DNA from: Adineta ricciae
Taxonomy: Eukaryota > Rotifera > Eurotatoria > Adinetida > Adinetidae
Length of the DNA: 64,000 nucleotides
Direction: 5' to 3'
Assembly: GCA_905250025.1 (NCBI GenBank)
Contig: CAJNOJ010000372.1
Span: 1-64,000 of the forward strand
This document shows, piece by piece, positions 1-64,000 of this stretch (its first letter is position 1; the number at the start of each line of letters is the position of its first letter). The notes under the pieces were generated by a model. That model was given only the letters and a program-made list of their open reading frames with translations. It did not search any database and was not told the origin of the DNA. Made by a program: the position numbers and the translations under genes.

Positions 1-832
1 GTTCGGGGAGAGCAAGAAGACATTTTTTCAGGTCGGGCAAATCGACATGCTTCCTGGCTTTTATGGTATCGGTAGCAATCACAACGGTTGGTACTCGACC
101 CATCTCATAGGCTTTTTTGATAACAGCTCGGTTGTTCAGTTCTGTTCGAAGTTCATTTCGGTAAACAAGAATTGGAGCCTAAGACAATACATCGATAGGA
201 ATGAAGAGAACCCATATGGCTTCTTTAACGTACCTCATTCCATGGTGGGTCATTGAGAGAAATGTAGAGTCCGACACCAATCACACGTGTTCGAAGCAGT
301 TGTCAGTCTTCATGCGTACCTTCGCCACGACGAACTCTATTCAGCAGACTCCGATAGGCCAAGTCTTTGGTTCTCATCTGCTCTTCAAGCATAACAACAC
401 AGTTTATCTGTAATCGAAGATGTGAAGTTGTAATAAAGTGGTTTGTCAAATACTGGGGAGTATTGAATGTAATCACCAAAAAAGATAATATTTATACCAC
501 CCATCGTAGACATGGGATCGCAGTGTTTAGCTATTGCGGCAAGTTTGTTGAGACGAGCCAATAAGCTAAGACTGACCATTGACATTTCATCCAGAATTAT
601 GTACACAACGAAACGTCATGTATTCTCTAGTGCCATTTGTCCAGGACAATTCATCGCTTTTGTCCTTCGCCGAGAAACGAATGTATGGTCATCGCTTCAA
701 TTTCTGCCGCAGCAACCGACGTTGGTGCACGTTTTCTTAATTTATGTGCATAATTAGTTTCTGTAAAATAGACAGTTATAGCCCGGATCAACTGAGACTT
801 CCCTGTACCTCCACAGCCAGGTACGCACATAA
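1..832 (-). pseudogene. PIF1-like DNA helicase fragment (Helitron-type or stand-alone)
   Basis: Read on the minus strand, the fragment opens with a Walker A stretch GGTGKSQL (around 790-820), continues to TIHSFLGEG (around 665-690), then the Walker B box ILDEMSMV and motif III FFGDYIQYSPV (around 420-600), and further left RVIGVGLYISLNDPPWNE and YEMGRVPTVVIATD. This order is that of PIF1-family SF1 helicases, especially the large protist and rotifer group with LLARLN after the DEMSM box. The pieces lie in different frames and carry stops, so the gene is dead. It runs off the left edge. The N-terminal part is missing because a piggyBac element starts just upstream of Walker A. Whether it came from a Helitron cannot be told, since no Rep domain is visible. 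Confidence 0.72.
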
Positions 833-836
833 TTAA

Positions 837-902
837 CCCTCATACGCCGACTTATAGGACTACCACTTATTACCCACCTGGAGTCCGCACGGACACCAAC
901 TC
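837..902 (+). repeat. piggyBac left terminal and subterminal repeat (copy 1)
   Basis: It is nearly identical to 4329-4394. It starts CCCTCATACGCC next to TTAA and includes a GAGTCCGCACGGAC palindrome at 881-894. Confidence 0.85.
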
Positions 903-1978
903 AATAAGATACATAATTATAATACGCGTCTTAAGCAGTATACTATAGTAGCATTATGTTATATATAAGTTGCGTCTTATAGACTTAGTTTCTTATAGGA
1001 AAGGATCTATATTTCATTATTTTATCTTTTATTTCTGAAACATTTTCTTATAGTCCGCACTTATCCTGAGTGTTTCGTTACACATAGTACAAATAACTGT
1101 ATGATGATCTGGACAACAAGGAGCATTACAACTTGAACAATGAGTATTAACCTTTCGAGTACGTTCTTTTGGACAAAGATGACAACGTTGCTTGCCATTA
1201 GACGTTGAAACAATAGTTGGATGTGAAGTAGTAACAGTGAGTCCAAGTGCTTGTATGGCTATTCGAACATTATGTTGAAGTGCATGTGGTTGCTGTCGTC
1301 GTCGGTCTAAATGTGATCGAACAAGATCATAACCTAATTCCATTAGAAATAGACGGCGACGGTAGTTTTTCTTTTCATTCCATTGAGGATTTTTGGTTGT
1401 CCATACCAGAAAAGCAGCAAGAGCACCAATGTCAAGTACGTTGAAAAAGAACGTCATTGGCCACCGTTTTGACTTTCGTTTACAAGAATAAGTTTGAACC
1501 ATTTGATCCATATGATCGACACCACCTTTTGTGTCATTGTAATATAAAATCATTTCTGGCTTTTTCTTTTCATCGTCTACAATTGTCTGATCATGATGAA
1601 GAGATGACAGCAGAATTACAGCATGAGATTTTTTCCGCACATAACTAACTAATGTTAACTGTCGATCAAAACAAAATATCGATGATTGTTCAGGACGTTG
1701 AGCATTCGGTTGCAGCTCTCATGGAATTTCCTTTTTATTCTGTCGAATAGTTCCTACAAGAGTTGTTTGAACACCTAGAAGATCCTCTGCCAACTCTGTA
1801 CTGGTAAAATAGTTATCTGTAGTAATGGTTCGTCCTGTATTGATCCAAGGATGTACCAATCGTTTTACTAAATTACGAATTCGATTTGCATCTTTAGCTA
1901 CTACTGTTGCTCCAGGCTGACGACCCAGATAAACCTCACCATTCAAAGGATATACTGTACCTGAATCACAACACCAAA
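837..1978 (-). mobile_element. piggyBac transposon copy 1, left end and C-terminal half of transposase
   Basis: A TTAA at 833-836 is followed by CCCTCATACGCC, the same terminal sequence as in the complete copy at 4329. The minus-strand frame 1029-1640 encodes the transposase C-terminus: the third catalytic Asp in NDTKGGVDHMDQM, a basic KRKSKRW patch, and a terminal cysteine-rich domain (CHLCPKE, CSSCNAPCCPDHH, CTMCNETL). Frame 1719-1997 holds the second Asp in TTDNYFTS. An interruption between the two frames shows that it is not functional. The element stops at the assembly join at 1979 and no right terminal repeat follows, so its other end is not in the assembly. Confidence 0.88.
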
Positions 1979-1979
1979 N

Positions 1980-3128
1980 ATTTTCCTCATGCAACATGTC
2001 TATCGTTGAAAGTTAATACAATTGTCATTTTCAATATGTTGTGTTTACCATGTTTTTCTTCAACATATTGATTAATAGTATTAGTAGAAGTCGATCTTTC
2101 TCACGCAGTAGTAACATAAACAAAAATGTAAAATATTATTTAAAAAAACTAATTATGGCTTTTCCACATGAGCCTTTAGCTCCCCTCACTAAGCAAGTGA
2201 TTTGTTTCACTGTATTCTTGTCGTCCTGCACTACACAGTGTACATTGGGAACGCTGCATATCGGAACATTCTTCACAAAGAAAAGGCTTAGATACCCATA
2301 AACCATTTATCTACTGAACAGCTTTGAAATGCAGAATTATGCATAATATGCGTTTTACAGAAATCTTATATTACTTCTCACAAACTATTTGTTTAACAGT
2401 GTTGAATATGGGATGCCAGGATCTGGTATTTTGAAAGCTCGTCTCATATCCGATTTAATTGACAAGTTTAAACAGGTAACGCTACATTCGACTTTCCCGA
2501 CCTCGATTACCTTTCGATCAACCCTTACTCAACAACCAAAAAAAATTTTATCTCTTAATTATTAATAATTGATGATGGTTTATGCGTTTTTTGTTTATTG
2601 CACGTCGAACGTGATATCGATGCCAATTCTGAACAACTTATTGATAGATTTCCAAATATTCATAAAAACTGTCTCTTTAATCTTTGACGCACTTTGTTTA
2701 CATCCAGAAATTAATTTTATCATTCGTGAACATTAGTTGACGTGCGGATATAGAATTTTAACGTGATTCTAATGTTATGTTTGAGAGTTTATCAATATTA
2801 AGGTCGCGACACATAAAATCCTGAATAAATATAAGTGGCCAGACGCGGTTTGAGACTGAGACAAAATTGTTTACAAACTTTCATAACAATCAGATAAACC
2901 TGTATGAACTTATTGTTTAAACAAATTGCTAGGAACATCGACAGATTTTAAAGTTTCTTCACATTTTGAGTAAACAGTAACGAACGATGAGCATATTTCT
3001 ATATTTGTACATTAAAAAAAAGAAAGAAAGAAAAACATAGAAGCCTAATTGTTTTGTTACTATTGGCACAAAAACAAAATACTTTTTTTCATAGTTACAT
3101 TCAAATTTTGTTACCTTCACTTTCGATC
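1980..3128. other. Intergenic stretch with unassigned exon-like patches
   Basis: No complete gene is seen. On the plus strand, 2399-2497 reads as an exon flanked by AG and GT (VEYGMPGSGILKARLISDL), and 2608-2680 reads LLHVERDIDANSEQLIDRF without stops. They may be relics of a P-loop protein but I cannot assign a family. On the minus strand, about 2180-2300 reads a cysteine-rich patch LCEECSDMQRSQCTLCSAG. The rest is AT-rich with no recognisable features. Confidence 0.4.
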
Positions 3129-3980
3129 ATGTCGAATTTTCATTTATCTTCGCGTGAAATAATCATAACGGATAATATTCTTCGAGCTCAATGTCAAAAA
3201 ACTGATGGAACATGGAATAATTCAGAAGTTGATTTAAATACTTGTTTAAGTAATGAAAATGGTCAAATTATTTGGAAACTCAATGGACAGTTTGCTGATT
3301 CTTGCTCTCAAATAAAAAATATTGACCAAAGTTCAATTTTAACCTGTGAAGTACAACGTGGCGATGGACAGTGGGTTACAACACAAATTGATTTGAGGGA
3401 ACATATTGGAAATAATGATGGAACACTTTATGTTTCATTGAATAATCAAAATAATTCATCAACATCACTAGAAGATACTTGTCGAATGGAAGCATTAAGA
3501 GTACATAATGTATTACGAGCACGTCATGGTGTACCTCCACTTGTACTTGATGATAAGATGAGTAAGAAGGCACAAGATTACGCAGAATTTCTAGCAAATA
3601 ATGGCCTACTTCAACATAGTTCGCCAGAAGAACGTGATGAACTTGGAGAAAATATATTTGCAGAATTTGAAGCTCGACCTGAAAATAATCTTGATTTAGG
3701 TAAATGAATATTTTTCTTTTTTGTCAATGATCTTTTCGATTGATTTGTAGGTCGTCGGGTGGCTCAAGCGTGGTATGATGAAATTAAAAATTATGATTAT
3801 AGTAATCCTGGTTTTGCTATGAATACCGGCCATTTTACTCAAGTGGTTTGGAAAGACACAAATAAACTTGGAATTGGTGTTGTTTTTGTACCAGATAGAA
3901 AAATTATTGTTGTTGGACGTTACTCTCCACCGGGAAATGTTCCGGATCAATTTACAGAAAATGTTTTACCACTCTCTTAA
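3129..3980 (+). CDS. CVNH-CAP fusion protein (cyanovirin-N homology + GAPR-1-like CAP domain)
   Basis: The gene has two exons, 3129-3699 and 3751-3980, joined over a 51-nt GT-AG intron, giving 266 residues. The ATG at 3129 opens the conserved domain directly (MSNFHLSSREI); no signal peptide precedes it, which suggests a cytosolic protein. Residues about 2-102 match the CVNH lectin fold: two internal repeats (ILRAQCQKTDGTWNNSEVDL and ILTCEVQRGDGQWVTTQIDL) with Cys 22, 39, 59 and 73. Residues about 117-264 form a CAP domain of the GLIPR2/GAPR-1 type, with the cavity residues His126, Glu174 (GENIF), Glu201 and His218 (GHFTQVVW) and a C-terminal ARY-like VGRYSPPGNV. CVNH proteins bind mannose glycans in cyanobacteria and fungi; CAP proteins bind lipids or sterols. 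The joint function is unknown. Both domains look intact. Confidence 0.88.
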
Positions 3981-4328
3981 TCGACTCAATGAAAACATAT
4001 GGCCATACTTTTTATAAATTCCCTCTGATCTTATGAAATTTACTTTTTTTGCTTTTATACGAATATTTTAACAAATTGAATATAAAAAAATATTCATAAA
4101 AAGTTTGTTTGATCTTTTAATTCTAACGGTGACTGAGACATTTATTAATCAGCGTTTTATTCATACTTACAATCAATTCTACACAACTACTTAGAGGATG
4201 GAATACTTTTGATGTTTGAATGGCAAGAATAAGTGGAGAAAATTTTAATAGAGATACTTGTCGAGATACTGTTATAGTAAACAGAAAAAGAGATATGATC
4301 CGCATATTGATATTTTCATAATTATTAA
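3981..4328. other. Short intergenic segment ending in TTAA target site
   Basis: It contains A/T-rich sequence after the CVNH-CAP stop. On the minus strand an exon-like frame starts at ATG 4305 with a hydrophobic leader (MRIISLFLFTITVS) and ends at a GTAAGT donor near 4165; no downstream exon is visible, so it is left uncalled. TTAA 4325-4328 is the left target duplication of the piggyBac element. Confidence 0.4.
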
Positions 4329-4394
4329 CCCTCATACGCCCACTTATAGGACTACCACTTATTACCCACCTGAGGTCCGCACGGACCCCAACTC
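4329..4394 (+). repeat. piggyBac left terminal/subterminal repeat (copy 2)
   Basis: It starts CCCTCATACGCCC next to TTAA and contains the palindrome GGTCCGCACGGACC (4374-4387). It matches the 837-902 copy almost base for base. Confidence 0.85.
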
Positions 4395-4489
4395 AATAAA
4401 ATACATATAGTAGCATTATGTTATATATAAGTTGCATCTTATAGACTTAGTTTCTTATAGGAAAGGATCTATATTTCGTTATTTTATCT

Positions 4490-6291
4490 TTTATTTCTGA
4501 AACATTTTCTTATAGTCCGCACTTATCCTGATAGTGTTTCGTTACACATAGTACAAATAAATGTATGATGATGTGGACAACAAGGAGCATTACAACTTGA
4601 ACAATGAGTATTAACCTTTCGATCACGTTCTCTTGGGCAAATATGACAACGTTGCTTGCCAGTAGATGCTGAAACAATAGTTGGATGTGAAATAGTAACA
4701 GTGAGTCCAAGTGCTTGTATGGCTATTCGAACATTCTGTCGAAATGCATGTGGTTGCTGCCGTCGTCGGTCTAAATGCGATTGAACAAGATCATAACCTA
4801 ATTCCATTAGAAATAGACGGCGACGGTAGTTTTTCTTTTCATTCCATTGAGGACTTTTGGTTGTCCATACCAGAAAAGCAGCAAGAGCACCAATGTCAAG
4901 TATGTTGAAAAAGAGCTTCATTGGCTACCGCTTTGTCTTTCGTTTACAAGAATAAGTTTGACCCATTTGATCCATATGATCGATACCACCTTTTGTGTCA
5001 TTGTAATATAAAATAATTTCTGGCTTTTTCCTTTCATCGTCTACAAATTGTCTGATCATGATGAAGAGATGACAGCAGAATTACAGTATGAGATTTTTTC
5101 GGCACATAACTAACTAATGTTAACTGTCAATCAAAACAAAAAATCGATGATTGTTCAGGACGTTGAGCATGCGGTCGCAGCTCTCGTGGAATTTCCTTTT
5201 AATTTTGTCGAATAGTTCCTACAAGAGTTGTTTGAACACCTAGAAGATCCTCTGCCAACTCTGCACTGGTAAAATAGTTATCTTTAGTAATGGTTCGTCT
5301 TGAGTTGCTCCAGGCTGACGACCCCGATAAACCTCACCATTCAAAGGATGTGCTGTACCTGAATCACAACACCAAAAGACCTCCAGGCCATATTTTCCCG
5401 GTTTACTAGGCATATACTGACGAAAATTGCATCGGCCACGAGTTGGAATAAGCTGTTCGTCTACCGTGAGCGATCCACCGGGCGTATAGCATACTTGTGA
5501 TCGAGCTAAGCACATTGCCCATAAGTCTCGTATTGCTGCTAGTTTATCTGACTTTAGTCGTTCCTCTCGTGTTGCCGTGTTGTCGAATCGACAAAATTGA
5601 AGTAAGGTTTTGAAGCGATTCTTGCTCATAGTTGCATGAAAGATAGGTCGTCCATTGATCATTGACCACAATTCATTTAGACTTTCATTCTTTGCTCGAT
5701 GAACACCTGCCAGAAGTAATAATCCAATGAAAGCCCACATTTCTTCAACATCAGTATCTTTCCATTGATATTCTTTATCAGAATAAGATGCGCTCGTCGA
5801 TTTGTTTCATTCACTAAAAGAAGCACCATTTCTTTAGTGATTAAAACCTGAAATGCTTCTTTCACCGTTTGTACATCTACAGCTGGTCGTCCAACACTAT
5901 TTTGTTGTCGTAAGATATTAGCTGATGGTATTTTTCGTTTTGGAGGCTCCTTTGATGTCCATTGACGTCCAGATTTTGCTGTATATATTTGAACTGGTGA
6001 TGGTTCAACTTGTGGTTGACGTTTTGCTCGACGTCTAGGTGGTTCATCATCACTATCACTCCCAGTTTCATCAGTACTTGCAGCAGATTCATCGCCTGAA
6101 TCCTTTACCACCACACCATCATCTGATTCATTTGAACTATCTTGAAGAGTCGAAGGCATTTCGACATCTTCAGACTCATCATCAACATCATCATCATCAT
6201 CTTCTTCGTCGTTCGATTCATTGTTAAATTGTTTAGAATGTCGAGTCCAGTGTTTTTGTTGATTGGAATCAGTGGGTTTCTTCGAACTCAT
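4490..6291 (-). pseudogene. piggyBac transposase, broken
   Basis: The likely start is ATG 6291 (MSSKKPTDSNQQ). The N-terminus is a long acidic, Ser-rich tail (EDDDDDVDDESED) followed by a basic RRRAKR patch, as is common in piggyBac transposases. The catalytic core starts in frame 5240-5740: AFIGLLLLAGVHR, then the first Asp in LTVDEQLIPTRGR and SKPGKYGLEVFWCCDSG. Compared with copy 1, about 70 bp are missing just before the second Asp motif (around 5300), and the frame shifts here and near 5750. The C-terminal part (4523-4921) keeps the cysteine-rich zinc-binding domain (CHICPRE, CSSCNAPCCPHHH) but a 2-bp insertion near 4532 alters the last residues. No active product is expected. Confidence 0.9.
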
Positions 6292-6867
6292 ATGTCTTCG
6301 TATAATAGTAGTATTTAGTGAGATATATAATGACTTTACTGTTTCAATATGAAGGTTTATATAGTTTTTTACGAAGAAAATCACGAGCTTGCTGGAAAAC
6401 GATAGAAGCAAGAGAATTTACTAGAAGGTACAAGAGAGTATGTGTCATTTTATACAGAAAGAACGAGAACAAGAGCGAAAACACATGTACTTGAACATAC
6501 CAGACAAAAGACGTATGTATTCACGTATGATCGAAGAACGGAATAAGATATGCATATCGTATGCATGTATCATGACATAACGTCATATCAATAGGAGGAA
6601 AAAAGAAACTATGTATGTAAGATAGCACTGTACAAAAGTATTCTTCATGGAAATATTCAAGTTTTTCATTACAGGCAAAATTATTTCAAATGATAACAGA
6701 CGATTCGTGAGAATACTCAAATGTATCCAATATAGCGTTGTCAAACCATTGATATACTTTACACCTTATTATATAGGTCTAAAAGACTCTCATAGAGGCG
6801 GACAGATGCGTAAAGTAGGAGAATGAAAAATTTATATTCAAATATTAAGAGAAAACCAATGTTGTAT

Positions 6868-6905
6868 TATGGAGTCCGATTGGACTCCAGGTGGGCGTTT
6901 CAGGG
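6868..6905 (-). repeat. piggyBac right terminal/subterminal repeat (copy 2)
   Basis: It is an inverted counterpart of the left end: palindrome GGAGTCCGATTGGACTCC, then AGGTGGGCGTTTCAGGG abutting TTAA 6906-6909. Confidence 0.85.
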
Positions 6906-7787
6906 TTAATTAAGAGCTGTTAATAAAAATTTTAGTATAAATGGACATATGAAGAAAACGAATAGGAAACCTCTGTTTATAGACGCAGAATCCGTATTTA
7001 AAATTCCACCCCAATCTTCTTCAATTGCCTTTTTGACAGCTGCCACACTTTCTGGAGAATTACATTTGTCTATATTGCATTCGTATGTGACTACAACAAA
7101 AACGGGAGTCGACTGTGCGGATCGAGTTGTTTGAACTACTTCGTACAAAACTCGAGTAAATGCCGGAGGAAACGCACATTTCTGAGCAGTTACATTGCGT
7201 TCAGGCACCCAGTTATATACACAAGATCCATCGATGCAACTTTGTAATGTATCTGAATTATTGTAACATTGTTGTACCTTCGATGAATTACTACCAATAT
7301 AATCGAGTAATGTAGAAAAACGATTATTTAAAGTTTGAAATTGTTCTGTTAGTTGAACATAATGTGCAATATACTGATTAAAATAATTCGTACTACAATT
7401 GTCATGATTGGAACAAACATAGGTCCACATTACAGATCGACTACTATGTTCTTTTTTCATAGAAAATTCACCGAATGCGCTAATACTAGCATCGAAATCA
7501 GTATCTGTTTGATTATCATATTCGAATAGGACACCCACTTTGTATTTCATATAGTCAATTATAAATTTAAATGAACATTTCCTGGATGAAACGTAAGTTT
7601 CACAAGTTGATGGTATGATAAATGAACCGTTAAAATAATATTCAAAGACGCACTCATAGAGACAATTTATCAGCTTTGATTTCACCAAGAGTCTACGATG
7701 TGAATCACTTTCCGAATTGATTAACGAATTATTATCGGCGAGGACGACTGTAGTCAATACCAACAAAATAATTGTATGATACAACAT
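6906..7787 (-). CDS. Secreted cysteine-rich protein with GPI-like tail
   Basis: I chose ATG 7787 because it gives a clean signal peptide (MLYHTIILLVLTTVVLA) and lies about 42 bp downstream of a TATATAAA box; an upstream in-frame extension is not conserved-looking. The mature part has many cysteines (CLYECVFEYYF, CETYVSSRKC, CSNHDNCSTNY, CYNNSDTLQSCIDGSC, YECNIDKCNS) and about nine N-glycosylation sequons. The last 20 residues are hydrophobic (GFLFVFFICPFILKFLL) after a small-residue stretch, as in a GPI-attachment signal. The C-terminal CNIDKCNS resembles the end of Ly6-like domains but the overall fold is not assigned. The stop codon TAA is formed inside the TTAA duplicated by the piggyBac insertion, so the reading frame survives while the 3' flank was displaced by 2.6 kb. 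Length is 293 residues, without introns. Confidence 0.75.
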   Translation of the reverse strand: MLYHTIILLVLTTVVLADNNSLINSESDSHRRLLVKSKLINCLYECVFEYYFNGSFIIPSTCETYVSSRKCSFKFIIDYMKYKVGVLFEYDNQTDTDFDASISAFGEFSMKKEHSSRSVMWTYVCSNHDNCSTNYFNQYIAHYVQLTEQFQTLNNRFSTLLDYIGSNSSKVQQCYNNSDTLQSCIDGSCVYNWVPERNVTAQKCAFPPAFTRVLYEVVQTTRSAQSTPVFVVVTYECNIDKCNSPESVAAVKKAIEEDWGGILNTDSASINRGFLFVFFICPFILKFLLTALN

Positions 7788-7828
7788 ATTAGTATAGAAC
7801 TGTGAAAAGAAACAAAATAGTAAAGGCA

Positions 7829-7836
7829 TTTATATA
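7829..7836 (-). promoter_or_regulatory. TATA box of the secreted cysteine-rich gene
   Basis: TATATAAA on the minus strand, about 42 bp before ATG 7787. Confidence 0.5.
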
Positions 7837-8878
7837 CAAGTGACGACATCTAACAACAACAATAATAAAAGAACACAGCACATTCACGTATAGATGATAA
7901 CGTCTTAAACATTTTTTGCTTTATCATTATATTATAATTTGTAATGTAATTATCTTTTGGATGTACTGGTAGTTCTTTTTTTTTCTCCGCACTAGAGGGT
8001 TGAAGATATGGATGTCGACATACTATTCTTCGTAAGTCACATTCTTGAAGAAATTAAAAAATTTCTTTTTTAAAGACATGCTGAGCTTTTTCTCTCTTTA
8101 TCTAAATGTATTTTAGCCACTATGAAGAACTGCTTCAAAACCTACAGCTTTGATTGAAAAGAATTTGATCTATTTTTCAAAAGTATTTTCTAGGCCATAA
8201 TGACATTTCGATACAAAAAACTGAAATAAAGCTTCGCTATAAAAGTATGTATGGAGTCCTCTAAGTTCATCGAAATCGATTTTTTTCAACATAGTTCTTT
8301 GGAATAAATTTGATTGTGTCGTTGTTGAAAACCTTGACGATGAAATGTATGAATGAGAGCTAAGTCTACACTCTCATCGTTAATTTGAAAGCTTCGAATT
8401 TTGATGAAACATGGAGAAATTCACACAGACGCAGACGCACTGAACATTTTATATATAAATGGAAGTTTTTATCAAAAGAAACCTTTTAATCTTAATTCCA
8501 TTGATCTTTGAAATGCATAGTGCATGAAAAGTTAATTGAATCGTAACTAATCCGATATGAAAGTATGCCTTTTTGTTTGTAATGCAAAAAAAACTCATTT
8601 TTTTAAATATCGCTTTATAAAAACAAAAATAAAAAAGATCTACTTCTAGAAATATGTACAATAGGAATTCTAAAAAGTGCATTTTTCCAAAGTTTTATTC
8701 TATTACATTTTAGAAGGACAAACACACTCGAGATTCTTAATGAAGAACTATTTTAGTATCTATTTTATGTTGTCTCTCTTCTTCTAACTGAGATTATTAT
8801 TCCTTTTCTTTTCTCATATATTTTCTTCAAAAGTTACAAACATCACATAATTTATTTTGAATCTTAGCTTTAATACCG
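7837..8878. other. Intergenic, no gene seen
   Basis: About 1 kb of AT-rich sequence between two divergently read genes. No frame with family resemblance, no terminal repeats and no RNA gene were recognised. Confidence 0.5.
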
Positions 8879-9823
8879 ATGTCAACGACGATATTTCCCT
8901 TTATTCAAAACATCATGACTAAATATGTGATGAGTATTACCGTTAGTATAGGTCTCATTGGTAATATTTTATGCTGTTTGATATTTTTCAAGCAAATCCA
9001 ATCTCGAATAGTCTCGGCTGTTTATTTTTTGACGTTATCCATATTCGCCAATATGTATCTTATTTGGTCTGTTACACCACTATTCTACACACTCAATTAT
9101 ACAGATCCGCAAACTCTATCAGTAGTTTACTGCAAAATGCGTCTATATTTCAGCCATATATTTGGTTTATACACACGTTATTCAATTGTATTCGGTTGTG
9201 TGGATCTATTTTTAATTACACATATAAGTTTTCGCGTTCGTTCTTTAAGTTCAATGAAAATAGCATATCTTTCAACGATGTTTATGTGTCTTTTCGGTTT
9301 AATAATAGCATCACATTTATTAATATTCTTAGATATTCGTGGAAATATGTGTGGATTGTTTGGTTTTTATAAATTCTTCTATCCAATCTATCAATTCATT
9401 ATAATTGTTGTCGTTTCATCAGCACTAATGAGTATATTTGGTTTTCTGGCTGTGAAGAATGTTCAACAACGACAGATTGCTCTAGGACGACTAAAGCGAA
9501 AAGATCGAGATTTAATGAGAATGTTAGTTGCTGAAGTTCTGATTAATATCATTGCATCAGTACCTTTTGCAGCTAATCTTCTGTATAGTTCTGCAACTGC
9601 TTCTATAGTAATTAAGACTGCGCAACGTATTGAAATCGATGCATTTTTCAGTTTCTTCTCTCAATTTATGATTCAATTTATTTTTATTTCTCCATTTTAT
9701 TTATTTATTATGTCATCGAAATCCTTTCGACACGAATTCATACAAATAATGAAAACATACTGGTATAAATGCTTTCGACAACCAAATCGAGTAGCTCATA
9801 TCAATAGATTTACTAGAAACTAA
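8879..9823 (+). CDS. Rhodopsin-like G-protein coupled receptor, copy 1
   Basis: This is a single-exon gene of 314 residues starting at ATG 8879. It has seven hydrophobic segments: TM1 around VSIGLIGNILCCLIFF (the GN pair typical of TM1), TM2 FLTLSIFANMYLI, TM3 ending in a degenerate DRY position (VDLFLITH), TM4 STMFMCLFGLII, TM5 FIIIVVVSSALMSIFGF, TM6 LVAEVLINIIASVPF and TM7 FIFISPFYLFIMSS with helix 8 KSFRHEF. The extracellular Cys before TM3 (VVYCKMRL) is present and pairs by family rule with Cys in loop 2 (NMCGLF). Bdelloids carry large expansions of such short intronless receptors; the ligand is unknown. The block that is repeated downstream begins inside TM6/TM7 of this gene at 9621. Confidence 0.88.
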   Translation: MSTTIFPFIQNIMTKYVMSITVSIGLIGNILCCLIFFKQIQSRIVSAVYFLTLSIFANMYLIWSVTPLFYTLNYTDPQTLSVVYCKMRLYFSHIFGLYTRYSIVFGCVDLFLITHISFRVRSLSSMKIAYLSTMFMCLFGLIIASHLLIFLDIRGNMCGLFGFYKFFYPIYQFIIIVVVSSALMSIFGFLAVKNVQQRQIALGRLKRKDRDLMRMLVAEVLINIIASVPFAANLLYSSATASIVIKTAQRIEIDAFFSFFSQFMIQFIFISPFYLFIMSSKSFRHEFIQIMKTYWYKCFRQPNRVAHINRFTRN

Positions 9824-10284
9824 ATAAGATATCAGCCCCAAAATCTTTTCGAAAGTGTAGATTGAAGTTTTTCGTTTAATCCTAATTTGCTTTGTACTAT
9901 TTTTTTTTCATAACGATACCATTTTAACTCAATAAAATCAGAACTTAAAAATAGTTGGGACGATACATCATACGTATTCACAACTACACCGTTGATCCCA
10001 AAAAGAATGAATATTGCTGATTAAGAAGTTATAAAACTGTTCGTTCTCTTGAAGTCAAATACAGACTACTAAATCTTTTCTATGAATATTATCTCGGAAA
10101 ACGAGTCATTTTGTAGTTGTGTCTCTACAAATTTTATATTCAAGGTTAAGTATCAGCGCTGAATACAATCATCATTATTGAAATGAAATCGCTTTCGTAC
10201 TTCTACTAAGTGAGTTTCACCATTTAGAGAAAAGTGGTTTTTTTTAAAGAATGCATTATGAATAAACGAGTAAAATTAAACTGT
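9824..10284. other. 3' flank of receptor, conserved in the second block
   Basis: Non-coding; it aligns with 24126-24584 with scattered substitutions and small indels. AATAAA at about 9931 may be the receptor's poly(A) signal. Confidence 0.5.
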
Positions 10285-10693
10285 TTATTCAATGTTATTT
10301 ACTATTGATGATTGTGATGCTGCATTAACATAGACAAATCGTTGAATAACTGAATGTTTTTTCGTTTCTTTGCTCGTTTTTCTCTCCGATATTTTTTCTA
10401 ATTCCTCACGTGTTGGATCAATACTAAAACAATATTTCAATATATCCAGTATAACAATGAAAATTACATATACCCATTCGTATCATTCGATGTATGATCC
10501 CATTGTCCTGCATGCCAAACGCCCCAAATAGAAGGAACTTGGTTTACAAAAGTAAACTCTTCATCCTCTGCATTAGATTTGAAGTTTTGAGTATAGGGTA
10601 TGGTAAAGTTAAAATGAGAAGAAGGTAACCGAGAATATTGATCTTCACCCGAACCAAACGTAATTAACAAAGGCAATGCATCATTGATTGTTC
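10285..10693 (-). CDS. 3'-terminal exons of an unknown protein gene, copy 1 (partial)
   Basis: Two minus-strand exons, 10474-10693 and 10285-10423, are joined over a 50-nt GT-AG intron. The upstream exon is open from an AG acceptor and reads GTINDALPLLITFGSGEDQY, ending VPSIWGVWHAGQWDHTSNDTNG; the last exon reads IDPTREELEKISERKTSKE and stops after SIVNNIE. I do not recognise the family. No initiator or further upstream exon is visible before the lyase gene, so this is either the tail of a gene whose front was lost or a duplicated fragment. The second block carries the same pair (24585-24982) with few amino-acid differences, which suggests past or present coding constraint. Confidence 0.55.
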
Positions 10694-11885
10694 CTAATTT
10701 TGGAAAAGAGAAATCAGGTTAACATTGAACATTTATCTGACATTGTCTCAATCATCAGTAGGAAAATTAGTTGTTTCAAACCGAAATTATTCATCAAGAT
10801 TTATTTCTCAAAAACATTTGCATCAGAAAATGTTACGTTTTGGTTCTATGGATGTGATCATTAGTTAATATTACATTTCAAATATATGCAAAATATACTT
10901 TCCGTGTTCTATCAAAATCACATTTACCAGTTTATGTGATTTACGTGACAAAAAGAGTGAAAGATTTTCTAAATATTAGTTTCCTGTTACACGTGAAAAT
11001 ATCGACTTTCATTTAGAATCGCAAGCATTCAATTATACCAGAAATTCAGTCAGTTATGGTAAACGTTGATGACTATGTCGTATTCTACTAGGAAGGTGTG
11101 TCCGTCGGATTTGTCTGACGAAAACTATGAAGTCCGGCATCGAATGCGAATATGTAATAGGTGAACCTGGGAATAATGTACTTTTCTTTTTATTAGCTTT
11201 TACGAATATCATGTCTTGGAACTATGATATACAAAAGATGAACGAACGTGTTATTTGCCTGGACAAAATTATCCACTTTGAATAAATGACAATATTTTAT
11301 CGTTTTGTTCAGTGAAAATATATGAATGTTGCCTTTTACTCTTTCTATTTACAATAGAAGACTTTTTCGTGATGTTTTCAAGGATGAGAATGCGAATATA
11401 GAAACAATGAGATGCTTATTTATTTTGAAAATAGGCGAAACAAGAATGATGCCGCATGTTGAAGGATTAGCTACAAATTTTTTCACTTCCATTCACACTC
11501 TCACCATTTATCAAACTCGGTTCATATTATTTTATAACCTCCGTTGTTTTCTCTATGATTTGTCGTTGATCTTACTTTTCTTCAACATTATTTGGTACTA
11601 CAGATAGATCTCCATTGTGTCGTATAGTTAGTTGTGTAAATATCAAAGATAAGATAAAAATATCCGCTGATTTCATTTGTTGCTAAAATAGAAAAGAGAA
11701 TTTTTTCATTTTACCAGTGTGTAAAGTAGAAGATAAGCAAGAATTAGAAACATTTTGTGATAAGTATAACTATAGCTTGAACCAACTAATTCTATAGTTT
11801 GCATAGATTTACTAATGAAATACGATGAATTTGATTTATATCACCTGATTTTAGATCAATTCTATATCGCACATTGTTTTCAAAA
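10694..11885. other. Intergenic between unknown tail exons and lyase gene
   Basis: About 1.2 kb, alignable along its whole length with 24983-26179. A short frame at 11326-11607 exists in both blocks but is not kept open in the same way, so I do not call it. Confidence 0.45.
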
Positions 11886-13064
11886 ATGCGTGTATCTTTA
11901 ATTTTTACATTCTGTGTTGTATATTGTTCACCAAGTTTGTTGCTTGAAGTTGAGTCGGTGAAAACTACAAGTACTATTGCTTTGTTTTATCTCTATCGAA
12001 GAAGTAAACATTTCTAAGAATAATTTTTGTTTGTTAAAGGCTTTGTTCATCCCGGTGGCATCCATCCTCAAGAACAGTTAGACTTTGTAAAAGAAAAAGT
12101 TGCTCAGAAAGAACAACCATATTTCAATGCATATCTCCAATTACTCAACAAGACTGCACAAGCATTCACTCATCCTACTCATGCCGTCGCTAATTTTTCT
12201 ATTCCTGGTTATTATGTTAATGCGTCTATGCATATTAACAGATCTTGGCCGCTTCAAGCGGATTCATTCGATGCATATGCGTGTGCATTGGCTTATCACA
12301 TAAGTGGTGGTCAACCAATCTTTGCCAATCATTCGTTGCGGTTTTTGAATGCCTGGGCTTATCTGAATGTAGCGTATTCTGATTCAGATGGGCCTCTTGT
12401 TATGACTTATGCAGGAACTGGTATGGTCATTGCTGGTGAATTACTCTATAATTACAATGGTTGGAACTCAACAGATAGAACGAAATTTTTCCACTGGGTA
12501 ACAAATGTTTATTCGAAAGCATCAAATCAGATCAAAACAAATGCGAATAACTGGGGAGATTGGGGACGGTTGGGTTCAATTTTATCTGCTCATTTATTTG
12601 ATAATTCTTCGCAATTACAAACAGTCGTTAATCTAATCAAAGGTGATCTCTTTCATAAAATTGCTCCCGATGGTCATATGCCAGAAGAAACAAGAAGAGA
12701 AGCAAATGGAATTTGGTATACCTATTTTTCTTTAGCACCAATGACCGCAGCATGTTGGGTGAATTACCAAACGACAAAAGAAAATCTATTCAACGTTTCA
12801 CAGGGTAATGCATCGATTAAATTAGCACTTGATTATCTCTATTATTATAACATGCATCCTGATCAATGGCCTTGGTATAAAAACCCGAACAAAGGTTCCC
12901 CGTCATCATGGCCAGGAAATTTGTTAGAAGCTATGGGATCTTTATATAACGACAGCCGATATATTGATTATGTTCAGTCAGCGAGACCGATCATTTATCC
13001 AACACACCATTTTGCTTGGACATTTCCAACATTGATGAGAATTCAACTGAATGACTATTTCTAA
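11886..13064 (+). CDS. Secreted alginate-lyase-like enzyme (PL5/Alginate_lyase family), copy 1
   Basis: Exon 1 (11886-11970) encodes a signal peptide MRVSLIFTFCVVYCSPS; a 69-nt GT-AG intron leads to exon 2 (12040-13064), giving 369 residues. The mature protein opens with FVHPGGIHPQEQLDFVKEKV, the typical start of Alginate_lyase (Pfam PF05426) proteins, followed by alpha/alpha-toroid helices. Candidate catalytic-cleft motifs are NANNWGDWG (the NN-W motif) and HMPEETRREANGIWYTYF (Arg and Tyr of the family). Members eliminate uronic-acid polysaccharides; a His next to the Asn pair, present in PL5 A1-III lyases, is Trp here, so activity and substrate are uncertain. About nine N-glycosylation sequons fit secretion. 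The family is bacterial and fungal, which makes horizontal origin likely, yet it carries a rotifer-type intron. Confidence 0.82.
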
Positions 13065-13209
13065 CTGTGTAGAGGATATATTCTTCTGATACGTCTTAAT
13101 GAATGTGTATTTTCCCTTCTTTGAGTAGATGTGTTGATGACATCAAATTATCCTTTTTTGAAATGTTAAAAACTTTATTTCGAAAACAAAACTCCATGTT
13201 CGGAAAGAA

Positions 13210-13461
13210 TTATTTTCCTAAAATATATTTGATGAAATAATCAATTGAAAGAAATAATTTACATAAACCAATGTCTTCTTCGAATATTTTACATTCAGCT
13301 GGTAATGAAGTTCTTTCCGGGCTTGAATCGCCGATTTTCAATTGAAATTCACATGATGGACATTTTAACGATTGAACAAATGAAGTGAAGACAAATTGAC
13401 CAACAGATAACTGTAAGCAATGCGCTTTTTTCGACTTTTGTATTGATTTATTTCGAATCAT
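13210..13461 (-). pseudogene. Relic of small secreted cysteine protein, copy 1
   Basis: The minus-strand frame carries CPSCEFQLKIGDSSPERTSL and EEDIGLCKLFLSIDYFI, matching the better preserved version at 27250-27546. This copy lacks about 30 bp that hold the initiator and signal peptide, and the 490 bp that follow in the second block are absent here. It is probably dead. Confidence 0.55.
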
Positions 13462-13678
13462 TTACGCAAAAAGCTTTTTCTCAGAATCAAATTGAATGAA
13501 GGCCATGGTAAACGACACGAAGATGTTTGTGGGTGGTAGTATTAAAAGTCGCACTTTTACTCACACTCGTCACTCATCGCGTAATTGCACAGTAACATCG
13601 AAATTATATTCAATCTGCATCAAAGTCTAAAAGATTTCGTCAAACATGCTCTTTTTTATTTTCCACACATGATTCAGC

Positions 13679-14480
13679 GAAAAAAAGAAAGGCGGCATTA
13701 TAAGTATTTCTTCCTCGTCGAAAGTTGAATAAGATGCCACGTCACGGCCATCATCTTCATTTATGTCTAGAATAAAAAGAGTATTACCAGCAACGAACTC
13801 TGCTTTATCTCGACTTCGACTTCTAGGAAAAAAGCTTAAGCTCTGGAACCTGTCGCCAGCTGACTAGGGATACTGTTCAACTAAACTCTCGGATAAGTCG
13901 GCTACACGATAGACAGTCATTTTTTTTGTCAATAAACGGATTTGGAAGCATCTCTCGAAGGAAAGCAAAGAGACCGAGAGCGCGCGCTTTTATTCTCCAC
14001 AACTTCTGATGTTGCTCGTACAATTCGTCGGTCTGAATTTGCATAGCTTTATTTAATTCCCTGAATAGAAACAAGCCGTGACTATAGAGTTGAGCGCAAT
14101 ACTCAGCCACCTCTTTCCTTGTGCGTTCATTGACGCTTAGTAGTTTTCGAGCGATCCATTCGGCGTGCTTCTGTTTGCTTATTTTCTCTCTTTCAATAAC
14201 AATGTCATCAGCTGCTTTCTCGACGATCGTTGAAAGCAGAGTTGGGTCATCTGCTTCCTCACAACTGAGACTAAGGTCCTCTCAGCAAGCTTCTTCTAAG
14301 AAGTCACAGCTACTAGGCAAACCAAAAGATGTCTCAGGAATAATAACATGAGCTACGGATTTCTCTTCTCGAAGTCGCATCCCATCATTATTCGATATTT
14401 GCCGAAGTTGCCGGAAAATGATGAATAGATCCAATCTGGGCCTAATTGTCTTATGCAAAAAGCAAACAATGCGACATTCG
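13679..14480 (-). pseudogene. ADP-ribosyltransferase-fold gene relic, copy 1
   Basis: The minus strand retains a helical N-terminal region (KISKQKHAEWIARKLLSVNE and RKEVAEYCAQLYSHG) followed by remains of a mono-ADP-ribosyltransferase domain, recognisable by comparison with the second block (27916-28660). It is broken in about three places. Bdelloids have many R-S-E type ART genes of unclear role. It is a fossil here. Confidence 0.6.
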
Positions 14481-15945
14481 ACATACAATGTTTTACCCTA
14501 TGTAGACATATGACCTGACTATAGGTTTTACTGCCCAAATTCCGAAAGGAAAAACATCGAAAACTTAAATCCTGCGATAGATAATATCGGTGTGCTGTTC
14601 TATCATATTCTACTATACGCTCTAACCCACAGCGTATCGTATTCCTCTTCAAATTACTATGTTTTGTTGTTTACAGTAAAAAAGAAAAAATTCGCAGGCG
14701 AAGAAACTTGAAGCATATTGACATCTTTATGTTCGACCTCTTTTCAACATGTAATATTTTTATGTAAATGTTTCTTAATTGACAACGGGTACTTGCCGCA
14801 GTATCCTTCATGTTAAGCATTTTTTGTAGAGGATCCCGAATAAATATCTGCAATCTCAGATGAAGTAATGCGTCGTTTCGATTTGTATGAACGGTGAACT
14901 TGTCAACCATCATGAATAAAAAGTATGCGGGAACATTACCTTTGCTTATGATCTTTCACTGAAGTAGCAAGAGCACCCGACTGCTATCATATGTTTTGTT
15001 GGTGGCAGATTCGATACAGAAGCTATTGAGATTGATGATTTCAACTCGGTGGCGATCGACAAGACATTGTTATTCGTAAAGATTCATCTCGCACTTTCTA
15101 TGTTATTACGATTTGTTGATGGTGAACTTCGACGTTTAAACAGTTGATTTTCTACAAGCTATGGATTAATATCAATGCTTTTAACGGAAGTGAATGTTCA
15201 GTTATTATCAATAAGAATTTAGATTCTGATTTCATATATATTTTTTGATAGGTTGGTCAAAAAGATTAAAATTGGTTTGCTTCTCAGTAATATTTGACTT
15301 TTTTTGTGCATTATTTCATTGATTCATCTATTCATTTTGCTTATTAATCGAGTAATTATCTGTTTTCTTCTAGAACTTGAATTCATTTTGGCTTGCCAAT
15401 GTTTGTATGATTTTTCTGTATAGTTGCTATTTCAAAATCGAAATATCTGGACAACATGTGCTGCTTTTCTTTTCTTTTTCTTTCCTCCGCCGTAAAAACA
15501 AGTAAACACGAGAAATGTCTGGCTTTCGTCAGTAATAAACAATAATATGTAAAAAATGTGAGTCTGCAGTAAGATAAAAGAGAGCGGTTTCTTTCTCCTA
15601 ACAAGTAACTTACATTGAATTTATTTTTATCACTCACAAATGTAACAAATGTTCTACTTCGCCGGTATTTGACAATAGATGATCCAATCGATATTCTTCG
15701 CTCGATGATGTCATATATATTTCTTTTATCTTTTTCCCTTCTTTACGACGTTGTTGGAATTTTCCTCCTTCTATAACCTTATATATCGTGTATCTTTAAT
15801 CATAACGAGATAAAAAAATATTTCACTATTATCTCATTTATCTCTCATAAAATGCGCTAGTCTAGAATAGGTTAATTACTAAAAGAAAATGCGATTAGGA
15901 AATAGTCAGATGTATGTTCTTCTTTTGTAGATTGAATATATTACA
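14481..15945. other. Intergenic upstream of the F-box/LRR gene
   Basis: No complete gene. About 14671-14913 on the minus strand reads MMVDKFTVHTNRNDALLH in both blocks, and about 15030-15080 on the plus strand matches exon-like DTEAIEIDDFNGGDRQDIVD of the second block (31088-31225) but is truncated here. Both may be exon relics of an unassigned gene. Confidence 0.4.
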
Positions 15946-18900
15946 ATGACCGACAAATCCCTATCAATATTACCTAACGAACTATTTCATCATATTTTGA
16001 AGTATCTTGATACACACTTTATTATTTTCACGTTACGTCGTGTATCCAAACAATTCTATGATATTACCAATCGTTATAATGGATATCTACTCGATGTTAA
16101 TTCAATGTCATCATCACATTTGAAAATCATATCACGGATTATCCGACCAGAAAGTATAACTGCACTGAAGTTTCATGACGAACCAAATCAACAAAGTCAA
16201 ATTGGATTATTTTTCTCAATTTTCAATATCGATCAATTGGTTTCATTGAAAACGATTGTAGTGGGTGATTGTTTTCATTCGGAAAATTATCAACATTTGC
16301 AAAAGTTGCCCATTAAAAATTTAGCCTCCCTTCATATCAGTTATGATCGTAAATATGAAACCTACGCATTACCTTTTATTTCGAAAGTTTTGTCTCTACC
16401 AACTCTTCATCAACTTCATTTAATTCAATCCAATTTCACTTTAAAAGACATATCTTGCTCTACACCAGAAAATATTCAATATCTTACCATTCGATCATGT
16501 TCATTCTCCGAATACAATCTTATTCTACGAGATTCACCTTCCTTACAAACAATAGTTATAGCAAAATTCACTATGGATCAATCTGGACCTTCAAAACACT
16601 GTTCACAATTGTTATCATTGGCAATTGGTGATAGTGCTTTGTCCATGTTGGATTTCGGATTGCTTCTTTCGTTGACGCCGTCATTAACCAGACTCAATCT
16701 AGGATCTTATCGGACAACTTTGGATTCAATTATCAATGGATCAGATTGGTCCGACTTAATCCAAACAAAACTATCCAATCTAAGAATATTTCATTTCTTC
16801 TTTTCTTATTCTTTAAAAGAAAGAAGCGAAGCGAAAGATCTGGATTTATTGATCAACCAATTTCGGACTCCCTTTTGGTTGCATGAAAAGCAATGGATTG
16901 TCAGATGTGATTATTACTTACACTACAATCTGGTGAATATTTATACAACACTTCAATGCACTATGGATTTTGAAAACCAAGTAAAACGCTTTAAGTCAAA
17001 GCAAGCTTCTTCGATTATGCTAAGGTTTCATTCAATCGTTGATTTGCTATCAATGACGAGCGACGCTACAGAATCAACTCCGTTGACGACATTGAACCTG
17101 AATGATGAAAATACTCCAATGCACGACATCAAATATTTGGCATATGCATTACAAACGGATAAAGTAATTACTGCTTAACTTCATTGCGTATAAGAAAAAT
17201 CGAGATTGCTGTAGACAGTCAAACATTTTACAATGAAAAACAATGCCATTGGAGAAGAAGGAGCACGATACATTGCTGAAGCTTTACGAACAAATACGGT
17301 AATAGAGACATTTCGATATTTTTCATTTCGAATTCATTTTGAAGACATTGATATCAATTGATTTGGACGGATGTCGAATTGGAAATAAAGGAGCACAGTA
17401 CTTGGCTGATGGATTACAACACAATACGGTGAAATTCTAAAAAACAGACATTTGATATATTTTGTACGATTGATTGCGTAGGTTATTCGGAGTATTTTTC
17501 TTGGAGAGAACAATATTGGCGAAGCTGGCGCGTTGTACCTGGCTGAAGGAATCAAGCGTATGAAGACACTTACGACGCTTGGTCTAAATGACAATCAAAT
17601 TGGAGCATGTGGAGCAAAATACCTGAGTGACGCTTTAAGAGACAATCAAGCCCTTGTTATTTCCCATCTTCTCCTACGGGGAAATAGCCTTGGCGATGAG
17701 GGTGTACAAAGTTTAGTTGAGGGCTTCAGAAATAACACGGTAATCTTCTTTTTCGAAGCAAAAATGTTTTCGTATTCTTGTCTTCATTAAGACACTCGTG
17801 ACCCTTCAACTTAGTGACAATCAAATTGGAGTGAAAGGAGCACAATATCTCAGTGATTTCCTGCGAAATAATACAGAAAGTTTCCACCATTTGTGATATA
17901 TGAGCGAATTAGATGTTGAAGTCTTTTTGTAGACGATTTCTCATCTTCATCTTGACAATAGCGACATTCGAGACGAAGGAGCACGGTATCTTTTCGAAAG
18001 TTTAATGAAGAACACGGTATATTTTCTGATTTGACACTACTTCATTAGCTTTTTTCTCCGAAACAGACACTCACTTCACTTACTCTTAATGGAAACAAGA
18101 TTGGAATTGCTGGTGCACAATGTTTAGCCAATGCGCTCGAAAATAAAAGGGTAAATAGTTTTCTTTTGCAAAGGTTTGATTGAATATTTGATAACATAGG
18201 AACTAATTCAACTTGATTTGAGGGATAATAATCTTGGAGATCAGGGTGCATTACATGTTACTGAAATTCTGAAAGATATGGAGGTAATGCAGCATTTTGA
18301 TTCGTCTCCCTTTGGCTCATTTATTTTTCGTAGACATTAAAATCACTCAATTTGAGTTCAAATGAAATCAGTGCTGCAATTGTAGAAGAAATCTATAAAT
18401 TATTTCAAAAGAAACATGTAACTTTCAAATTTCGAAACTATATATTCATATATTTGATGTTCTCAGAAATTGGTCTGTTTCGACCTGACAGACAATGACG
18501 AGTGTACTGCTGCTGCTGCAATGAACGCTGATTTTCAACTTCGAAACAGCGAGATACTCACACTGCATCTGCAATCAAAGAACATAGGAGACAAAGGAGT
18601 TACATTTATTGCTGATGCGTTGAAAAACAATACCGTTAGTGTTATTGACGAGCTTTGCTGGTATCTATAATGTTATTTTCGATATAGACACTTCGAGAGT
18701 TGGATCTACGATCGAACAAGATTGGAGAAAAAGGAGCAGAAGCACTGTCTTTTGCATTACGAAATAATACAGTTTGTTTTGGAGTATTACGTACGGATTT
18801 ATCTTATTTTTTCTACGTAGATCCTGAAAAAACTCTGTCTTAGTGATAATGAAAATGTCCGTTGTGATATTATCGAGATGATTTTTATTCGGACCAGAAA

Positions 18901-21302
18901 AAGAAAGGTTAATAGAATCTATTTCTGATATATTTTCGAAAGCATCTCATTGAATAGACCCGAAAAATCATGTCATTCTTGGGAGAGAAGATGAGTGACT
19001 TCGGAATTGAATATTTGCTCGGCACACTAAACAACAATACAGTGAGTATCATCTATTTTCACCTTGGAACACATACAAAGTTTCTATGTAGACTATTGAA
19101 GAACTCGAACTCTCTGCCAATGAAATCACAGATCAGGGTGTTCAGTTAATCACCGATTGGTTGAAAACTAACAGAGTAAGTATTGATTGGTATTTTTACA
19201 CAAACTCATCTTTACTTTGTTTAGTCTCTTCAAAAACTCAGCATCCGCTACAACAACATTACTGACATCGGAGCCGTATACATAGCCGATATGCTAAAAG
19301 AGAACACAGTAAGCTGTCTCGTTTTGATTTTGAATTATCGTATCGATTGAATCATTCTTAGATTTTGAAAGTATTGGATTTAAGATCGAATAAAATTGAG
19401 ACTAAGGGTATCGAACGTCTTGCTGATGCAGTGGAAACAAATACAGTAATGGCTGCTTTCTATTCTACACTTTTTTTTATTTACTGTCCTTTTTTTCAAG
19501 ACACTTACCAATCTTGATCTAGAAGATAATCGGAGCGATCTGTGTAAAGCATTAGAGCAATCTGTGCGGATCCGACATGACAAAGTATAAAGATAGTCTT
19601 CTACTCATTCATTTGCAGTTTAGTTCTCCTGTAGGATTTGAAGATATTTAGGGCAATACCGAAATGTCTGGGATATGAAGGAGCGAAAATGATTCGTCAA
19701 GGATTACGGAATCATATGGTAAATCTAATCTACCGTATAATTTGATTCTTCAATATATGCTTGTATGATTCCAGTGTCTAATTGAATTATCTTTCGATGA
19801 CTGTAAAATTGGATATGAAGGAATGGAGTGCATTTCTTCTATTTTGGAAGTTAACAAGGTAGGAATTTTTGACTCAATTCAATGAACTGCTTTTCTCTTG
19901 TTTTGTTCACAATTAGTCATTAACGAGACTTTGTCTCAATGGCAATCTGATCGAATGCAAAGGCGTACAGTGTTTGACTAAAACTTTACAACATCATCCC
20001 GTATGTCGCAACAGAAAGCTTCACGTATTTATTTTTATTTATTGCAAAATAGGCATTAGCCATTCTAGAACTTCAATACAATTCAATTGGTGATGAAGGA
20101 GCAAAATATTTGGCTGATCTATTAGAAACCAATCAAGTATTTCTGCTGCGTATATTTTCACATGTTCATTTCACTCTTTTATAGGTGCTTACTACGTTAG
20201 ATTTACAGAGAAATCTAATAGGATATCAAGGAGCTCAAGATTTCATTGGTGCATTGAAAAAAAATACGGTATACTTGTTTGTCCTCATTTCTTTGAGTGA
20301 TTATCAGTTAAAAATTCATTTAGAATTTTCAATATCTGAAACTACGACACAATAAGAGTCCAGCATGCGAAGCTATATCGATCATTCGTGGAAGTCTGCA
20401 TTTGGAAGTAATTTGTCGGTATTTTTCATTATTTTCAGTCATTAATAATCCTTTTCTAGCATGAACGCCATGTAGATCTTGAATGTTGCGGTGTCGGAGA
20501 TCGGATAATTGAATACATGTCATCTCTAATACCAACAGCGAATGTAATCATACATCCCTTTTGTCTGGCATAGAACATATTTAGCGTACCTTTTCTTAAG
20601 ATAATACAATGCCTCAATCTCATTTCAAACAATATAACCGATACTGGTGCTCAGTACTTAGCTACGGCAATCAAACAATCGACAGTAATTGTTGTATTTA
20701 GTGGAGTTTTTACGACTGACTACAATTCTAGACACTGATCAACTTATATCTTCAATCGAATGATATTGGAGACGAAGGAGCACGTCACCTGGCTGAAGCA
20801 TTAAAATATAACCAAGTAATATGAAGTTCGGTCAAATCGATTCATATCTGTGGCCCTAATTCGTTTAGACACTTTCTACGCTCCATCTTCGTGGCAATCA
20901 AATTGGTCCAACAGGCATACAATACTTGGAAGATGTTAAACGAATTAGAACGGTCAGTTAATCATTCTTTTCTCCTGTAATGTTTTCATTATACTCAACA
21001 ATTTCATTTAGACACCAATAGAATTCGATCTTAACAGTAAGTCAATTGAAAGGGAAAGGAGACACGCGCTGACAGAATCTATAATGTCTCCGATAGGTGC
21101 GATTCAATTGCTATGTCCGCAAGGACACCGGCTCAAGTTATGCAATAGTCAACAACGTAAAAAGAACAATACTGAATCATACGAAATGAAAGAATTTAGA
21201 TGTGGTATATGTTCACAAGAATCACCACGTCTCTCATGGCATTGCTCTTGTACAATAACTGGATTTGACATTTGTGAAACATGTCCGGATCGACAGGAAT
21301 AA
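15946..21302 (+). CDS. F-box / ~30 leucine-rich repeat / C-terminal zinc-finger protein, copy 1
   Basis: About 28 exons run from ATG 15946 to TAA 21300. Exon 1 (15946-17163) encodes an F-box (LSILPNELFHHILKYLDTHF, residues about 5-50), a divergent LRR-like linker and the first repeat (LTTLNLNDENTPMHDIKYLA). The following exons are nearly all exactly 84 nt, phase 0, separated by introns of about 50-65 nt, and each encodes one 28-residue ribonuclease-inhibitor-type LRR such as TLTSLTLNGNKIGIAGAQCL. Two exons hold three and two fused repeats (17483-17739, 18467-18634). The last exon (21013-21302) ends in a Cys/His domain: CPQGH, CGICSQE, WHCSC, DICETC, resembling a ZZ-type treble clef. F-box proteins recruit SCF ubiquitin ligases through SKP1, with LRRs choosing substrates; the zinc finger is an unusual addition. 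One intron (after 17874) lacks a GT donor. Confidence 0.85.
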
Positions 21303-22981
21303 ATATTCATTCTAAAGCTGTGGGTGACCGAGAGCTTGTGCATCTACTTAGATGTTCAATCTTCTTTTCTTTTTCTTATATTTCTACTTTTTTTTGTTTA
21401 CATTAACTCCGTGTAATCAATTAGTTAGCGAAAACACCCATGCAGACAATGCATGTTTCCGGCAAAAAAGGTGGAATCACATGAATAACATCAATACATA
21501 TGTTGGTAACATTGTTTTTCTATGTATCCGTAGTGTCTGCTTGACTGGTGGACATTTAACACATTATCATTTGTAAAACAAGACGACGCAGGTGTTTGAC
21601 AACGTGCAAATGAGTATCTTCAAAGCACGTGACCATTCTGGAGACGAACAAACATAGGTGCATCGATCAACTATGCTTACAAACTATGACTTTCACTCCC
21701 AGACATATTCGATGTCATTCGACAGAAACGTTTCAGTGCCGTCTGTGCACTCTCAATTGCTGGCATACCTCCAGCAGTTATGATTATTCGATGCTATAGG
21801 CTTTCTCATTTTGTTTGGTATTTGTAGCTAAAGTACAATCATTTGTTGACAATGAACCTGAAGCACAAGTTTATGAATGGATCTATGAGCATTGTCGATC
21901 AATTCGTTGGTCATGCTATACGACCACAATCATTTGGACCGTTGGCTTTCTATTGGAATTCGTCTGTCAACTGATATTAATCTTTGTTCATCTATGATGA
22001 TCTTACAAATCTACCTATAAACGGAGAAAAACTTTAACATCGATCAGACCATGAATAGAAGTTCAATTACAAAAATAATCGAATAAATTTAGTTTAAATA
22101 GACTATGATGCTCTCTGGAAAGGTGTTGGTAGAAAATTGATTCTGAACACTTGTAACAATTCGTGCGTATAAAAATATTGTGAAGGGTAACCCATTTTAA
22201 CTTTTATTCAAATCTTCGAAGTTAATATACATTATCTAATTATTTAAAGGAGAATGTAGTGTTCTAAGATCTTGAGAGTAGGAGCATTTGTATCCGTTGC
22301 TGACATTCTCGCCCTCAAGATGGGATTTTTTTCATCTATACTAGAAAGTCATTTGCTAATGACGAGTGATACTAATTACATATTCAGTATTCCTGATCTA
22401 CGAGATATATGATAACGGTCAAACAGCGATCGTTATGCTTTTATTATCGCAATTCTGAAAAAGTGATCATAGTAACATTCGACAAGCTTCTGTTGTGAAA
22501 ATACATGTTGCGAATGCCACATTGATGAAATTAAATGTGAATAGTCCTGGAAAACAAGTGACGGATATCTTCTTCAGCAATAGTTTAGAAAAGCTGCAGA
22601 CCGTTGGTGTTGTTTACTTTAGTGGATATACTCTGATTTTATTGATAGGTATTTTATATTCGCCTATTCCTTGGTCAGGGTGAGAGCAGGGATACGAATA
22701 CTCTCATCCTTAGCAAGTGTGTGCTTCATATGTTGAATGTTAATAAAGGAAACGTGGTGATTGACTATGCAGATTTACGTCTCAACAAGCGTTGCATTGA
22801 TGAGAAAATTGGTAAATTAGATAAGAAATGTTAACTTGATCAGAACGACATGTGACGGTCAAGCGAACAATACTTAATTTAATTCAAATGGTTTCTCAGT
22901 TGCCTCACACACCTATACTCTTATCGTCAATCCAACTCAAGTATTTCTCAATATATCTATATAGAGGAGCCTATGATGATG
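21303..22981. other. Intergenic between F-box/LRR gene and LTR element
   Basis: About 1.7 kb. Up to 22563 it aligns with 37430-38665. A frame at 21815-21997 (YEWIYEHCRSIRW then a hydrophobic stretch) is open in this block only and broken in the other, so I treat it as chance or a relic. From 22564 to 22981 the sequence is unique; it includes a 35-codon frame starting MLNVNKGNVVIDYADLR near 22732 with no known relative. Confidence 0.4.
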
Positions 22982-22986
22982 GTGAG

Positions 22987-23295
22987 TGTAGAGTGTCTGC
23001 GTACATTCATCACGCGTCTCTATGACGCATTTGTTTTTCTCTCGTTTTCGCTCGTGCACATATATATATATGTCCGAGTGTTTTCGTCTCTCTCCCTTCT
23101 TTTCTTTCGTGGATTTTCCCACGAGTTGTTCTCTCTGTCTCGTGGTGTGTGTGTTTCACAACCAACCTAGACAGAACGTTTTTTTTCTTCTCGTTCGTTC
23201 GTTAGCGTTTCGTTTTCCGTTTGTTTTGTTTTAATCAATAAAACAACAACAAAGTTGAAACGCGTTTCCTTCAAGCAAATCTGCACAGATTTACA
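22987..23295 (+). repeat. 5' LTR of the Ty3/Gypsy element
   Basis: Starts TGTAGAG, ends GATTTACA, and includes a poly(A)-type AATAAA near 23237. It is preceded by GTGAG and followed by a TGGCGACGAGG stretch in the usual primer-binding position. Confidence 0.95.
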
Positions 23296-23387
23296 TTGGC
23301 GACGAGGTTATTACTTCCTGCTTTTCTCCTTCGGCTCGTTTTCTTCGAATTTGCCGTTTGTGGTGTTTACGCTGCTGAACACCAACA

Positions 23388-23921
23388 ATGACCGATGCGA
23401 CCAAATCTTCGTCGACAATTACGCCGACAACATCGACGTCGTCTTCCATCGGTCCGTCGATTCATTCCAGGATGCCTGCCTTGCATGCATTTGATCCTCG
23501 GACGACCACTTGGGAACGTTATAGAGATCGCATGTGTTTTTACTTCAAGGCCAACCAGACAGTCCACGATGATGACAAGAAATCTTTGTTTTTGTGGTCT
23601 GTAGGTGATGCGACGTATCATTTGCTTCAATCGTTAATTTCGCCGAAATCATTGACAGATGACACGGTTACTTGGGTGGATATTCTTACAACGCTAGACT
23701 CTCATTACGATACAAAGAAGAATATCATGACGTCCACTTATGATTTTTATTCGTGTCATCAGAAAGTTGGTCAATCGTTTGCCGAATGGAAAGAAGAACT
23801 TTGTGACAAATTGCGTTATTGCGGATTTACCACGTCCACGTTGAAAGATAAACCTCAGGATCGCGCGTTGCGTGATGCCTATGTTATCGGAATTCGTAGT
23901 CAAAAAATTCGACAAGCGTTA
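23388..23921 (+). other. gag segment of the LTR element
   Basis: A frame starting at 23388 with a Ser/Thr-rich leader and then AFDPRTTTWERYRDRMCFYF and SLFLWSVGDATYHLLQSL, the retrotransposon gag capsid-type signature of Mag-like and K02A2.6-like elements. It ends at the assembly join at 23922. Confidence 0.85.
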
Positions 23922-23922
23922 N

Positions 23923-24125
23923 CGCAACGTATTGAAATCGATGCATTTTTCAGTTTCTTCTCTCAATTTATGATTCAATTTATTTTTATTTCTCCATTTT
24001 ATTTATTTATTATGTCATCGAAATCTTTTCGACGCGAATTCATACAAATAATTCAAACATACTGGTATAAATGCTTTCGACGACCAAATCGAGTAACTCA
24101 TATCAATAGATTCACTAGAAATTAA
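23923..24125 (+). pseudogene. Receptor C-terminal fragment, copy 2
   Basis: It encodes the last 67 residues of the 8879 receptor (QRIEIDAFFSFFSQFMIQF to FTRN and the stop) with three amino-acid changes. The 5' part is missing at the join at 23922, so this is an assembly truncation or an allele fragment and not necessarily a dead gene. Confidence 0.85.
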
Positions 24126-24584
24126 GTAATATATCAGTCCCAAAATCTTTTCGAAAGTGTAGATTGAAGTTTTTCGTTTAATCCTAATTTGCTTTGTACT
24201 ATTTTTTTTCATAACGATACCATTTTAACTCAATAAAATCAGAACTTAAAAATAGTAGGAATGATACATCATAAGTATTCGCAAGTACACCATTGATCCC
24301 GGAAAGAATGAATATTGCTGATTAAGGAGTTATGAAACTGTTCGTTCTCTTGAAGTCAAATACAGACTACTAAATCTTTTCTATGAATATTATCTCGGAA
24401 AACGAGTCATTTTGTAGTTGTTTCTGTACAAATTTTATATTCAAGGTTAAGTATCAGCGCTAAATACAATCATCATTGTTGAAATGAAATCGCTTTCCTA
24501 CTTCTAGCTAAGTGAGTTTCACCATTTACAGAAAAGTGTTTTTTTAAAGAATACATTATGAATAAACGAGTAAAACTAAACTGT
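24126..24584. other. Non-coding flank, second block
   Basis: Counterpart of 9824-10284; nothing new seen. Confidence 0.5.
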
Positions 24585-24982
24585 TTATTCAATGTTATTT
24601 ACTATTGATGATTGTGATGCTGCATTAACATATATAAATCGTTGAATAACTGAATGTTTTTTTCGTTTCTCTTTTCGATATTTTTTCTAATTCCTCACGT
24701 GTTGGATCAATACCAAAACAATATTTCAATATATCCATTATAACAATGAAAATTACATATACCCATTCGTATCATTCGATGTATGATCCCATTGTCCTGC
24801 ATGCCAAACACCCCAAATAGAAGGAACTTGTTTTACAAAAGTAAACTCTTCATCCTCTGCATTAGATTTGAATTTTTGAGTATAGGGTATGGTAAAGTTA
24901 AAATGAGAAGAAGGTAACCGAGAATATTGATCTTCACCCGAACCAAACGTAATTAACAAAGGCAATGCATCATTGATTGTTC
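24585..24982 (-). CDS. 3'-terminal exons of an unknown protein gene, copy 2 (partial)
   Basis: Same two minus-strand exons as at 10285-10693, with the same splice sites. The upstream exon reads LPLLITFGSGEDQYSRLP and differs from copy 1 by two conservative substitutions (Asn to Lys). As in copy 1 there is no upstream part. Family unknown. Confidence 0.55.
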
Positions 24983-26179
24983 CTAATTTTGGAAAAGGAA
25001 AATCAGGTTAACATTGAACATTTATCTGCCATTGTCTCAATCACCATAGTAGGAAAATTAGTTGTTTCAAACCGAAATTATTCATCAAGATTTATTTCTC
25101 AAAAACATTTGCATCAGAAAATGTTATGTTGTGAGTCTATGAATGGGATCATTAGTTAATATTACGTTTCAAATATATACAAAACATAAATTCGTTTTTC
25201 TATCAAAATCATGTTTACTAGTTTATGTCATTTACATGACAAAAAAGTGAAAGATTTTCTAAATATTAGTTTCCTGTTATACGTGAAAATATCGACTTTT
25301 ATTTAGAATCGAAAGTATTCAATTAGCAGAAATTCACTCAGCTATGATAAACTTTGATGACTGTCGTATTCTACTAGGAAGGTGTGTCTATCGGATCTGT
25401 CTGACGAAAACTATGAAGTTCGGTATCGAATGCGAATATGTAATAGGTGAACCTTTGGGAATAATGTACTTTTCTTTTTATTAACTTTTACGAATATCAT
25501 GTCTTGGAATTATGATATACAAAAGATAAACGAATGTGTTATTTACCTGAACAAAGTTATCTACTTTGAATAAATGACAATATTTTATCGTTTTGTTCAC
25601 TGAAAAAAGATGATTGTTGCTTTTTACTCTTTCTATTTACAATAGAAGACTTTTTCATAATGTTTTTAAGGATGAGAATGCGAATATAGAAACAATGAGA
25701 TGCTTATTTATCTTGAAAATAGGTGAAACAAGAATGATGACGTATGTTGAAGGATTAGCTACAACTTTTTCTCATTTCCATCCACACTCTCACCAATTAT
25801 CAATCTCGGTTCGTATCATTTTATAGCCTCCGTCGTTTTCTCTATAATTTGCCGTTGAACTTACGCTTCTTCAACATTATTTGGTACTGCGCAGATAGAT
25901 TTTCAGTGTGTCGTATAGTTAGTTCTGTAAATATCGAAGATAAGATAAAAAAATATCCGTTGATTTCATTTGCTGCTAAAAGAGAAAGAGAATTTGTTTC
26001 ATTTTACCAGTGTGTAAAGTAGAAGATAAGCAAGAATTAGGAACGTTTTGTGATAAGTCTAATTATAGCTTGAATCAACTAATTCTGTAGTTTGTATAAG
26101 TTTAATAAAGAAATACGATGAATTTTGATTTATATGACATGATTTTAGATCTATTCTATATCGCACATTGTTTTCAAAA
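24983..26179. other. Intergenic, second block
   Basis: Counterpart of 10694-11885 with small indels; no gene seen. Confidence 0.45.
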
Positions 26180-26710
26180 ATGCGTGCACCTCTAATTTTT
26201 ACATTCTGTGTTGTATATTGTTCATCAAGTTTGTTGCTTGGAATTGAGCTGGTAAAAACTACAAGTACAATTGCTTTGTTTTATCTCTATCAAAGAAGTA
26301 AAAGTTTCTAACAATAATTTTTGTTTGTTAAAAGGCTTTGTTCATCCCGGTGGCATCCATCCTCAAGAACAGTTAGACTTTGTAAAAGAAAAAGTTGCTC
26401 AAAAAGAACAACCATATTTCAATGCATATCTCCAATTACTCAACAAGACTGCACAAGCATATGCATCGAATGAATCCGCTTGAAGTGGCCAAGATCTGTT
26501 AATATGCATAGACGAATTAACATAATAACCAGGAATAGAAAAATTAGCGACGGCATGAGTAGGATGAGTGAATGCTTGTGCAGTCTTGTTGAGTAATNCA
26601 GCCGATATATTGATTATGTTCAGTCAGCGAGACCGATCATTTATCCAACACACCATTTTGCTTGGACATTTCCAACATTGATGAGAATTCAACTGAATGA
26701 CTATTTCTAA
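26180..26710 (+). pseudogene. Alginate-lyase-like gene, copy 2, centre missing at an assembly join
   Basis: Exon 1 (26180-26264) encodes the signal peptide MRAPLIFTFCVVYCSSS, and exon 2 opens at 26335 with FVHPGGIHPQEQLDF. After 26460 the sequence turns into an inverted copy of the next part of the gene (26461-26597, complement of about 12141-12277), then the join at 26598, then the last 112 bp of the gene (26599-26710, RYIDYVQSARPIIYPTHHF to stop). About 680 bp of the middle are absent. The fold-back next to a join looks like an assembly artefact, so whether this allele is intact is unknown. Confidence 0.8.
26461..26597 (-). repeat. Inverted lyase segment abutting an assembly join
   Basis: It is the reverse complement of about 12141-12277 with few mismatches. 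About 26 bp (26435-26460) are present in both orientations, forming an inverted repeat. Confidence 0.85.
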
Positions 26711-27099
26711 CTGTGTAGAAGATATATTCTTCTAATACGTCTTAATGAATGAGTATTTTCCCTTCTTTGAGTAGATGTGTTGATGGCATCGCATTAATCC
26801 TTTTTTGAAATGTTAAAAACTTTATTTCGAAAACAAAACTCCATGTTCGGAAAGAATCTTTTTCCTAAAATATAATCTCGTCCGATTTTAATCAGTTTAT
26901 CGTGCATTGAAATTGCTCTAGACAGATCACGATTACAATGCATCTCACACGTTGCTATCAAACGAAATTTCTTTGCATCGTTTATCACAAAAAACGATAC
27001 ATTGACAGAACAATTCACGATCTCACTACAGTACAATCAGCGATTATTTTCGTTGCCAATGGTCTTTTTCCAATAAAACAGATTCTATCAGCACGATTA
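26711..27099. other. Intergenic, partly specific to the second block
   Basis: From about 26870 to 27355 the sequence has no counterpart in the first block, where the flanks meet at about 13220. On the minus strand, RDLSRAISMHDKLIKIGRDY reads at 26860-26960 but without a family match. Confidence 0.4.
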
Positions 27100-27249
27100 A
27101 TAGTTCGATTAGATAAATCATGATAATACTTCAATCGTCGAAGAAGTTTTTCCGGTTTCTTCGATCGTACAATAATCATTGGTGCAACAATAAACAACTG
27201 TATCCATACAGAATGCCTCACATGAAGAAGATTCCGTCATTTAATTGGT

Positions 27250-27546
27250 TCAAAGAAACAAACATTTGTTTCGCTTCTTCGGGTTGGAATTTATGATCGA
27301 ATTAGATTTTGTAACAATTGAATTCGATATTGGACTCCACCAAACATAAACATTATTGATGAAATATTCAATTGAAAGAAATAATTTGTATAAACCAATG
27401 TCTTCTTCGGATAATTCACATTCAACTGGTAATGAAGTTCTTTTCGGATCTGAATCGCCGATTTTCAATTGAAATTCACATGATGGATATATTAATGATT
27501 GAACAACTGAGGTAAAGATCATGAAAATGAAAATAGTTGGAAGCAT
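27250..27546 (-). CDS. Small secreted cysteine protein, possibly Ly6-like, copy 2
   Basis: The ATG at 27546 starts a clear signal peptide (MLPTIFIFMIFTSVVQS), followed by YPSCEFQLKIGDSDPKRTSL and ECELSEEDIGLYKLFLSI. The open frame ends near 27250. In the same frame just downstream (about 27166-27236) the sequence reads SSCEAFCMDTVVYCCTNDYC, a pattern like the C-terminal CCxxDxCN box of Ly6/uPAR domains. Two stops lie between the two parts; they could sit in an intron I cannot delimit or mean that the gene is dead. The first block has lost the start and this downstream part. Confidence 0.45.
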   Translation of the reverse strand: MLPTIFIFMIFTSVVQSLIYPSCEFQLKIGDSDPKRTSLPVECELSEEDIGLYKLFLSIEYFINNVYVWWSPISNSIVTKSNSIINSNPKKRNKCLFL

Positions 27547-27915
27547 TGCAATCAAATTGAACAGCAGATAATTGTGAGCAATGCGCTTTTTTTCGACTTT
27601 TGCATAGATTTATTTCGAATCATTTACGCAAAAAGCTTTTTTTCAGAATCAAATCGAATAAAAGCCATGGTAAACGACACGAAGATGTTTGCGGGTAGTA
27701 GTAGTAATATTAAAAGTCGCCCTTTTATTCACACTCGTCACTCATCGTGTAATCGCACAGTAACATCGAAATTATATTCAATCTGCATCAAAGTCTAAAA
27801 GATTTCGTCGAACATGTTCTTTTTTTATTTTCCATACATGACGAAGGCTTAGAAACTCCTGTGAGATCGAAGACGGATAATCCATTTGTTTAAGACTATA
27901 TCAAATTCGCATGAT

Positions 27916-28660
27916 TCAGTGAAAAAAAAAGAAAGGCGGCATTATAAGTGTTTCTTCCTCGTTGAAAGTTGAATAAGGTGCCACGTCACGGCTATCATCT
28001 TCATTTATAACGAGAATAAAAAGAGTATTATCAGCAACGAATTCTGCTTCATCACGACTTCGAGTTCTAGAAAGAAAGCTTAAGCCCTGGAACCTGTCAC
28101 CAGCTGACTGGCGATATTGTTCAACTAAACTCTCGGATAAGTCGACTGCACGATAGAGAGTCATTTTTTTGTCAGTACGCGGATTTGGAAGCATCTCTCG
28201 AAGGAAAGCAAAGAGACCGAGAGTGCGCGCTTTTATTCTCCACAACGTCTGATGTTGCTCGTCCAATTCGTCAGTCTGAAGTCGCATTGCTTCATTTAAT
28301 CTCCTGAATAGAAACGAGCCGTGACTATAGAGTTCAGCGCAACTCTCAGCCACCTCTTTCCTTGATGCTTAGCAGCTTTCGAGCGATTCATTCGGCGTGC
28401 TTTTGTTTGCTTATTTTCTCTCCTTCATTAACAATGCCATCAGCTGCTTTCTCGACGATTACTGACAGAAGAGTTAAGTCATCTGCTTCCTCACAACTGA
28501 GACCAAAGTTCTCTTGGAAAGCTTCTTCTAAGAAGTCACAGCTACTAAACAAACCAAAAGATGTCTCAGAAATAATAGCATGGGCTGCGAATCTCTCTTC
28601 TCGAAGTCGCCTCGGGAAGTTCGTGTTGAAATGCTTCTTCAATGATGGCACTGTCAATAT
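27916..28660 (-). pseudogene. ADP-ribosyltransferase-fold gene relic, copy 2
   Basis: The C-terminal part shows the mono-ART landmarks in order: Arg of the LYRAV strand, the Ser strand GLSFLSRTRS, and an ExE-type Glu motif STFNEEETLIMPPF. These mark the R-S-E class that uses NAD to modify proteins. An N-terminal helical region (CEEADDLTLLSVIVEKAADG) precedes it. The gene is broken in about two places, different from those in the first block. Fossil; role in life unknown. Confidence 0.65.
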
Positions 28661-29410
28661 TACATAGGGACTCCATTTCTAGGGTTCTTTGGAAGACCAG
28701 ACGTCCTCGTTTGATTTCCACTAACATTCAATGAATTGCTTTTGTAAATGGGCTGTCAGAACGTGTGACATAGTTGAAACAATTTGCTACAAGCGATCGT
28801 CTTAGCAGTTTGCACTATAACTGAATTTTAAAGAGCTTTTTATAGAACTGATAAGAAGCAAGCTTGCTACCGATGCACGTTTGTCTTTAGCAGTCGGGTT
28901 GATTAAAATAATCATGGATGGAAAGTTAAGGGCAAGTAGATAACTTGTATACATTGAGTGCCAGTAGAATAAAGAAAGACATGATTCATGTAATACAAAT
29001 AAGAAGAAAAAGATCATAAAACTGTTTTTTCCAGATACACAATTGCGACGTTGAATCCGACCAGAGTGAGAGTATGAGCAAGGATGAAGACGCTATACAC
29101 ACGTCAACGCCAATTCTACTTATTTCGATATACTAAGGATAGAATCATGCGCAATAAGGATTATTCATCCTGTGCATTTGTACACGATCAATTCTATTTT
29201 GACAGCACTCAAGGCGTGACTTTTGCATTTATTAGGTTGAATTCTGGTTGCCAGTATTTATAATAAGAATACTTCATGTTGAGAAAGAATCAACAAAGTA
29301 TTCCAGAAAATCTTGTTCGTACAACTCATGATTGATGTGACTTAAAACAAGTTTGACTTCTCATTTCAATCATCTCTGGATTTTGTTCAAGCACTTTCCT
29401 AACATCGTCA

Positions 29411-29658
29411 ATGAATACTTATTCGAAAGTCGCTGTTGTAATCATCATACTTACCATAGTGATTGTAGTTATCACTGTACCAACTGGTCTCTCTTTCCAA
29501 AAGGAGAACAAGCAAAGTTGTCTAACAGGTATACTATACTGTTTCTTTTGTTATACATAATAAGTTTCATTTATTGATCAGATGCATCTTCAAGTTCTCC
29601 GACATATAGATCGCCTTATCCTCTAATCGCAAGAGAAACAACTTTAATCCAGCTCTAA
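29411..29658 (+). CDS. Possible small membrane protein gene
   Basis: Exon 29411-29528 starts MNTYSKVAVVIIILTIVIVV, a signal-anchor-like helix, and continues TVPTGLSFQKENKQSCLT. A 53-nt GT-AG intron of the usual local size leads to exon 29582-29658 (DASSSSPTYRSPYPLIARET), giving 64 residues. A type II membrane protein start would look like this and later exons may be missing. No family recognised. It is absent from the first block. Confidence 0.4.
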
Positions 29659-29896
29659 ATATACAAATCTAATAGCTATAAATGAATATGGTCCATTTAC
29701 ATCGGCCAACGAGATACAGATTATGTTCAAATACTACAGTGAAATACACTCCGTTAATTGCAATTCCATTTGCTTACGAAGATTGCAAAATATTGACTAA
29801 TGTAAGTGGTCCTGATTTTTTTCATTTTACTTCAATAAAGATTTCACGTACGAGGAGATGAATTGATATTCAATAGGTCAGTTCATACCATGGTAA

Positions 29897-29919
29897 GGGG
29901 TGGGTGAGGGTGTGAGGGG
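29897..29919 (+). other. G-quadruplex-capable run
   Basis: Four runs of three or more G separated by short loops (GGGGTGGGTGAGGG then TGTGAGGGG). Whether it folds in vivo cannot be told. Confidence 0.5.
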
Positions 29920-30615
29920 ACTAAAAGAGCAAATATAGATGAAAGGACAGGTGTAACAAAGATACTCTTACCTTCACCCTCAGTCTCAACTCCGTACTAA
30001 GCAGACAGTATTGATATTGTTCGAATAATTCATATGTGTACTATTATCCGAAATGATAGTTGTCGTTACAGACAATGGTTCCACTACTGTGTGGCTTCTC
30101 ATCGAGTTGTTTTGAAGTTCTAAACAAAGAGAATATTACTATATAGTTAAAATTGAAACGAGGAAAAGCTGTCTTGCCCATTAAGCTCTGTGCTGCCCGC
30201 TGACACTCGATAGCTTAAAATGCTGCTATCAGATATTCAAAATTTCCATCAGAGGTTTTCCATCGCTCAAAGAGCTGTTGAAATACGTTTTATGTCCCAC
30301 CACTAGTCGGATCATGGACGATACGTCGTGCAATATCGCTTTCCGACAGGAAATTTAAGCTTTTTTCGTTCGTTATCACTTGGGTGGTCTAAGATATCAA
30401 GCAATACTTTTCGAAACTGTAACTTTGCGTCTTCCATGAATGAAAAAATTCACACAACCATTAGCAAAAACAACTAGTGTGAGGATGATCCGCATATAAC
30501 TGTACAGATGAAGGAAATATTCACTATTATCTCCCGACATCTGCTACCAATGCAAAAGTTTTACATGATCAAAATATAGTAAATTCACATCTACACCGAT
30601 CAATGTTGCCATTTT

Positions 30616-32105
30616 AAAATGATGAATAGATTCAATCTGGGCATAAATGTCTTACGAAAAAAAAAACAATAAGTTCGCAGGCGAAGAAACTTGAAGCATA
30701 TTGATATCTTTGTGTTCGACCGCTTTTCAACGTGTAATGTTTTGATGTAAATATGTCTTAATTGACAACGGGTAATTCCGGTAGTCTCCTTCATATTAAG
30801 CATTTTTTGTAGAGAATCCCAAATGAATATCTGTAATCTTTGATGAAGTAATGCGTTGTTTCGATTTGTATGGACGGTGAACTTGTCAACCATCACGAAT
30901 AAAAAGTATGCGGAAAAATTACCTTTACTTATGATCTTTCACTGAAGCAGTAAGAGCACCCAATTGCTATCCACCTGAAAAAGATGTTCCTAGAACAAAT
31001 GACATTTACAACTCGATTTGTGAATGATCTAACCTCAGGTGCATTAATGTGAGTTTTGAAGATCAAAAAATATGTTTTGTTGACAGCAGATTCGATACAG
31101 AAGCTATTGAGATTGATGATTTCAACGGTGGCGATCGACAAGACATTGTTGATATATTATTTCAGCATGAAAATAAAGTCTTGAGTGCAAGAAGCTCACT
31201 TCTTGCTAGAAATCTAGACAAATAAAATCCATGGCTGCCAAAGATTTTAATTGTGAAGGCATTTTAGACATTGTTGTTCGTAAAGATTCATCTCGCACTT
31301 TCTATGTTATTACGATTTATTGATGGTGAAATTCGGCGTTTAAATAGTTGATTTGTCAAGCTATGGATTAATATCAATGCTTTTAATGGAAGTGAATGTT
31401 CAGTTATTATCGATAAGGATTTAGATTCTGATTTCATAGACATTTTTTTATAGGTTGGTCAAAAAGATTAAAATTGGTTTGCTTCTCAGTAATATTTGAC
31501 TTTTTTTGTGCATTATTACATTGATTCATCTATTCATTTTGCTTATTAATCGAGTAATTATCTGTTTTCTTCTAGAACTTGAATTGATTTTGGCTTGCCA
31601 ATGTTTGTATGATTTTTCTGTGTAGTCGCTATTTCAAAATCGAAATATCTCGGCTACACGTGTTACTTTTCTTTTCTTTATCTCTCCTCCGCCGCAAAAA
31701 CAAATAAATATATAAAAAAATGTAAGTCTGCAATAAGATAAAAGAGAACGGTTTCTTTCTTCTAACAAGTAACTTACATCGAATTTACTTTTATTACTCA
31801 CAAATGTGATAAATGCTCTACTTCGCGGCTATTTGACAATAGATGATCCAATTGATATTCTTCGTTCGATGATGTCATACATGTTTCTTTTATTTTTTTC
31901 CCCTCTTTACGACGTTGTTGGAATTTTCCTCCTTCTATAACCTTATATATCGTGTATCTTTAATCATAACAAGATAAAAATATTTCACTATTATCTCATT
32001 TATCTCTCATAAAATACGCTAGTTGGCAATAAGTTAATTAATAAAAGAAACCGCTATTAGGGAATAGTCAGCTGTATGTTCTTCTTTTGTAGATTGAATA
32101 TTACA
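30616..32105. other. Upstream region of F-box/LRR gene, second block
   Basis: Counterpart of 14415-15945 with several indels. The plus-strand stretch 31088-31225 reads DTEAIEIDDFNGGDRQDIVD and ILFQHENKVLSARSSLL without a stop, preceded by a CAG acceptor; the first block has lost part of it. Minus-strand 30600-30896 reads MMVDKFTVHTNRNNALLHQR. Possible relics of an unassigned gene. Confidence 0.4.
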
Positions 32106-35100
32106 ATGACCGACAAATCCCTATCAATATTACCTAACGAACCATTGTATCATATTTTGAAGTATCTTGATACACACTTTATTATTTTCACGTTACGTCG
32201 TATATCCAAACAATTCTATGATATTACCAATCGTTATAATGGATATCTACTCGATGTTAATTCGATATCATCATTACATTTGAAAATCATATCACGAATT
32301 ATCCGACCGGAAAGTATAACTGCACTGAAGTTTCATGACGAACCAAATCAACAAAGTCAAATTGGATTATTTTTCTCAATTTTCAATATCGATCAATTGG
32401 TTTCATTGAAAATGATTGTAGTGGGTGATTGTTTTCATTCGGAAAATTATCAACATTTGCAAAAAGTTGTNCAAACAATAGTTATAGCAAAATTCACTAT
32501 GGATCAATCTGGACCTTCAAAACACTGTTCACAATTGTTATCATTGACAATTGGTGATAGTGTTTTATCCATGTTGGATTTCGGATTGCTTCTTTCGTTG
32601 ACACCGTCATTAATCAGACTCAATCTAAGATCTTATCGAACAACGTTGGATTCAATTAGCAATGGATCAGATTGGTCCGACTTAATTCAAACAAAACTAT
32701 CCAATCTAAGAATATTTCATTTTTTCTTTTCTTATTCTTTAAAAGAAAGAAGCGAAGCGAAAGATTTGGATTTATTGATCAATCACTTTCGAACTCCATT
32801 TTGGTTGCATGAAAAGCAATGGATTGTCACATGTGATTATTACTTACACAACAATCTGGTGAATATTTATACAACACCTCAATGCACCATGGATTTTGAA
32901 AAACAAATACGCTGCATTAAGTCAAAGCAAGCTTCTTCGATTATGCTAAGGTTTCATTCAATCGTTGATTTGCTATCAATGACGAACGACGCTACAGAAT
33001 CAACTCCGTTGACGACATTGAACTTGGATGATGAAAATATTCAAATGCACGATATCAAATATTTGGCATATGCATTACAAACGAATAAAGTAATTATTGC
33101 TTAACTTCATCGCGTATGAGAAAAATTGAGATTCCTGTAGACAGTCAAACATTTTACAATGAAAAACAATGCCATTGGAGAAGAAGGAGCACGATACATT
33201 GCTGAAGCTTTACGAACGAATACGGTAATAGAGACATTTCGATATTTTTCATTTCGAATTCATTTTGAAGACATTGATATCAATTGATTTGGACGGAAAT
33301 CGAATCGGAAATAAAGGAGTACAGTACTTGGTTGATGGATTACAACACAATACGGTGAAATTCTAAAAAACAGACATTTGATATATTTTGTACGATTGAT
33401 TGTGTAGGTTATTCGGAGTATCTTTCTTGGAGGGAACGATATTGGTGAAGATGGCGCGTTGCACCTGGCTGAAGGAATCAAGCGTATGAAGACACTTACG
33501 ACGCTTGGTCTAAATGACAATCAAATTGGAACATGTGGAGCAAAATACCTGAGTGACGCTTTAAGAGATAATCAAGCCCTTGTTATTTCCCATCTTCTCC
33601 TACGGGGAAATAAGCTTGGTGATGAGGGTGTACAGAGTTTAGTTAAGGGCTTCAGAAATAACACGGTAATCTTCTTTTTCGAAGCGAAAATGTCTTCGTA
33701 TTCTTGTCTTCATTAAGACACTCGTGACCCTTCAACTTAGTGACAATCAAATTGGAGTGAAAGGAACACAGTATCTCAGTGATTTCCTGCGAACTAATAC
33801 AGAAAGTTTCCACCATTTGTGATATATGAGCGAATTAGATGTTGGAGTCTTTTTGTAGACGATTTCTCATCTTCATCTTGACAATAATGACATTCGAGAC
33901 GAAGGAGCACGGTATCTTTTCGAAAGTTTAATGAAGAACACGGTATGTTTTCTGATTTGACACTACTTCATTAGCTTTTTTCTCCAAAATAGACACTTAC
34001 TTTACTTACTCTCAATGGAAACAAGATTGGAATTACTGGTGCACAATGTTTAGCCAATGCGCTCAGAAATAAAAGGGTAAATAATTTTCTTTTACAAAGA
34101 TTTGATTGAATATTTGATAACACAGGAACTAATTCAACTTGATTTGAGGGATAATAATCTTGGAGATCAGGGTGTATTACATGTTATTGAAATTCTGCAA
34201 GATATGGAAGTAATTCAGCATTTTGATTCGTCTCCCTTTGGTTCATTTATTTTTCGTAGACATTAAAATCACTCAATTTGAGTGCAAATGGAATCAGTGC
34301 TGCAACTGCAGAACGAATCTATGAATTATTTCAAAAGAAACATGTAACTTTCAAATTTCGTCACTATATATTCATATCTGATGTTCTCAGAGATTGATCT
34401 ATTTCGACCTGACAGATAATGACGAGTGTGCTGCTGCTGCAATGAATGCAGATTTTCAACTTCGAAACAGCGAGATACTCACACTGAATCTGCAATCGAA
34501 GAACATAGGAGACAAAGGAGTTACATTTATTGCTGATGCGTTGAAAAACAATACCGTTAGTGTTATTGAAGAACTTTGCTGGTATTTATAATGTTATTTT
34601 TGATATAGACACTTCGAGAGTTGGATCTGCGATCGAACAAGATTGGAGAAAAGGGAGCAGAAGCACTGTCTTTTGCATTACGCAATAATACAGTTTGTTT
34701 TGGAGTATTACGTACGGATTTATCTTATTTTTTTTTTACATAGATCCTGAAAAAACTATGTCTTAGTGATAATGAAGATGTCCGTTGTGATATTATCGAG
34801 ATGATTTTTATTCGAACTAGAAAAAGAAAGGTTAATAGAATCTATTTCTGATATATTTTCGAAAACATCTCATTGACTAGACCCGAAAAATCATGTCATT
34901 CTTAGGAGAGAAGATGAATGACTTCGGAATTGAATATTTGCTCGGCACACTAAACAACAATACAGTGAGTATCATCTATTTTCACCTTGCAACACATACA
35001 AAATTTACTATGTAGACTATTGAAGAACTCGAACTCTCTGCCAATGAAATCACAGATCAGGGTGTTCAGTTAATCACCGATTGGTTGAAAACTAACAGAG

Positions 35101-37429
35101 TAAGTATTGATTGGTATTTATACACAAACTCATCTTTACTTTGTTCAGCCTCTTGAAAAACTCAGTATCTGCTACAACTACATCACTGACATCGGAGCCG
35201 TATACATAGCTGATATGCTAAAAGAGAACACNGAACTCGAACTCTCTGCCAATGAAATCACAGATCAGGGTGTTCAGTTAATCACCGATTGGTTGAAAAC
35301 TAACAGAGTAAGTATTGATTGGTATTTTTACACAAACTCATCTTTACTTTGTTCAGCCTCTTGAAAAACTCAGTATCTGCTACAACTACATCACTGACAT
35401 CGGAGCCGTATACATAGCTGATATGCTAAAAGAGAACACAGTAAGCTGTCTCTTTTTGATTTTGAATTATCGCATCGATTGAATCATTCTTAGACTTTGA
35501 AAGTCTTGGATTTAAGATCGAATAAAATTGAGACTAAGGGTATCGAAAGTCTTGCTGATGCAATGGAAACAAATACAGTAATGGCTGCTTTCTATTCTAC
35601 ACATTTTTTTACTTACTGTTCTTTTTTTCAAGACACTTACAAAACTTGATCTAGAAGGTAATCGGAGCGATCTGTGTAAAGCATTAGAGCAATCTGTGCA
35701 TATCCGACATGACAAAGTATAAAGATAATCTTCTATTCATTCATTTGCAGTTTAGTTCTCCTGTAGGATTTGAAGATATTTAGAGCAATACCGAGATGTC
35801 TGGGACATGAAGGAGCGAAAATGATTGGTCGAGGATTACGGAATCATATGGTAAATCTAATCTATCATTTGATTTTTCAATATATGCTTGTATGATTGAA
35901 GTGTCTAACGGAATTATCTTTCGATGACTGTAAAATTGGATATGAAGGAATAAAGTGCATTTCTTCTATTTTGAAAACTAACAAGGTAGATATTGTTGAC
36001 TCAATTAAATGAATTGCTTTTCTCTTGTTTTGTTCACAATTAGTCATTAACGAGACTTTGTTTCAATGGCAATCTGATCGAATGCAAAGGCGTACAGTGT
36101 TTGACTGAAACTTTACAACATCATTCCGTATGTCGCAACATAAAGCTTCACGTATTTATTTTTATTTATTGCAAAATAGGCCTTAGCTATTCTAGAACTT
36201 CAATACAATTCAATCGGTGATGAAGGAGCAAAATATTTGGCTGATCTATTAAAAACTAATCGAGTATTTCTGGTTCATATATTTTCACATGTTCATTTTA
36301 CTCTTTTATAGATGCTTACTACATTAGATTTACAGAGAAATCTAATAGGATACCAAGGAGCTCAATATTTCATTGATGCATTGAAAACCAATACGGTTTA
36401 CTTGTTTTTCCTCATCTCTTTGTGTGACTATGAGTTAACAATTCATTTAGAATCTTCAATATCTGAAACTACGACACAACAAGAGTCCAGCATGCGAAGC
36501 CATATCGATCATCCGTGGAAGTCTGCATGTGGAAGTAATTTGTCAGTATTGTTCATTATTTTCAGTCATCAATAATCCTTTTCTAGCATGAACGCGATGT
36601 AGATCTTGAATGTTGCGGTGTCGGAGATCGGATAATTGAATACATGTCATCTCTAATACCAACAGCGAATGTAAACCATACATCCCTTTTGTCTGGCATA
36701 GAATATATTTAGCATACCTTTCTTCAGAGAATACAATGCCTCAATCTCATTTCAAACAATATAACCGATACTGGTGCTCAGTACTTAGCTACGGCGATCA
36801 AACAATCGACAGTAATTGTTGTACTTAGTGGAGTTTTTACGGTTGACTACGATTCTAGACACTGATCCAATTATATCTTCATTCGAATGCTATTGGAGAC
36901 GAAGGAGCATGTCACCTTGCTGAAGCATTAAAATATAACCAAGTAACATGAAGTTCGGTCAAATCGATTCATATCTGTTGCTCTAATTCGTTTAGACGCT
37001 TTCTACGCTCCATCTTCGTGGCAATCAAATTGGTCCAGCAGGCATACGAGACTTGGAAGATGTTAAACGAATTAGAACAGTCAGTTAATCATTCTTTTCT
37101 CCTGTAATGTTTTCATTATACTCAACAATTTCATTTAGACACCAATAGAATTCGATCTTAACAGTAAGTCAATTGAAAGGGAATGAAGACACGTGCTGAC
37201 AGAATCTATAATGTTTCCGATAGGTGTAATTCAATTGCTATGTCCGCAAAGACATCGGCTCAAGTTGTGCAACAGCCAACAACGTAAAAAGAACAATACG
37301 GAATCATACGAAACGAATGGATATAAATGTGATATATGTTCACAAGAATTACTGTGTCTCTCATGGCACTGCTCTTGTACAATAACTGGATTTGACATTT
37401 GTGAAAGATGTCCAGATCGACAGGAATAA
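32106..37429 (+). CDS. F-box / LRR / zinc-finger protein, copy 2 (with assembly gaps)
   Basis: Same architecture as 15946-21302: F-box exon from ATG 32106, 84-nt phase-0 LRR exons and the terminal Cys/His domain ending with TAA 37427-37429. Two joins damage it: at 32471 about 245 bp of exon 1 are missing, and at 35232 about 207 bp (35025-35231 and 35233-35439) appear twice, adding an artefactual pair of repeat exons. The same GA in place of a GT donor (33802) is found as in copy 1. In-frame differences are mostly substitutions, and one alanine of the TAAAA run (near 18510) is absent here. Coding frames and splice sites are otherwise kept, consistent with a functional allele. Confidence 0.82.
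35025..35439 (+). repeat. 207-bp direct duplication flanking an assembly join
   Basis: 35025-35231 and 35233-35439 are the same sequence on both sides of the single n at 35232. It looks like unmerged contig ends. Confidence 0.88.
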
Positions 37430-38665
37430 ATATTCATTCTGAAGCTGTGTGTGACCGAGAACTTGCACATCCACTTAGATGTTCAATCTCCTTTTCTTCT
37501 TCTTACACATCTGCTTTTTTTGTTTTCATTAACTCTGTATAATCAATAGGTTAGCGAAAACACTCATGCATACAACGCATGTTTCCGGCAAAAAGGGTGA
37601 AATTACATGAAAAACATCAATACATATGTTAGTAACATGGTTTTTCTATGCATCCATAGTGTCTGCTTGACTGGTGGACATTTGACACATTATCATTTCT
37701 ATAAAACAAGACGACACAGGTATTTGACAACGTGTAACTGAGCATCTTCAAAGCACGTGACCATTTTGAAGACAAAAGAAACATAGGTAGATCGATCAAC
37801 TATACTTACAAATTATGATTTTTCACTCACAGTCATATTCGATGTCATCCGACAAAAACGGCTCCCAGTGCCGTCTGTACACTCTCAATTGCTGCCATAC
37901 CTCTAGTGGTTATGATTATTCGATGCTATAGGCTTTCTCATTTTGTTTGATATTCATAGCTAAAGTACAATCATTCGATGACAACGAACCTGAAGCACAA
38001 ACTTATGAGTGGATCTATGAGCATTGCCGATCATTTGGGTCGTTGGCTTTCTATTGGAATTCGTCTGTCGACCGATAGTAATCTTTGTTCGTCTGATGAT
38101 CTTACACATCTGCCTATAAACGGAGAAAAACCTTAACATCGATCAGACCATGGATAGAAGTCCATTTACAAAAATAATCGAATAAATCTAGTTAAAACAG
38201 ACTATGATGCTCTGATCTAGAAAGGTATTGGTACAAAATTGATTCTGAACACTTGTAACAATTTGTGCGCATGAAAATATTGTGAAGGGTAACCGATTGT
38301 AACTTTTGTTCAAATCTTCGAAGTTAATATACATTATCTAATTATTTAAAGGAGAATGTAGTGTTCTAAGATCTTGAGAATAGGAGCATTTGTATCCGTT
38401 GCTGACATTCTTACCCTCAAGATGGGATTTTTTTCATCTATACTAAAAAGTCATTTGTTGATGACGACTGATACTAATTACATATTCAGTATTCCTGATT
38501 TACGAGATATATGACAACGGTCAAACAGCAATCGTTATGCCTTTATTGACGCAATTCTGAGAAAGTGATCATAGTAACATTTGACAAGCTTCTGTTGTGC
38601 AAATACATGTTGCGAATACCACATTGCTGAAATAAAATGTGCATAGGCCTGAAAAACAAGTGACG
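37430..38665. other. Intergenic, second block end
   Basis: Counterpart of 21303-22563; no intact gene. It ends at the join at 38666 at the very base corresponding to 22563. Confidence 0.5.
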
Positions 38666-38666
38666 N

Positions 38667-40131
38667 TCTGATGGGTTACAATTACACTATTCATTACAAA
38701 TCCACTCATCATCATGCCAATGCTGATGCACTTTCGCGCTTACCGATCGGACCCGATGATTCTTTTATCGATGATGATGCGAACCAAGTCCATGCTGTTC
38801 AAGTTGAATTACTTACTGACTGTCCAGTCAGCGCGCACGAAATTTCAACCTCAACGGAAACTGATTCGATATTAGCAGTTATCAAACAATTCGTTTCCAC
38901 AGATTGGTCTTCGTGTAAACCGAAATCTCTCGATCCGTCACTCGTTTCGTATTATAATAATCGTCATTTACTCTCGATTGTTGATGGTTGCCTGATGAAA
39001 GATAACCAAGTTATTATTCCTCACAATTTACAACCTCGTGTCCTTCAAATGCTGCATTCGTCGCACTTGGGCACAGTGAAAATGAAACAATTAGCTCGTA
39101 GTCATTGCTGGTGGCCAACCATGGACAAAGACATTTTGAACCTATCGAACGCTTGTTTTACTTGTTCGATACTGAAGCCTTTACCGAAATCCGAATACAA
39201 GTCTTGGCCTGAACCGGACCATGTCTGGTCTCGTGTCCACATGGATTTCGCTGGTCCATTTTGGGGATCAAAATGGTTGTTACTTGTTGATGCCAAATCG
39301 AAATTTCCATTCGTGGCTGACATGCAGAATGACACTTCGGCTTCAAATCTTTCGAAAGTGTTGGACCACGTTATTGATTGGTTTGGGCCTCCAGACAGTT
39401 TAGTTTCCGACAACGGTCCGCCATTCAATTCTTACGCAATGCGCCAGTTTTATTCCAAATATGGTATCACACATGTGACCACCGCACCTTATCATCCTGC
39501 AAGCAATGGGCTCGCTGAACGTTTTGTTCGGTCTTTTAAGGATACCATGAAGAAGCAACTACAATCTGGAGAAACCGATAAGCACATAGCCTTACGAAAT
39601 TTTCTTCGCACTTATCGTTGGTCTCCGCACACGTCGACTGGTGTCTCTCCGGCAAATCTGATGTTTCAACATACAATTCGTACAGATCTCGAACGCATGA
39701 AACCGATTTCTAGTTCACCGACAGCACCATTACAATCCAAGTACGTAGTCGGACAGTCGGTTTGGGCTCTGAAACCACTACTCAATCACCGTTCTCAATG
39801 GAAAACGGCTGTCATCACACGAATTATTAGTTCAATGGTGTACGAAGTTACTTTAGCTGATGGTCAATGTATTAAGCGGCACCAAAATCAGCTGCGTCCG
39901 CGACACTCCACGGATCAATCGTTTTCAGATATCGATAGTTTACCGGATGATATCAGTCCTGATAAATTATTACCGATGTCGACAGATGTGACAACTGCGC
40001 CGATTTCATCGCCATCACTCTCATCGAACTCTATTCCAGCACCACCACCTCCAGCGATTTTGCATCCGTCGTCATCGCCACGTTATCCAACTCGAACTCG
40101 TCGAGCTCCCGATCGCTACTCACCATCGTAA
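38667..40131 (+). other. pol segment of the LTR element (end of RNase H, integrase)
   Basis: The frame opens at the join with the RNase H tail YKSTHHHANADALSRLP, then the integrase zinc-binding part (HSSHLGTVKMKQLARSHCWW), the core D-D-E motifs (VHMDFAGPF, VSDNGPPF, NGLAERF) and a chromatin-side tail rich in Pro and Ser. WSRVHMDFAGPF is characteristic of the Mag lineage of Ty3/Gypsy. A polypurine tract (AAAAGGGGAGG) sits just before the 3' LTR. Confidence 0.92.
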
Positions 40132-40146
40132 AATTAAAAGGGGAGG

Positions 40147-40453
40147 TGTAGAGTGTCTGCGTACATTCATCACGCGTCTCTATGACGCATTTGTTTTTCT
40201 CTCGTTTTCGCTCGTGCACATATATATATATGTCCGAGTGTTTTCGTCTCTCTCTTCTTTTCTTTCGTGGATTTTCCCACGAGTTGTTCTCTCTGTCTCG
40301 TGGTGTGTGTGTTTCACAACCAACCTAGACAGAACGTTTTTTTTCTTCTCGTTCGTTCGTTAGCGTTTCGTTTTCCGTTTGTTTTGTTTTAATCAATAAA
40401 ACAACAACAAAGTTGAAACGCGTTTCCTTCAAGCAAATCTGCACAGATTTACA
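40147..40453 (+). repeat. 3' LTR of the Ty3/Gypsy element
   Basis: Nearly identical to 22987-23295 and followed by the target duplication GTGAG (40454-40458). Confidence 0.95.
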
Positions 40454-40458
40454 GTGAG

Positions 40459-40800
40459 ATGAGATGTAAGAGAAAATGACAATATATGCAGATTGAAGGC
40501 AAATATCCTCACTTCACTTCGTCTGCGTCCTTCTCGCATCAGGATAGCTGTACCGTATTTTTCTTATCCTTATTTACGCACTTTAAAGTCATCATCCAAA
40601 AATAATTCGGGTAAGCATAGAAGCAACAAAAATGGCATGAAAATAATTTTTCTCTTCTAGAGAAGAAAGTAACTTTTTTTCATAAAATAACGCCACTTTT
40701 CTGTTCGTCCCGCATCAGTGTAGTGCGTATCTCCATAAGCATACCTTGCTTGTTTTCTCTTGTAGAGTATTACAAACAAATTCGATAACCAACAAAAAAA
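40459..40800. other. 5' flank of the C2-domain gene
   Basis: AT-rich, no gene. It is the downstream flank of the LTR insertion; the start codon of the C2 gene follows at 40801. Confidence 0.5.
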
Positions 40801-41287
40801 ATGAGTCACGGAGTTTTACAAGTGACTATTGTTGAAGGTCGCAATTTAAAAGACAAGGATATCGTCGGTAAAGATGATGCGTATGTTGAACTTTATTTGG
40901 AGTAAGATTACAAACAACGCACAAAGACCGTCAAGGATACCAACAATCCAACATGGAATGAAACTTTTACATTGTTTGCTGATTTGTTTCAATGTTCTCT
41001 TTTCATTCTGCACCTTCTTATTTTAGTAACTTGCGCAAACATCAGGACGAATTGCATTTGCATGTTTATGATGACGACGTCGTCGGTCGGGATTCAATTG
41101 GATCGAAAACGGTTAATTTGAAAAAACATGTATTCGGAAAGGGTCCATATGACGCTTGGGTCAAATTGCCAGCTCATTTAGGTCTTGGTTCACACGGTGA
41201 ACTTCATGTTATCATTCAACATAATGTAAGTTGATTTCTTTCGAAGTATGACATCATTACTTAATCTCTTCCTTTTCTTAGGCTTGA
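40801..41287 (+). pseudogene. C2-domain protein gene with an early in-frame stop
   Basis: Three exons, 40801-40973, 41027-41225 and 41282-41287, with 53- and 56-nt GT-AG introns, would encode 124 codons. The protein is a single C2 domain: MSHGVLQVTIVEGRNLKDKD, the calcium-loop aspartates in GKDDAYVEL and DDDVVGRDSIG, and NPTWNETFTF. C2 domains bind phospholipids in a calcium-dependent way. Codon 35 (40903-40905) is TAA in LYLE-stop-DYKQRT, where relatives would be expected to carry Glu or Asp. Everything else, splice sites included, is kept, so this is a very recent nonsense change, a heterozygous site, or a base error. The LTR element lies 340 bp upstream. Confidence 0.8.
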
Positions 41288-41689
41288 GTGATTCACCCTC
41301 AAGATCAAACTGAGACATTACTGATTTTTTTCATATTTACTTATGTGTGTTTGAGTGACGAAAAGCTTTGAAACTACTTAAAATAAAACCAGCGATCATA
41401 TAACATCACCAAACAGATATTGCGTATTTTTTCCGATTGAAAAAGGACAGTTAGATGAAAGAGTGTATTGAGTTAGAAAAGATGACAAATTAAAATGTAA
41501 ATATGTTAAAGAAACAACAATGAAAAAGACCCACAGCGGATGATACTGTTGCTGTGTTCGTACATGGTGTGCAGTTGGTTTCTATCAGAAAACTCTCCAA
41601 AGTCGTCGTGAAAAATTCCGAATCCTGTATAAAAGTGAAATGACTCGTTCGGGTAGAATCAACTCTCCTGCTTGAGGAATCCAACTTGT
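41288..41689. other. Intergenic after the C2 gene
   Basis: An AATAAA near 41383 can serve the C2 transcript. Nothing else recognised. Confidence 0.5.
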
Positions 41690-42215
41690 CATTGTATCTG
41701 GTTGATTTCGAAAGGAGAAGTGGCCCACATTATTGTTAAATAATTGAACAAATTTGAATAATTCGCTGCTGAATTCATGAATTCGTATTCAACTTGAGAT
41801 CGTCGAAGGAAAGTCGTAAAAACAGTCGAATTCGAAATATCTTTCACACCCAGAAGGAACATAATTCGCAGGAAATGCAAATAGTGAATTCAATCTGCTT
41901 GGATATTTCATTGCCACATTAAGACCGATGATCGCTCCAAGTCACCGAATGTGTTCGTTGAATACCAAAATGATCCAGTAACCCAACGACATCAGGAACG
42001 GTCGGATCATACGTAATCCCATGTGATGACACCGTACTTCTGCCTTGTCCTCGTGAATCCATCAGTATACAGTGATAAGATGAGTGTAACTCGGCCACTT
42101 GTAATCTTCGGTAAGCACTATGAGCAAATCCGTCGTGAACAAAAAGCAAAGGAGCACCCGTCTTCGGACTCAGTAGTAGTCAACTCATTGACACTATCTG
42201 GATTTTGTGGCAAAG
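41690..42215 (-). pseudogene. Alpha/beta-hydrolase relic
   Basis: On the minus strand, GAPLLFVHDGFAHSAYRRL carries the HG oxyanion-loop region, followed by CILMDSRGQGRS (strand 4 and the DxRGxGxS motif), VVGLLDHFGI and the nucleophile-elbow remnant VTWSDHRS. Beyond it, frame-shifted pieces such as ISNSTVFTTFLRRSQVEYEF and LTIMWATSPF continue the lid and core. Several frame changes and stops show that the gene is dead. It would have been a small esterase or hydrolase of the AB_hydrolase_1 type; substrate unknown. Confidence 0.7.
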
Positions 42216-43134
42216 AAATCAAATAAATCGAATTGTCTTCTGCTGACAGAGTTGTTTTAGACGGTGTTATTACTTTTTCACCGGAGTCAACGATATGTGC
42301 TTCTCGAAGAGACGAACAATATTTCCAACTAGTATTGTCATTGATAACAAGTGATCATTCACGGGGGATACACAGAAAGACAACGAAGGCGTTAAGAAGT
42401 TGTCATCTTGCATCCAATTCGAACTAAAAGGTATACCTCCATTCGTACTTCGATCGATGACGTTAATGGTTGGCGTTAGAAACAAATATCTAACTCAAGT
42501 TTGAATGTCAATAGGTATTTCGAAAACAAATCTTCGTATAAAATTGATTGTGAAAGAGAAGATTGTCTGAGTTAGAAATACATCTAGCTCGTATTCAGTC
42601 ACAGATGTGTGTATTATTTTAAAATGTAGAGAAATGAATACTGCCACTGATGAATAGAAATCTTTTCTAAAAAGTCAAAATATCAGTGTAGGAGTATTCA
42701 ATCTGCATTGAGAAGAAGAGAGTGTAAAAAGATCGCCCAATTTTATATTCTGTTAAAAAATAATTCTACTGTGGATTTTGATCTTGCACATCATATGTAT
42801 TTCATCGCGATTGAAAAATCTGATGTTGCTATAATGATAGCTTAAACGATCTCTTGATTGTCAAGCAGTTGATTAGTTTAAATGACTAAATTCATCAAGT
42901 TTCACAGTAAAACACCTTTTAATATTATGAGATTCAATGTGAATCCTTTTACATGTGCTGATATTATTCACGTAAATTGTGTATGAATTCGATCATTTAT
43001 TTGGTAAATTCTTGAAAATGAGGATGTTTACCTGCCACCCTCACCTTCGCATCACAAACTTAAACAACATCTACACATGGTTTCAAGTTAAATAAATTTT
43101 TAAAAGCATGTTGATCGGTTCTCCGCTGTTGAGC
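42216..43134. other. Intergenic
   Basis: The first 330 bp may hold the decayed N-terminal part of the hydrolase relic; the remainder is AT-rich without recognised features. Confidence 0.45.
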
Positions 43135-44142
43135 TCAGACATCTGCTGCACCCGTTGGTACTGCTCTTCTCGCAGGTACGACAGTAGATCCCAAAGGCAG
43201 TTGTCTTGCTGACATGCAAAAAATCTTTTTGATCACCTTGCGTAGTTCGGGATATTGACTTAAAGATGTGAACGGAAACAGCAACGTAACGAGATAACTG
43301 AAAAAATAGAAATAACTGCTAGCTTGAACGCCATACTGTGACGGTAGGCCGCATAGATGAGCGAACGTAATGAGGTAGATCGGCAGATTAATACACATGT
43401 TGACACCGGACACCAAACATAGTTGGATAATCATTCGTTGTTGCTTCCGCCATTGATCAGATTGACGAAGACGTCGCTTCTGCCATTGAACGCGTAGAAT
43501 AAGGCCAATGCTAACAACACTCTCCAATATAATTGGTGCACAGTTATTGGCAAACAAATCCCATTCGCCAAAAACACCATAGGATTGATAACAAGGAGAC
43601 TCACCACATACTGGCACTGTGTAATCATACCCATTTTCACAAGGTATAAAGAAAAAGGCGATGATATAGAAGACAAGAGTGTATATGACGAGAACAACCA
43701 GAGGAAGGTAATGAAAAAGAAAACGTCTTCTTCGATTCATTATCCATCGATAATGAAATATTAAAATATGCCGTTCGATGGCCATCCAAGCCAAGAGAAT
43801 AACACCTCCGTTATAAAAAGTAATGTCAATAAACCACCAAGTGAGACAAGCAGCTGGACTCGAGGGTTGCAGAAGACCATTCTGATAAGCATTGAGATAC
43901 AAAATGATATCCGGCAATTGAACCGGTAGATTTATGAGAAGGATAACGAGAATCGTATGATTCTGTAATGCATGTCGCCGAGCTCGATTGGTGACGATAT
44001 GGATAATGATACAGAAAGTGCAGACGACAGACGGAACATCGATTACAAGTAGAAACCAGAAACGAGCCACACGCGGTGGAGAAATTTCTGAATCTCCGGA
44101 TGAAGCATTGCCATCGTTATTAGAGCTGTTGATTGTAGACAT
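43135..44142 (-). CDS. Rhodopsin-like G-protein coupled receptor (335 aa)
   Basis: The likely start is ATG 44142 (MSTINSSNNDGNASS), giving a short extracellular tail with sequons; the frame is open further upstream but that part is not receptor-like. Seven helices follow: TM1 FWFLLVIDVPSVVCTFCIII, TM2 HTILVILLINLPVQLPDIIL, TM3 with the IERH motif at the DRY position, TM4 YLPLVVLVIYTLVFYIIAFF, TM5 APIILESVVSIGLILRV, TM6 MIIQLCLVSGVNMCINLPIY and TM7 ASSYFYFFSYLVTLLFPF. Cysteines in loop 2 (VCGESPCYQ) are present. No intron. It belongs to the divergent bdelloid receptor expansions; ligand unknown and it is not close to the 8879 receptor. Confidence 0.85.
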   Translation of the reverse strand: MSTINSSNNDGNASSGDSEISPPRVARFWFLLVIDVPSVVCTFCIIIHIVTNRARRHALQNHTILVILLINLPVQLPDIILYLNAYQNGLLQPSSPAACLTWWFIDITFYNGGVILLAWMAIERHILIFHYRWIMNRRRRFLFHYLPLVVLVIYTLVFYIIAFFFIPCENGYDYTVPVCGESPCYQSYGVFGEWDLFANNCAPIILESVVSIGLILRVQWQKRRLRQSDQWRKQQRMIIQLCLVSGVNMCINLPIYLITFAHLCGLPSQYGVQASSYFYFFSYLVTLLFPFTSLSQYPELRKVIKKIFCMSARQLPLGSTVVPARRAVPTGAADV

Positions 44143-45035
44143 ATTCTGACAGGAGTGAAAAATATGAAAATGAACGATATTTTTTATTTGATTTCTGCAT
44201 GAATGTAGTGTCAGCATGAATATCATGAATTTAGTTTGGCAGATGTTTATCTGCCGCGATGGACCGAAGTTCGGCATTAGACGTAAAAAGAGAAAATCAG
44301 TCAAATCAGGGAGAATTCTGGTAAACATAAATTGTTTAATATGTCTCCTTGCTTGATTGAAAATAGAGCCCAAACGAAAAGATATTTTTTCTTATGCCGA
44401 TTAATTGAAGAATAATCACAGAAAAAGCAATGCGAATGTTGTATGTGCATCATCAGTAATACATGATGACATGAATAGTCTTGTCGTTTTTCATTCAACC
44501 ATTCCGACAAATATTTTTTCGAGCGGAAAGGGGGATGGTTTTTTCTCTCTCTCTCTTCACAAGATGGTATGAAATCTCACGTTGCCTATCAAATATTGAC
44601 TAACGAAAAAAAAAGAGAAAACTAAGGCTTCTCTGTAGAATTCAATGCATATTACCATTGTTGAAACGTCTAGATCGCTTTTCGAGAAAAAATTGTAGAG
44701 TAAATCACAAGCTGATTATATGATCACGTGACATCGAGTAGCGTCAAGGATGAAATCAAATATCGAAACAGAATTTATGCGATTTCAATATTACATACAT
44801 ATTATAATCTCCTTTTCAAAAAATCGTTTTAACTTTCACTACGATTATAGATTACAGATAGATCAAAGCACTACAACATGAGATGTTTGTAAGCCTTTCG
44901 TTACCGAACATAATTTCACTTTTTGTCTGTGTTGGTTCTCAACGATTATAGTATTTAATCACGGTAAAAAAATCTCTGACTTCGCAGAAAAAGCGAGCAA
45001 TACATCACTAAAAAGTATCCATTGGATGTTTAAGT
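44143..45035. other. Intergenic
   Basis: A CTCTCTCTCTC microsatellite-like run occurs at 44546-44557. No gene seen. Confidence 0.5.
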
Positions 45036-45599
45036 CTATTGAGATTTCTGTCGTTGTTGCTTTTCCAATGAGTAATTTCGTCGTTTCCAAAACCATTGTA
45101 AGACATTGAATGTGAAAAGACTCACTGAGGCGATTACAGCTGACATCTTCACTAGTCCAAAGTAGCAAGCCAAGTTCATAACAAAATCATTTCGTTCCGG
45201 GAAAATTTCCAAAACATATCTCTCCGCAATATTTTCCAGATAATCAAAAACCATGCAGACCAATGGAGCAATTAGATAGTAACGCCCTTTTCCAAACGCG
45301 ATATTTGATGAACTTATTGACAAAAACATTAGAAATGGGAAAACAAAATCGACATAATTGACTAAACGGTACGCATTACGTCCACCTTCACCCAGGTTCG
45401 ATAGCACTTGGTATCCTTCATCAGCAGTGTAATAAGTCATTGTGTCAAGAACTGTTGGTATGGTGGTTAAGGAGGCTGAAATAGTATAATCGTTCAGTGG
45501 TTTCGCGAGAAAATAGAGATTAATGGTCGTTAAAGACCACAAGAGTAGAATAATGTAAATATTATCCAACGATTTCAGAAGTTTATAAAGTTGTTTCAT
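45036..45599 (-). CDS. Four-helix membrane protein of unknown family
   Basis: I chose ATG 45599 (MKQLYKLLKSLDNIYIILLL), about 80 bp downstream of a TATATAAG; an earlier TTG-initiated frame is unlikely. The 187-residue product has four hydrophobic segments: IYIILLLWSLTTINLYFLA, FVFPFLMFLSISSSNIAF, YYLIAPLVCMVFDYLENIA and LVKMSAVIASVSLFTFNVL, with a conserved-looking extracellular or lumenal block YYTADEGYQVLSNLGEGGRN between the first two and an aspartate in FDYLEN. Bacterial and fungal membrane proteins with a similar YxxxExxxLLxxLGxxGR block exist, from memory, without known function. The C-terminus is basic (KRRNYSLEKQQRQK) and likely cytosolic. The gene looks intact. Confidence 0.7.
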   Translation of the reverse strand: MKQLYKLLKSLDNIYIILLLWSLTTINLYFLAKPLNDYTISASLTTIPTVLDTMTYYTADEGYQVLSNLGEGGRNAYRLVNYVDFVFPFLMFLSISSSNIAFGKGRYYLIAPLVCMVFDYLENIAERYVLEIFPERNDFVMNLACYFGLVKMSAVIASVSLFTFNVLQWFWKRRNYSLEKQQRQKSQ

Positions 45600-45676
45600 G
45601 GTAATCGCAAAAAAATACTGTATAATAAGCTTGCTTACTATAACTGTCACGCGGGTGTCTATGTTCGTTACCTTTT

Positions 45677-45684
45677 CTTATATA
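45677..45684 (-). promoter_or_regulatory. TATA box of the four-helix membrane protein gene
   Basis: TATATAAG on the minus strand, about 80 bp before ATG 45599. Confidence 0.45.
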
Positions 45685-46391
45685 CATAGACGACGAAGTT
45701 TATTGATTTTTTTTCTGCATTCTGTCCTTGCACTAAAATAACACCACGTTGCACGACTTTTCTTCTTCTCTAATCACATTTTTTGCGAAAGAACGTGGTA
45801 TATATTCGGGTAGGCGAAATCAACACAATTATAGTTATTCGTACGAAAAGTTGAAGGGGACCCTCGTTCTTTCCAATTTTAACCAATACAAGAATCAATA
45901 AAGACTAAAAATAATCTATTTGATATGCAAAGGCTCCTTCGATAGTTCTATAAGCACATCAAAACTTAAATATTACACTCAATATTGTACCAAAACCATG
46001 TTTTTGGCATTGATACATACCTATTTCAGCTATGGGAAATATGTTAAAAGCTACTTAAGTAGTTTTAACAAGGATAATATTTAAGAGCATTCCAATATAG
46101 CTTTTTGTCTTCACGGTTCGAACTCTTTGAATAGATTCTCGCATGTAGTGGTCTAAATCCATGTAATGAAATCCCAATCATGATTCATTTGACACACATA
46201 CACCTCATGCTGATAAAAGAAATATTATCTCATATAACGTCATACGACTTCGTTTTTCGTATCATGTACTTATCTATATTCTTTGACATGACTCATCGAT
46301 AAACAAACGGAATCTTTAAAAGCGCATCTAAAACAAGGGCAAATGATTCATATTACTTCTTATCGACAGCTTCATAGGACTTTCTGTATTC
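45685..46391. other. Divergent intergenic region
   Basis: It separates the minus-strand membrane protein gene and the plus-strand peptidase gene and must hold the peptidase promoter; no clear TATA box is visible next to ATG 46392. Confidence 0.45.
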
Positions 46392-48080
46392 ATGTTAGTT
46401 GTTTTCACGTTTCCTATTTTTCTTACTCTTCAACTGGCAAAAGCTGGAGCGATTAATTATGTTCCATTGAATGGTTGCCAATGGTCTAATTGCAATGTGG
46501 ACGATGCAATTCCACCTCTTGCAAATTACTCAATTGATTGTTGTGAACTCAAAGTTCCTCTCAATTATGCCAAGACAAATGGAACGAAGATTTCTATATC
46601 AATGACACGTCTCACTCCTTCCAATAAGAATCATACCACGAACAATACTCTTTTCTTTCTGACAGGTGGCCCAGGTTCATCCGGTTGGACGGCCATTCAA
46701 TATATACCAATTCTTTTTCCAGCACATTACGGTATAACTGTTATACTTCCTGATCATCGTGGTGTTGGACTGTCAACTCCATTGACTTGTGATGATCATG
46801 GATCACAGAATCTAACCATTGACTGTATTTCTTATTTGACTTCAAAATGGAGTATAGATGGTTTAAATCAATTTTCAATTACTTCAGCAGCTCAAGACTT
46901 GTCAGTTCAAATTCATTCTTATCAATCTGTCAGTTCTGGTCGCGTGTCCGTCTATAGTTTGAGTTATGGAACCATATGGCTCGATCGTTTTCTTCAGATC
47001 TATCCAAATATGGTTCAGTCAGCTATTATGGACGGTGTTATGCATCCACAACTGTTTTCTATGAGTCGCTATGATCTTTGGACATCATTAGTTGCTTCGC
47101 GATTTTTAGGTTACTGTCAATTTCAACCGGAATGTAATCGATATTTTCCTGTCCATGAACCACCTCAAATAATGCTAGCTAGGATACTTAAGGAAGTAGA
47201 TCAAAACAACCAACCATGTATTAATGATCATCTTTTGCAATATCATATAACTAGCGATAAGCTTCGAGGTCTATTTCGTGGTTTGATGTCATCGAGCCGC
47301 TCATTTTATAGTCGTACTGTTATACCAGCCGTTATCTTTCGTTTAAATCGTTGTAATTCTGATGATGTCAAAATACTGAATTTTTTCTTCAAAGCTACTC
47401 TTGAAAGAACAGAAAAGTTAAGCGAAAGTCGTTCAACTCCTCCGCCCGCACTTTACGATTCTCTTGTACTCGGTTTTAACATAATTCAATCAGAACTTTG
47501 GTTAGGTAAAGATGAAGAAGAAGTCGACGAAGGAACACTATCCGCTTGGCATAATTCAACATTAATGGCTCTTGAAAATTTTAAACTGTTTACATCTCTA
47601 CGATCTGTATGGCCTAAGTATCCATTAGATGAATATTATCACAGAATAGCCATTAATGCAAACGTACTAATGTTATCAGGTCAACTCGATCCAGCAACAC
47701 ATCTTGATTATGCTACTCATCTTGCAACAATGACACGTAAATCACGAACATTTTACACTATTCCATTGGTTGGCCATGTCGCTATTCTTACAACAGTAGT
47801 TGATTATAAATGTCCACTAAAACTTATTTGTTCATGGGCATTTCCAAATTTATTTCCATCTGAATGGAATGATCCAAACTGTATCCAGGAATTTCCAACG
47901 ACGATAGATTTTGTTGGAAATGGTGAAAAAGAGCAAGAATATTCGATAATGTACTTGAATATATCAAAACCATTTGAAGATATTAACTTAACAACTCCGT
48001 CGGGTTCAAATGTTCGCTCAATAAGTGCATACCAGTTCCTCACATACTTTGTACTAGTATTTCTAACATTGTTTATCTAG
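46392..48080 (+). CDS. Secreted S33-type alpha/beta-hydrolase peptidase (tripeptidyl/prolyl aminopeptidase-like), GPI-like tail
   Basis: A single exon of 562 residues. A signal peptide (MLVVFTFPIFLTLQLAKAGA) is followed by CCELKVPLNYAKTNGTKISI, typical of the TAP/SlpD family. The oxyanion loop is GGPGSSG (92-98), the strand PDHRGVGLSTPL carries the DxRGxGxS motif, the nucleophile is Ser191 in SLSYG, where the usual first Gly of GxSxG is Ser, the acid is Asp433 (SGQLDPATH) and the base His462 (VGHVAI). A hydrophobic C-terminus (FLTYFVLVFLTLFI) suggests GPI attachment or a tail anchor. Relatives release short peptides or proline from N-termini outside the cell. Bacterial, fungal and bdelloid members exist; absence of introns is compatible with horizontal origin but does not prove it. 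It appears intact. Confidence 0.85.
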   Translation: MLVVFTFPIFLTLQLAKAGAINYVPLNGCQWSNCNVDDAIPPLANYSIDCCELKVPLNYAKTNGTKISISMTRLTPSNKNHTTNNTLFFLTGGPGSSGWTAIQYIPILFPAHYGITVILPDHRGVGLSTPLTCDDHGSQNLTIDCISYLTSKWSIDGLNQFSITSAAQDLSVQIHSYQSVSSGRVSVYSLSYGTIWLDRFLQIYPNMVQSAIMDGVMHPQLFSMSRYDLWTSLVASRFLGYCQFQPECNRYFPVHEPPQIMLARILKEVDQNNQPCINDHLLQYHITSDKLRGLFRGLMSSSRSFYSRTVIPAVIFRLNRCNSDDVKILNFFFKATLERTEKLSESRSTPPPALYDSLVLGFNIIQSELWLGKDEEEVDEGTLSAWHNSTLMALENFKLFTSLRSVWPKYPLDEYYHRIAINANVLMLSGQLDPATHLDYATHLATMTRKSRTFYTIPLVGHVAILTTVVDYKCPLKLICSWAFPNLFPSEWNDPNCIQEFPTTIDFVGNGEKEQEYSIMYLNISKPFEDINLTTPSGSNVRSISAYQFLTYFVLVFLTLFI

Positions 48081-48899
48081 GGTGATTGTACGGTTAAAGA
48101 TGTCAACACACGTATTTAGCCTCAGTTCGAGCAGAAATTTTCAGATTTGGATTTCTGCGTATATTGAAACTGTACTGGAAAGGATGTTAAGTTTTTTATA
48201 AACATTATTATCGATGGGTGGGTGAGGGTAGATGACCGTTGAGTGCCCGAGTGCGCTTTGTGGTTGATGTTTTCGTCGTTATGAAGAAAAGTAGAACAGA
48301 TGCGATCTTCGCATCGCCAGTACTTCACTTTCCCATGATTCTGGTTTAATGTGTAGATATATTCATCGTACGGAGCCACACGCCTTCCCTTTGTCGTCTT
48401 ACTAAACTTGAGGATAGTCGTGCTATAGTTGCCATGATGAAGGAAAAGGATCCTGTATATATAGCAGGACAGGTTGATTCACCGATACTACGCCTATCAG
48501 CGAGCGAAACGTTAGCCAATTAATACGAAAATGCTCATAATTTATTGATAAACTACATATACGTACGAGCATAAAGACAAAAGGTAATAAAATAATAATA
48601 TATTACGGTTAAAAGATTGATTTTTGACGCAATGAATAGTTGACGGAATACCCATCGATAAGATGTTTGTTGACAAACGGTGCTGTCGATGATTGATATG
48701 TGATTCTTGTCGAGAACGAACAAATTCGGCATAAACAATATCATCAACGCGTTTTATTTTTTGTGCTTTTGTAATCTGAACATTAATGTCGGCCTGTCCA
48801 CGCAAAACGTGATTCCGTCACGCTGTATTTTTTGAATTATTTATAAGGAAAGTAACCCTAGGATCCCAGGAGCTCATAATTTTGAACATTCAATTGTGC
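48081..48899. other. Intergenic
   Basis: No gene recognised. A short G-rich run (GGGTGGGTGAGGG) occurs near 48215. Confidence 0.5.
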
Positions 48900-49590
48900 T
48901 TAACAAAACCTGGTTTCGGACAATTACAATCAATTTTCCGCTCATTCAGAGCAGCGTGACGGAATCACCCTTCTCCGTGGACAAGCTGTGTATTGCTAGA
49001 TGCAGCGTAATTACTCTTAATATTCTATTTTATGGTCAGCTTGACCGTTTTTTAAAGAAAGTTTATCGACGTCTTATCAAAAGAAAAGGAATGAGAAAGA
49101 GGCATTCTTCCAATGATACGAGATGAAGGAATGATTTTTGCATCACGGGGAGCATTAGATCGAGGCAATTTCAAAACGCAAGAACAAATTGAAGACATGG
49201 AGACGGCTGGCGAGATAGGAAGATCATCTATTTGGCCGCTCGAAGCTAATGAATAATGATTCTGGAGCGTTTTTTATGTTATATACCCAAATATTCCTAG
49301 GTCCATCCGAACAAGATCGAGCGACGATTGTGGCATTAAGCCAAAGTGCACTTGCTTATGTTATGGTGAAACAACCGTATATCTTTCCCATTGTTGGTAT
49401 TCGAAAACCGAAACCTTTGTGAGGTAACATTAACGCGTTGAAAGTAAGTTTAAATAAAGAAGAAATCAACCGCACATGTGATTTCAAACTTGGCTATCTG
49501 TTTGATTGTATGGATAGGTATCCAGGTAAAAAATGGCTCATAGAAGCGACTGGTAACCATGATTGAACGGAATGGCCTGAAAGTATCGAT
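48900..49590 (+). pseudogene. Aryl-alcohol dehydrogenase-like aldo/keto reductase relic
   Basis: The plus strand retains ERGILPMIRDEGMIFASRGA and LDRGNFKTQEQIED (49098-49190), then SEQDRATIVALSQSALAYVM, QPYIFPIVGIRKPK and GNINALKVSLNKEEI (about 49305-49475). These are the C-terminal landmarks of fungal aryl-alcohol dehydrogenases (AKR9), where a RDEGMALAPWGALGGGNFK block and ALAYVMHKAPYVFPIVGGRK are typical. A final piece (FKLGYLFDCMDRYPG and IEATGNHD) fits the family's tail. Stops and frame changes occur and the N-terminal half is unrecognisable. The gene is a dead copy; the family resemblance suggests a fungal source. Confidence 0.75.
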
Positions 49591-50265
49591 GTAAGATAAT
49601 GTCAGACAAATATGTAGTTAATTATTGATTAGTATTCTTGTCACTTATATCAAGAGATACGCAAATATGAATATCGTTTGTGTTGTCAAAAACTCCACCT
49701 ACGTTTTTACCTCCACTCATTTTATTTCAGAAAAATAAGCATGAAATAAACTACATTATATGGTGTTTTTCATTAGCATGAGAGTGAAATTTTTCTTCTG
49801 AGAATGTTTTCACTTACTTATTTGTTTAATTAAATCAACGTGACCCCGCAACACAAATGAACACAACGATAGAACAACCATTTTCTAAATTGGATGACGA
49901 TCGGTCTTCTCATACGAATACAACAACGAAAATCAGAAGAGCTGAAAAATGCATAGCTGTATGTAACTGCTGTTATCACTTTTGCTGCATAATTTTAAGT
50001 TGTATAGACTTTTTTGAACAATAATAAAACCAAAATTTACCTTTTATTCGAAAACAATGTTTGCTCTTGCTATCATAGCGTAGGAAACCACACGAATACT
50101 TACATTCGAAGTGTATAACGAACCTCAGCTGACTACAGTATAAGACGTGCTACCGGTCCTACTTACAGGTCCATTAGACACTATCATTCTTGCCATCTAC
50201 TTTTCCTTTCGTGTAGTTTTACACTGATTCAAACTCGATGCGCATAGTATCAATATTTTTTCCGT
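49591..50265. other. Intergenic
   Basis: AT-rich; nothing recognised. Confidence 0.5.
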
Positions 50266-50739
50266 TTATGGTGCAGAAAAGGTAATTGGCGTATGACCGA
50301 TCAGTATAATGATACGAGTGTCGAATATAACATCTATTTTGATCAATTTTCCTGAATTCTTTTTGCACACATATTTTTTATTACAAACAGCACATTCCTT
50401 CGCTTTCATTGAACAGTAAGTAGAACGCTCTGATTTAGATTGATCACATTCGAAGAGAATAAATTCGAGGCTCGAGACATCTATCGTAGTCTGAAAAATT
50501 CTTTGAAGGTCTTGTAGTATTACACTAATACTCTGTTCGAAACAGTGCAGCCGTATCGAAAGTATATCCGGATTTTGTACACATTCTTCTATGTTAATTT
50601 TTGTAGTGGGCATCAGAGTAACTACGGAAAAGCTCTCCAATGAATCCAAAACAGAAGTGAAATACAAATCGGGCAAAAAGTTCCTGGAAATCAAGCTAAT
50701 GAATATCGTTGAATCAACTAGTCGCTTGAACGGGATCAA
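50266..50739 (-). other. Open frame of unknown nature, possible exon
   Basis: An open minus-strand frame of 157 codons includes KINIEECVQNPDILSIRLHC, QDLQRIFQTTIDVSSLEFIL and a cysteine group CSMKAKECAVCNKKYVCKK. Its length is unusual for AT-rich intergenic DNA. The start is uncertain, there is no signal peptide and no family match that I know. It may be one exon of a gene, a relic, or chance. Confidence 0.35.
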
Positions 50740-51223
50740 CGATCAATTTCATGCGATCAATAAAAGCGTTATTCAGTTCAAAAGCAATGCCAGTGAACGT
50801 TTGACATTACATTGAGAAATAGACGCTAGACTCGGTATGAAAGAGAAAAACTACTTCTGTGATTTTTTTCTTTTGTTTTAGATAGACACACGAAAAACTT
50901 TTAATAACAAATTTTGCTTACTTTCTCTTCTGTAGAGAAGGATTTTTCCCAAATATAAGAACAATATTCTAATAAAAAACGCTTGCTTTAATAATTGCAC
51001 TGTGGTTAGGTAGTGTCAGGGACAGGCTGAATATATAGTGCGTTAACTTTTTTTATTTGTCTAGTTGAGTTAAACTGACTCTCGGAGTTTCAGGTAGAAA
51101 AAGCACAATTGTGCAGCGTACTCAACAGAAAAAGAAATTGTAAAATATACACATATACATTATTTGCTTCATTCCATAACAAGTACTATTCATAGGCTTC
51201 TTTCGTTATATTTGTGAGATAAT
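50740..51223. other. Intergenic
   Basis: Nothing recognised. Confidence 0.5.
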
Positions 51224-51640
51224 ATGATCATATCAATTACTTTTCTTTTTCTGAATCTGGTTATCATCTGTGCAAATGTCATAGCTATTATTGGTTCTAT
51301 TAGGAGCGCAGTATACGCTTCCAATGTCACGACTACTGTTATCGACTAGAACAATTCCTGTTCAGAATATGTTTGTGGTGCATTCTTGTCAAACATTCTA
51401 TCTTATGTATTAGGATTGAATTCTTATTCTAATAATAAAAAATGCCATTCATTTGCCAATTATTCATCATCGAGAAGAATAATCACGGATCTCGACTCGA
51501 CATCTGTATCTATACAACAGTCGCCATTTCTAAATGAGACTAAAAGTCAATGTAAAGCGAGTATTTGCCTAAGAATAGGTATAGGCGTTAGTGTCTCTGT
51601 TATACACATCAGCACTTACACTCCCATCCGACTCTTTTAA
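51224..51640 (+). pseudogene. Possible small membrane or secreted protein with one internal stop
   Basis: From ATG 51224 the frame reads a hydrophobic leader (MIISITFLFLNLVIICANVI), then VTTTVID, a single TAG at 51347, and continues open to 51640 with NNSCSEYVCGAFLSNILSYV, CHSFANYSSSRRIITDLDST, CKASICLRIGIGVSVSVI. The four spaced cysteines and sequons suit an exported protein. The stop could lie in a short unrecognised intron or mark gene death. No family known. Confidence 0.35.
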
Positions 51641-51701
51641 TTGTGCAAGTTTTGTTTATTTTTTTGTTTCGCTCAGAAGCATGAATTATACCGATCAATA
51701 T

Positions 51702-53104
51702 TTAGGCTATGACAGTGCGGAATACAAGAATAATAGAAATAAAGAGTCCAAAAAGATTTCCTTTTGTACGGAATGCAGATGCATGAACCAGATCGGGGTC
51801 CAAACATTGAAAAAATGACACATAAATATCTTCGTAAGTTTTCCAAATCTGTTGCGTTAAATTAATCGGTGCGTTCGTATCTGCATTTGATAGGATAATC
51901 ACACCTATATTCTTCTTATTAGTGAGCATCACATGTGCCATGCCCGGCAACTCTCCAGCGTGACCAAAGTATCGATCACCTTTGTCTGTGGTTACCCAAT
52001 ACCAACTAAGGCCATATTCTAGTCGTCGTTGTATCGTATTATTATTAACCGGTTCTGGAGTAAACATCGGTATGACACCACAGCCGACCACTGTTCGTAT
52101 TTCGGCAATGGATCGCGGATGGAGGATAGACGATCCATTGTTGAGAAACATGCGAAGATATACGGATAAAGCACGAGCCGACATACGCCACAGACCAGCC
52201 GGATAGGTGCTCAAACTGAAATATGGAAAATGTAGCCACGTGGGAATATTATCCTGAGAAGAAAACGATTAAAATCAATTCAATTAATGATTTTCATGCT
52301 GGTTACCGAGATCTGTGTGATATTGAATTGTGGCATCATCTGGTGCCATTGTTCAATATAGAATGCATCGGACGCATAAGCATAACTCTTGACAAGATCA
52401 TCTGGATTTTCAAAATCGGACAAATGCACACCAGTTTTGGTGATATCAATACCAAGTGGCTTAAGAATTTTTTCTTCGACATAATCGCTGTAGCTCATAT
52501 TCACAATTCGTTCAACAACCAATGCAGCCAGTGACGAGCCCACATTTGAATACAATGACACACTGCCAGGTGGTTTTGGTAACCAGTTGGATGTGTTTGG
52601 ATTCGCATATTTGAAACACACATCAGCCAGCGATTCTTTGAATGCTTCGTCACCCGGTTTAAAAAGGGAATCTTCGGCTTGACGATTGACATAGATTGAA
52701 GCTGAGTGCGAGAGTAACTTGCGTAGAGTAATCGAATGCGAAGGATAATGTGGATGGAAGATGCGTCTCTGCGGTTCCGATAAATATTGATTAATGTCCG
52801 CATCAAGATCGACGAGTTCTTGCTCGACAAGTTGCATAACAGCGATACCTATAAAAGTTTTCGAAATCGAACCGAGAGAGAAAATGGATTTGTCAATATC
52901 TATAGGCTCTTTTGGTGATAAAGATTTGTAGCCAACAGCTTGTTCATAGAGGACATGAGTGGCATTGACCACGATGATCGCAGCGCCTGGTACATGGATT
53001 TTCTTGAGAGATTGTTCTATCCATTCTTGATTCGGGCAAGTTGAACCGTTGCCAATTGCAATGTGGAAAACAAGAGCAAACACAACCAACAATATATGCA
53101 CCAT
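51702..53104 (-). CDS. Secreted beta-lactamase-fold serine hydrolase (Pfam Beta-lactamase, class C/LACTB-like)
   Basis: Two exons on the minus strand, 53104-52307 and 52253-51702, with a 53-nt GT-AG intron, encode 449 residues. After a signal peptide (MVHILLVVFALVFHIAIGNG) the three active-site motifs of penicillin-recognising serine enzymes are in order: SxxK at Ser79-Ile-Ser-Lys82, YxN at Tyr185-Ser-Asn187 (preceded by PPGSVSL) and HxG at His364-Ala-Gly366 (GHAGELPGM). The C-terminal helix NLFGLFISIILVFRTVIA may anchor it or direct GPI attachment. Eukaryotic relatives are peptidases or esterases of mostly unknown substrate rather than antibiotic-degrading enzymes. Several sequons and intact splice sites support a functional secreted host enzyme; similar gene families in bdelloids are partly of bacterial origin. 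Confidence 0.9.
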
Positions 53105-53443
53105 GCTTAGATTTCGTTTAACAAAAAAATAATCTTTTCTCGCTAATGTAATAGACTGACGTAGCTTTTGTTATGATAAAACTTTATATGTCAAGTACGA
53201 TGAATCATCAACAAAGCCAAAAGCAAATATGAATGATGCTATATCGTTATCGTCGACTTTCGTTTTCTCTTCTGTTAGCTTTGTTATTAATCATATGTAC
53301 CGAGAAAAGAATGATGTCAATACTTAAAACTATTGAAGAACGACATAATTCATCGAGCTATCCCCACTAGCTGCAAAGTGATTGAAAACTTGAATAGAAC
53401 CATATAGAATGCACCAAATAGATTTTTGTTAAAGAATAGATTT
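53105..53443. other. Upstream region of the beta-lactamase-fold gene
   Basis: Holds a TATATAAAG-like element at 53182-53189; otherwise nothing recognised. Confidence 0.5.
53182..53189 (-). promoter_or_regulatory. TATA box of the beta-lactamase-fold gene
   Basis: ATATAAAG on the minus strand, about 78 bp before ATG 53104. Confidence 0.45.
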
Positions 53444-53602
53444 ATGGAATCAACATTAGAATGGGAGAAAATAGTACTCGATGCTATTGAAACTCGTCGA
53501 TTGCGTATGATTGAACGTGGATATTATATCAAACAATATCGTCTGGCACCACAACAAAAGAGCGATGATAATCTACAGCAATCAATAGGCTTCAGTGGCT
53601 GA
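53444..53602 (+). CDS. Small open frame, 52 residues, uncertain
   Basis: ATG 53444 to TGA 53602 reads MESTLEWEKIVLDAIETRRL, then MIERGYYIKQYRLAPQQK and SIGFSG. The charged, helix-prone composition and lack of low-complexity sequence look more coding than average intergenic DNA here. No family is known to me. It could equally be chance. Confidence 0.3.
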   Translation: MESTLEWEKIVLDAIETRRLRMIERGYYIKQYRLAPQQKSDDNLQQSIGFSG

Positions 53603-55119
53603 TTAAAAAAATAAAAGATAATGAATTATTGCGTCTCACGACTTTTATTTTATAACTTTTATTTCTGAATTTTTTCTTCAAATATTTTACTTTTTCGTTT
53701 TTCGTTTCGATAACATACAGCTGTAGTAAAAAAACATACATATCTTTGTCATGCAAATATATTCTTATCAGTATTCATCCTTCAAGTACTTTTGTATATG
53801 TGTGGCAGCTCATAGAAAATATGGCGCATACTATATTTCAGTACTTCATTCCAGAGAGCGAAACGAGGCAATATTTTGCTGCCTCGGCTCGACATTTTTG
53901 GACGTTACAGAAATTACTATTGAGAATATATTTGTTAACCCTACTACTACCAAACTCTCTTCCAGTTTCTCAGCGTACGAATATATTCTAGAATAAGTTT
54001 CTATACGAATATTTACTGCGTCTAAGACACATTCATTTAGTCTGAAAATCACTGATCTTTCATTCTTGAGACTTCTGTTCCTTATTGACACTGTCGATTC
54101 CAGAGAATAGATCAAACATACCCCACACTGCATTCACACAGATAATCTCACTCGTCATATATTGATGAAAATGTTGCGCTAATAAAAACTTTAACTCTAT
54201 TATTAAGTTTATTGTTGCTACGATCAAAACGGTTCCAGTTGGTGGCACTACGGCTAAGAATATAACAGTTTCATGATACTTTCAGTGTCCACTGTGTGAG
54301 AGTTTTTTACCTATCTCTTGGGAATGATTTTTATTATTCCTAATAAGTCAACAAACAAAACAAGATATGAATCTTGAAATAATTTGAAAGTGATGTCTAT
54401 CTGCTATCCGATCAGAAAATACAGATGATATAAGACATAATATTATTAGTCCTTTCCTTATATCATTTATGTTTCTATAGTCATCTTCACTATCCTTCAA
54501 AAGTGTTGCAATTGATTATACAGTGTGAGAAAAAACTACTAGATGTTTCAGCGGATTTTAGAGAAAAGTCAGAATTTATATGCCATTCATAGATATCTGA
54601 ATAAAAATGGATCTTAGATTTTCAAATTAATAGTTAATAACGTGGGATTTAATGATAAAACTACACCAAAGAGCACACAAATAAAGTTGCCCATTCAGTG
54701 AGAAATATTATGCACTTGTTGTCTATAAAATCAAAGAATCAAGAACATGGGTCAATTCTCAATAATACTGGTATCAGTGAAAGTCGAGGTGACACTGCTC
54801 GCCTCGTTTCGGGCTCTGCTTCATTCTTTCCATTTGGAAAAGTGAAAACTCAACCTCAATATTTTTAGGTCCGATTGCGGCTAGTCCGTAACTATCAATG
54901 GAACCACATCTCGAACTATATACAAGAAGAGAAAACATAGTGTTCTTGCATACATTCATGTAATTTACGCTAGTAATAAGCTTTCTTTTATTTGGTTCAC
55001 GATTATTGCATAAATTTTCATTGATTTAACAAATGCTGCTCTCTGATTGAATAGGACAGACACAAACAAAATTTACGCTCTTCGAGCCATGGATTTAGCC
55101 GCTGTATAACCCTTTCTTT
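53603..55119. other. Intergenic
   Basis: About 1.5 kb. Overlapping frames at 53746-54248 exist on both strands but none shows family features. No repeats with clear ends. Confidence 0.45.
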
Positions 55120-55440
55120 CAGAAAAGGGAATTATCGTGTGGTAGATGGCGAAGGCATTGGAAAGACTGCAGTTGGTTCTGACGACTCTGATCCTCATGA
55201 TCCATCGCAACCAACACCTGGACGGAATTATACTATAGCAGCTGTTGATATTGATTATAATGCGGCAAATGGTTACTGATTACATGATGGCAGTTACCAC
55301 CCAACGGCTCCTGTGTCTGTTTAAAACTTTGAAGTTGAATTTCACAATGATTAGTGATGAATAAAATTTTATTCGGAAAGAGTGAGTAGCCGCTATATAA
55401 ATTTGACTTCTTTTCTGGTTTCATAGAAAAAAAGAAAATG
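55120..55440 (+). pseudogene. Dead paralogue of the IDGNFDDW-family secreted proteins
   Basis: The plus strand reads YRVVDGEGIGKTAVGSDDSD, YTIAAVDIDYNAANGY, LHDGSYHPTAP and NFEVEFHND, which align with residues about 100-180 of the two intact genes downstream (YYRVADGGVIGKTSVG, NIDHNDTTGYWLHGGAYHP). At least three stops interrupt it and both ends are gone. It shows that the cluster once had a third member upstream. Confidence 0.85.
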
Positions 55441-55689
55441 TGTCCCTAGTGCAAAGGACATGATGATGAAAGGAAGAGAAGTAAGTCAGAATGACCTCAC
55501 AAAAACTTTACAAGCAAAGTTAACAGGTAGGTTTCGTATTATTTTTCTTCTTCTTTTTCCTCTGTCATAAAGGTAATGACTCAATCATGAGTTTGAGGTA
55601 TAAAAACTAGCACACGCATATAGCAATATATATAGACATTTTTCTAGTTTGCCTTCATAGATTTTGCTCTTCGATTTTCAAAAGTCATA
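55441..55689. promoter_or_regulatory. Upstream region of the first intact family gene
   Basis: Contains TATAAAAA at 55599-55606, about 85 bp before ATG 55690, and a tract of ATATAT. Confidence 0.5.
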
Positions 55690-56706
55690 ATGAGTATTTT
55701 AGCAAAGATATTATTCATTTGTTTCATATTCGAAACGGTAACATCTGATCCTATCAATCGTCATATGAAAATTGATGGGAATTTTGATGATTGGAGAAAC
55801 GTACCATCTTATAGTGATCCTGAAGATAATCTAAAAGGTACTGTGTACGATGTTAGTCCATGGTTTCCATCATTCAAATTTCCTGATTGTCATGATGCAG
55901 ATACCCGTGACACAACAACTACACCAAAACATGTCTACAATCCAAACGTAAATATTGTTGAATTCAAAATAGCACATGATAATACTTCGATATATGTATA
56001 TTATCGCGTGGCAGATGGTGGAGTCATTGGAAAAACATCAGTTGGACCTAGTGAATTCAATAAGAACAATCCATCGGAACCATCAGCTGGAAGATTTTAT
56101 GTTATAGCAGCAGTGAATATTGACCATAATGATACAACTGGGTATTGGTTGCACGGTGGTGCTTATCATCCAACAGCACCGGGATTTGATGGAAACTTTG
56201 AAATTGAATTTTACAATGGTTCATTCAATCAGAATTATTATCTTGACCATGGTGCTAATAATGACACACAAGCAAATTATTTAAAACAAGAAAACAAAAA
56301 GAATCGCTTTGTAATGCTTCCATCTATTTATCCATATTATACTCAATATGTTTATTGGAATCATCAGCCTACTTCGGATGAAACTCAAAGATGTTTCGAT
56401 GGACCGTACCGACTACCACGACCATATAGTAATAGATACATATGTTATAGTAGAGATATGGCACCAGGACCATTCAATGGTAGTCTGACTTATGCTCGAA
56501 GTGAAAAAGGAAATGAATTTGAAATGCGAGCACCATTCGAAGGATTCTTATTCAATCAACACACAGGTGGACGAACTCTTCAATTAGGAATGACAATAAA
56601 TGTATCATTATCATTAGAAACAAGTGCGGAATATTCAATACCACGTGATTGGTCATCGGATACAACAGCAACAATTCAATATACGCTATCTGATACTGTT
56701 GTATAA
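55690..56706 (+). CDS. Secreted protein of the IDGNFDDW family, paralogue A
   Basis: Single exon, 338 residues. Signal peptide MSILAKILFICFIFETVTS is followed by DPINRHMKIDGNFDDWRNVP, the start pattern (IDGxxDDW) seen in CBM9-like and related carbohydrate-binding beta-sandwich domains of bacterial secreted proteins. Other landmarks are YDVSPWFPSFKFPDCHD, the strand IVEFKIAHDNTSIYVYYRV, HGGAYHPTAPGFDGNFEIEF and the C-terminal DWSSDTTATIQYTLS. About nine sequons suit secretion. The binding role is inference from the opening motif only; no catalytic signature is seen. An AATAAA lies about 25 bp after the stop. It sits 216 bp upstream of a close paralogue, in tandem, and both appear intact. Confidence 0.8.
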   Translation: MSILAKILFICFIFETVTSDPINRHMKIDGNFDDWRNVPSYSDPEDNLKGTVYDVSPWFPSFKFPDCHDADTRDTTTTPKHVYNPNVNIVEFKIAHDNTSIYVYYRVADGGVIGKTSVGPSEFNKNNPSEPSAGRFYVIAAVNIDHNDTTGYWLHGGAYHPTAPGFDGNFEIEFYNGSFNQNYYLDHGANNDTQANYLKQENKKNRFVMLPSIYPYYTQYVYWNHQPTSDETQRCFDGPYRLPRPYSNRYICYSRDMAPGPFNGSLTYARSEKGNEFEMRAPFEGFLFNQHTGGRTLQLGMTINVSLSLETSAEYSIPRDWSSDTTATIQYTLSDTVV

Positions 56707-56922
56707 GTGTTCTACTTTTTTATTATATCGAATAAAATCTGGCACTAATTATGAGAAATCTTTATTCTGAAAGTGAACTCTCTCTGTTTTATTTTTCGGG
56801 AGGAAAAGATTGCAGTGGTAAAACTACATGAAAAACACTAGCTCAGAATGAGTAAATAGAAAAAAAAAAGAAATAGAAGTAAAAGGTGTGCTTTGTTTTA
56901 TTTAAAGTATTCGTTTTTTGTT

Positions 56923-57948
56923 ATGACAATGAGTGGTTTACTGAAGATATTATTCATTTATTTTCTATTCGAAACGGTAACATCTGATCCTATCAATCGT
57001 CATATGAAAATTGATGGTAATTTCGATGACTGGAAAAATGTACCATCATATAGCGACCCTGAAGATAACATGGAAGGTACGGTTTATGATGTTAGTCCAT
57101 GGTTTCCATCATTCAAATTTCCTGATTGTCATGATGGTGATTCTTTGGATACATCTACTGTACCAAAGCATATTTATAATCCAAATGTAAATATAGTTGA
57201 ATTAAAAGTAGCTCACGATAATTCATCGTTGTATATATACTGTCGAGTGGTAGATGGTGGCGTCATTGGAAGAACGTCTGTCGGATCTAATGAGTTTAAT
57301 CAAAAGAAAAATTCATCAGAATCATCAGCTGGCAGATTCTATATAATGACCGCAGTTAACATTGATCATAATCCAACAACAGGTTGTTGGTTACATGGCG
57401 GTGGCTATCACCCAACAGCGCCAGGTTTTGATGGAAATATTGAAATTGAATTCTATAATGGTTCATTCAATCAGAATTATTTTGTTGATCATGGAGCTAA
57501 TAATGATAATGAAACAAATTATTTAAAGCAACAAAATAAAGAGAACTATTTCGTTATTCGTCCTGCTACTCATGAGTATTTTACACAATATATTTATTGG
57601 AATCATCAACCTACTGCTAATGAAACGAATCGATGTTTAGAAGGACCGTATCAATTACCTGGTTCAACTAAAACAAATTATATTTGCTTTACTAAAGACA
57701 AAGCTCCTGGACCCTTCAATGGTGTTATTAGCTATGCTCGAAGTGTAAAAGGCAATGAATTGGAACTACGAGCACCATTTCAAGCTCTACTGTCGAATTC
57801 ACAGACGGGTCGATCTACTCTTGAGCTAGGAATGACCGTTAATATATCGTTATCGTTGGAGACAAGTGAAGAATATTCAGTACCACAGGACTGGTCATCG
57901 GATACAACAGCAACTATTCAGTATACCTTATCCAATGACAGTGCATAA
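56923..57948 (+). CDS. Secreted protein of the IDGNFDDW family, paralogue B
   Basis: I chose ATG 56923 (MTMSGLLKILFIYFLFETVTS), which gives a signal peptide matching paralogue A; ATG 56929 is an alternative. The product is about 341 residues and colinear with paralogue A without indels larger than a few residues. DPINRHMKIDGNFDDWKNVP and YDVSPWFPSFKFPDCHDGD are nearly unchanged, while the central and C-terminal parts differ more (for example the CFTKDKAPGPFNG segment). Cys-rich positions (YICF, RCLEGP) are shared. The same-strand tandem layout with a dead third copy upstream indicates repeated local duplication. No introns. Function unknown, probably extracellular glycan or surface binding. 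Confidence 0.8.
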   Translation: MTMSGLLKILFIYFLFETVTSDPINRHMKIDGNFDDWKNVPSYSDPEDNMEGTVYDVSPWFPSFKFPDCHDGDSLDTSTVPKHIYNPNVNIVELKVAHDNSSLYIYCRVVDGGVIGRTSVGSNEFNQKKNSSESSAGRFYIMTAVNIDHNPTTGCWLHGGGYHPTAPGFDGNIEIEFYNGSFNQNYFVDHGANNDNETNYLKQQNKENYFVIRPATHEYFTQYIYWNHQPTANETNRCLEGPYQLPGSTKTNYICFTKDKAPGPFNGVISYARSVKGNELELRAPFQALLSNSQTGRSTLELGMTVNISLSLETSEEYSVPQDWSSDTTATIQYTLSNDSA

Positions 57949-58560
57949 TCGTTGATTTGAAAGCGTTTTTTCTCTTTTCTTATCTATTTTAATATTAGGA
58001 CACGCATGTGCATTTCTTATCTTTCTTTTGTTTTGAGGACTGATTGAGTTGTCATCATGACGAAATTGAATTATTTGTATATATAATTAGTGAACAAGTT
58101 TGTAAAGGTAAAGTTAAATATCAGACTCATACTTTGGGGGCATAGAGGGTTCCTCTAGACGAGAACAAACATATAAGGATTCGTGCTCATGACAGTTCTT
58201 TCCATAGATGTTGAATATTCAAGTTATGGAATAATATAGGGCTTTTGGTTCAATGTACGTACCTTATCGTCAGACCGGTTAGTTCGCGTTCAAGCCGTAT
58301 GAAAGCTTCTAGCTTCATTTGTTTGGAATTTTTATCGTCTTCCTTAGTAGACTTTTTTCGATAAAACTGATGTATTGATAGCGTACATTCAAGTAAAATG
58401 TCATCATTAGCTTTCACGAAACATTTTCCTATGATAAAATGAACAGCTGGAAGTTCAACCGATTCTCAGATGAATATGTGATGAATCAGAATCAGTTGAA
58501 ATCGTTCGAAATCAATAAAATAAAAAAGAGCGGTTGGGACAATTCTCCAGCATTTATCGA
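57949..58560. other. Intergenic
   Basis: No gene recognised; the last 100 bp may hold more of the mariner relic. Confidence 0.45.
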
Positions 58561-58740
58561 TAAAGACGATTGACTACCCAATAGCTCTGATCTCAACCCA
58601 TTGGATTACCGTATTTGAAGTGGATTTGTGAAGGCCACCAACTGAAATAAAGTGACACCTAGTGCAACATTAATCCAAGAATTAAAAAGAGCAGTAGACA
58701 AATTCGGGAAAACATTGTTTTTAAAAATTCTAATTCTTGG
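58561..58740 (+). mobile_element. Tc1/mariner-type transposase relic
   Basis: The plus strand reads FIDKDD, a stop, LPNSSDLNPLDYRI, a stop, SGFVKATN and ATLIQELKRAVDKFGKTLF. SPDLNPLDY with the preceding F-x-KDEWPPN is the third-acid motif of mariner-like transposases, and LIQELKRAVDKI their C-terminal helix. Only this end survives, with at least three stops. No terminal repeats located. Confidence 0.7.
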
Positions 58741-60443
58741 ACAGATCGATTGTATCGTATGTCACAGAGTGATGGAGATCATTTAAAATAATAAAAACAT
58801 AGGGATTTGTAGCGATATTGGCGAGGACTCTTTTTGCCGAAACATTTTCTTGTAAATACTAAACTATGAGTAAAAGAAATGGAAAATACGGAGAGGCTCA
58901 TTTATTCTGATACACCCGTTACATCAATAGAAACGAAAACTGTTAAATGCATCTTTGGAGGTTTATGTAGACGATTCGGAGCACGTTTTGGCACGATAAA
59001 TGCGAAGATGCACTGAATAATTCTCATTTCTCATTATATATAGATTTCAAATAGTAATAGATCAGTAGCATTATATATACAATATAGCTGGTAAAAAAGC
59101 AGATTTTTCTCATGTGCAGATGATGTGACACAAATAAATAAATGTTCGGATGCCAGTCAAGTTGATCAACTCCATATGTATGTGTGTGTTGTTCTTAAGA
59201 AGACAAGTAGCGTACGTTTTTAGCGCATATATTTTATCGAAATTAGGAGTAAATAAGATGAGAAAAGAGAGCTACCTGCATGATGATATAGTAAGAAAAA
59301 ACTAGCTATTGTTAGATAGTCCGTGTATGATAGTAATGATGATTCATGACTTTTTCGCTTGGGTCCTAATAAGAAAAATAGAATGTGACGAGACTGCCTC
59401 GATCCCAATCTTGTCCTAAAACCGGCCCTGTCCAATGGGAATTGAGATGAAAATCCCGACTTCCTTTCTGAAGTAGCGAGATTGAGACGGGTATCACTGC
59501 TAAGAACGGAATGAGGACTACGAAATTCCGGGAACATATTTTGTTGGGGCCGAAATCGGAATGAAAAAAACGGTAAAAAGTCATTCTGCCGGCTCAAAAA
59601 GTTGTCGGAGTATCATCAAAATTCTGCCAATTGGCAGAAAAGTGAGTTGGTAGAGTGACATAGATCCAAATCAAGAAGAAGCTCTCTGTCCAATAACATG
59701 ATCATCTTGATCCATATATATATATATAGCACATTCAGACTCTCAAGTAAATAAGCAAATACTTTTTTTCAGAAGTTTTATTTCATATTACAACAAACAC
59801 GCTTTTAGAACTATTTTTGAGAATGTGTTAAGGCTATGAAAAGACAATTTCATTCTATTCACACTTTTTAATGTATTTATAAAAATGAAATACCATTTTT
59901 GGTAATTTTGAATTGTTGTTGACTGCAAATCAATGAGCTTTGATGTTATTTTAGAGAAAGAAATGTTCAAACGTGTCGCCTCTGGAAACATTGTTGAAAA
60001 ATTTGTTTCGTTTTCGCTCGATATGTTGCCGATGATAAAGTGTAGATGTAAAAATTGAGCTAAAAATCAAGAAACTATTTGAAATTTTTTCGAACGAGTT
60101 GAAAAATATGTCTATCGCATTGTTTTTGTTTCAATGATATCTTAAAAGAATAGATGAGAGTGTAATATTCAGATACACTTAAATCTTTGACTTGTAAGGA
60201 AAAATGACTAAATTAAATATTTTGAATTCTTTTCCTCAGACTATGCTCTCATGGATGTTAATACCCAAGCTACGTATCATATCATCATGTTTTGTATAAA
60301 TGAAATAAAACTACGTCATAGGAAACCTTGACATTTTCTTCAGTAAGAAATATAAACTATGAAAGTCTACTATTTCTTTATAACTCTGGTAATTAATTTT
60401 TGAAGAAAAATGTTCTTAGAGAACAATAATGTCATGCTGTAAA
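58741..60443. other. Gene-poor stretch
   Basis: About 1.7 kb. A minus-strand frame at 59220-59597 (RPQQNMFPEFRSPHSVLSS) has no family resemblance. A short TATATATATATA tract occurs near 59716. Nothing else recognised. Confidence 0.45.
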
Positions 60444-61559
60444 TTATGAGAGCCTTTCAGAAATCATAAATCTCTTTTTTGACATGATTATACAGATGAC
60501 TGAAGGTGACAAATCAAAATAAATAACTTTATATTGCATGAAGTCTTTATACTTTTTTTCAAAAAGTTCGAAAAACACTCTTACCGTACAATAAATATAA
60601 GTTAAGATGGATACGAATAAACTAGTAAAACTTTCGATTGCCGATCGATCAGCTGTTTTCTTTTCATTAGTTACAATCAACATGTAAACAACATAAACAG
60701 CATTAGGTAAATTGAATATAATATAGATGAGAACTTGTACAGATGAAAGTCGAGTTAACTGTTTTTCTCTTCGTCGTTCTGTGTTATGACCATTGAAATC
60801 TTGACTTCTACCATCTTGATAACTAATTGCATTTGTCGTAGTAGTTCTCATCTGTGATCTAACAGTAGTCACTTGTCTTATTGTAATAACAGCGTTTCTC
60901 TCTCGACGTAATCGTAGTGCACGAATCTGTTTCATCAACAGTAAAGTAAATATTGTCATAATAATAATAGGTATGATTGCATCAATAGATATGGTACATA
61001 CAGTTGTGAATGTACTGTAAAAGCCTGCTTGTCGACCACAACTTGTTCCAGTACGATTATTCTCATAACCGACCAAAGTATGAATATAAAAAATTGCCCA
61101 ACTTAAACAACTTATTGGTAAAATCCATCTTGCTATTTTGAAAGAACTTAATTGCCTTATTGAAGCACGAGTTGATGTCATCAAAATCCGATCAATGGCA
61201 ATTAGACATAAAAAATGGCGTGCAATTGTTAAGGATAATCCTGATATATAGGCACGACCTTTACAGTACCAAGCTACATTACGAGATGGATCAGGTACAT
61301 CAAGTGTGGATAATATTCTTGTTAAAAGACCAATGTTGATTGAAACAAGATTAGCAATAGATACGATAAGAAAATAGATAGAACACACACTTGTACGCAA
61401 TGGTTCTCGAGAAAATACAAGAATATTGAGAATATTACCAATATTACCAAGAATAAATAATGGACAATAGACGTATCGAGTAAGTTGTACTCGTACATCA
61501 GCAAAGATTCCTGTTAATACTGATGTTCCACTAGTTGTAGATACACTTGTTGATGTCAT
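60444..61559 (-). CDS. Rhodopsin-like G-protein coupled receptor with long third loop
   Basis: ATG 61559 begins MTSTSVSTTSGTSVLTGIF. Helices: TM1 YVYCPLFILGNIGNILNILVF (GN pair), TM2 SIYFLIVSIANLVSINIGLL, TM3 ending LIAIDRILMTS (DR of DRY kept), TM4 ARWILPISCLSWAIFYI, TM5 CTISIDAIIPIIIMTIFTLLL, a basic third loop of about 65 residues, TM6 VQVLIYIIFNLPNAVYVVYML and TM7 SLFVSILTYIYCT. Conserved cysteines are in WYCKGRAY and TSCGRQAGF. After TM7 the frame runs on with KKYKDFMQYKVIYFDLSP; a GTAAGAG donor lies at TGTACG (60584), so the last 45 residues may in fact be an intron plus a short final exon, and the annotated end is uncertain. Ligand unknown. Confidence 0.82.
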   Translation of the reverse strand: MTSTSVSTTSGTSVLTGIFADVRVQLTRYVYCPLFILGNIGNILNILVFSREPLRTSVCSIYFLIVSIANLVSINIGLLTRILSTLDVPDPSRNVAWYCKGRAYISGLSLTIARHFLCLIAIDRILMTSTRASIRQLSSFKIARWILPISCLSWAIFYIHTLVGYENNRTGTSCGRQAGFYSTFTTVCTISIDAIIPIIIMTIFTLLLMKQIRALRLRRERNAVITIRQVTTVRSQMRTTTTNAISYQDGRSQDFNGHNTERRREKQLTRLSSVQVLIYIIFNLPNAVYVVYMLIVTNEKKTADRSAIESFTSLFVSILTYIYCTVRVFFELFEKKYKDFMQYKVIYFDLSPSVICIIMSKKRFMISERLS

Positions 61560-63081
61560 TTAATTTTCTTTTTACAAATAACAACAACAAATCATTGATA
61601 AAGTATGTATTCTTATTAATGTAGGAATATTAACTTATCTTACTCTAATAATCTATCGGAGACTCAAGAAATGCGTTGTTACATTAGGAAAATTAAAAAA
61701 AGGATAACATATTAACGGATTAAAAATGCTCAACCGAGATTTATATAGCTTAAAGACGACCTGGCACAAGGATCTGATTCTATTACATATTTCAAATATC
61801 TATACTGAAACATTAAAAAAAAGAAGAAAAAAAGTTTTGCCAAGAGAAAGAGCAGAACCTCTATTTTCAAATTACTATGATTTCTTTTGTTTTCAATATT
61901 ATCTCTTGCTTCGACTCAACTATTCAATATTTCTATAGATTTAATTTCGCTTCATCTGCAGAGCACAGCTTTGATATATAAGGAATTACTAAATATCTTC
62001 ATATCAACAAGAATATGTTATTAACACATACCTCTCGGTGTGACCTTCTTTTGTTAATTAATTTATATGTCGTAGTGTAAACTAAAAGATACTGTTGCAA
62101 ATTTCAAAAAGAAAAAAAAACATCTTGATAAAAGTCTTAATTAACTCTCTTTTGTATTCGTTAACCTTCCTGAAAAATCAAATTCCCTCGACTGAAAGGA
62201 GGGTCATACGAAAGAAAGGTTTTGGAGGGGTGTTGAGTTTAGATCTTGGTCGAGGGGGAGGTGAGGGTCAGGGTCAAAGGTCGAAAGAACATTTTTTTTT
62301 GCGAAAATGCTCGCAACTTCATGAAACGTCATTTGGGAGGGATCCTGAGGCTCGAGATTGGCTGGATAAGGGGTGAAGGGGCAAGGACGTGACAGAAATG
62401 AAGAAAACATTTCATCCGCACCTGAGAGGAGGGCTATATAGAAGAGTTGATTACGAAAAAGTAAAAGCACACTCGGTTGACTGTCGCATACTAAAGGCCA
62501 GTAATCCAAAAATGCATTCATTCACAAGTTACATACTGGAAAGCAATCTTAAATGATGAGCTTCGATATATTGAAAGTTTTTGTAGGCCTTTAAGCCTTT
62601 TGATTAAGAAAATAGCCTCAGATGTTCGGCAGCGGATAATTTTATCTATGAGATACTGATGGAATGCTAATTAATTTTCGATACTTTTTAGTAGCACACG
62701 GGTAATTATATGATAGATAGGGACAGCTTTGGAGCGGCGAGTAGTGAGTGGCGCCTGTGAATCTAGCCAGTTACCAAAGTATGAACAATCCGACACGTTC
62801 GAATGCGAAATCTATACAGAGTCTCATTTGGTCTTACCGAAATTATCTTTCTTTTAGAAAAAGGAGAGCATGTTTAAAAGTGCAAATCCATAATAGCCAT
62901 TTATAGCGAACTTCAGCTTTCTGTGAAGAGTGATTGTCAATCAGGAATATAGAATAATTAAAAGCAGCACAAGTAGTCCTTTGACTCTTTTGAAGACTGT
63001 GAGACGAATGAAGATGAGTTTCTGGGGACCCCTTCAAAAGTTATATTTCTGTCTTTTTTTGCATAAATGCATATAAGACTA
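61560..63081. other. Intergenic
   Basis: Contains G-rich DNA around 62220-62280 (GGGGGAGGTGAGGGTCAGGG). Open frames on both strands at 62095-62521 lack any protein-family features. Confidence 0.45.
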
Positions 63082-63832
63082 TTCTCCCAGCGCCGAAATA
63101 AAGTTAAATACTGCATTTAATTTTTGCGTCATCTATTAAACTATTTTGAAAAAATAAAGTATATCAAGAGATGCATCGTGAAAAACACTACATCCTACAA
63201 ATATCAGCTTATTTTGTAGTTGTAATTTTTATTTTCAAAATTAACAAAATTCAGAAGTATTATTCGACGAACCAGAAAAAAGGGGCCTCTCAATATTTGG
63301 AAGATCTCTACTTCATGATCGCTATGATTGAAGACCTTTTTGGTATGGAGAGATAGTGCTTAAAATTCTCTGCAAAACTATTTATAGCTAGGTCTGAAAA
63401 CTGTTTCAGTTTTATTTATAAAAAGACTGGAATGTAACAATGTAAAAAACCTCTTCTGCGACCAAAACAAATTTAAGTGTTGTACTTCATTTTTACAGCA
63501 TCTGTTACCCTGTATTAAGAAATACAATATATAACAAGATGCAGCATGAAAAGCTCTACAATTTACATAATACTGCTTATTTTATAATTGTTCTTTTTTG
63601 TTTTCAAAATGAATAAAATTTCGAGTGATCGAATTTCGACAACACGAGGTGACAAATCTTTTTGGTCCAAGAGGAATTTGTTTTTTCCGATTTCATTCTT
63701 TTATAACTGATCATTCTAAATTGTAGAGCTTTTCACGCTGCATCTTGTGATATATTTTATCTTTTCGAAATAGTGTAATAGGTGGTATAAAAATGAAATG
63801 CAGTAGTTAACTTTATTTTGTCGCTGGGAGAG
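63082..63832. mobile_element. Non-autonomous TIR transposon (MITE-like), TA target sites
   Basis: Long imperfect inverted repeats, 63082-63198 and 63722-63832, both start (T/C)TCTCCCAGCG next to a TA dinucleotide (63080-63081 and 63833-63834), as in the Tc1/mariner superfamily. Between them lies a third, direct copy of the inner part of the repeat (about 63470-63630). There is no transposase frame. Element length is 751 bp. Confidence 0.78.
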
Positions 63833-64000
63833 TATAAAATATAGAAGACAAAAAAAGAGAAACAAGAATGTTTGTTAGCGAATAAATGAGTATAAATATG
63901 AAAATCATAGAAGGACAACTGTATGTGATGAGACAATCATATATTGAGACAAGTATATTGGAAAAGAGTTATTTCGGAACTACATCGAAAGTCTCCCATT

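Follow-up and report, generated by a model that had tools for sequence, protein, structure and literature searches.

When heterozygous alleles are assembled as paralogues, the two can come to lie on one scaffold with a gap between them, a situation described as heterotype false duplication (Ko et al. 2022, PMC9516828). The criteria given for such cases are a gap between the copies, half read depth, discordant read pairs, and single-copy k-mers, and the outcomes described in the same source include adjacent copies as well as the insertion of one gene's exons into another. In bdelloid rotifers, two scaffolds of Adineta ricciae, ARIC00305 and ARIC00659, have been reported to carry homologous blocks in tandem, and many of the collinearity breaks detected in that study span scaffold gaps (Nowell et al. 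2018, PMC5916493). For A. vaga, the finding of alleles joined on a single scaffold, either in tandem or as palindromes, has been read as a sign that the genome is unable to undergo conventional meiosis (PMC5916493). Among the named retrotransposons of A. vaga are Mag, Vesta, Juno, and TelKA (PMC7943196).

Here, we describe an A. ricciae locus at which a retrotransposon appears to enclose a second version of its own upstream flank. The window, the whole stretch of DNA that was analyzed, comprises the first 64,000 nucleotides of an 88,855-bp scaffold (C372) that contains seven gaps in all. Six of these, at 1979, 23922, 26598, 32471, 35232, and 38666, are single-N joins in the window, of which the GC content is 35.0%. 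Searches for partner sequences covered 1,033 contigs of the assembly (130.46 Mb). The element is composed of the following parts:

22982 to 22986, no strand: left target-site duplication GTGAG (sequence match to the right copy)
22987 to 23295, plus strand: 5' LTR, TGT...ACA, 309 bp (pairs with the 3' LTR)
23296 to 23921, plus strand: 5' element interior, with the leader and the first part of a gag-like ORF that opens at 23379 and is ended by the join
23922, no strand: single-N join between the gag-like ORF and the misplaced block
38666, no strand: single-N join between the misplaced block and pol
38667 to 40128, plus strand: 3' element interior, terminal part of pol encoding the zinc-binding (PF17921) and core (PF00665) domains of integrase (Pfam scan)
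40147 to 40453, plus strand: 3' LTR, TGT...ACA, 307 bp (pairs with the 5' LTR)
40454 to 40458, no strand: right target-site duplication GTGAG (sequence match to the left copy)

Paired LTRs within a target-site duplication are what is expected of an LTR retrotransposon. The two LTRs differ in length by 2 bp and carry no substitution at 307 aligned sites, which, together with the matching GTGAG copies, bears out the proposal of the initial annotation that all four belong to one insertion. The middle of the element is missing: the 5' part breaks off partway through the gag-like ORF, with the 3' part restarting at an ADALSRLP stretch, which from its motif we take to be the RNase H tail, followed by the integrase domains that adjoin the 3' LTR; a reverse transcriptase is absent from the sequence of this element. 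The name gag rests on position, because the ORF from 23379 gave no Pfam match at an E value of 0.001. The pol ORF ends 18 bp upstream of the 3' LTR, so that there is no space for an env gene between them. By one yardstick, a related element on C137, the spacing from gag to integrase implies about 2.06 kb between the two joins, compared with 14.7 kb here. The family is multi-copy, with related LTR copies found by assembly search on C326, C1022, C754, C664, C266, and other contigs. Given the missing interior (23921 to 38667) and this copy number, the LTR halves might derive from two different insertions that were wrongly joined, in which case the element itself would also be an artifact. We regard this as very unlikely, since the 5-bp duplications match (a chance of about 1 in 1,024) and the LTRs are unsubstituted.

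The sequence between the two element parts, A2, consists of four contigs that match A1, a block upstream of the insertion:

9621 to 22563, plus strand: A1, the partner block on the element-bearing contig, with alginate-lyase-like, F-box, and other ORFs (alignment, Pfam)
23923 to 26597, plus strand: A2 contig 1, counterpart of 9621-12165 at 5.9% divergence (alignment)
26450 to 26597, minus strand: inverted end of A2 contig 1, reverse complement of 12140-12287 (alignment)
26599 to 32470, plus strand: A2 contig 2, counterpart of 12953-16308 at 7.1% divergence, includes 28611-30660 (alignment)
32472 to 35231, plus strand: A2 contig 3, counterpart of 16546-19307 at 4.8% divergence (alignment)
35233 to 38665, plus strand: A2 contig 4, counterpart of 19101-22563 at 7.1% divergence (alignment)

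As the initial annotation had claimed, a second version of 9621-22563 thus sits between gag and integrase. A2 spans 14,743 bp, is collinear with A1 on the same strand, and differs from it by 740 substitutions at 11,769 aligned sites (6.3%) when all four contigs are counted. Its first and last aligned bases, 23923 and 38665, each adjoin an N, so that the joins bound the block as exactly as had been asserted, and the three breaks within A2 also fall at N characters. When seven gaps were scattered randomly over 88,855 bp, both ends of A2 lay at most 10 bp from a gap in 1 of 200,000 trials; when the real gap set was rotated, this occurred in 44 of 200,000, near-zero shifts included. The contig that carries A1 and the left end of the element runs from 1980 to 23921 with no gap. 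Two stretches of A1 (12288-12952 and 16309-16545) are missing from A2 at two of its joins, and some 2 kb of A2 (28611-30660) is absent from A1. The inverted end of contig 1 forms a perfect 26-bp fold-back with 26435-26460. Across the join at 35232, 207 bp (35025-35231) are repeated with one mismatch (35233-35439). Ks values of the eight ORFs measured range from 0.02 to 0.35 (with A2 contig 3 left out and the F-box gene partly covered), and two of these ORFs have one in-frame stop each in the second copy. Outside this scaffold, 9621-22563 has no match of at least 150 bp above 77% identity among the 34 of 35 candidates that were scored, while matches shorter than 150 bp reach 90%. A single n is written by some scaffolders where a predicted overlap is not found; our literature search gave no confirmation of this practice, and it is unused as evidence here. 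In the published methods section consulted, the scaffolders named are those used on other samples, and the A. ricciae assembly ARIC003 has none listed.

The age of the element provides a timing test that needs no reads. A copy of the neighboring sequence that entered the element after its insertion should be about 99% identical to its source or more. In fact, the contrast between the unsubstituted LTR pair and the A1/A2 pair is pronounced (Fisher p of about 4e-9), and A2 is therefore too old to be such a copy. This bears directly on the idea that 9621-22563 underwent a real segmental duplication in tandem, that the LTR element was inserted at the boundary afterwards, and that the gaps lie at the edges by chance. 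Collinearity on the same strand would fit such an event, and the two published A. ricciae cases of tandem homologous blocks lend it precedent (PMC5916493). However, a real tandem duplicate would be no older than the event that precedes it, whereas A2, which lies within the element and must post-date an insertion with unsubstituted LTRs, has diverged by 6.3%; moreover, both of its edges coincide with gaps, and one would need to posit a further, separate pair that is equally diverged. We consider this duplication extremely unlikely.

That second pair begins downstream of the element:

42337 to 55017, plus strand: B1, flank on the downstream side of the element; its partner B2 is at C372:69212-80768, outside the window (alignment)

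B1 and B2, on the same strand, differ at 697 of 11,256 sites (6.2%), indistinguishable from A1 and A2 (p = 0.79), and the divergence of both pairs is near the published allelic heterozygosity of A. ricciae, 5.5% (PMC7953838), by the standard adopted in this analysis. Both pairs would then be alleles. B2 starts 10 bp past a 10-N gap (69193-69202). The order along the scaffold is A1-A2-B1-B2, which points to interleaved haplotypes and is unlike the product of one tandem duplication. Further downstream, 55013-62184 finds its partner on another scaffold, C881, in long pieces of 89 to 94% identity and one 0.5-kb piece of 78%, and the start of this match lies within 5 bp of the end of the B2 homology. 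The 5-bp overlap between the two (55013 to 55017) may be a target-site duplication or equally alignment slack.

The B2 homology stops at 80768 where there is no gap, which counts against misplacement; this end may mark either a chimeric contig or a true collinearity break. Over the roughly 8 kb beyond it, no close partner was found in the assembly except short or multi-copy repeats, the best single long matches being 73% and 66%. A transposon insertion on the second haplotype was considered for 80769-88855 but finds no support, as the start is not LTR-like and the one scanned of its two largest ORFs had no Pfam match. The stretches C372:64001-69192 and 84001-88855 are mostly multi-copy repeats with no clear allelic partner in the assembly. 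Also speaking against misplacement, a search for the empty site found no second copy of 22564-22981 in the assembly and, for 40459-42336, no match of at least 100 bp above 74%. The similarity between 829-1978 and 4321-5376, which ends at the gap at 1979, was not counted as a haplotype pair, because it belongs to a piggyBac-like transposase region (DDE_Tnp_1_7) with many genome copies.

The pattern recurs elsewhere. C344 and C985 carry gap-abutting duplications of about 94% identity, and on C344 these (94 to 95%) surround another gag-like part of the element, cut at the same base as in C372 by a single-N gap of its own. Among 12 single-N gaps in sampled stretches outside C372, 3 abut a duplication of about 94%, 2 abut a contig overlap of about 99%, and 1 shows a weak similarity (87 bp, 85%); the remaining 6 have no abutting duplication, 5 of them as seen with only about 3 kb of context.

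Alternatively, the element may have suffered a double-strand break whose repair used the homologous chromosome as template and copied about 14.7 kb of it into the element, placing alleles on one chromosome. This would account for allele-level divergence inside a young element, and bdelloids are known for the repair of DNA double-strand breaks (PMC5916493). Yet such a templated insertion, which we judge highly unlikely, leaves unexplained why the edges of A2 and its internal breaks fall exactly at Ns, the 207 bp shared across the 35232 join, the existence of a separate B1/B2 pair, and the similar pattern on C344 and C985. True linkage of the allelic blocks, with the second haplotype copied into the young retrotransposon by homologue break repair and B1/B2 made by the same process, is on the whole quite improbable; if it were real, the chromosome would not be divisible into haploid sets.

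In conclusion, A2 is very probably the misplaced other haplotype of the left flank rather than a tandem duplicate, and the apparent duplication of neighboring genes within the element is almost certainly not real. Allelic misplacement is favored because of the gap-bounded block of four contigs, the timing conflict, the B1/B2 pair, the lack of any other close partner for A1 in the contigs searched, and the parallel cases on C344 and C985. The element would be carried on one haplotype, and its multi-copy interior would have been left unassembled at this site. The scaffolder may have left a gap here and filled it with the four-contig chain of the other haplotype, joined by single Ns and presumably placed by read-pair links; B2, the downstream part of this second haplotype, would then have been appended past the 10-N gap (69193-69202), and C881 would hold the allele of 55013-62184. 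The suggestion in the initial annotation that an unresolved interior had been filled with allelic sequence is thus supported by the timing, B1/B2, and C344/C985, although the process is not peculiar to this element and involved four contigs. Its warning that any tandem gene duplication in the locus would be false holds for A1/A2 but goes too far for 55689-56684 and 56928-57926, which are 79% identical with no intervening gap and appear to be two genes that truly arose in tandem. Counting both copies of pair A (alginate-lyase-like and F-box genes) and of pair B (GPCR, hydrolase, and beta-lactamase-like genes) would inflate gene numbers at this locus.

Within the preferred reading, the element is a real, recent insertion of an LTR retrotransposon, probably of Ty3/gypsy type. 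Mag, Vesta, Juno, and TelKA belong to Ty3/gypsy. Like bdelloid elements of this type, the one described here has TG...CA LTR ends, a 5-bp duplication, and zinc-binding and core integrase domains at the end of pol; it differs from them in that its sequence holds no reverse transcriptase.

The arrangement resembles the heterotype cases of Ko et al. in that the members of each pair lie on one scaffold and are set apart by gaps, namely the joins at 23922 and 38666 for pair A and the 10-N gap ahead of B2 for pair B. In contrast to those cases, the presumed second allele is nested in a transposable element and consists of four contigs. The repeat across the join at 35232 is reminiscent of homotype false duplication (PMC9516828), but the homotype cases in that account are tied to read errors, whereas this repeat is likely a plain unmerged contig overlap. 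As on ARIC00305 and ARIC00659, the homologous blocks of C372 follow one another along a single scaffold; those two scaffolds belong to a different assembly version, and correspondence to this locus is not implied. The locus shows how scaffolding over a transposon gap can create allele linkage.

The scaffold to which the window belongs (C372) measures 88,855 bp, its initial 64 kb making up the window, and it contains six single-N joins in the window and one 10-N gap (69193-69202) in the remainder. The Ty3/gypsy-type element is laid out as follows.

22982-40458: LTR element, with GTGAG at both outer ends
22987-23295: first LTR, directly after the left GTGAG
up to 23921: gag-like ORF, truncated at this position
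after 38666, before the second LTR: final part of pol, encoding the zinc-binding and core domains of integrase
40147-40453: second LTR, followed by the right GTGAG

The initial annotation had assigned both LTRs and both GTGAG copies to one element, and this was borne out by the GTGAG on either side and by the LTR pair, which shows no substitution at 307 aligned sites (95% upper bound, ~1%). Between the element halves sits block A2 (23923-38665), in the same order as the upstream copy A1 (9621-22563). As had also been proposed, this second version is bounded exactly by 23922 and 38666, its outermost bases adjoining the joins on both sides. Upon random placement of seven gaps, 1 of 200,000 trials brought both A2 ends to 10 bp or less from a gap; rotation of the real gap set gave 44 of 200,000, near-zero shifts counted. 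In a related element on scaffold C137, the gag-like (96791-96950) and integrase (99612-100090) matches imply ~2.06 kb between the window's joins against 14.74 kb for A2, the yardstick being one diverged relative.

The two LTRs of such an element are identical at insertion, owing to the way these elements copy. Since A2 lies inside the element, it must have arrived after an insertion whose LTRs still show no substitution, and a copy taken from neighboring A1 should therefore be ~99% identical or more. Instead, A2 and A1 differ at 740 of 11,769 sites (6.3% with all four contigs aligned; 5.9, 7.1, 4.8, and 7.1% for contigs 1 to 4), compared with 0 of 307 for the LTR pair (Fisher p ~4e-9). The sole fit would be a donor that had diverged beforehand, for example the other allele, entering via repair or assembly. 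In the assembly contigs searched (130.46 Mb, 1033 contigs; 34 of 35 candidates scored), A1 has no partner outside C372 of at least 150 bp above 77% identity, and shorter matches to it reach up to 90%. An empty site of the second haplotype was not found in these contigs, a set that seems to be without the shortest ones (shortest seen, 10.5 kb).

Other joins within A2 carry marks of their own. Join 35232 is flanked on both sides by the same 207 bp with 1 mismatch (35025-35439), probably an unmerged contig overlap. At 26435-26597, the contig end folds back, with a perfect 26-bp inverted repeat, and 26450-26597 corresponds to 12140-12287 in reverse-complement orientation. Whole-genome amplification is a known source of inverted chimeras, and the fold-back may be one, matching what would be expected. 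The DNA of A. ricciae ARIC003 was whole-genome amplified (PMC7943196).

Pfam families among the window genes include F-box, 7tm_1, and alginate lyase, as would suit a bdelloid. The alginate-lyase-like gene (PF05426; 12024-13061), found here in an animal genome, was perhaps horizontally acquired; its A2 version is interrupted by join 26598. A stretch of ~2 kb in A2 (28611-30660) is absent from A1, and no further copy was found in the assembly contigs except a 45-bp match in A1.

The downstream flank behaves similarly. Block B1 (42337-55017) has its partner, B2 (69212-80768), on the same scaffold and strand, beginning 10 bp past the 10-N gap; the two differ at 697 of 11,256 sites, and divergence did not differ between the A and B pairs (p = 0.79). 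Both values (6.2 to 6.3%) are close to the allelic heterozygosity of 5.5% given for A. ricciae (PMC7953838). The block order is A1, A2 (within the element), B1, B2. Such an order would be that of two haplotypes of one region strung together, whereas a single tandem duplication would yield A1 B1 A2 B2. The partner of 55013-62184 lies on scaffold C881 (long pieces of 89 to 94%, one 0.5-kb piece of 78%), starting within 5 bp of the point where B2 homology ends, and 7350-8877 has a 90% match on scaffold C985. B2 homology to B1 stops at C372:80768 with no gap there, and the ~8 kb that follow have no close partner in the assembly contigs except short or multi-copy repeats; the break at 80768-80769 may reflect either chimerism of the contig or genuine rearrangement.

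In the 1-kb bin 46337-47336, B1/B2 divergence drops to 0.5% (4.9% and 4.2% in adjacent bins), which may reflect strong constraint or gene conversion. Two neighboring ORFs at 51705-53170 match consecutive parts of the Beta-lactamase profile (PF00144) and probably represent a single serine-hydrolase gene that has been split; among the eight ORFs measured, synonymous divergence peaks at 0.35 in ORF 52283. The neighboring ORFs 55689-56684 and 56928-57926, 79% identical, gap-free between, and without a Pfam match, are probably a genuine tandem gene duplication. Remnants of piggyBac-like transposases (DDE_Tnp_1_7) with many genomic copies occupy 829-1978 and 4321-6417.

Similar arrangements occur on other scaffolds. 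On C344, the 5' part of the element recurs at 97.6% identity and is cut by a single-N gap at the identical base, and in the 20 kb examined, same-strand duplications of 94 to 95% adjoin gaps 32914 and 46020. On C985, a duplication of 94% lies next to gap 4747, and overlaps of 99% lie next to gaps 6767 (118 bp) and 7958 (198 bp). Our survey outside C372 covered 14 gaps, 12 of them single-N, in stretches chosen via similarity searches rather than randomly drawn. The single-N gaps adjoined a ~94% duplication in three cases, a ~99% overlap in two, and a weak 87-bp match in one. The other six had no adjoining duplication, five lying in ~3-kb stretches too short to judge and the remaining one being the gap that interrupts the C344 element. 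The last two gaps of the survey, 68 N and 94 N long and likewise in short stretches, had nothing adjoining. All eight direct duplications in the fetched loci (at least 300 bp and at least 85% identity) had a gap between the copies, although these are not independent, one C985 pair being counted in two loci and one being the initial transposase repeat of C372.

The signs by which Ko et al. (2022, PMC9516828) recognize false duplication are half depth, a gap between copies, discordant pairs, and single-copy k-mers, and the gap between copies is found at the C372 locus. In an earlier A. ricciae assembly, two tandem homologous blocks were reported by Nowell et al. (2018, PMC5916493), who caution that many of the detected breaks span gaps. 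For A. vaga, several palindromes were described in the first genome and one in a later study (PMC7749112). Alongside these cases, the C372 locus is very probably another instance of this known problem and not a new biological feature.
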